A stretch of DNA of 32,925 bases, taken from Rubrivivax sp. (GTDB taxonomy: Bacteria > Pseudomonadota > Gammaproteobacteria > Burkholderiales > Burkholderiaceae_C). The notes under the pieces are model-generated. The model saw only the letters and a program-made list of their open reading frames with translations. It was not told the DNA's origin and did no database searches. The stretch is from positions 1 through 32,925 of the forward strand of contig JAEUPE010000036.1 in assembly GCA_016790435.1 (NCBI GenBank), written 5' to 3'. A program made the position numbers and the translations under genes. Below are positions 1-32,925 of the stretch, piece after piece (position 1 is the stretch's first letter; each line of letters starts with the position of its first letter).

Positions 1-404
1 TCGGCGCGCGCACGCTGGTGGGCATGACGGGCGACATCGACGCCGCGCGCGGCTGGACGCAGCAGGTGCGGCAGTTCGCGCAGGCGCAGAGTTCCATCGT
101 CGTGCCCGGCGCGAACGAGGACGCACGGCGCCTGCAGCAGCTGAGTGCCGCCAACCAGCTGGCCGGCCAGCCGGCGCCGATGCCACAGCTGCCGGGCGCC
201 GCGGCCATGCCCGGCCTGGGGCATGTGGCGGGCGCGGGCGCGCCGCCGGCGTCTGGACCTGCGTTCCCATCCGCCACGGCGGCGGCGCGCCATTGCACAG
301 CCTGCGGCGCGGCGCTGGCCATGGACAGCCGCTTCTGCGGCCGCTGCGGCACGCCGGCCGCGGGTGGCGGTGCCGCGGGTGGCGACGTTGACCTGACGCT
401 TTGA
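1..404 (+). CDS. C-terminal part of a zinc-ribbon protein (5' end outside window)
   Basis: The frame is open from the first complete codon at base 3, with no stop before TGA at 402-404, so this is probably the tail of a longer gene. A GTG at 18 and an ATG at 24 are possible internal starts, but neither has a clear ribosome-binding site. The last third carries two CxxC pairs (CTAC, then CGRC about 12 residues later) in a short zinc-ribbon fold. An alanine/proline/glycine-rich linker precedes it and a glycine-rich tail follows. C-terminal ribbons of this kind occur on many unrelated bacterial proteins, so no function is assigned. The stop codon is three bases before the ATG of the following sulfatase gene, which suggests co-transcription. 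Confidence 0.6.
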   Translation, partial: GARTLVGMTGDIDAARGWTQQVRQFAQAQSSIVVPGANEDARRLQQLSAANQLAGQPAPMPQLPGAAAMPGLGHVAGAGAPPASGPAFPSATAAARHCTACGAALAMDSRFCGRCGTPAAGGGAAGGDVDLTL

Positions 405-406
405 AC

Positions 407-1741
407 ATGGCTCGCCCCAACTTCGTCTTCATCGTCGCTGACGACCTCGGCTACGCGGACCTCGGCTGCTACGGCGGCCGCCCTGCGAAGTTCGGCGCCG
501 TGTCGCCGCACATCGACGCGCTCGCCGCCGGCGGTCTGCGCTTCACGCAGGGCTACTCGAACTCGCCCGTGTGCTCGCCGACACGCTTCGCGCTCATGAC
601 GGCGCGCTGGCAATACCGCCTGCGCGGCGCCGCCGAGGAGCCCATCGCCAGCCGCCACCGCGGCAACCCGCACCTGGGCCTGCCGCCCGAGCATCCGACG
701 CTGCCTTCGCTGCTGCGCGCCGCGGGTTACCGCACGGCGCTGGCCGGCAAGTGGCATCTCGGCTATCCGCCGCACTTCGGGCCGTTGCAGTCGGGCTACG
801 AGGAGTCGTTCGGGCCGATGTCGGGAGGTGTCGACTACTTCACCCACTGCGCTAGCAACCAGGCGCACGACCTGTGGGAGGGCGAAGAAGAGCGCGCGCA
901 GGACGGCTACCTCACCGACCTCATCTCGCAGCGCGCCGTGGACGTGGTGCGCCGCCGCGCCGGCGGCCCCGAGCCCTTCTTCCTGAGCGTGCACTACACG
1001 GCGCCGCACTGGCCCTGGGAAACGCGCGACGACCGCGAGCTCGCGATGTCGCCCGAGGTCAGCCGCAATATCTTCCACCTGAGCGGCGGCAACATCGAGA
1101 CCTACCGTCGCATGATCCACCACATGGACGAGGGCATCGGCCAGATCGTGCAGGCGCTGCGCGACACCGGCGCGCTCGACAACACGCTCGTCGTCTTCAC
1201 CAGCGACAACGGCGGCGAGCGCTTCAGCGACAACTGGCCGCTCGTCGGCGGCAAGATGGACCTCACCGAAGGTGGCATCCGCGTGCCTTGGGTGGCGCAC
1301 TGGCCGGCCGTCATCGAGCCCGGCCGCAGTTCACCGCGGACCACCGGCCAGCACTGCCTGACGATGGACTGGAGCGCCACGATGCTCGCCGCCGGCGGCG
1401 CCAAGCCCGATCCGGCCTACCCGCTCGACGGCGTCAACCTGATGCCGGTGCTGCGCGACGAAGCGGCCCGCTTCGCGCGGCCGATGTACTGGCGCATGAA
1501 CCACCGCGGCCAGCGCGCCTGTCGCGACGGCCGCTGGAAGTATCTGCGCGTGGACGGCCACGACTACCTCTTCGACATCGACACGGACGAACGCGAGCGC
1601 GCCAACCGCGCGCCGCTCGAGCCCGAGCGTCTGGCCGCGATGCGCGCCGCCTACGAGGCCTGGGAGGCAACGATGCCGCCGATTCCCGCCGACGCCTCCG
1701 TGAGCCTCGGCTACGGCGCGAAGGACATGCCGCAGCGCTGA
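407..1741 (+). CDS. Sulfatase, formylglycine-dependent (S1 family), cytoplasmic
   Basis: Predicted sulfate-ester hydrolase of the alkaline-phosphatase superfamily, 444 residues, a normal length for the family. The N-terminus has the metal-binding VADDLGYADLG segment (Asp12/Asp13). Cys56 lies in CSPTRFALMTAR and matches the signature whose cysteine is oxidised to formylglycine; the usual final TG is TA here. GKWHLGY and the metal-binding FTSDNGGE motif follow. The ATG at 407 is chosen because the protein then starts directly at the sulfatase core; a TTG at 401 in the same frame would overlap the upstream stop. There is no signal peptide, so the enzyme should act in the cytoplasm, unlike most arylsulfatases. 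It needs a formylglycine-generating enzyme, which is not in the window. The substrate cannot be read from the sequence. Confidence 0.9.
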   Translation: MARPNFVFIVADDLGYADLGCYGGRPAKFGAVSPHIDALAAGGLRFTQGYSNSPVCSPTRFALMTARWQYRLRGAAEEPIASRHRGNPHLGLPPEHPTLPSLLRAAGYRTALAGKWHLGYPPHFGPLQSGYEESFGPMSGGVDYFTHCASNQAHDLWEGEEERAQDGYLTDLISQRAVDVVRRRAGGPEPFFLSVHYTAPHWPWETRDDRELAMSPEVSRNIFHLSGGNIETYRRMIHHMDEGIGQIVQALRDTGALDNTLVVFTSDNGGERFSDNWPLVGGKMDLTEGGIRVPWVAHWPAVIEPGRSSPRTTGQHCLTMDWSATMLAAGGAKPDPAYPLDGVNLMPVLRDEAARFARPMYWRMNHRGQRACRDGRWKYLRVDGHDYLFDIDTDERERANRAPLEPERLAAMRAAYEAWEATMPPIPADASVSLGYGAKDMPQR

Positions 1742-1833
1742 GGGCCTGCTTCTCCCGCTCCGGCCGGGCCCCTGAACGTGCGCGGGGTGGCCGAGAGTCC
1801 ATCGAACCACAAGCGCACGAACAGGAGACGACC

Positions 1834-3132
1834 ATGACCCCCCACGACCTGAAGCGTCGGCAGCTCGCGCTCGCCGGTGCCAGCCTCGCCGCGGCGCCAT
1901 TGATGGCGGCCTTGCCCACGGGCGCCTCGGCGCAGGCAGCCGGTGACAAGTTCGACCTGCTGGTGCGCAACGCCAACGTGCTTGATCCGAGCCAGAACCT
2001 GAACGGCAAGCGCGACATCGGCATCCGCAACGGCCTCGTCGCCGCGGTCGAGGCGAGCATTGCCGCCGAGCGTGGCAACCGCGTGCTCGACGCTGGCGGC
2101 AAGCTCGTGACGCCAGGCCTCATCGACCTGCACGCGCACACGTTCCCCTTCGGCTCGGCCATCGGCATTCCGGCCGACGAGCTGGTGGCGCACCAGTGCA
2201 CGACGACGGTGGTGTCGGCCGGAGACGGCGGCGCCAACAACATCGCCGCCTGGCGGCGCTTCATCGTGCCCGGCGGGCGCACGCGCCAGTTCGGCTTCGT
2301 GCACATCGCGGTGGCGGGGCTCGCGGGCTTTCCGGTGCCCGAGCTCTTCAACATCGACTACGCGCAGGTGGACGTCACCGCGCGCGCGCTGGCCGAGAAC
2401 GCCGACATGCTGCTTGGCGTGAAGGTGCGCATGAGCCAGAACGTCGTCGCCGCCTATGGCCTGGAGCCGCTGAAGCGCGCCATCGCGGCCTGCGTGAAGA
2501 GCGGCGTGCCGGGCGCGAAGATCATGTGCCACATCGGCGGCGTGGCCGACCGCGCGCTGATGAGCCAGATCCTCGACCTGCTGCGTCCGGGCGACGTGCT
2601 CACGCACTGCTACTCGGGCGCGCCCAACAACGCTGGTGACTTCACCAACATCGTGCAGGACGGCAAGCTGCTGCCGGCGGCCCTTTCGGCCAAGCAGCGT
2701 GGCGTGGTCTTCGACGTTGGCCACGGTGGCGGCAGCTTCGACTACACGGTGGCCGAGGCGGCCATTGCGCAGGGCTGCCCGCCCGACACCATCTCTTCGG
2801 ACGTGCACGTGTTCTCGGCCAACACGCCGGGCATGCCCTACCTGCCGTGGGTGATGAGCAAGTTCGTTGGCCTCGGCTTCCCGCTCGAGCGCGTCGTGGC
2901 GATGGCCACGCAGGCCCCCGCGCGCGTCATCGGCAAGGTGGCCAAGCTCGGCACGCTGCAAGTGGGCGCACCGGCCGACCTCTCGATGCTGGAGGTGGTG
3001 GAGGGGCCGGTGTCCTTCGTCGACACGCGCAACAACAAGCGCGACGGCAAGATGTTCCTGCGCCCGGCGGGCACGGTGACGGGCGGGGTGGCCTATGGGC
3101 GGCCCTACCAGGCGCCGTTCTCGGTGCGCTGA
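1834..3132 (+). CDS. Exported metal-dependent amidohydrolase/esterase (COG3964 type)
   Basis: A 432-residue amidohydrolase-superfamily enzyme. The ATG has an AGGAG seven bases upstream. Residues 7-36 look like a Tat or Sec signal: KRRQLALAG, a hydrophobic stretch, then ASAQA. The mature part has DLHAHTF (His100 and His102, metal ligands), Lys197 in LLGVKVRMS (the likely carboxylated bridging lysine), further histidines in MCHIGG and THCYSG, and SSDVH with the catalytic aspartate. DVGHGGGSF is typical of the COG3964 group, often mislabelled dihydroorotase; its characterised member Atu3266 hydrolyses acetyl-(R)-mandelate. An exported N-acyl or ester hydrolase is the safest call. It lies 92 bp after the sulfatase on the same strand and may share its transcript. 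Confidence 0.85.
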   Translation: MTPHDLKRRQLALAGASLAAAPLMAALPTGASAQAAGDKFDLLVRNANVLDPSQNLNGKRDIGIRNGLVAAVEASIAAERGNRVLDAGGKLVTPGLIDLHAHTFPFGSAIGIPADELVAHQCTTTVVSAGDGGANNIAAWRRFIVPGGRTRQFGFVHIAVAGLAGFPVPELFNIDYAQVDVTARALAENADMLLGVKVRMSQNVVAAYGLEPLKRAIAACVKSGVPGAKIMCHIGGVADRALMSQILDLLRPGDVLTHCYSGAPNNAGDFTNIVQDGKLLPAALSAKQRGVVFDVGHGGGSFDYTVAEAAIAQGCPPDTISSDVHVFSANTPGMPYLPWVMSKFVGLGFPLERVVAMATQAPARVIGKVAKLGTLQVGAPADLSMLEVVEGPVSFVDTRNNKRDGKMFLRPAGTVTGGVAYGRPYQAPFSVR

Positions 3133-3161
3133 ACCGAGAGGCTTCCCGGTCTGCGGCAGGC

Positions 3162-3184
3162 CCGCGGCGGCGGGGCCGCCGCGG
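3162..3184 (+). terminator. GC-rich hairpin after the amidohydrolase gene
   Basis: A perfect 10-bp inverted repeat (CCGCGGCGGC, loop GGG, GCCGCCGCGG) begins 30 bp after the amidohydrolase stop and ends 100 bp before the MarR start. No T-tract follows, so this is not a textbook intrinsic terminator. Its position and strength suggest it ends or attenuates the sulfatase-amidohydrolase transcript. Confidence 0.5.
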
Positions 3185-3284
3185 CCGGTGCAGCCGCCGC
3201 CAGAGCACCGCGAGCTGGCATCGGCCCGTGGCGGGCCCCTTTAACATTCGGCCGGATGCATCGCGCACGCCGATTTCCGTAGCC

Positions 3285-3782
3285 ATGGGCCGCAGCAGCA
3301 CGTCGACCGAAGCCGCCGCACAGGACCTCGAGTCACTGCCCGGGCACGGCATCCGCCGGTTGCAGCAGATCGCGGTGGCCATCTTCCTGCAGGAGACCGA
3401 GGCGACCGGCATCACGCCCGTGCAGTACGCCGCCTTGCAGGCGGTGGCCAATCAGCCGCCGGGTGGCCCGGCCATCGACCAGCGCACGCTGGCGCGACTC
3501 ATCGGCTTCGACACCAGCACCATTGCCGGCGTCATCGACCGGCTGGAAGCGCGCGGCCTGCTGCGCCGCCAAGCCTCGGAGGCCGACCGGCGCGTGCGGC
3601 AGCTCGTGCTCACCGACGAGGGCCGCGCCATGCTGGCCAAGGTGGTGCCGGGCATGCAGCGCGCGCAGGAGCGCATGCTCGCGCCGCTGCCGCCGGCCGA
3701 GCGGGCCGAGTTCATGCGCATGCTGCGCACGCTGGTGAAGGCCAACAACGAGCTCAGCCGCGCGCCGAGCGACCCGGGCTGA
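3285..3782 (+). CDS. MarR-family transcriptional regulator
   Basis: A 165-residue winged-helix regulator. The sequence from TPVQYAALQAV through LARLIGFDTSTIAGVIDRLEARGLL is the MarR helix-turn-helix. ADRRVRQLVLTDEGR is the beta-wing with its conserved D-R and LT-GR residues, and long dimerisation helices lie at both ends. The ATG at 3285 is the first start giving a normal-length MarR protein. The frame is open further upstream, but that part reads as GC-rich non-coding sequence. MarR proteins usually repress neighbouring genes and respond to small aromatic or phenolic ligands. The obvious candidate targets are the hydrolase genes upstream or the membrane-protein gene downstream. No operator palindrome was identified with confidence. 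Confidence 0.88.
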   Translation: MGRSSTSTEAAAQDLESLPGHGIRRLQQIAVAIFLQETEATGITPVQYAALQAVANQPPGGPAIDQRTLARLIGFDTSTIAGVIDRLEARGLLRRQASEADRRVRQLVLTDEGRAMLAKVVPGMQRAQERMLAPLPPAERAEFMRMLRTLVKANNELSRAPSDPG

Positions 3783-3807
3783 TGGCGCACGAGCCCTCGG
3801 CATCCTG

Positions 3808-3843
3808 GTCGTCCGGCTCGTCCGCGTTGTCCGGGTCGTGCCG
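3808..3843 (+). repeat. Degenerate 9-bp tandem repeat, four units
   Basis: The spacer after the marR stop holds four successive 9-bp units (GTCGTCCGG, CTCGTCCGC, GTTGTCCGG, GTCGTGCCG). Similar 9-bp repeats lie at 9424-9477 and 11628-11654. Their role is unknown. Confidence 0.6.
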
Positions 3844-3858
3844 GACGAAGGCCGACTG

Positions 3859-4518
3859 ATGGCCTCCAGCGCGGCGCTGGTCTCGCTGTCGCTCGCGCAG
3901 CCGCTCGTCGAGGCCGTGGCCACAGTGGCTTTTGCGCTTTCCGGCCTCATCGAGGCAGCGCGCAAGCGGCTGGACGCCGTGGGCGTGGTCGTCGTGGCGG
4001 GGCTGGCGGCCTTCGGGGGCGGCACGCTGCGCGACATCCTGCTCGACCGCCGGCCCTTCTTCTGGGTGCAGCACGCGACGTGGCTGTGGGCGCTGCTGGC
4101 GCTGTGCGTGGCGGCGATGCTCTTCATGCGAGCCCGCCACTTCGCCCTCACCGAGCGGGCAATGCAATGGCCCGATGCGGTGGGCCTCGGCCTCTTCTGC
4201 GCCGGCGGCACGCAGATCGCGCTGGCGGCGCAGATGCCTGCCCTCGTCGCGGTGCTGATGGGCGTGGTCACGGCCGTCTTCGGCGGCGTGCTGCGCGACA
4301 TCGTCTGCAACGAGGTGCCGCGCGCCTTCAGCGACCACCGGCCGTATGCGCTGTGTGCGTTCGCCGGTGGCTGGCTGACGGTGGGGCTCGCATCCGCGGG
4401 GATGGCGGGCGAGGTCGCACTTTTCGGCGGCGCCGCGCTCGCGTTCGCGCTGCGGCTGGCCGCGCTGCTGGCCGACTACCGGCTGCCAACGTGGCAGCAC
4501 GGCCGCCCGGAGGATTGA
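3859..4518 (+). CDS. UPF0126 / TRIC-type membrane protein
   Basis: A 219-residue integral membrane protein with about six or seven hydrophobic segments. It contains the two glycine-rich repeats of the UPF0126 (YicG-like) family: GGGTLRDILLDRRPF near residues 54-68 and FGGVLRDIVCNEVPR near residues 137-151. Each has the G-G-x-L-R-D core. The two halves form an internal duplication, as in prokaryotic TRIC cation channels, to which the family is structurally related. The ATG at 3859 is preferred; a GTG at 3838 would add seven residues, but it overlaps the 9-bp repeat. The physiological ion or substrate is not established from the sequence. It ends 33 bp from the stop of the convergent binding-protein gene. 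Confidence 0.85.
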   Translation: MASSAALVSLSLAQPLVEAVATVAFALSGLIEAARKRLDAVGVVVVAGLAAFGGGTLRDILLDRRPFFWVQHATWLWALLALCVAAMLFMRARHFALTERAMQWPDAVGLGLFCAGGTQIALAAQMPALVAVLMGVVTAVFGGVLRDIVCNEVPRAFSDHRPYALCAFAGGWLTVGLASAGMAGEVALFGGAALAFALRLAALLADYRLPTWQHGRPED

Positions 4519-4551
4519 TCGTCTTCCTCCGGGACGCGGCGCTCGCCGCGT

Positions 4552-5394
4552 TCAGGGCATCGGCGTGAACTTCAGCTGCGACAGCGGCACGACCTTGTCC
4601 TTGCGCGTCATCTTGAACTCGGTGCCCATGCCCAGCCACTTGTCCCAGATGCGGTTGAGCTCGCCTTCGTCGTCCATCGCCTTCAAGGCGGCATTGACCT
4701 TCGCCAGCAGCGCCGGTTCGTCCTTCTTCATGCCGACGCCGATCGGCTGGAACACCATCGGCTCCTCGATCATCTTCATCGGCTGACCGGCGGTCTTGGA
4801 CTGGTTGACCAGCTTCGTGATGGTCATCGTGTTGACCACCATGCCCACCGCCTTGTTCTGCTGCACGGCCATGTACACGGAGCCCGTGTCGACGAAGGTC
4901 ACCGGCTCGCCGCCATTGAGCTTGATCGAGAGCTCCGAGGTCGAGCCCTTGGTCGAAGCGATGCGCTTGCCCTTGAAGTCGGCGGGCTTGGTGCCGGGGT
5001 CGCTGGCGAGCACGGCCAGCATCTCCTTGGCCAGGTAGTAGGGGTCGCTGAACTGGATCTGCTCGGCGCGGCCGAGCGTGTAGGCGAGGTTGGCGACGGT
5101 GATGTCGACCCGGCCGAGTTTGACCTCGGGCACCCGCGCTTCCACCGACAGCGGCGTGACCTTGGCGGCGACGCCCAGGCGCTTGGCAATGGCCTGGCAG
5201 ACGTCGACATCGTGGCCCACCATCTCGCGCGTCTTCGGGTCCGGCGCGGCGAATGGCGGCACGTCGGCGAAGGTGCCGCAGCGCAACTCCTTGCGCTGCA
5301 GGATGTCGGCGAGTTGGTCGGCGCTGGCCGCCATCGGCAGCGTGGCCAGCAGCGCAAAGGCGGTGAGTGCGAGGGGGGCGGTCTTTCGGTTCAT
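4552..5394 (-). CDS. Amino-acid ABC transporter, periplasmic binding protein (family 3)
   Basis: A 280-residue solute-binding protein. Residues 1-26 form a Sec signal peptide (Asn-Arg-Lys, hydrophobic core, cleavage near ASA-DQ). The mature protein has the family-3 pattern: an early LRCGTFADVPPF strand, GHDVDVCQAIAKRLG, then FSDPYYL and NRIWDKWLG near the end. An AGGAGA precedes the ATG at a suitable distance. It is the last gene of a minus-strand operon encoding the SDR, two permeases, the ATPase and this protein. Family 3 binds polar amino acids such as glutamate, glutamine and aspartate, or derived compounds. The co-regulated oxoprolinase and aminotransferase genes make a glutamate or pyroglutamate analogue plausible, but this is inference. 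Confidence 0.92.
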   Translation of the reverse strand: MNRKTAPLALTAFALLATLPMAASADQLADILQRKELRCGTFADVPPFAAPDPKTREMVGHDVDVCQAIAKRLGVAAKVTPLSVEARVPEVKLGRVDITVANLAYTLGRAEQIQFSDPYYLAKEMLAVLASDPGTKPADFKGKRIASTKGSTSELSIKLNGGEPVTFVDTGSVYMAVQQNKAVGMVVNTMTITKLVNQSKTAGQPMKMIEEPMVFQPIGVGMKKDEPALLAKVNAALKAMDDEGELNRIWDKWLGMGTEFKMTRKDKVVPLSQLKFTPMP

Positions 5395-5446
5395 GGTCTT
5401 CTCCTGGGGTGTGGGTGAGGGATCGGTGTCGGGGAGGGCGTGCCGG

Positions 5447-6181
5447 TCAGTGCGACCGCAGGTCGGACAGGAAGCGCTGTGCGCGCGGGTGCTCGGGGTG
5501 GGTGAAGAAGCTCTCGGGGTCGCGCGACTCGAGGATGCACCCGGCATCCATGAACCACACGCGGTCGGCGACGTCACGGGCAAAGCCCATCTCGTGCGTC
5601 ACGCACATCATCGTCATGCCGTCGGCGGCGAGGCTGCGCATCACGGCGAGCACCTCGCCGACCATCTCGGGGTCGAGCGCGCTGGTGGGCTCGTCGAACA
5701 ACATCGCCGGCGGCTCCATCGCCAGCGCGCGTGCGATGGCCACGCGCTGCTGCTGCCCGCCGGACAGCTGGGCCGGGAACGAGGCGGCCTTGTTCGCCAG
5801 CCCGACCCGCTCCAGCAACCCCAATGCCTTGTCGCGTGCCTCGGCCTTCGTCCTGCCGGTGACGTGCACCGGCGAGAGCATGACGTTGTCCAGCGCCGAC
5901 AGGTGCGGGAACAGGTTGAAGCTCTGGAAGACGAAGCCGACCCGGCTGCGCAGCCGGTTGAGCTCTGCGCCGCTCATCGGTGCGTGCACGCTCTGCCCGT
6001 CGAAGTGCAGCTCGCCGGACTTGATGTCCTCCAGGCGGTTCACGGTGCGGATCAACGTCGACTTGCCGGAGCCCGACGGCCCGCAGACGACCACGACCTC
6101 GCCTTTCTTCACCTCGGCCGAGATGTCGGCGAGCACATGCAGGTCGCCGAACCACTTGTTGACGTTGCGGAACTCGATCAT
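5447..6181 (-). CDS. Amino-acid ABC transporter ATP-binding protein (GlnQ type)
   Basis: A 244-residue ATPase of the polar amino-acid uptake family. Walker A is GPSGSGKST, the Q-loop is in [12 protein letters not shown], the ABC signature is [13 protein letters not shown], Walker B with switch is [13 protein letters not shown], and the H-loop is VTHEM. All are intact. The ATG at 6181 has GAGGAG upstream and gives the usual [12 protein letters not shown] start. An ATG at 6205 in the same frame is less likely because it would place that GAGGAG inside the coding region. It sits 10 bp after the second permease gene and 52 bp before the binding-protein gene, as expected for one transport operon. 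Confidence 0.94.
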
Positions 6182-6191
6182 GCGGTTCTCC

Positions 6192-6968
6192 TCAGCCTTG
6201 CGCATCGGCCACGCGCAGTGCGGGGGGCGTCGGTCGGCCGGTCGCGTTGCGCCCGGCGCCGCCCGCGCGCTTGGCCTCGATGCGCCTTTCCAGCGCCGTC
6301 GCCGCCCAGGTGAGGCTCCAGCAGACCACGTAGTAGACGATGGCCAGGATCGCGAACACCTCGAACGGCTTGGTCAGCAGCTGGTTGTTGATCTGCCCGG
6401 CGGCAAACGTCAGCTCGGGCACGTTGATGACGTAGCCGAGCGTTGTCTCCTTGATCGTCGAGACGAACTGGCTGAGCATGGCGGGCAGCATGTTGAACAG
6501 CGCCTGCGGCAGGATGACGAGCCGCATCGCACCGAGGTGGCTGTGGCCGAGCGCACGCGCCGCCTCCATCTGGCCTTTCGGCAGCGCCTCGATGCCGGCC
6601 CGCACGACCTCGGCGAGGTAGGCGCTTTCGTAGAGGACGAGCGTCACGAGCATCGTCGTGAAGCCGGAGACGTTCTGCCCGAGCAGCAGCGGCACCAGGA
6701 AGTAGACCCACAGGATGATCATCAGCAGCGGCACGCCGCGTGCCACGTAAATGAGCGCCGTGGCCGGCCAGCGGAGGATGCGCCAGGGCGACAGCCGGGC
6801 CAGCGCCAGCAGGACGCTGAGCGGGAACGCCAGCACGATGCCGAGCACCGAGAGGATGAGCGTGCAGGCGATGCCGCCGAGCGGCCCGTTCGGGTACTGG
6901 CCGATGAGCAGCAGCAGCCAGTTGTCGCGGACGATCTCGTACACGCCGGCAATGAGGCCGTTGTTCAT
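6192..6968 (-). CDS. Amino-acid ABC transporter permease (HisM/GlnP type), second subunit
   Basis: A 258-residue inner-membrane permease with about five transmembrane segments. The EAA loop reads [30 protein letters not shown], split around the conserved E-A-A-x3-G core that contacts the ATPase. The usual [14 protein letters not shown] segment precedes it. The start ATG overlaps the stop of the preceding permease gene by 4 bp (ATGA), so the two are translationally coupled. The C-terminal tail after [12 protein letters not shown] is longer than usual and rich in Gly, Arg and Pro. The pair forms the heterodimeric membrane pore of the importer. Confidence 0.92.
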
Positions 6969-7672
6969 CGCGCACCCTGGCCGGCGATCCGGGTGCGCTG
7001 CTCGAGCCAGGCGCCGAAGCCCATGATGAGCAGCGACAGGACGAGATACATCACCGTGGCCAGGAGATAGCTCTCGAAGGCGCGGAAGCTGAGGTTCTCG
7101 ATCTCCTTGACGGCGTGCGTGAGCTCGGCCACGCCGATGGCCATCGCCAGGCTGCTGTTCTTGAACAGCGACACGCTGTGGTTCACCAGTGCCGGCAGCG
7201 CGTTGCGCACCGCCTGCGGCAGCAGCACATGGCGCAGCGTGCCGAAGAAGCCGTGCCCGAGCGCGCGCGCCGCCTCCGTCTGGCCCGGGGGCACGGCACG
7301 CAGGCCTGAGCGCAGGTCTTCGCTGAAGTAGGCGGCCTGGCACAGGCCGAGGCCGACGATCGCGAACAAGGCCTCGGCGCTGTGCGCCGAGAGCCACGCC
7401 TGCACCGCGCCGGGAAGCAGGCTGGCGATGCCGAAGTACCACAGCATCAGCTGCACCAGCGTCGGCACGTTGCGGTGGTAGGACACGTAGGCCTGCACGC
7501 CGCGCTGCGGCACAGGGTGGGGCAGCAGTCGCAGCCCCAGCAGCACGAAGGCGAGCGACATCGCCAGCAGCCAGGAGCCGATGGCGACGATCAAGGTCAT
7601 CTTGACGCCCAGCGCCAGCATGCTGGTGAACCGGGGGTCCATCAGGATGGCGAAGACGTCGAAGCCCTTCAT
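6965..7672 (-). CDS. Amino-acid ABC transporter permease (HisQ/GlnP type), first subunit
   Basis: A 235-residue permease with hydrophobic segments around residues 18-48, 63-85, 95-115 and 205-225. The EAA loop lies at RAVPPGQTEAARALG and LLPQAVRNALPAL. It is the first of two adjacent permeases and overlaps the second by 4 bp. It starts 50 bp after the stop of the upstream SDR gene. Together with the GlnQ-like ATPase and the family-3 binding protein it makes a complete polar amino-acid importer. Confidence 0.92.
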   Translation of the reverse strand: MKGFDVFAILMDPRFTSMLALGVKMTLIVAIGSWLLAMSLAFVLLGLRLLPHPVPQRGVQAYVSYHRNVPTLVQLMLWYFGIASLLPGAVQAWLSAHSAEALFAIVGLGLCQAAYFSEDLRSGLRAVPPGQTEAARALGHGFFGTLRHVLLPQAVRNALPALVNHSVSLFKNSSLAMAIGVAELTHAVKEIENLSFRAFESYLLATVMYLVLSLLIMGFGAWLEQRTRIAGQGAR

Positions 7673-7722
7673 GCGGCGCTCAGGCGGGTGTCATGTCGAT
7701 GGGCGGTGCGGGCGCGCGCTCG

Positions 7723-8487
7723 TCAGGCCTGGGCGCCGGCCGGACCATCCGTCGGCCGGGTGGTCTGCAGGCCGCCGGGCACCTGCATCGTCGGCGTGAT
7801 CTCGATGTGGCCGACGTTGACGGCCACCGGCGCCGCGATGGCGAAGGCGATCGCGTCGGCGATGTCCACCGCCTGCGGCAGCTCGAAGCCCTTGATGAAT
7901 CGATCGTGCGTCTCGGCGCTGTCGCCGTGCACGTGCGCGAAGATGTCGGTGGCGACGCGGCCGGGGCAGATCTCGGTGACACGCACGCGCTTGCCGAAGG
8001 CGTCGATGCGCAGCTGGCGCGAGAGCATGCTCACCGCCGCCTTGGTGGCGTGGTAGGTCGAGTTGCCGCCGAAGTTGTAGGCGGCGGCGATCGAGCTGAT
8101 GTTGACGACATGGCCGCGGTCGCGCGCCACCATGCCCGGCACGACGAGCCGGCACAGGTGCAGCACGGCGCGCAGGTTGACGTCGACGAGCAGGTCGATG
8201 TCGTCGGCTTCGGCCTTCAGGAACGAACGCGGCCGGTCGACGCCCGCGTTGTTGACCAGCACGTCGAAGTGGTGCTGCTGCGTCAGGCGGGTCAGCGCCG
8301 GCAGGTCCGTTACGTCCAGCGCATGCACGACGCAGCCGGTGCGCGCGGCGAGCTCGCGCAGCGCCGGCTCGCTGCGCGCCAGGGCGTGCACCTGCAGGCC
8401 TTCACGCGCGAGCCGCTCGACGACCGCGGCACCGATGCCCGAGGAGGCGCCGGTGACGAGGGCGGTGCGGTAGTCGGAGAAGGGCAT
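7723..8487 (-). CDS. Short-chain dehydrogenase/reductase (SDR)
   Basis: A 254-residue classical SDR. The cofactor motif is TGASSGIG at residues 12-19, followed by VNNAG. Catalytic residues are Ser in ISSIAAAYN and Tyr/Lys in YHATK. ICPGRVATD is the usual segment after the catalytic site. The overall pattern is that of the 3-hydroxy-acid dehydrogenase (YdfG-like) subgroup, which oxidises beta-hydroxy acids such as serine or 3-hydroxypropionate. The substrate remains a guess. AAGGA lies seven bases before the ATG. It is the promoter-proximal gene of the transporter operon and follows the 40-bp element at 8538-8577, so it may act on the imported compound. Confidence 0.88.
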   Translation of the reverse strand: MPFSDYRTALVTGASSGIGAAVVERLAREGLQVHALARSEPALRELAARTGCVVHALDVTDLPALTRLTQQHHFDVLVNNAGVDRPRSFLKAEADDIDLLVDVNLRAVLHLCRLVVPGMVARDRGHVVNISSIAAAYNFGGNSTYHATKAAVSMLSRQLRIDAFGKRVRVTEICPGRVATDIFAHVHGDSAETHDRFIKGFELPQAVDIADAIAFAIAAPVAVNVGHIEITPTMQVPGGLQTTRPTDGPAGAQA

Positions 8488-8511
8488 CGGGATCCTTGTG
8501 GCGTTGGGGTC

Positions 8512-8541
8512 AATTTATCGAGCGGCCCTCGTGGGCGCCAA
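8512..8541 (-). promoter_or_regulatory. Candidate promoter of the SDR-transporter operon
   Basis: On the minus strand TTGGCG (8536-8541) and TAAATT (8512-8517) are 18 bp apart. The -35 overlaps the last four bases of the 40-bp regulatory element. Transcription from here would give a leader of about 20 nt with an AAGGA site before the SDR start. The match to sigma-70 is moderate. The same spacing recurs at the two other copies of the element. Confidence 0.5.
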
Positions 8542-8577
8542 GACGGATTGGGTGTGGCGAGATAAGGGGCCCTTATG
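8538..8577 (-). promoter_or_regulatory. Nac-like LysR operator, copy 1 (upstream of SDR-ABC operon)
   Basis: This 40-bp element reads from CATAAGGG to CGTCTTGG on the minus strand. It contains the palindrome ATAAGGGCCCCTTAT, which fits both ATA-N9-TAT and the general LysR form T-N11-A. It also contains CCAA-N6-TTGG, 11 bp after the palindrome. It matches the copy at 13494-13533 at 36 of 40 positions and the copy at 14566-14605 less closely. It ends 50 bp before the SDR start codon. Confidence 0.75.
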
Positions 8578-8634
8578 TCGCGCGCATCTCCTAGGGTCTT
8601 CCCCGGGGTGTGGGCCGCAGGGCAGCGCGCCGGT

Positions 8635-9408
8635 TCAGCACGGGTTCACCTGCCGCGAGATCGGCACGACGCGCGCGCCCGCTTGCTCGACCGCCTGGCG
8701 CACGGCGCGGGCCAGCGCCACCGCGCCGGGGGTGTCACCGTGCACGAGGATGGAGTGCGGCTTCAGGGCCAGCCGCCGCCCGCTGTGCGTGACCACCTGA
8801 CCTTCGGCCAGCAGCAGGCGCACACGCGCCAGCACGGCCTCGGGCGCGTGGATCACGGCGCCCGGCAGCTTTCGCGGCACGAGCAGGCCTTCGTCGTCGA
8901 TCGCGCGGTCGGCGAGGAAGGTCGTTGCCACGCGCATGCCGCAGTCGGCGGCGGCGCCTTCGATGGCGCGGCTGCTGGACGAGCTGATGGTGAGCGTGGG
9001 GTCGAACGCGGCGATGGCGCGCAGCAGCGGGGCGGCCAGCGTGGCGTCGGCGGCGGCCATGTTGCCGAGCGCGCCATGGAAGCTCATGTGCGTCATGCGG
9101 TGGCCCGCGGCGCGCGCGATGCCGGCAAGGGCACCGAGCTGGTAGACGACCATCGCCGCGAGCTCCGCCGGGTCGATCTGCATGACGCGCCGGCCGAAGC
9201 CCTGGCGGTCGGGGAAGCCCACGTGGGCGCCGACGTCGACGCCGCGTGTCAGCGCGGCCCGCGCCGTGCGCTCCATGATCAGCGGGTCGCCGGCATGGAA
9301 GCCGCAGGCGACGTTGGCCGAGGAGACGACGTCGAGCAGGGCTTCGTCCTCGCCCATGCGCCAGGGGCCGTAGCCCTCGCCAAGGTCGGCGTTGAGATCG
9401 ATGTCCAT
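8635..9408 (-). CDS. pxpA: 5-oxoprolinase subunit A (LamB/YcsF family)
   Basis: A 257-residue LamB/YcsF-family protein, a normal length. Family motifs are DLNADLGEG at the start, SANVACGFHAGDP near residue 30, GAHVGFPDRQGFGRR near residue 60, and KPHSILVHGDTPGAV near the end. PxpA acts with PxpB and PxpC in ATP-dependent opening of 5-oxoproline (pyroglutamate) to glutamate. In this cluster the partners are encoded upstream on the same strand. The substrate may be pyroglutamate or a related lactam, since carboxylase genes are fused into the operon. It is the last gene of its operon; the spacer before it holds a 9-bp tandem repeat. It is unrelated to maltoporin LamB. Confidence 0.92.
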   Translation of the reverse strand: MDIDLNADLGEGYGPWRMGEDEALLDVVSSANVACGFHAGDPLIMERTARAALTRGVDVGAHVGFPDRQGFGRRVMQIDPAELAAMVVYQLGALAGIARAAGHRMTHMSFHGALGNMAAADATLAAPLLRAIAAFDPTLTISSSSSRAIEGAAADCGMRVATTFLADRAIDDEGLLVPRKLPGAVIHAPEAVLARVRLLLAEGQVVTHSGRRLALKPHSILVHGDTPGAVALARAVRQAVEQAGARVVPISRQVNPC

Positions 9409-9423
9409 CAGTCCGCCCGGTCC

Positions 9424-9477
9424 AGGTCGCTCAGGTTGTTCAGGTCGATCAGGCCAATGAGGGCGATCAGGTCACCG
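9424..9477 (-). repeat. Degenerate 9-bp tandem repeat, six units
   Basis: Six units of 9 bp (AGGTCGCTC, AGGTTGTTC, AGGTCGATC, AGGCCAATG, AGGGCGATC, AGGTCACCG on the plus strand) fill the junction between the carrier-like gene and pxpA. The stop codon of the carrier-like gene lies inside the repeat, so slippage here could change its C-terminus. Confidence 0.65.
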
Positions 9478-9877
9478 GGCTGCACGCGAGATGCAGCAGC
9501 GGCGTGCCGTAGCCGACGGTGCGGCCGTGTTCGGCCGCGTGGCCGACGAAGGTGCCTTCCCTTGGGGCGGTCACCGGCAGCAGCAGGCTGCCGATGCGAA
9601 GCAGGCCCAGGGGCTGGCCGGCGCCGACGGGCTGGCCCGGCGTGGCCAGCGGCGCCTCGCGCAACGGGTGCGAGTGCAGGAAGATGCCCACGGACGCGGC
9701 GCGCACCTCGACCTCTTCGGCTCGTGTCGGCGCCAGCCACTCGCCGTCCGGCACCGCGTCGACGCGCGAGCCGTCGTTGTGCAAGCAAACCTGCATGCCC
9801 GGGCCGCGCAGCTCGAGCCACGCGATGTCGGTGCCGGCGAGCCAGTCCGACAGCCGGCGCACGAGGTCCTCGTTCAT
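9467..9877 (-). CDS. Biotin-carrier-like protein without the biotinyl lysine
   Basis: A 136-residue protein that aligns along its length with the genuine biotin carrier encoded at 13045-13461. The N-terminal helix (EDLVRRLSDWLAG) matches its start. The C-terminal half has GQPVGAGQPLGLL and REGTF with YGTPLLHL, the hammerhead pattern of the biotinyl domain. Where carriers have EAMKV this one has RIGSL, so the attachment lysine is replaced by Ser97. It therefore should not be biotinylated. It may be a structural subunit or a decoy domain in the PxpBC-carboxylase complex. Its ATG overlaps the pxpC stop by 4 bp, which argues that it is expressed and functional. The family assignment rests on the visible alignment only. 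Confidence 0.8.
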   Translation of the reverse strand: MNEDLVRRLSDWLAGTDIAWLELRGPGMQVCLHNDGSRVDAVPDGEWLAPTRAEEVEVRAASVGIFLHSHPLREAPLATPGQPVGAGQPLGLLRIGSLLLPVTAPREGTFVGHAAEHGRTVGYGTPLLHLACSPVT

Positions 9878-10968
9878 GCGGTCGTCCTCTGTGTCGGGCG
9901 CTGCCGGGTGGGTGCCCGCGCGCGCTGCGGCGCGGTCGTCGCGGTGCCCGTGTTCGCAGCGCTGTGCGCCGCCCGTGCGGGCGCCCCGGCCAGCCAGAGC
10001 CCGACCAGGCGTCGCGCCTCGTCGAGCCAGGCGCGGTTGGCATCGAGCGCCGCCACCGCTTCGGCCCAGGTCGTCTCGACGAAGCGCAGGGAGCTGCCGA
10101 TGGGCGCCTGGCCGAGGCGCCAGAGGTCGGCCTCGATGATCGTGCCGACCTTCGGGTAGCCGCCCGAAGGCTGGGCATCGCGCATCTGCACGATCGGCTG
10201 CCCACCCGGCGGCACCTGGATGACGCCGGGCACGATGCCGTGCGAGCGCATCTCCATCGGCGAAGCCGCGCGCAGCGGCTCGCCGGCGAGGCGGTAGCCG
10301 TAGCGGTCGCTCTGCGGCGTGATCTTCCAGGGGCGGGTCCAGAAGGCCGCCCGCGAGGCCTCTTCGTAGGCCGCGATCTCCGCGGCCGGCAGTACGCGCA
10401 CGGCCGGCAGGCCGTCGGCGAGAAGCGGTATCGCCATGGCCGGCGGCACGAGGCCGAAGCCCGCACGGCTGCCGCCGCATGGCGCCTCCGACCGGCCGGC
10501 CGCCAGACGATCGCCTGGGCGCAGCGTGCGGCCTTCGTGGCCTCCGAAGGCGCCGCGCATCTGCGTGCTGCGCGAGCCGAGCACCACCGGCACGTCCACG
10601 CCGCCGGGCAGGCACAGATAGGCCCGGCAGGCCGACCAGGCCGTGGCACGCCGCGGCACGTTCAGGCGCAGCACCTGGCCGGCGTGCGCCTCGTGCCGCC
10701 ACCAGGGCAGGAGAGGGCGGCCGTCGAGCGACGCATCGGTGTCGGCACCGGTCAGCGCGAAGGCGCCGCTGGCGGTGAAGCGCACCTCGAACGGAAAGAC
10801 CTGCAGCTCGATCGCCGCCGCGGCCTCGTCGTTGCCGAGCATGAGGTTGCCGGCGGCCAGCGCCATCGGGTCCATCGCGCCAGAGGTGCCGACGCCCCAG
10901 CGCAACGCGCCGCTGCGCCCGAGGTCCTGCACCGTGGCCAGCGCCGTGCTCGAGAGCACCTCGATCAT
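9874..10968 (-). CDS. pxpC: 5-oxoprolinase subunit C / biotin-dependent carboxyltransferase-like protein
   Basis: A 364-residue member of the PxpC (KipA, allophanate hydrolase subunit 2-like) family. Diagnostic motifs are VQDLGRSG with GVGTSGAMDP near residues 13-34, the long LPGGVDVPVVLGSRST segment, and the late QPIVQMRDAQPSGGYPKVG. The same fold forms part of the carboxyltransferase domain of urea carboxylase. The Ala/Thr/Arg-rich tail after about residue 325 looks disordered. It overlaps pxpB by 4 bp upstream and the carrier-like gene by 4 bp downstream. In the oxoprolinase complex it works with PxpB; beside AccB/AccC it could instead accept carboxybiotin. Confidence 0.92.
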   Translation of the reverse strand: MIEVLSSTALATVQDLGRSGALRWGVGTSGAMDPMALAAGNLMLGNDEAAAAIELQVFPFEVRFTASGAFALTGADTDASLDGRPLLPWWRHEAHAGQVLRLNVPRRATAWSACRAYLCLPGGVDVPVVLGSRSTQMRGAFGGHEGRTLRPGDRLAAGRSEAPCGGSRAGFGLVPPAMAIPLLADGLPAVRVLPAAEIAAYEEASRAAFWTRPWKITPQSDRYGYRLAGEPLRAASPMEMRSHGIVPGVIQVPPGGQPIVQMRDAQPSGGYPKVGTIIEADLWRLGQAPIGSSLRFVETTWAEAVAALDANRAWLDEARRLVGLWLAGAPARAAHSAANTGTATTAPQRARAPTRQRPTQRTTA

Positions 10969-11666
10969 CGGATCACCTGCTGCACGCGGAAGCGGATGCT
11001 GTCACCGGGCTGCAGCAGCGCCGGTGGCTGCCGCGTGGCGTCGAAGAAGCTCATCGACGTGCGGCCGATCGTGTTCCAGCCGCTTGGCCCGGCCGAGGCC
11101 GACACGCCGGTCTGGTGGCCGCCGATGGAGACCGAGCCGCCCGGGATGCTGATCACCGGCACCTGGCGGCGCGGCGTGGCGATGCGTGCGTCCATGCCGC
11201 CGAGGTAGCAGTAGCCGGGGTGGCTGCCGAGCGCGAACACCGGGTACAGCGGTGCGCTGTGCCGCTCGACGATCTCGTCGATGCCCAGGCCGGTGTGCGC
11301 CACCACGTCGGCCAGGTGAGGGCCGCCCTCGCCGCCGTAGACCACGGGCAGCTCGACGGTGCGACCCTGCAGCGCCAGCGGCTGCGCCACGGCCCAGGCC
11401 GCGCGCAGGCGATCCGCAAGCGGCCGCCAGTCGCGCGGGGTGGGCGCCGTGGTGGCGAAGGTGACCATCAGGTTGTTCATGCCCGGCACGGCCTCGCCGA
11501 CCTCGGGCCAGGTGGCCGCCTCGCCGGCCAGCGCCCAGATGCGCTGCTGGGTCGACAGGCTCATCTCGCCTGGCGCCTCGAACAGCAGCGCCGTGGTGCC
11601 GAGCAGGCTGATGCGTGCCGGGGCGTGGATGTCCGCGATGTCCGCGATGTCTGCGAGGGTGTCCAT
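10965..11666 (-). CDS. pxpB: 5-oxoprolinase subunit B (KipI family)
   Basis: A 233-residue PxpB/KipI-family protein. Motifs are VPGMNNLMVTF, ELPVVYGGEGGPHLADVVAHTGL, FALGSHPGYCYLGGMD, IPGGSVSIGGHQTGV and GWNTIGRT, in the usual order. The ATG at 11666 shares one base with the accC stop (TGATG); a GTG one codon upstream is an alternative. Residues 7-14 (DIADIADI) are encoded by a 9-bp tandem repeat and lie before the conserved domain, so their number may vary between strains. PxpB pairs with PxpC; homologues of both form the carboxyltransferase half of urea carboxylase, which fits the adjacent biotin carboxylase gene. Confidence 0.92.
   Translation of the reverse strand: MDTLADIADIADIHAPARISLLGTTALLFEAPGEMSLSTQQRIWALAGEAATWPEVGEAVPGMNNLMVTFATTAPTPRDWRPLADRLRAAWAVAQPLALQGRTVELPVVYGGEGGPHLADVVAHTGLGIDEIVERHSAPLYPVFALGSHPGYCYLGGMDARIATPRRQVPVISIPGGSVSIGGHQTGVSASAGPSGWNTIGRTSMSFFDATRQPPALLQPGDSIRFRVQQVIR
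11628..11654 (-). repeat. 9-bp tandem repeat within the 5' end of pxpB
   Basis: Three nearly identical units (GATGTCCGC, GATGTCCGC, GATGTCTGC on the plus strand) encode the Ile-Ala-Asp repeats near the PxpB N-terminus. The unit length is a multiple of three, so copy-number change would keep the frame. Confidence 0.7.
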
Positions 11667-13048
11667 CACGCGGCTGGCGGCTGGCGCAGCCAGCGTTCGA
11701 GGTGGTGGATGTCGACACCGCCGGCGGCGAACGCGGCGTCCTCGAGCAGGCGGCGGTGCAGCGGCAGGTTGGTCGCGATGCCGTCCACGCGCATCGTCTC
11801 AAGCGCGCCGCGCATGCGCGCGAACGCCTCGTCGCGTGTGCGCCCGTGCACGATCAGCTTGGCGATCATCGAGTCGTAGTGCGGCGGCACGCGGTAGCCC
11901 GCTTCGGCGTGGCTGTCGACGCGCACGCCGTCGCCGGCGGGCACCTGCCAGCCGGTGATGAGGCCGGGCGAAGGCGCGAACGTGCGCGGGTCCTCGGCGT
12001 TGATGCGGCACTCGACGGCGTGGCCGCGGCAAGGCACGTCGGCCTGCGTGAAGGCGAGGCGCTCGCCGCGGGCGACGCGCAGCTGCTGCTGCACGATGTC
12101 GATGCCGCTCGTCATCTCGGTGACCGGGTGCTCGACCTGCAGCCGCGTGTTCATCTCGATGAAATGGAAGGCGCCTTCCTCGAACAGGAACTCGAAGGTG
12201 CCGACGCCGCAGTAGCCGATGCGGCGGCAGGCCTCGGCGCAGCGCGCGCCGATCTCGGCAATGGCTTCCGGCGCGATGCCTGGCGCCGGCGCCTCCTCGA
12301 TCACCTTCTGGTGCCGCCGTTGCAGCGAACAATCGCGGCTGCCGAGCCACAGCGCGTTGCCGTGCGCATCGGCAAGCACCTGGATCTCGACATGCCGCGG
12401 GTGCGCCAGGAACTTCTCGAGGTAGACCTCGGGGTTGGCAAAGGCGCGCCGCGCCTCCTCGCGCGTGAGCGCCAGCGCGGCCGGCAGATCCTCGGCTCGC
12501 TCGACGACACGCATGCCACGCCCGCCGCCACCGCCGGCAGCCTTGACGATGACGGGGAAGCCGATCGCCTGCGCGAGGGCCAGCACCTCGGCCGCATCCG
12601 CGGGCAGCACCTCGTCGGGGCCGGCCACGCAGGGCACGCCGGCAGCGCGCATCGCGCGCTTGGCCGACACCTTGTCGCCCATTGTGCGGATGCAGGCCGA
12701 GCTCGGGCCGATGAAGGTGAGGCCCGCTTCCTCGACGCGTTGCACGAAACCGGCGTTCTCGGACAGGAAGCCGTAGCCGGGGTGAATGGCCTCGGCCCCG
12801 CTGACCTCGGCGGCGAAGAGGATGGCCGCTTGGTCGAGGTAGCTGCGCCCGGCAGCGGCCGGGCCGATGCACAGCGCCTGGTCGGCCAGGCGCACGTAGC
12901 CGGCGTCGGCGTCGGCGTCGGAGTGCGCGACCACCGAGCGCAGTCCGAGTGCCTGGCAGGCACGCAGAATGCGCAGGGCGATCTCGCCCCGGTTGGCGAT
13001 CAGGACCTTTGTGAACACGGATGAAGCCACGCCGCCCGCGCCGCTCAC
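11666..13048 (-). CDS. accC: Biotin carboxylase subunit (AccC type)
   Basis: A 460-residue ATP-grasp biotin carboxylase. [15 protein letters not shown] starts the N-terminal domain. [10 protein letters not shown], the glycine-rich loop [43 protein letters not shown] and ECRINAEDP follow in the normal order with catalytic residues present. It charges the biotin of the upstream carrier with CO2 from bicarbonate. It starts at GTG overlapping the carrier stop (GTGA) and ends with a one-base overlap into pxpB. A GTG at 13018 is a possible later start. Because it sits between a carrier and PxpBC, it is probably a dedicated carboxylase rather than the housekeeping fatty-acid AccC. Confidence 0.93.
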
Positions 13049-13461
13049 CGCAGCCGCACCAGCGGCTGGCCGGCTTCGATGTCCTGGCCCGAAGTCACGA
13101 GGAAGGCGTCGACGGTGCCGTCACGCTCGGCACTCACTTCGTTGAACACCTTCATCGCCTCGATGACGCAGAGCGTCTGGCCGGCCTTCACGGCCTGGCC
13201 GACCTGCACGAAGGGCGCCTCGCCCGGCGCGGGTTGCAGGAAGACCGTGCCGCACAGGCTGGCGCGCTGCTCGAGCCTGGGGCTGCCCGACTCCGCGACC
13301 GCCGGTTTCGCCGCGCCCTGGGGGCCGCGCGAGGCGGCAGGCTGGCCGCGCGCCACGCCACGCACCAGACGCAACGTCCAGCCGTCTTTCGTGGCCTCCA
13401 GCTCGGAGAGGTCCGACGATGCCATCGCATCGATCAAGGCCTTGATCTGCAGTGCGTCCAT
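13045..13461 (-). CDS. accB: Biotin carboxyl carrier protein (AccB type)
   Basis: A 138-residue carrier. The N-terminal [13 protein letters not shown] helix is typical of AccB. An Ala/Pro/Gly-rich linker follows to about residue 65, then the biotinyl domain with EAMKV, where Lys104 is the biotin attachment site, and the closing [13 protein letters not shown]. The ATG at 13461 is chosen for the family-typical start; a TTG at 13497 would overlap the 40-bp regulatory element. The predicted promoter puts the transcription start at or next to this ATG, so the message may be leaderless. It is the first gene of the acc-pxp operon and overlaps accC by 4 bp. Confidence 0.9.
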
Positions 13462-13467
13462 GTCGCG

Positions 13468-13497
13468 AAGGTAGCGGGCGGCTTCGGTCGGCGCCAA
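13468..13497 (-). promoter_or_regulatory. Candidate promoter of the acc-pxp operon
   Basis: On the minus strand TTGGCG (13492-13497) and TACCTT (13468-13473) are 18 bp apart, the same geometry as at the SDR operon. The -10 is weak, as expected for an activator-dependent promoter. Its end is only six bases from the accB ATG, implying a very short or absent leader. Confidence 0.4.
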
Positions 13498-13533
13498 GAC
13501 GGATTGGCTGTGGCCCGATAAGGGCCCCTTATG
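13494..13533 (-). promoter_or_regulatory. Nac-like LysR operator, copy 2 (upstream of acc-pxp operon)
   Basis: The second copy of the 40-bp element, with the palindrome ATAAGGGGCCCTTAT (ATA-N9-TAT; T-N11-A) followed by CCAA-N6-TTGG. It differs from copy 1 at four positions only. It lies 32 bp upstream of accB and 37 bp downstream of the LysR gene stop, on the strand read into accB. Confidence 0.75.
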
Positions 13534-13570
13534 ACGCGATTGAGGAACCGGCAGCTTGGCCGGCCTGGAT

Positions 13571-14506
13571 CTAGGCGTCCTCGCGCAGGCGCTGCGGCGA
13601 GAGCAGGCTGCCGGGCAGGTCGGCCACCAGCTCGAGCAGGATGGCCTTGATCGCCTGTGCCGGCTCCGACAACGGCAGGTGGTCGGACTGGCACAGCGCC
13701 AGCGGCGCCTCGATCGTCGGCTCGACGATGCGGCTGCGCCAGGCGTTGCATTGCGCCGTCACTTCACGGGCCATCGACTCGGGCAGGATGGTGGCGCCCA
13801 GGCCTTCGGCGATGACGGCGGTGAGCGTGCTCGCCGACTCGATCTCGCCGACGACGCGCGGGGCCAGGCCGATACCGGCGAAGGCCTCGTCGACCATCTT
13901 GCGCACGACGTTGTACGGGCGCGCGAGGTAGAGGTCGAGGTCGACCAGCGTGCGCAGCGGCACCTGCTCCGGCGGCGCCGGCTGGCTGCCGGGCCCGACG
14001 ACGAAGAGGCTCTCCTTGAGCAGCGGCAGGAACGCGAGCCCGTGCACCGCGGTGCGCCCGCCATAGAGCACGGCGAGGTCCATGCGGCCGTTCATGATCA
14101 GCTCGGACAGCGTGGTGCCGTAGGTCTCGTTGAGGTACAGCAGCACCCCCGGATGGCGCAGGCGCACCGTGCGCAGCAGCGGCAGCGAAAGCCCCGCCGC
14201 GGCCGTGCCCGGGGCGAGGCCCACGGAAACCGAGCCCGAGAGCCCCTGGCTGGCGGCCTCCATGTCCACGCGCGCCTGTTCGCACTGGCGCAGGATCAGC
14301 TGCGCGTGCCGGTAGAGCACCTTGCCGGCCTCGGTGGGCGTGACACCGCGCTTGGTGCGCACGAGCAGCTGCTGGCGCACCTCGCCCTCGAGCGTGGCGA
14401 GCTGCTGGCTCAGCGCCGGCTGGGCGATGTGCAGGATGTCGGCGGCCTGGGTGAGGCTGCCGACATCGACGATCTTCACGAAGTACTTCAGCCGCCTGAG
14501 ATTCAA
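13571..14506 (-). CDS. LysR-family regulator, Nac-like
   Basis: A 311-residue LysR regulator. Starting at TTG (14506) it gives the family-typical MNLRRLKYFVKIVDVGSLTQ, and the helix-turn-helix reads through AQPALSQQLATLEGE. GGGAG lies about nine bases upstream. The effector domain (about residues 92-295) includes GLAPGTAAAGLSLPLL, NGRMDLAVLYGG and GEIESASTLTAVIAEGLG. The whole sequence resembles Nac, the nitrogen assimilation control regulator, from memory of that protein. Nac binds ATA-N9-TAT, and three such sites occur next to this gene. It probably controls the acc-pxp, transporter and aminotransferase units and perhaps itself. Whether it needs a co-inducer (Nac does not) cannot be told. 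Confidence 0.9.
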   Translation of the reverse strand: MNLRRLKYFVKIVDVGSLTQAADILHIAQPALSQQLATLEGEVRQQLLVRTKRGVTPTEAGKVLYRHAQLILRQCEQARVDMEAASQGLSGSVSVGLAPGTAAAGLSLPLLRTVRLRHPGVLLYLNETYGTTLSELIMNGRMDLAVLYGGRTAVHGLAFLPLLKESLFVVGPGSQPAPPEQVPLRTLVDLDLYLARPYNVVRKMVDEAFAGIGLAPRVVGEIESASTLTAVIAEGLGATILPESMAREVTAQCNAWRSRIVEPTIEAPLALCQSDHLPLSEPAQAIKAILLELVADLPGSLLSPQRLREDA

Positions 14507-14565
14507 GCCTTGGCGCTCCCGACCGCACGAGCACAGGGGTGTCGGCTGCCAGTCTACGCGCCTGT

Positions 14566-14605
14566 CATAAGCGATGCCTATCGAGACAGACCGAACTCGT
14601 CTTGG
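14566..14605 (+). promoter_or_regulatory. Nac-like LysR operator, copy 3 (between lysR and aminotransferase gene)
   Basis: This copy is more diverged: 28 of 40 positions match copy 2 without gaps. It keeps CATAAG, CTATCG and CGTCTTGG at identical spacing and retains ATA-N9-TAT. It is oriented toward the aminotransferase gene and starts 59 bp beyond the TTG start of the divergent LysR gene, so it could also serve autoregulation. Confidence 0.65.
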
Positions 14606-14631
14606 CCTTTTGGCCCCACGCAGCCTACCGT
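14602..14631 (+). promoter_or_regulatory. Candidate promoter of the aminotransferase-RraA-SDR unit
   Basis: TTGGCC (14602-14607) and TACCGT (14626-14631) are 18 bp apart, placed relative to the 40-bp element exactly as at the other two copies. The -10 is poor by sigma-70 standards. The leader to the GTG at 14689 would be about 50 nt. Confidence 0.4.
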
Positions 14632-14688
14632 GATGGCTGCCAGCAGGCCTGCCAGCCAAGCCTGTGTCAGCCCGCATCGAGGAGCTCC

Positions 14689-15897
14689 GTGACCCCTTCC
14701 CGCATCGCCGAACGCGTCCGCCGCATCAAGCCTTCGCCCAGCACCAGCGCGGCCGACCGCGCCAACGAGCTGCGCCGCGAGGGCAAGTCGATCGTCAGCC
14801 TCGTCGTCGGCGAACCCGACTTCGACACGCCCCGCCACATCCGCGCCGCGGCCGCCGAGGCCATGGAGCGGGGCGCCACGCGATACACGCTGATGGCCGG
14901 CACGGTGGACCTGCGCAAAGCCATCGTCGCCAAGCTCGAGCGCGAGAACGGCCTCGTCTACGCGATGAACGAGATCATGGTGACGAGCGGCGCGAAGAGC
15001 GCGATCTACAGCCTGTTCTCGATCACGCTGGAGCCCGGGGACGAGGTGATCATCCCCGCGCCGTACTGGGTGTCCTACCCCGACATGGTGCTCGCCAGCG
15101 AGGGCAAGCCGGTGACGGTGGCCTGCCCCGAGGCGCACGGCTTCAAGCTGACGCCGGCGCAGCTGGAGGCGGCGATCACGCCGCGTACGCGCTGGCTGCT
15201 GCTCAACTCGCCAAGCAACCCGACCGGCGCCAGCTACACGGCGGCCGAGTACCGGGCGCTGGCCGATGTGCTCAAACGCCATCCTCAGGTGCTCGTGATG
15301 ACCGACGACATCTACGAGCACATCCGCTTCGACGGCCAGAAGACGCCGCACCTGCTGAACGCGGCGCCCGAGTTGCGTGATCGCACCGCCGCCGTCAACG
15401 GCGTTTCCAAGACCTACGCGATGACTGGCTGGCGCATCGGCTGGGTGGCCGCGCCGCGCGACCTGATCCAGGGGCTGGACACGCTGTTGTCGCAGTCCAC
15501 CGGCAACTGCTGCTCGGTGAGCCAGGCCGCCGCGGCCGCAGCGCTCGATGGCGACCAGGGTTTCGTCGCCGAGAGCGTGGCCATCTACAAGCAGCGGCGC
15601 GACCGCATGGTGGCCGGCATCAATGCCATTCCGGGCCTCGGCTGCCAGACGCCCGACGGCGCCTTCTACCTCTACGTCAACTGCGCGGGGCTGATCGGCA
15701 AGACCACGCTGCAAGGCAAGGTGCTGGCCCAAGACGGCGATGTCGTGCTGTACCTGCTCGAGAGCGCCGGCGTGGCCACCGTCGCCGGCACCGCCTACGG
15801 CCTGTCGCCTTACTTCCGGGTGTCGATCGCGACATCGATCGACGTGCTCGACGAAGGCTGCAAGCGCATCGCCGCGGCCGTGGCGGCGCTGCACTGA
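14689..15897 (+). CDS. Class I PLP-dependent aminotransferase (aspartate aminotransferase-like)
   Basis: A 402-residue fold-type I aminotransferase of the Ib aspartate/aromatic type. Motifs are GEPDFDTP, RYTLMAGTVDLRKAI, NSPSNPTG near residue 173, DDIYEHI, and GVSKTYAMTGWRIGW with the PLP lysine at 241. The GTG at 14689 has GAGGAG six bases upstream and gives a start just before the first conserved helix. It removes the amino group from an amino acid to form a 2-oxo acid. The neighbouring oxoprolinase and aldolase-like genes suggest a glutamate analogue as amino donor, but housekeeping aspartate specificity cannot be excluded. It is the first gene of a plus-strand unit next to the divergent LysR gene. 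Confidence 0.92.
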   Translation: MTPSRIAERVRRIKPSPSTSAADRANELRREGKSIVSLVVGEPDFDTPRHIRAAAAEAMERGATRYTLMAGTVDLRKAIVAKLERENGLVYAMNEIMVTSGAKSAIYSLFSITLEPGDEVIIPAPYWVSYPDMVLASEGKPVTVACPEAHGFKLTPAQLEAAITPRTRWLLLNSPSNPTGASYTAAEYRALADVLKRHPQVLVMTDDIYEHIRFDGQKTPHLLNAAPELRDRTAAVNGVSKTYAMTGWRIGWVAAPRDLIQGLDTLLSQSTGNCCSVSQAAAAAALDGDQGFVAESVAIYKQRRDRMVAGINAIPGLGCQTPDGAFYLYVNCAGLIGKTTLQGKVLAQDGDVVLYLLESAGVATVAGTAYGLSPYFRVSIATSIDVLDEGCKRIAAAVAALH

Positions 15898-15922
15898 AGC
15901 ACCGGCATCGGAGAATCGACCC

Positions 15923-16600
15923 ATGAGCACCTACAAGGCCCTGCGCAAGAACCCCTCGGCGCCGCAGGCGCCCGCCGACCTGCTGGCCGCGCTGCGCGAA
16001 CTGCCGCTGGCCGCGCTCAGCGACAACATGCACCGCAACATCGGCACCGCCGGCCTGCAGCCGTATCACAAGCCCGGCGAGAAGACGATGGCCGGCACGG
16101 CGGTGACGGCGCGCTCGCGCGGCGGCGACAACCTTACCTACCTCCGGGCGCTGGAGTTCTGCCGCCCGGGCGATGTGCTGCTCGTCGACGCCGGCGGCGA
16201 CCTGAACAACGCCGTGGTCGGCGGCATCCTCACCTTCTACGCCGCGAAGATCGGCCTCGCCGGCGTGGTGATCGACGGCGCCATCCGCGACGTGGCCGAG
16301 ATCCGCGCCAACGAGTTCCCGGTCTACGCGCGCGGTGTCACGCACCGCGGGCCCTACAAGGACGGCCCGGGCGAGATCAACGTGCCGATCACCGTCGGCG
16401 GCATGGTCGTCAACCCCGGCGACATCGTCGTCGGCGACCAGGACGGCCTGCTCGCGATTCCGCCGGACGCCGGCGTGCCCGAGCTCATCGAGAAGGCGCG
16501 CGCCGTGCTCGTCGCCGAGGCTAAGACCATCCAGGCGATGAAGGAAGGCCGCTGGGACCGGTCCTTCATCGACGCTCTCGAGGCCCGCTGCAACAATTGA
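15923..16600 (+). CDS. RraA-family aldolase/decarboxylase-like protein
   Basis: A 225-residue RraA-fold protein, the length of 4-hydroxy-4-methyl-2-oxoglutarate (HMG) aldolases and oxaloacetate decarboxylases. The glycine-rich DAGGDLNNAVVGGILTFYA segment is followed by VVIDGAIRD, where Arg122 and Asp123 are the family's substrate and metal residues. HRGPYKDGPGEINVPI and NPGDIVVGDQDGL also match the family. The ATG at 15923 is preceded by a weak GGAGA. It begins 25 bp after the aminotransferase stop. HMG aldolases split 4-hydroxy-2-oxo acids to pyruvate, so an aminotransferase product such as a 4-hydroxy-2-oxoglutarate would be a sensible substrate. That link is inference; many RraA homologues remain uncharacterised. 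Confidence 0.88.
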   Translation: MSTYKALRKNPSAPQAPADLLAALRELPLAALSDNMHRNIGTAGLQPYHKPGEKTMAGTAVTARSRGGDNLTYLRALEFCRPGDVLLVDAGGDLNNAVVGGILTFYAAKIGLAGVVIDGAIRDVAEIRANEFPVYARGVTHRGPYKDGPGEINVPITVGGMVVNPGDIVVGDQDGLLAIPPDAGVPELIEKARAVLVAEAKTIQAMKEGRWDRSFIDALEARCNN

Positions 16601-16714
16601 GCGCGACGGAGCGGGGCCGCACGCAATGGCGCGCACCGCCCGCTCACTTCGCAAGAACGGGGCGGCTCGATCCGCACCGCCCGACTCAGCCTGCTCACCA
16701 GAGAGTTCGTTCCC

Positions 16715-17488
16715 ATGCCCCCTGCCTCGAAACTCTTCGACCTCACGGGCCGCACGGCCCTGATCACCGGCTCCAGCGCCGGCATCGGCTTCGCGCTCGC
16801 CGGTGGCCTGGCCTCGGCCGGCGCACGCATCGTGCTGAACAGCCGCAATGGCGACAAGCTGGCCCGCGCCGCCGACGCGCTGCGCGCGCAGGGCGCCTTC
16901 GTGCTGACGATGCCGTTCGACGTCACCGACGGGGCGGCGGTGGCGGACGGCGTGGCGGCGATCGAGGCCGAGTGCGGCGCCATCGACATCCTCTTCAACA
17001 ACGCCGGCATGCAGCTGCGCGGGCCGCTGGAGAAGTACGAAGAAGCCAACTGGCACCGGCTGATGAAGACCAACCTCGACAGCGTCTTCCTCGTCGGCCA
17101 GGCCGTGGCCCGGCACATGATCGACCGCCGCCGCGGCAAGATCATCAATGTCTGCTCGGTGCAGAGCGAGCTCGGCCGGCCGGGCATCGCGCCGTACACC
17201 GCGAGCAAGGGCGCGGTGAAGATGCTGACCAAGGGCATGGCCATCGACTGGGGCCCGCACGGCCTGCAGGTCAACGGCTTGGGGCCCGGCTACTTCAAGA
17301 CCGAGCTCAACCAGGCGCTCGTCGACAACCCCGAGTTCACGCAGTGGCTCGTCAACCGCACACCCAGCCGCCGCTGGGGGGACGTGCAAGACCTGGTCGG
17401 CGCGGCGATCTTCCTGGCCAGCGACGCGTCGAACTTCGTCAATGGGCACATCCTGTACGTGGACGGTGGAGTGACCGCGACGTTGTAA
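16715..17488 (+). CDS. SDR oxidoreductase, gluconate 5-dehydrogenase-like
   Basis: A 257-residue classical SDR. TGSSAGIG is the cofactor motif, FNNAG follows, and the catalytic region is CSVQSELGRPGIAPYTASKG with Ser, Tyr and Lys. The SELGRP-IAPYTA-KG pattern and the terminal YVDGG are characteristic of gluconate 5-dehydrogenase-like enzymes, which interconvert a hydroxy and a keto group on sugar acids. It follows the RraA gene on the same strand after a 114-bp gap that contains no other gene. Its role with the aminotransferase and aldolase is unproven; it could prepare or dispose of a hydroxy-acid intermediate. The start has only a weak ribosome-binding site (AGAGAG). Confidence 0.88.
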   Translation: MPPASKLFDLTGRTALITGSSAGIGFALAGGLASAGARIVLNSRNGDKLARAADALRAQGAFVLTMPFDVTDGAAVADGVAAIEAECGAIDILFNNAGMQLRGPLEKYEEANWHRLMKTNLDSVFLVGQAVARHMIDRRRGKIINVCSVQSELGRPGIAPYTASKGAVKMLTKGMAIDWGPHGLQVNGLGPGYFKTELNQALVDNPEFTQWLVNRTPSRRWGDVQDLVGAAIFLASDASNFVNGHILYVDGGVTATL

Positions 17489-17585
17489 GGGGCTGGGCGG
17501 CGGGCGTCGCCCGGCGGGGAATCCTTCTGCGCGGCCGGGCCCCGCGTCCCGGCTCGGGCGACAGGGTCCGCGCACCCACCCGACC

Positions 17586-17613
17586 GGCCCCGCGTGATCA
17601 GTAACGTGGGGCC
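17586..17613. terminator. Hairpin between convergent SDR and thiolase genes
   Basis: GGCCCCGCGT and ACGTGGGGCC form a 10-bp stem with one G-T or A-C mismatch and an 8-nt loop, directly next to the thiolase stop. There is no T-tract on either strand. It may terminate the long box operon and shield it from the convergent SDR transcript. Confidence 0.5.
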
Positions 17614-18819
<1,206 letters not shown>

Positions 18820-18862
18820 GGCCGGTGTCTCCTCGGGGGCTGGATCGGGGTCAGGGTCGGGG

Positions 18863-19312
18863 TCAAGTCCTGGGCTGCGGCGGCAGGTCGAACAGGCTCG
18901 TCACCTCGATGTCGAGCACCTCGCTGGCATGCTGGTTGTAGAGCTGCCAGCGCCAGCGCAGCAGCCCGAGCGTGGCCTGGGTCTTGGAGCGACGGGTCTC
19001 GAGCACGGTGGCTTTCAGAGACAGGCGGTCGCCCGGCCGCACGGGGTTGAGCCACTTCACGTAGCTGGCGCCGGGCGAGGCGAAGCTCTCGCTGCCGGTG
19101 AGCGCCGCCTCGGTGGCGAGCCGCATCGCGATGCCGCAGGTGTGCCAGCCGCTGGCGATGAGGCCCTGGAAGCGGCCTTTCTCGGCCTTGGCCTTGTCGG
19201 TGTGGAACCACTGCGGGTCGAAGGCCTCGGCGAAGCGCAGCACCTCTTCCTCGGTGACGAGGTAGGGGCCGGCTTCGATGACCTGGCCAGTGTGGAAATC
19301 GGCGAACTTCAT
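18863..19312 (-). CDS. MaoC-like (R)-hydratase family protein
   Basis: A 149-residue hot-dog fold protein of the MaoC dehydratase family. FAEAFDPQWFHTD carries the Asp and His of the hydratase motif, and GLIASGWHTCGIAMRL is the following conserved helix. WLNPVRPGDRLSLKATVLE is the usual C-terminal strand region. It could hydrate an unsaturated CoA ester in benzoate breakdown alongside the crotonase-type hydratase in the same operon. It starts 40 bp after the dehydrogenase gene. The start ATG is the only in-frame one that gives the complete hot-dog domain. Confidence 0.88.
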   Translation of the reverse strand: MKFADFHTGQVIEAGPYLVTEEEVLRFAEAFDPQWFHTDKAKAEKGRFQGLIASGWHTCGIAMRLATEAALTGSESFASPGASYVKWLNPVRPGDRLSLKATVLETRRSKTQATLGLLRWRWQLYNQHASEVLDIEVTSLFDLPPQPRT

Positions 19313-19352
19313 GCGGACGATTGTTCCTGCGTCGATGGGCGGTCGAGCCGCC

Positions 19353-20876
19353 TCAGGCGAGCCGCCGCAACCCCGGGCTGACGCGGTAGCGCTCGCCGCG
19401 GTAGTGCGTGTCGAGCTGCTCCAGCACGGCGATGACGCCGGTGGCGCTCCAGGCCGCGAGCCACTCGAACGGCCCGGCCGGGTAGTTGACGCCGAGCTTC
19501 ATCGCCGAATCGGCGCCCTCGGGGGTGCACACGCCTTGCAGCACGGCATCGGCGGCTTCGTTGACGAGCATGGCCACGGTGCGTGCGACAACAAGGCCCG
19601 GCGCGTCGGCCAGCGGCAGCGGCGCGAAGCCGAGCGCGGCCAGCCACGCGCCAGCCTGCGTGCGCCAGGCTTCGCTGGCCTGCGGCGCCACGGCGAAGGC
19701 GAGCGCGGTGCCCGGCACCGCCGGCACCACCAGCGGCCGGTCGAACACCGCCACGTCGGCGACGCTCATCGACTGGCTGAGCTGCTGCGCCGTGCGGCCG
19801 TCGGTGAGCACGAGGCGCGCGCCGTCGATGCGCAGGCCCGTCCACGAGCTTTCGCGGTCGCGGGCCGGGCCCCAGCCCTGCGTGGCCAGCGCCTTGGTGG
19901 CTGCGGCCTCCAGCATGTCGGCGATCGGCCCCCCGCCATGCACCGTCACCTCGTGCGCGGTGGCTGGTGCGTCGTGCAGGGCCACGGGCAGCGCGGGTGC
20001 GGGCACGTCCTTGCCATGGCGGTAGAAGCCGCGGCCACTCTTGCGGCCGAGCAGGCCGCCGTCGACCATCTCGCGCTGCACGAGCGAGGGCACGTAGCGC
20101 TTGTCGAAGAAGTTGGCCTCGTACACCGACTGCGTGACGGCGAAGTTGGTGTCGTGACCAATGAGGTCCATCAGCTCGCACGGCCCCATGCGGAAGCCCG
20201 CGGCCTTGAGGCACGCGTCGAGCACCGCCGGCTCGGCCGCCTGTTCGAGCAGCAGCGCCAGTGTCTCGGCGTAGTAGGGGCGCGCGATGCGGTTGACGAT
20301 GAAGCCGGGCGTGCTCTTGGCGTGCACCGGCACCTTGCCCCAGGCGCGGCTGAGCTCGAAGATGGAAGCGGCGACGGCCGCGTCGGTCTGCAGGCCCGAC
20401 ACCACCTCGACGAGCTTCATCAGCGGCACCGGGTTGAAGAAGTGCATGCCGACGAGCCGGCCCGGGTGCGCGAGGCCGTTGGCGATGGCCGTGACCGAGA
20501 TCGACGAGGTGTTGGTGGCGAGGATGCAGTGCGGGCCGACGAGCGCTTCGAGTTGCTTGAAGAGGCTGCGCTTGACGTCGAGGCGTTCGACCACGGCTTC
20601 CACCACGAGAGACACCGTGGCAGCCTGCTCGATCGTCGCGATGGGCTCGATGCGCGCTACCGCGGCCGCGGCCGCCTCGGCGGGCAGCTTGCCCTTGGCC
20701 ACCAGGCCTTCGAGCGTGGCGGCGAGCTTGGTCTTCGCCTCGGCCGCCGCGCCCTCGCGCGTGTCGAAGAGCTTCACGCCGTGGCCGGCCTGCGCCGCCA
20801 CCTGCGCGATGCCGGCGCCCATGATGCCGGCGCCCACCACGAGGACCGGCGCGTTGCGCAAGTCGGGCATGTTCAT
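19353..20876 (-). CDS. paaH: 3-hydroxyacyl-CoA dehydrogenase (PaaH/PaaC type)
   Basis: A 507-residue dehydrogenase. The NAD motif GAGIMGAGIAQVAAQAG is at residues 14-30. ATNTSSISVT and HFFNPVPLMKLVEVV are the catalytic-domain motifs. GFIVNRIARPYY leads into the first C-terminal domain, and a second such domain (FEWLAAW near the end) follows, as in the phenylacetate-pathway enzyme. It should oxidise 3-hydroxyadipyl-CoA to 3-oxoadipyl-CoA. The ATG at 20876 overlaps the stop of the upstream hydratase by 4 bp; an ATG two codons later is an alternative. The name is given by family and context, not by proof of substrate. Confidence 0.88.
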   Translation of the reverse strand: MNMPDLRNAPVLVVGAGIMGAGIAQVAAQAGHGVKLFDTREGAAAEAKTKLAATLEGLVAKGKLPAEAAAAAVARIEPIATIEQAATVSLVVEAVVERLDVKRSLFKQLEALVGPHCILATNTSSISVTAIANGLAHPGRLVGMHFFNPVPLMKLVEVVSGLQTDAAVAASIFELSRAWGKVPVHAKSTPGFIVNRIARPYYAETLALLLEQAAEPAVLDACLKAAGFRMGPCELMDLIGHDTNFAVTQSVYEANFFDKRYVPSLVQREMVDGGLLGRKSGRGFYRHGKDVPAPALPVALHDAPATAHEVTVHGGGPIADMLEAAATKALATQGWGPARDRESSWTGLRIDGARLVLTDGRTAQQLSQSMSVADVAVFDRPLVVPAVPGTALAFAVAPQASEAWRTQAGAWLAALGFAPLPLADAPGLVVARTVAMLVNEAADAVLQGVCTPEGADSAMKLGVNYPAGPFEWLAAWSATGVIAVLEQLDTHYRGERYRVSPGLRRLA

Positions 20877-21697
20877 TCCTTGCTTTCCTGGGGCGCGATC
20901 CAAGGTGCCGGCCGCTTGCCGAGGAAGGCGGCGAAGCCCTCGCGCGCCTCGTCGGTGCCGCGCACGCGCGCGATGGTCTGCGCTGTGAGCTCTCGCACTT
21001 CGGCAGTGACGGGGCCCTGGTGCAGCCGCGCGAAGAGCTGCTTGATCTCGCGGTGCGCGTTGGGGCCACCGACGAGCAGGTTCTGCACCACCTCGTCGAT
21101 GGCGGCGTCGAGCTGCTCGGTCACGACCACGCGCTGCACGAGGCCCATCTCGAGCGCCTCGGTGGCGCCGATGCGCTCGGTGGTGAGCGCCAGTCGCTTG
21201 GCCTGCCGCTTGCCCACCGCGTTCGTGAGGTAGGGGCCGATGACCGAAGGCAGGATGCCGAACTTGGCCTCGCTGACGGCGAAGGTGGCGTTGTCGGAGG
21301 CGATGGCGATGTCGCAGGCCGCCGCCAGCCCAATGCCGCCGCCGAGCGCCGCGCCGTGCACGCGCGCCACCGTGGGCTTGGGGCAGGCCTCGATGCGGCC
21401 GAGCATGCCGGCGAAGCGCCGCGCGTCGGCCACGTTCCACTCCAACGTCGCTTGGCTGGCGCGCTGCATCCACTGCAGGTCGGCGCCGGCGCTGAAGTGC
21501 TTGCCGTCGCCGGCGAGCACGATGACGCGCACCGAGGGGTCGACTTCGAGCGCCGCGAAGGCGGCATCGAGCTCGCCGATCATTGCCTCGTCGAAGGCGT
21601 TGAAGACGGCCGGCCGCGCCATGGTGACGCAGGCGACGCCGGGGCCGCGCGCTTCGACGCGCAGGGTTTCGTGGGTCTTGCTCGACGTGAGGCTCAT
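20873..21697 (-). CDS. Enoyl-CoA hydratase/isomerase (crotonase family)
   Basis: A 274-residue crotonase. The oxyanion-hole segments are GKHFSAGADLQWM and HGAALGGGIGLAAACD, and SEAKFGILPSVIGPYL follows. The SAGADLQWMQR pattern resembles methylglutaconyl-CoA hydratases (LiuC) more than PaaF/PaaG. In this operon it probably hydrates or isomerises the dehydroadipyl-CoA made from the ring-cleavage product. It lies 72 bp after boxA and overlaps the dehydrogenase gene by 4 bp. GGAGAC before the ATG is a fair ribosome-binding site. Confidence 0.9.
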   Translation of the reverse strand: MSLTSSKTHETLRVEARGPGVACVTMARPAVFNAFDEAMIGELDAAFAALEVDPSVRVIVLAGDGKHFSAGADLQWMQRASQATLEWNVADARRFAGMLGRIEACPKPTVARVHGAALGGGIGLAAACDIAIASDNATFAVSEAKFGILPSVIGPYLTNAVGKRQAKRLALTTERIGATEALEMGLVQRVVVTEQLDAAIDEVVQNLLVGGPNAHREIKQLFARLHQGPVTAEVRELTAQTIARVRGTDEAREGFAAFLGKRPAPWIAPQESKE

Positions 21698-21769
21698 GCC
21701 GGCGTCTCCTTGGCTGTCGGTTCGGGCGGCCCGGGCGCCATGCCCCTGGGCCTTGGCGGAATCCGCGGA

Positions 21770-23077
21770 TCAGTAGGTTTCGAGGTGCAGCCGGCCCTCG
21801 CGCTTGAGCGCGGCGCCGATGGCGTCCCAGTCGAGGCCGGCTGCGTGCGCGACGTCGCGCAGGGCGAGCACGACGCCTTCTTCCATGGCCTTGAGGCCGC
21901 AGACGTAGAAGAAGGCGTTGGGGTCCTTCAGCAAAGCGGCCACGTCGGGGCCGCGCTCGCGCAGGCGGTCCTGCACGTAGGTCTTTGGCTGGCCGGCGGC
22001 GCGGCTGAAGGCGAAGCTGATGTCGATGAAGTCCTTGGGCAGGTTCTGCAGCGGGCCGAAGTAGGGCAGTTCCTCCTTCGTGCGCGCGCCGAAGAAGAGC
22101 ATCAGCTTGCCGCCCTCGAACTTGCCGCTGGTGCGCAGGCGGCGCCGCCACTCGGTCATGGCGCGCATCGGCGCGCTGCCGGTGCCGGTGCAGATCATGA
22201 CGATGTGGCTCTTCGGGTGGTTGGGCATCAGGAAGCTGGCCCCGAACGGGCCGATCACCTGCACCTTGTCGCCCACCTTGAGGTCGCACATGTAGTTGCT
22301 GGCCACGCCGCGCACCGGATTGCCCTGGTGGTCTTCCAGCACGCGCTTGATGGTGAGCGAGAGGTTGTTGTAGCCCGGGCGCTCGCCGTTGCGAGGGCTC
22401 GCGATGCTGTACTGGCGTGCGTGGTGCGCGCGGCCGTGGGCGTCGGTGCCCGGCGGCACGATGCCGATGCTCTGGCCCTCGAGCACGGGGAAGGGCATGG
22501 TGCCGAAGTCGAGCACGATGTGGTGCGTGTCGTAGTCGCTGCCGATCTGCTTGCCGACTTCGGTGACGCGCACGTTGCCCGTGACCGTGGCGGTGACGGA
22601 CTTCTCCGCCGACTTCGGGCCGTAGAGGTTGGTGTAGGCGTGAGCGGCCGACCAGGGCGGCAGCGTGGCGCCGTACTGGGCGCTCTGGAAGGGCGTGGCA
22701 ACCACCTCGATCGTCGGCGCGCTGGCCGCGGCGGGCGCAGCCGCCTCCGCGACGTCACCGGCGGCGACGCCGGCCTCGGCCATCTGCTCGGCACTCAGCT
22801 CGGCGGGCAGGTTGTCCCAGCCGAACTGCTCTTCAACGGTGTAGGCGCGCACCCGGGGCATCGTGCGCCAGTTGTCGATGCTGCCGGTGGGGCAGGGCGA
22901 GACGCAGTCCATGCACAGGTTGCACTTGCCCGCGTCGACGACATAGTTGCGCGAGTCGTGCGTGATGGCCTGCACCGGGCAGATCGACTCGCACGTGTTG
23001 CAGCGGATGCAGATCTCGGGGTCGATGAGATGCTGCTTGATGACGGCGCTTCGTTCGGCTTGCGTGGCCATGTCCAT
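21770..23077 (-). CDS. boxA: Benzoyl-CoA epoxidase reductase component BoxA
   Basis: A 435-residue iron-sulfur flavoprotein. Two ferredoxin-type clusters lie at residues 20-62 ([12 protein letters not shown] and [12 protein letters not shown]). An Ala/Glu-rich linker around residues 90-125 leads to a ferredoxin-NADP reductase module: [11 protein letters not shown] for [15 protein letters not shown] for NADPH, and [13 protein letters not shown]. It passes electrons from NADPH to BoxB for epoxidation of benzoyl-CoA to 2,3-epoxybenzoyl-CoA. The ATG at 23077 has a GAGGAG at a good distance; an ATG two codons downstream is possible. The gene follows boxB after 135 bp containing a hairpin. Confidence 0.95.
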
Positions 23078-23139
23078 GGCTCGTCTCCTCATTGCTCCGG
23101 TCAGTGCTCCGGCCATTGCGCCGGTGGCCGGTTGAACGA

Positions 23140-23160
23140 AGGGGCCCTGGTCGGGCCCCT
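23140..23160 (-). other. Intercistronic hairpin between boxB and boxA
   Basis: A perfect 8-bp stem (AGGGGCCC / GGGCCCCT) with a 5-nt loop lies 63 bp upstream of the boxA ATG, in the middle of the operon. No T-tract follows, so full termination is unlikely. It may act as an mRNA-stabilising or partial attenuation structure that sets the BoxB to BoxA ratio. Confidence 0.55.
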
Positions 23161-23212
23161 CGTCATCGGCGGACACCGCCGGCAGCCGGCGATGATGCTA
23201 TTCCACGCGTGC

Positions 23213-24640
<1,428 letters not shown>

Positions 24641-24667
24641 TGCGGGTCTCCGATGCAGTTCATGAGG

Positions 24668-24766
24668 TGTATTCAGCCCAGTGACCGCGGCGGAGCCGGC
24701 TTTGCCGGGCCGCTCACGGTGCCCCCTGGGGGGAGGCGGCCGCCAGGCCGCTTCGGGGGGTGTCCG
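24668..24766 (-). repeat. GC-rich palindromic (REP-like) element in the boxC-boxB gap
   Basis: The gap holds several nested inverted repeats: GCCGG-CTTTG-like sequence around 24698-24712, CCCCC-T-GGGGG at 24722-24733, GCGGCC-GCCA-GGCCGC at 24738-24753, and a final GGGGGG. Similar G-run and palindrome-rich stretches are scattered between genes in many Burkholderiales genomes. Whether this one is repeated in this genome cannot be seen from one window. Confidence 0.5.
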
Positions 24767-26452
24767 CTACACCCGGGTCCAGTCGAATGCGGCCTTGTCG
24801 CCCTTGCCGTAGACCTTGAGCGCGCCTTTCTCGCCCACGGCATTGGGGCGCTGGAAGATCCAGTTCTGCCAGGCGGTGAGGCGGCCGAAGACGCGCGTGA
24901 ACATGTTCTCGGGGCCGTTGAAGCGCAGGTTGGCTTCCATGCCGGTGAGTGCGTCGGGGCTCATGGCCACGCGCTCCTCGATGGCGATGCGCGTCTCGTC
25001 GGCCCAGTCGATGTCGTCGGGCGCGCTGGTCACGAGGCCCACCTTGAGCGCCGCATCGGCGTCCAGCGGCTGCCCGGCCTTGGCGCGCACGGCGTCCAGT
25101 GCCGGCTGCTCGTCGTAGAAGCGGCGGCCGAGGCGGCTCTGGCCGGTGACCATCGGGTACAGGCCGAAGTTCGTGTCGACCACGGTGACCTTGGGCGCCT
25201 TCGCGGCGTCGTCGGGCAGCGCCAGGTGGTAGCTGCGGTCGCAGGCCAGCGCCAGCTCGAGCAGCGTGCCGGCGAAGCACGAGCCCGGCTCGATGAGCGC
25301 GAAGAGGCTACGGCTGCTCACGTCGAGGCGGCTGAAGGTGCGGCGCAGCAGGCCGATGGTCTCGCGCACGAGCCAGTGGCTCTTGTTTGCCAGCAGCACC
25401 TGGTCCATCGCGAGCACGGCCGCCGCGTCGCCCTGGGTCTTGAGCAGCCAGGTGCCGATCTCGAGCTCGTTGGTGCGCATCGAGAGGATGGCGTCCTCGA
25501 GCTCGCGCGCCATGGCGAGCGGGTACCAGCCCGCGCCGGCGGCCTCGATGGCGGCGACGTCCTGCGGCTGCGCGCCCGAGGCCGGGGCCGGGGCCTTGAC
25601 GGTGAACGTGGCGACGCGGCGGGCGCGGTCGATCTCGACGATCACGTGGGTGTAGCGCAGCGCGTCGGGCTCGATGGTGCGCTGCAGCGGCATCAGCGTC
25701 ACGCCCTTGGCGCCGGCGGGCCGGTCGCTCTGCCGGGCGAGCTCGAGCGCGCGTTCCTGCACCTTGGCCGCGAACTGCGCGGGCTTGGCGATGTCGTCGA
25801 CGAGGCGCCAGTCCTTGGCCTTCTGGCCGCGCACGCCTTCGGTGGTGGTGCAGAAGATGTCGGCCAGATCGTGCCGCACGTGGCGCTTGTCGGTGACGCG
25901 TGTGAGGCCGCCGGTGCCCGGCAGCACGCCGAGCAGCGGCACCTCGGGCAGGCTGACAGCGCTGTTGCGGTCGTCGACGAGCACGATCTCGTCGCAGGCG
26001 AGCGCCAGTTCGTAGCCGCCGCCGGCGCAGGCGCCGTTGACGGCGGCCAGGAACTTGAGGCCGCTGTGCTGGCTGCTGTCTTCGAGGCCGTTGCGCGTCT
26101 CGTTCGTGAACTTGCAGAAGTTCACCTTCCACGCGTGGCTGGAGACGCCGAGCATGAAGATGTTGGCGCCGGAGCAGAACACCTTCTCCTTGGCGCTGGT
26201 GACGACCACCGTGCGTACCTCGGGGTGCTCGAAGCGGATGCGGTTGACGGCGTCGTTGAGCTCGATGTCGACGCCGAGGTCGTAGCTGTTGAGCTTGAGC
26301 TTGTAGCCGGGGCGCAGGCCGGCGTTTTCGTCGAAGTCCGCGATGAGGGTGGCCACCGGGCCTTCGAACTTGAGCTTCCAGTGGCGGTACTGGGTGGGGT
26401 GGGTCTGGTAGTCGACGCGCGGCGGCGCGTCGGCGGTGGTGGCGGTGCTCAT
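24767..26452 (-). CDS. boxC: 2,3-epoxybenzoyl-CoA dihydrolase BoxC
   Basis: A 561-residue member of the crotonase superfamily with the extended double-domain layout of BoxC. KEKVFCSGANIFMLG and NGACAGGGYELALACDEI are the CoA-ester and oxyanion-hole segments of the first half; VDDRNSAVSLPEVPLLG follows. The second half has FAGTLLELALACDRSYHL and the closing GRLTAWQNWIFQRPNAVG. It opens the epoxide ring hydrolytically, giving 3,4-dehydroadipyl-CoA semialdehyde and formate. The ATG at 26452 has AAGGAG seven bases upstream; an earlier in-frame ATG at 26539 lies inside the promoter and is rejected. It is the first gene of the box operon. Confidence 0.95.
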   Translation of the reverse strand: MSTATTADAPPRVDYQTHPTQYRHWKLKFEGPVATLIADFDENAGLRPGYKLKLNSYDLGVDIELNDAVNRIRFEHPEVRTVVVTSAKEKVFCSGANIFMLGVSSHAWKVNFCKFTNETRNGLEDSSQHSGLKFLAAVNGACAGGGYELALACDEIVLVDDRNSAVSLPEVPLLGVLPGTGGLTRVTDKRHVRHDLADIFCTTTEGVRGQKAKDWRLVDDIAKPAQFAAKVQERALELARQSDRPAGAKGVTLMPLQRTIEPDALRYTHVIVEIDRARRVATFTVKAPAPASGAQPQDVAAIEAAGAGWYPLAMARELEDAILSMRTNELEIGTWLLKTQGDAAAVLAMDQVLLANKSHWLVRETIGLLRRTFSRLDVSSRSLFALIEPGSCFAGTLLELALACDRSYHLALPDDAAKAPKVTVVDTNFGLYPMVTGQSRLGRRFYDEQPALDAVRAKAGQPLDADAALKVGLVTSAPDDIDWADETRIAIEERVAMSPDALTGMEANLRFNGPENMFTRVFGRLTAWQNWIFQRPNAVGEKGALKVYGKGDKAAFDWTRV

Positions 26453-26471
26453 GGAGGGCTCCTTGCGGAAG

Positions 26472-26485
26472 TGCATCAAAGTGCG
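26472..26485 (+). promoter_or_regulatory. BoxR-type operator box 1
   Basis: TGCA-TCAAAG-TGCG, 20 bp upstream of the boxC ATG in the 5' leader. It is one of five TGCA-N6-TGC(G/T) boxes in the cluster. TGCA repeats are the element recognised by the BzdR/BoxR family. Confidence 0.6.
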
Positions 26486-26506
26486 TTCGTGCGGGCCGTC
26501 GTGAAA

Positions 26507-26524
26507 TGCATCATAGTGCGTGCA
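26507..26524 (+). promoter_or_regulatory. BoxR-type operator box 2
   Basis: TGCA-TCATAG-TGCG followed at once by another TGCA. It covers the -10 hexamer of the boxC promoter, so binding would block RNA polymerase. Confidence 0.65.
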
Positions 26525-26539
26525 TTGATTCGAAGTCAA
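26510..26539 (-). promoter_or_regulatory. Promoter of the box operon
   Basis: On the minus strand TTGACT (26534-26539) and TATGAT (26510-26515) are separated by 18 bp, each matching sigma-70 consensus at five of six positions. Transcription would begin near 26503, giving a leader of about 50 nt. The -35 abuts operator box 3 and the -10 lies in box 2, an arrangement expected for repression. Confidence 0.7.
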
Positions 26540-26552
26540 GCACTTTCGTGCA
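26539..26552 (-). promoter_or_regulatory. BoxR-type operator box 3
   Basis: On the minus strand TGCA-CGAAAG-TGCT, adjoining the -35 of the boxC promoter. Boxes 1, 2 and 3 are centred 35 and 32 bp apart, about three DNA turns. Confidence 0.6.
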
Positions 26553-26603
26553 TGTTGTTGGAGCCAGGACTGAAGCGGCCGGAATCCGGGGCCGGTACGG
26601 TTC

Positions 26604-27620
26604 TCAGACGGGCAGGCGCAGCGCCTGCCGCACCAGATCGCGCAGCGCGGCCTGCGTGGCCTCGAGCGGCTGCGCGCTCGTGTCGAGCTTGAACTCGGCC
26701 TTCGAATAGAAGGCAGCGCGCCCGGCGAGGATGCTCTTCAGGTCCTCCATCGCCTCCTTGCTGGCGGCGTGGCCGCCCATGGGGCGCATGTCGCCCTGCG
26801 CGATGACGCGCTTCATGTGGTCCTCGGGGTCGGCATGCAGCCACACGGTGGTGCAGTGCGCGAGCAGCAGGTTGAAGGTGGCGGGGTCGGAGACGACCCC
26901 GCCGGGCGTGGCGATGATCGCCTCGGGGTAGGTCTGGATCGCCTCCTCGAGGGCGCGGCGCTCGTAGCGGCGGTAGGCGTTCTGGCCGTAGAGGGCCTGG
27001 ATCTCGTTGATCGTGCAACCGGCGAATTGCTCGATGTGGCGCGACAGCTCGATGAACGGGAAGCCGAGGTCGTCGGCCAGCTTCTGCCCGAGCGTGGACT
27101 TGCCGGCGCCACGCAGGCCGATGAGGGCCACGCGCGAGCTGCGGGCCACGTTGCCGCCGCCGGTGCCGAGCAGCTCGCCGACGCTCACGCGCACGCGGCG
27201 CAGCGTGGCCTCGTCGCGGCCCTCCAGCAGCTCGCGCAGCAGCAACCACTCCGGCGAGCCGGTGGTGACGTCGCCAATGAGCTCGGCCAGCGAGCACTGC
27301 AGCGCCTGCGCCACCTGCAGCAGGATGAGGATGGAGGCGTTACCGAGGCCGTACTCGAGGTTGGCCAGGTGGCGCTCGGAGACCTCGGCACTGGCAGCGA
27401 GCGCCTTGCGCGTGATGCCGCGGCGCGAGCGCAGCGCGCGCACGCGTTCACCCAGGGCGACCAGGAAGGGATGCTTGGCGGCATCGCCCTCGGCTTCAAG
27501 GGTGGGGGCCGGCGGCGGCGCTGCCTTGCGGGCGGCCGCGGGACGCGGCCCCTTGCGCCGGGCCGCCGGGCTGCGACCATTGGCCACGCCGCGAGGTGCA
27601 TGCAATATAGTGCTTGACAT
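26604..27620 (-). CDS. boxR: Benzoyl-CoA-responsive regulator BoxR (HTH plus shikimate-kinase-like domain)
   Basis: A 338-residue fusion protein. After a basic, low-complexity N-terminus comes an XRE-type helix-turn-helix at about residues 55-110 (GITRKALAASAEVSERHLANLE). A shikimate-kinase-like domain follows from about residue 160, with Walker A GLRGAGKST and FIELSRHIEQFAG. This layout defines the BzdR/BoxR family, in which the kinase-like domain senses benzoyl-CoA and releases the protein from its operators. The ATG at 27620 is preferred; ATG 27638 would add six residues. Box 4 lies within its first codons and box 5 over its -10, suggesting autoregulation. It is upstream of boxC on the same strand, so read-through into the operon is possible. 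Confidence 0.94.
   Translation of the reverse strand: MSSTILHAPRGVANGRSPAARRKGPRPAAARKAAPPPAPTLEAEGDAAKHPFLVALGERVRALRSRRGITRKALAASAEVSERHLANLEYGLGNASILILLQVAQALQCSLAELIGDVTTGSPEWLLLRELLEGRDEATLRRVRVSVGELLGTGGGNVARSSRVALIGLRGAGKSTLGQKLADDLGFPFIELSRHIEQFAGCTINEIQALYGQNAYRRYERRALEEAIQTYPEAIIATPGGVVSDPATFNLLLAHCTTVWLHADPEDHMKRVIAQGDMRPMGGHAASKEAMEDLKSILAGRAAFYSKAEFKLDTSAQPLEATQAALRDLVRQALRLPV
27601..27614 (+). promoter_or_regulatory. BoxR-type operator box 4
   Basis: TGCA-ATATAG-TGCT, preceded directly by another TGCA. It lies in the first codons of boxR and ends at the first base of the TTGACA hexamer of the ligase promoter. Confidence 0.6.
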
Positions 27621-27641
27621 CTGGTCTTGCTGGCCCATAAA
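27614..27641 (+). promoter_or_regulatory. Candidate promoter of the benzoate-CoA ligase gene
   Basis: A perfect -35 TTGACA (27614-27619) and CATAAA (27636-27641) are 16 bp apart. Transcription would start near 27648 and give a leader of about 75 nt. Confidence 0.55.
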
Positions 27642-27650
27642 GTTCGTTGA

Positions 27651-27664
27651 CGCACAATACTGCA
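27651..27664 (-). promoter_or_regulatory. BoxR-type operator box 5
   Basis: On the minus strand TGCA-GTATTG-TGCG. It contains the -10 hexamer of the boxR promoter and lies near the predicted ligase transcription start, so it could affect both genes. Confidence 0.6.
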
Positions 27665-27682
27665 TCGGTGTGCCAGTGGCAA
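27654..27682 (-). promoter_or_regulatory. Promoter of boxR
   Basis: On the minus strand TTGCCA (27677-27682) and TATTGT (27654-27659) are 17 bp apart. Transcription would start near 27647, leaving about 27 nt before the ATG at 27620. Confidence 0.55.
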
Positions 27683-27722
27683 GCCCAAGGTGCAATCGAG
27701 TTCATTCGCCGGAGACTCACGC

Positions 27723-29312
27723 ATGGCCGATCCAACCCAGCCCGGCGCCGTGGCGCCACCGCCCGAGCGTTTCAACATCGCGCAGCACCTGCTTGCCGCC
27801 AACGCGGGCCGCGCGGCCAAGGCCGCGTTCGTCGACGACCAGGGCAGCCTCGGCTACGGCCCGCTCGACGAGCGCACGCGGCGCTTCGCCGCCGGCCTGC
27901 GCGCGCTCGGCCTCAAGCGCGAGGAGCGCGTGCTGCTGCTGATGCTGGACACCACCGACTGGCCGGTGGCCTTCCTCGGCGCGATGTACGCGGGCCTCGT
28001 GCCCGTCGCCGTGAACACGCTGCTCACCGCCGACGACTACGCCTACATGCTCGAGCACTCGCGCGCGCAGGCCGTGCTCGTCTCTGGCGCGCTGCTGCCG
28101 GCGGTGAACGCAGCGATGACGAAGTCCGACCACGAGGTGCAGAAGGTGGTGGTCTCGCGACCGGTGGCACCGCTGCATCCCTCGGAGGTGGAGTTCGAGG
28201 CCTTCACCGCCGCGCACGCGCCGCTGGCGCGGCCGGCTGCCACCGGTGCCGACGACCCGGCGTTCTGGCTCTATTCCTCCGGCTCCACCGGCCGGCCCAA
28301 GGGCACCGTGCACTCGCACGCCAACCCGTACTGGACGGCGGAGCTGTACGGCAAGGCCGTGCTGCAGCTGCGCGAGAGCGACGTCTGCTTCAGCGCCGCC
28401 AAGCTCTTCTTCGCCTATGGCCTGGGCAACGGGCTCACGTTTCCCATGAGCGTGGGCGCGACGACGCTGCTGATGCCCGAGCGGCCGACACCCGAGGCCG
28501 TGTTCAAGCGCTGGACGGGTGGGGTCGGCGGCCTCAAGCCCACGATCTTCTACGGCGCGCCCACCGGCTATGCCGGCATGCTGGCGCACCCCGCCTTGCC
28601 GAAGAAGGGCGAGGTGGCGATGCGCCTCGCCTCCAGCGCCGGAGAAGCCCTGCCCGCGGAGCTGGGCGAGCGCTTCACTGCGCATTACGGCGTGCAGATC
28701 ATCGACGGCATCGGCTCCACCGAGATGCTGCACATCTTCCTGTCCAACCAGCCGGGGCGCGTGCGCTACGGCACCACCGGCTGGCCGGTGCCGGGCTACG
28801 AGATCGAGCTGCGCGGCGAGGGTGGCGCCGCCGTGCCCGACGGCGAACCCGGCGACCTCTACATCCACGGACCGAGCGCGGCCATGATGTACTGGGGCAA
28901 CCGCACCAAGACGCGCGAGACCTTCCAGGGCGGCTGGACCAAGAGCGGCGACAAGTACGTGCGCAACGAGGACGGCAGCTACACCTACAGCGGCCGCAGC
29001 GACGACATGCTCAAGGTGAGCGGCATCTACGTCAGCCCGTTCGAGGTCGAAGCGACGCTGGTGCAGCACCCGGCGGTGCTGGAGGCGGCGGTGATCGGCG
29101 TGCCCGACGCCGAGGGCCTGACCAAGACGAAGGCCTTCGTCGTGCTCAAGCCCGGCGGCCACGCCGACGAGGCGGAGCTGAAGGCCTTCGTGAAGGACCG
29201 CCTCGCGCCCTACAAGTACCCGCGCCAGATCGAGTTCGTGGCCGACCTGCCGAAGACAGCCACGGGCAAGATCCAGCGGTTCAAGCTTCGCGAACGCGAA
29301 GGCAAGGCCTGA
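27723..29312 (+). CDS. bclA: Benzoate-CoA ligase
   Basis: A 529-residue AMP-forming acyl-CoA synthetase. The P-loop is LYSSGSTGRPKGTVHSH, IDGIGSTEMLHIFLSN is the aromatic-substrate region typical of benzoate-CoA ligases, and YSGRSDDMLKVSG is the hinge. PKTATGKIQRFKLR holds the C-terminal catalytic lysine. It converts benzoate, ATP and CoA to benzoyl-CoA, the substrate of BoxAB and presumed inducer of BoxR. The ATG at 27723 follows a GGAG. The gene is divergent from boxR and heads a plus-strand unit with the hydrolase and dehydrogenase genes. Confidence 0.94.
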   Translation: MADPTQPGAVAPPPERFNIAQHLLAANAGRAAKAAFVDDQGSLGYGPLDERTRRFAAGLRALGLKREERVLLLMLDTTDWPVAFLGAMYAGLVPVAVNTLLTADDYAYMLEHSRAQAVLVSGALLPAVNAAMTKSDHEVQKVVVSRPVAPLHPSEVEFEAFTAAHAPLARPAATGADDPAFWLYSSGSTGRPKGTVHSHANPYWTAELYGKAVLQLRESDVCFSAAKLFFAYGLGNGLTFPMSVGATTLLMPERPTPEAVFKRWTGGVGGLKPTIFYGAPTGYAGMLAHPALPKKGEVAMRLASSAGEALPAELGERFTAHYGVQIIDGIGSTEMLHIFLSNQPGRVRYGTTGWPVPGYEIELRGEGGAAVPDGEPGDLYIHGPSAAMMYWGNRTKTRETFQGGWTKSGDKYVRNEDGSYTYSGRSDDMLKVSGIYVSPFEVEATLVQHPAVLEAAVIGVPDAEGLTKTKAFVVLKPGGHADEAELKAFVKDRLAPYKYPRQIEFVADLPKTATGKIQRFKLREREGKA

Positions 29313-29319
29313 GCGACGC

Positions 29320-30234
29320 GTGAACGCGGGCTTCGTCGAGGTCGACTGGGCCGGGCGCCGCGTGCGCCTGGAGGTGGCCTGGGTGGGTTGTGACGGCGGT
29401 GAGGTCGAGCGGGGCGGTGCAGGCGGTGAGGGCGGCGGGGGCGCTTCCCCGGGCGCGACCGTGCCGCTCATCGTCTTCCTGCACGAGGGCCTGGGCTCGG
29501 TGGCGATGTGGCGCGACTTCCCCGAGCGCCTGTGCCGCGCCGTCGGGGCGCAGGGCCTCGTCTACTCGCGGCCCGGCTACGGGCGCAGCACGCCGCGCGA
29601 GGCCGGCGAGCACTGGGCGCCGGACTTCATGCACCGGCAGGCGCTCGAGGTGCTGCCGGCGCTGCTGGAAGCGGTGCGACGCGAGGGCCGGTGGCGCGCC
29701 GGGCAGCCGCTGTGGCTGTTCGGGCACAGCGACGGCGGCTCCATCGCGCTGCTGCATGCGGCGCATGCGCACGCACAGTCGCAGCCCCTTGCACTTGCCA
29801 CACCGGCGGGCATCATCCTGCTCGCGCCGCACATCCTCGTCGAAGACCTCTCGATCGCGAGCATCGAGAAGGCGCGTGAGGCCTACCGCGCGAGCGACCT
29901 GCGCGCTCGCCTCGCGCGCTACCACGACGCTCCCGACTCGGCCTTCTGGGGTTGGAATGATGCGTGGCTCTCGCCGGCCTTCCGCTCGTGGTCGATCGAG
30001 GCCGAGCTCGCCTCGATCCGCTGCCCGGTGCTGGCGATGCAGGGGCTGGACGACGAATACGGTACGCTCGAGCAGATCCGCGGCATCGCGCGTCGCGTGC
30101 GCGACACCCGTCTGCTGGAGATCCCGCAGTGCGGCCACTCGCCGCACCGGGACCAGCCGGGGGTGGTGATCGATGCTGTCGCGGCCTTCATGCTGCAACC
30201 CAACGTCGAGCCATCTCGAGCCGCCCCATGCTGA
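29320..30234 (+). CDS. Alpha/beta hydrolase of the box cluster
   Basis: A 304-residue alpha/beta hydrolase. The nucleophile elbow is GHSDGGS, the oxyanion region is FLHEGLGSVAMWRDFP, the acid residue lies in MQGLDDEYG, and the catalytic His is in PQCGHSPHRDQP. A glycine-rich insertion (about residues 25-46) near the N-terminus looks disordered. Start is GTG at 29320, seven bases after the ligase stop, with no better ribosome-binding site nearby. A hydrolase commonly accompanies box genes; release of stalled CoA esters or hydrolysis of benzoyl esters are possible roles, neither shown by the sequence. It overlaps the next gene by 7 bp. Confidence 0.85.
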   Translation: MNAGFVEVDWAGRRVRLEVAWVGCDGGEVERGGAGGEGGGGASPGATVPLIVFLHEGLGSVAMWRDFPERLCRAVGAQGLVYSRPGYGRSTPREAGEHWAPDFMHRQALEVLPALLEAVRREGRWRAGQPLWLFGHSDGGSIALLHAAHAHAQSQPLALATPAGIILLAPHILVEDLSIASIEKAREAYRASDLRARLARYHDAPDSAFWGWNDAWLSPAFRSWSIEAELASIRCPVLAMQGLDDEYGTLEQIRGIARRVRDTRLLEIPQCGHSPHRDQPGVVIDAVAAFMLQPNVEPSRAAPC

Positions 30235-31283
30235 GCTACCAAGTCGAGGCCTTTGGCCGCCCCCTGGCCCGTGTCCTGCGCGACACCCCGCAACCCCAGG
30301 GCACGGAGGTGCTCCTGCAGGTGGGCAGCTGCGGCGTGTGCCACAGCGACCTGCACCTGCAGGACGGCTACTTCGACCTCGGCGGCGGCAACAAGATCGA
30401 CATGACGCGGCCGATGTCGCCGCCGCGCACGCTCGGCCACGAGATCGCGGGCACCGTGCTGGCGGTCGGCCCCGAGGCCGCCGCGCTCGGCGTGAAGGTG
30501 GGCGACCGGCGTGTCGTGTTCCCGTGGATCGGCTGCGGCCAATGCAGCACCTGCCGGAGCGGCAACGAACACCTCTGCGCGGCACCCCAGGCCCTCGGCT
30601 GCAACCGCGACGGCGGCTTCGCCAGCCACATCGTCGTGCCGCACCCGCGCGTGCTGCTCGAGTACGACCCGCTGCCTGAGGAGCAGGCCTGCACGCTGGC
30701 GTGCTCGGGCCTCACGGCGTACAGCGCGCTCAAGAAGATTGGCACGCCGGCGGCAGGCGATGCCGTGCTGATCATCGGCGCCGGCGGCGTGGGCCTGTCG
30801 GGCATCCGCCTGGCGCGCCAGATGCTCGGGCTGGCCCCCATCGTGGCTGAAGTCGACAAGTCGAAGTGGGACATCGCGCGCGAAGCGGGCGCCGCCGAGG
30901 TGTTCGATCCCACGGCCGACGGCGCGGCGCGCACGCTGGTCAAGTCCACCGGTGGTGGGGTGGCGGTGGCGGTGGACTTCGTCGGCGCGGCCTCGACCTT
31001 CAGCTTCGGCCTGGGCGCTTTGCGCAAGGGCGGCAAGCTCGTCTGTGTGGGCCTGTTCGGCGGCAGCGCGCCGGTGATGCCAACGCTGGTGTCGATGAAG
31101 GCGCTGAACATCGTCGGCTCGTACGTCGGCAGCCTGCGGGAGCTGCGTGAGCTGCTTGCCTTCGCGCGGGAGGGCAAGCTGCCGGCCATGCCGGTAGCGA
31201 CGCGCCCGCTGGACGACGCCTCGCAGGCGCTGGACGACCTGCGCGCGGGGCGCGTGAAGGGCCGCGCGATCCTCAAGCCGTAG
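30228..31283 (+). CDS. Zinc-dependent alcohol dehydrogenase
   Basis: A 351-residue medium-chain dehydrogenase. Catalytic-zinc ligands are in SCGVCHSDLH and LGHEIAG. The structural zinc site is GCGQCSTCRSGNEHLC with all four cysteines. The NAD-binding motif is GAGGVGLSG near residue 185. Its place right after the ligase and hydrolase genes, with a 7-bp overlap, suggests a role in benzoate metabolism. It might oxidise an alcohol precursor such as benzyl alcohol or a cyclic hydroxyacyl-CoA. No box-pathway step requires such an enzyme, so the function is open. It does not replace the missing aldehyde dehydrogenase BoxD. Confidence 0.9.
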   Translation: MLSYQVEAFGRPLARVLRDTPQPQGTEVLLQVGSCGVCHSDLHLQDGYFDLGGGNKIDMTRPMSPPRTLGHEIAGTVLAVGPEAAALGVKVGDRRVVFPWIGCGQCSTCRSGNEHLCAAPQALGCNRDGGFASHIVVPHPRVLLEYDPLPEEQACTLACSGLTAYSALKKIGTPAAGDAVLIIGAGGVGLSGIRLARQMLGLAPIVAEVDKSKWDIAREAGAAEVFDPTADGAARTLVKSTGGGVAVAVDFVGAASTFSFGLGALRKGGKLVCVGLFGGSAPVMPTLVSMKALNIVGSYVGSLRELRELLAFAREGKLPAMPVATRPLDDASQALDDLRAGRVKGRAILKP

Positions 31284-31285
31284 CC

Positions 31286-31298
31286 GGCCGGCGCCGGC

Positions 31299-31299
<1 letters not shown>
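31286..31299. other. GC palindrome between convergent genes
   Basis: GGCCGGCGCCGGCC is a perfect 14-bp palindrome in the 15-bp gap between the convergent dehydrogenase and livF genes. It has no T-tract and no loop, so a terminator role is only possible. Confidence 0.35.
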
Positions 31300-32011
<712 letters not shown>

Positions 32012-32012
<1 letters not shown>

Positions 32013-32764
32013 CAGTAAGCTTCCGCCTGGTCGCCCAGGTAGGCGTCGCGCACCTCGGCGCTGGCCCGGATCTGATCGGGCGTACCGCAGGCGATGGGGC
32101 GTCCGTAGACGAGCACCGTGATGCGATCGGCGAGCGAGAACACGGCGTCCATGTCGTGTTCGACCAGCAGCACGGTGTAGCGGCCCTTCAGCTGGCGCAG
32201 CAGCGCCACCACGCCTTCGCTTTCGACGTGGCTCATGCCGGCCATCGGCTCGTCGAGCAGCAGCAGGCGCGCGCCGGTGGCGAGCGTCATCGCGATCTCG
32301 AGCTGGCGGCGCTGGCCGTGCGACATGGCGGCCACCGGGCGGTCGGCGAGGGCGGCCATGCCCACCTGCTCGAGCGCGGCGCGTGCCGGCGCGACGAGGG
32401 CCGCCTCGGCCATGGCCGGACGCCAGAAGCGGAAGCTGTGGCCGGCGTGGCTCTGCACCGCCAGCGCCACGTTCTGCAGCACGGTGAACTCGGGGAAGAC
32501 GGAGGTGATCTGGTAGCTGCGGCCGATGCCCGCCAGCGCGCGCCGGTGCGGCGGCTCGCGCGTGAGGTCGCGGCCGTCGAAGACGATGCGGCCTTCGTCG
32601 GGCAGCAGGTCGCCGGAGAGCTGGTTGATGAGCGTCGTCTTGCCGGCGCCGTTGGGCCCGATGACGGCGTGGATCTCGCCCGGCGCGAGCGTCAGGTCGA
32701 CGTGGTCGGTGGCGAGCAGGCCGCCGAAGCGCTTGACGAGGCCCTGCACCTCCAGGCGGCTCAC
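32012..32764 (-). CDS. livG: Branched-chain-type ABC transporter ATP-binding protein LivG
   Basis: A 250-residue ATPase. Walker A is GPNGAGKTT, Walker B LLLLDEPMAGMSHVE, and the H-loop LVEHDMD. The ABC signature is MSHGQRRQLEIA rather than the common LSxGQ form; the Gly and Gln are kept. It begins at GTG overlapping the stop of the upstream permease by 4 bp (GTGA). It pairs with LivF as the second nucleotide-binding subunit of the transporter. Confidence 0.93.
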
Positions 32765-32925
32765 TTCGTGCCCTCCTCGGCCGCCGCGCGTGCGTCGCGC
32801 GCCACCAGGCGGCCGTAGAGGCCCTGCTTGAGCACGAGCACGACGGCGACGACGAAGAGGCCGATCAGCGCCAGCCAGTGCTGGTTGACGATCTTGTCGA
32901 ACGCGTCGATGCCGATCTTCAGCGA
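32761..32925 (-). CDS. livM: C-terminus of branched-chain-type permease LivM (partial)
   Basis: Fifty-four codons of a minus-strand gene that continues beyond the right edge. The visible end reads a hydrophobic LALIGLFVVAVVLVL segment followed by KQGLYGRL and a polar Arg/Ala/Glu tail, the usual LivM C-terminus. It is translationally coupled to livG. The rest of the permease genes and a binding protein are expected outside the window. Confidence 0.85.
   Translation of the reverse strand, partial: SLKIGIDAFDKIVNQHWLALIGLFVVAVVLVLKQGLYGRLVARDARAAAEEGTK

Follow-up and report, generated by a model that had tools for sequence, protein, structure and literature searches.

A conserved two-part operator before three catabolic units: probable sites of a neighbouring NAC-family LysR regulator in Rubrivivax sp.

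The window, the whole stretch of 32,925 bases analysed here, contains three copies of a 40-bp element, one before each of three groups of genes, with a lysR gene between the second and third groups. The question raised by this locus is whether the elements are operators of that LysR protein and join the three units into one regulon, as the first-pass annotation had proposed. Direct extraction from the sequence confirmed the position and strand of each 40-mer:

8538-8577, minus strand: element 1; dyad 1 at 8576-8562 (ATAAGGGCCCCTTAT), dyad 2 at 8555-8541, 3' end CGTCTTGG
13494-13533, minus strand: element 2; dyad 1 at 13532-13518 (ATAAGGGGCCCTTAT), dyad 2 at 13511-13497, 3' end CGTCTTGG
14566-14605, plus strand: element 3; dyad 1 at 14567-14581 (ATAAGCGATGCCTAT), dyad 2 at 14588-14602, 3' end CGTCTTGG

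Copies 1 and 2 were identical at 36/40 positions and copies 2 and 3 at 28/40, as first reported, and copies 1 and 3 also agreed at 28/40. ATA-N9-TAT and the terminal CGTCTTGG were indeed kept in all three elements, and ATA-N9-TAT occurred nowhere else in the window. A search of the window for ATAN9TATN5CAN10GTCTTGG, at most 3 mismatches being allowed, gave three matches, each with 0 mismatches (0.06 expected), and none of 100 shuffled windows had three or more; since the pattern was derived from the elements themselves, these figures show the lack of a fourth copy and of any in the shuffles, and are not an independent discovery rate.

The likeness of copies 1 and 2, which extends to 88% identity over 52 bases, might suggest a dispersed repeat or a recent promoter duplication with no regulatory meaning. 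A search of the assembly found one extra dyad 1 alone and no further full element, which disposes of a dispersed genomic repeat as far as the full element is concerned, an objection raised in the first-pass annotation. The fixed spacing of two dyads and a -10 hexamer, together with conserved footprints amid little-conserved flanks in related loci (see below), also refuted this explanation, to which we attach practically no weight.

Each element was found to combine a LysR-type operator of two parts with a promoter. Dyad 1 has the form ATAAG-N5-CYTAT, and a degenerate copy, AnA-N9-TnT, follows 21 bp on and ends in CGTCTTGG. The description of the element as a Nac-like site was thus correct as to ATA-N9-TAT and incomplete as to the rest, because the element consists of two stacked dyads and a promoter and is not a Nac site only. 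In all three elements the dyads were followed by TTGGC, 18 bp and TAnnnT, the promoter geometry originally described:

8512-8541, minus strand: predicted promoter of unit 1; -35 TTGGCG at 8541-8536, 18-base spacer, -10 TAAATT at 8517-8512; offset conserved in relatives
13468-13497, minus strand: predicted promoter of unit 2; -35 TTGGCG at 13497-13492, 18-base spacer, -10 TACCTT at 13473-13468; offset conserved in relatives
14602-14631, plus strand: predicted promoter of unit 3; -35 TTGGCC at 14602-14607, 18-base spacer, -10 TACCGT at 14626-14631; offset conserved in relatives

A scan of 8300-14800 for generic sigma-70 consensus promoters and terminators gave no matches. The hexamers of the elements fit the sigma-70 consensus poorly, and the promoter call therefore leans on conservation in relatives. 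With a predicted start 7 nt past the -10, dyad 1 is centred at -64, in keeping with the LysR T-N11-A dyad near -65. Dyad 2 abuts the -35 and overlaps it by one base. This overlap would suit a LysR protein acting mainly as a repressor that sits over the -35 until moved by an inducer, and LysR primary sites are described as serving both negative autoregulation and activation (PMC4834489, in the text available). However, promoters that depend on an activator are expected to have such poor hexamers, and dyad 1 is a long way upstream of the predicted start, which makes a repressor unlikely.

The genes behind the three promoters, each unit probably forming a single transcript, were as follows:

4552-8487, minus strand: unit 1, five genes, with homologues present in the 80 related loci described below
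7723-8487, minus strand: SDR oxidoreductase (SDR1), with no SDR model over cut-off among the matches listed
6965-7672, minus strand: ABC permease, named by eye
about 6192-6968, minus strand: ABC permease, named by eye
about 5447-6181, minus strand: ATPase, named by eye
about 4552-5394, minus strand: family-3 solute-binding protein (SBP_bac_3)
8635-13461, minus strand: unit 2, six genes
13045-13461, minus strand: BCCP/AccB-like protein
11666-13048, minus strand: biotin carboxylase AccC
10965-11669, minus strand: PxpB (TIGR00370, 193.8 bits, cut-off 145.55)
9874-10968, minus strand: PxpC-like protein (broader TIGR00724 domain)
9467-9877, minus strand: BCCP-fold protein without the biotinyl lysine
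8635-9408, minus strand: PxpA (NF003814, a subfamily model, 325 bits, cut-off 226)
13571-14506, minus strand: NAC-family LysR regulator (NF008410), 311 aa, TTG start, HTH_1 and LysR_substrate domains
14689-17488, plus strand: unit 3, three genes
14689-15897, plus strand: aspartate transaminase PRK06107
15923-16600, plus strand: RraA-like protein
16715-17488, plus strand: SDR (SDR2)

The resemblance of the LysR protein to Nac was borne out. It scored 484.5 bits against the NCBIfam NAC model NF008410 (curated whole-protein cut-off 309) and shared 52% identity with E. coli Nac across 296 aa, with 51 of the first 60 residues identical, so that the DNA-binding region is nearly the same. A search of PDB sequences gave no match at E up to 1e-30. 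In a midpoint-rooted tree, the window LysR and the cluster-linked rows grouped with E. coli Nac (85 rows, support 100/99); within this group the place of E. coli Nac, on a long branch, is not fixed; the 12 sub-cut-off NAC-like rows used, of 22 places, fell outside the group.

This family membership, and a cluster that appears to concern amides and amino acids, might indicate a functional Nac orthologue, made under nitrogen limitation via NtrC and sigma-54 and acting without inducer on nitrogen-scavenging genes. The proposed control of the units by nitrogen limitation was not upheld, however: a consensus search (TGGCA-N6-TTGC or TGGCMH-N5-TTGC) found no sigma-54 promoter within 300 bp upstream of the window lysR and one at only 4/80 related loci, whereas TGGCA-N6-TTGC was found before E. 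coli nac, the positive control. A window-wide sigma-54 scan with up to 2 mismatches was uninformative (40 matches, 44.7 expected). The local distribution of the strict sites, given below, also speaks against an orthologue, though the pattern used would pass over short NAC sites; we consider an orthologue quite unlikely.

Conservation was assessed in 80 public loci, the best 80 of 488, picked for a close relative of the LysR; 32 were from Variovorax. Among 257 ATA-N9-TAT places, 237 had at least 5/7 letters of GTCTTGG at a fixed offset and 178 of these had all seven. Nearly all (232/237) fronted a gene of the cluster. The way in which sites were selected predetermined ATA-N9-TAT and the majority of the GTCTTGG columns, among them the T half of dyad 2; the AnA half of dyad 2 and the -10 lay outside the criteria. 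A second site adjoining the -35 on the same face of the DNA, with AnA-N9-TnT at offset 22, was present in 215/232 sites, and the TAnnnT -10 was at offset 60 in 199/232 and at offset 61 in 19/232 (111/140 and 19/140 with Variovorax removed). The dyad gap was 5 at 169 sites, and gaps of 0-4 and 6-11 were found at none. Within each class, with up to 400 pairs sampled, pairwise identity averaged 0.72-0.79 in the element vs 0.32-0.35 in the upstream flank. Symmetric covariation inside dyad 1 was about as expected in the sites of the 80 loci and so lent no support.

Sites were found before the aminotransferase gene in 77 loci, AccB in 74, SDR1 in 68, RraA in 7 and SDR2 in 3, and 62/80 loci had an element before each of the three main units. 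By the rules used, no site was found before SDR1 in 12 loci, AccB in 6 and the aminotransferase in 3, several of these being short contigs; in L049 the SDR1 site was degraded, and in L104 SDR1 was kept and no site was found before it. The strict pattern was absent from 4/80 loci (L055, L069, L071 and L110). Loss of the element from relatives that keep the cluster, earlier named as grounds for rejecting the regulon, was not seen, since at least one element was present in 80/80 of these loci chosen for a close LysR. On the opposite strand of element 3, 21/80 sites shared one -10 offset, 20 with the hexamer TAGGCT; a generally conserved lysR promoter was not found there in the 80 loci, which leaves autoregulation unsupported.

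In a survey of 61 genomes (LysR threshold, E up to 1e-60), the element, the LysR and a close PxpB occurred in the same four genomes; three of the 80 loci (L036, L038 and L039) probably come from genomes among these four, so that they are counted in both samples. These four genomes had 15 strict sites, and a reversed-pattern control gave 0 in 61/61. Twelve of the sites were at the cluster, two before a paralogous aminotransferase gene and one before a hydroxyacid-dehydrogenase-like gene. A relaxed pattern (up to 3 mismatches) returned the same 15 places and no added target. Because a match to the strict pattern requires the second half-site, NAC sites of the short kind would escape detection, and the Rubrivivax genome is 80.8% complete, so further targets may be missing. 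The hydroxyacid-dehydrogenase-like gene with a site adjoins NAC paralogues.

Among 300 genomes of the order, the element was found in one and an over-cut-off NAC protein in one, both times the Rubrivivax genome itself; 19 other genomes had only sub-cut-off NAC-like proteins and lacked the element. ATA-N9-TAT lay within 300 bp before NAC-like genes at 5/17 loci of the order sample (23 listed, less 6 with no assignable start), one being the window's own lysR.

Binding of the LysR to the elements is predicted from sequence, so another, unlinked regulator might bind them, with the LysR a bystander. The element, however, tracked the LysR (4/4 vs 0/57 genomes) and the over-cut-off NAC protein (1/1 vs 0/299), adjoins lysR, and has the site form known for NAC. 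BhbR1 is reported to have a site of this form as well (PMC12016517, in the text available). A bystander LysR is very unlikely.

The same elements stand before the same operons in many other bacteria, and they very probably mark a single small regulon that has a regulator of its own. Strong support for the three units as one regulon under the neighbouring Nac-like LysR comes from conservation, from co-occurrence and from the geometry of the promoters. The probability that the elements are cognate operators of this LysR, co-regulating the three units, is put at about 0.88; this figure does not extend to every step of the mechanism proposed next.

The best reading is that the protein would be a pathway-specific NAC-family activator of the transporter, the PxpABC/biotin-carboxylase-like enzyme and the aminotransferase unit. 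On this LysR-type operator fused to a sigma-70 promoter, one dimer of a LysR tetramer would occupy ATAAG-N5-CYTAT (anchor site, about -64). The second would lie two helical turns away on AnA-N9-TnT with its terminal CGTCTTGG (activation site, about -43), in contact with the weak TTGGC -35. When a signal, probably a pathway substrate or intermediate, is present, the LysR would recruit RNA polymerase, jointly switching on a polar amino-acid-type ABC transporter and SDR, the PxpABC/biotin-carboxylase-like enzyme, and the aminotransferase/RraA/SDR genes; it may also repress its own gene from element 3.

More tentatively, the locus could represent an undescribed mobile pathway, in which a NAC-family activator gone from nitrogen control senses a cyclic amide or amino acid. 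It would turn on together an importer for that compound, the aminotransferase/RraA unit and a split, biotin-dependent enzyme that opens a ring, its parts being PxpA, PxpB, the PxpC-like protein, biotin carboxylase, BCCP and the BCCP-fold subunit that lacks the biotinyl lysine. As a single package, the cluster and its operators appear to travel among alpha-, beta- and gammaproteobacteria, and a gene that is displaced would keep or acquire an element of its own. We regard this wider proposal as possible and somewhat doubtful.

For a widespread catabolic cluster, the element supplies an operator that is both precise and testable, and with it in hand the substrate of the cluster can be sought by a simple promoter reporter. 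In the titles and abstract starts of the open-licence literature, we found neither a description of such a cluster nor a paper that deals with the element or with a LysR protein regulating a cluster of this kind. LysR activation half-sites have been described as non-conserved sequences (PMC4834489, in part); here the activation half-site was unusually conserved, the gap being fixed at 5 bases and the -10 nearly fixed in place, and its geometry is a good model for the positioning of RNA polymerase by the predicted tetramer. The findings suggest that, beyond the enteric bacteria, model-named NAC proteins may regulate a local pathway.

In Klebsiella, NAC sites have the form ATA-N9-TAT and lie near -64. 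As a nitrogen regulator, NAC has global targets in nitrogen metabolism and is not known to need a co-effector, and its gene has a sigma-54 promoter. The window LysR shares with enteric NAC the protein family (over the NF008410 cut-off) and a nearly identical DNA-binding region, and differs in that its gene has no detected sigma-54 promoter, its predicted regulon is local and catabolic, and its elements have a strongly conserved GTCTTGG second half-site, which was not found in the 327 bp before E. coli nac. Nac is reported to regulate sigma-70 genes, its own gene being activated by NtrC (PMC6299236, in the text available).

Like PxpABC 5-oxoprolinase, unit 2 has PxpA and PxpB over their cut-offs (that for PxpA being a subfamily model); unlike it, the window PxpC is under the equivalog cut-off (290.6 bits, cut-off 500), only the broader domain being matched, and the unit also encodes biotin carboxylase, BCCP and a lysine-less protein of BCCP fold. 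The regulation of bacterial 5-oxoproline metabolism was unstudied before, to the knowledge of the authors of a 2026 paper (PMC13274462, in part). PxpR of Corynebacterium glutamicum is likewise a dedicated regulator of a pxpABC-containing operon, but is a GntR-type repressor that binds 5-oxoproline (PMC13274462), whereas in the window the regulator is of LysR type, the units number three and the operon includes genes for biotin carboxylase and BCCP. AccR, likened here by description, is also of LysR type and activates a gene for acetyl-CoA carboxylase, which has biotin carboxylase function, but serves fatty-acid synthesis with a single multi-domain carboxylase (PMC11602165, in part).

A similar operator is that of BhbR1, the regulator of 3-bromo-4-hydroxybenzoate catabolism, with a footprinted 15-bp ATA-N9-TAT anchor near -65; its putative activation site is weaker and overlaps the -35; the pathway differs, and the putative activation site, ACT-N10-TGT, is unlike the window motif (PMC12016517, in part). 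Since BhbR1 shares ATA-N9-TAT, there reported as a typical LysR-type site, the Nac form, present as claimed, is by itself no proof of Nac.

Extraction of the 40-mers bore out both the positions and the mutual agreement (36 of 40 bases for copies 1 and 2, 28 of 40 for copies 2 and 3) that the first-pass annotation had given for the three elements. Its core inference, that the elements tie three transcription units and a lysR gene into one LysR-linked regulon, was judged right; the system is very probably a LysR regulon of the ordinary kind, with an operator that, as read from sequence, is two-part and unusually well preserved. The features, with each unit presumed to be a single transcript, are:

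4552-8487, minus: unit 1, an SDR (SDR1) and an ABC transporter whose binding protein belongs to family 3
8538-8577, minus: element 1
8635-13461, minus: unit 2, BCCP, biotin carboxylase, PxpB, PxpC-like protein, small protein, PxpA
9467-9877, minus: the small protein, of predicted BCCP fold but lacking the biotinyl lysine, in a conserved place between PxpC and PxpA
13494-13533, minus: element 2
13571-14506, minus: lysR
14566-14605, plus: element 3
14689-17488, plus: unit 3, aspartate transaminase PRK06107, RraA-like protein, SDR (SDR2)

ATA-N9-TAT occurred at the three elements and at no other place in the window, and a 39-base pattern drawn from them had exactly 3 matches versus 0.06 expected, a number reached in 0/100 shuffles. 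Each element begins with a 15 bp dyad, ATAAG-N5-CYTAT, followed 21 bp further on by a degenerate copy, A-n-A-N9-T-n-T, that ends in CGTCTTGG. The predicted -35, TTGGCG or TTGGCC, begins with the final bases of the element and is separated by 18 bases from TAnnnT, the predicted -10. A transcription start 7 nt downstream of the -10 would put the dyad centres near -64 and -43; by analogy, these positions are those of the usual LysR anchor and activation sites. Because only 6 bases separate the end of unit 2's predicted -10 from the AccB ATG downstream (window 13461-13473, minus strand), this organism may make a leaderless unit 2 mRNA; in relatives the gene start, as placed by alignment, lies further from the element, the median distance being greater by about 40 bases.

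Across the assembly, which has 5.39 Mb and is 80.8% complete, ATAAGN5CNTATC was found at four places, the three elements and one on another contig, C68, while the reversed control gave none. The fourth place lacks the GTCTTGG part and lies 24 bases upstream of another, more distantly related NAC-like LysR gene (L020, about 351-1286; 223.8 bits, under the NAC cut-off), its dyad, ATAAG-N5-CTTAT, just before the start. There might be cross-talk between the two regulators. Among 61 genomes (the own one, 36 from the genus and 24 from the order), the full pattern was found at 15 places in 4, with no reversed control match in any; the same four had LysR at E up to 1e-60 and PxpB at at least 76% identity. 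Four further genomes had a PxpB relative at only 38-48%, without LysR or the element. In 300 genomes sampled across the order, own included, only the own genome had the element and only it had a NAC protein above the cut-off; in 19 others a NAC-like protein scored below the cut-off and the element was absent.

Conservation was examined in the best 80 of 488 relatives of an alignment of four orthologues, from Variovorax (32), Bradyrhizobium, Cupriavidus, Ralstonia, Polaromonas, Skermanella, Microvirga, Pseudomonas and others; 3 came from genomes already counted in the 61. ATA-N9-TAT had 514 counts on both strands versus 12-84 for the remaining spacer lengths between 4 and 15, and the 257 places found compare with 39 expected from composition. 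At least 5 of the 7 bases of GTCTTGG stood at the fixed offset in 237 of these, with at least one such place per locus; all 7 were present in 178, and the strict pattern had 169 matches in 76 loci. The other 20 places, among them a degraded site of one locus (L049) at the SDR1-site position, were excluded from later counts. Nearly all sites (232/237) were 30-600 bases upstream of a cluster gene in the correct orientation; 5 were not. The way sites were selected set ATA-N9-TAT and most bases of GTCTTGG, and with them the T half of dyad 2. TAnnnT, no part of the selection, was at offset 60 in 199/232 sites and 61 in 19, with counts of 0-4 for every remaining offset between 48 and 74. AnA-N9-TnT was at offset 22 in 215/232, a regularity not due to selection except in the T half. 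The gap between the dyads was 5 in 169 cases and never 0-4 or 6-11. Mean pairwise identity per class (up to 400 sampled pairs) was 0.72-0.79 in the element, selected columns included, versus 0.32-0.35 in the flank upstream. Reducing the set to a single locus for each of 26 hand-picked lineages gave 0.70-0.77 versus 0.29-0.34.

Sites preceded the aminotransferase in 77 loci, AccB in 74, SDR1 in 68 and all three units in 62. The element apparently follows the first gene of a unit, whichever gene that is, since RraA (7 loci) and SDR2 (3 loci) bear sites where gene order differs; in Microvirga (3 of the 7), RraA adjoins lysR in place of the aminotransferase. Beyond the three units, sites preceded genes named by eye as a second aminotransferase (L039, L085, L139), a branched-chain-type binding protein (L042), a porin-like protein (L102, L108) and a D-hydroxyacid-dehydrogenase-like protein (L019). 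L113 (Pseudomonas sp. T1-3-2) seems to have a partial duplication from about 10915, where an additional element is followed by an AccB-like start that continues as LysR sequence.

The small protein of unit 2 had no Pfam match. Its predicted fold (mean pLDDT 88.9, pTM 0.62) matched BCCP domains with a TM-score on target of up to 0.91 over about 75 residues, and the biotin motif E-A/S-M-K was missing in 73/73 loci with a match and present in AccB in 79/79. The combination of biotin carboxylase and PxpB/C-like subunits recalls parts of urea carboxylase; AccC (476.7 bits) and the PxpC-like protein (149.1 bits) did match the urea carboxylase model, at scores far below its cut-off of 1303.85. By analogy, we infer that unit 2 may encode an enzyme that acts on a cyclic amide by ring opening or carboxylation. 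No description of this pathway was found in the open-licence literature searched. Elsewhere in the window, 21770-29312 is presumably an aerobic benzoyl-CoA (box) pathway with an XRE/shikimate-kinase-like regulator and benzoate-CoA ligase, as judged by eye.

By sequence, LysR is a NAC-family protein, scoring 484.5 bits versus the NAC equivalog cut-off of 309, with 52% identity to E. coli Nac over 296 residues and 51 of the first 60 the same. In a 97-row tree, from which one of the 80 loci (L109) was left out and in which several branches were long, E. coli Nac grouped with the cluster-linked proteins (support 100/99), and the 12 sub-cut-off proteins used fell outside this group. The intermixing of alpha- and betaproteobacterial rows suggests transfer between classes. 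In each of two genomes (L011-L014, L018, L019), two additional NAC-family genes form a divergent pair, with 64-66% and 45-46% identity to LysR; the L019 pair has a matching element nearby, the one upstream of the hydroxyacid-dehydrogenase-like gene, and ATA-N9-TAT was not found beside the L018 pair.

Klebsiella NAC is reported to have the same site form in the same place as dyad 1. E. coli nac has a sigma-54 promoter, but none was found within 300 bp of lysR, and 4 of the 80 relatives had a match near the gene; LysR is therefore probably not a nitrogen master regulator. Activation by NtrC is a hallmark of enteric Nac, according to PMC6299236. A like layout is that of BhbR1, a regulator of bromohydroxybenzoate catabolism, for which PMC12016517 describes a footprinted ATA-N9-TAT site arranged as in the elements.
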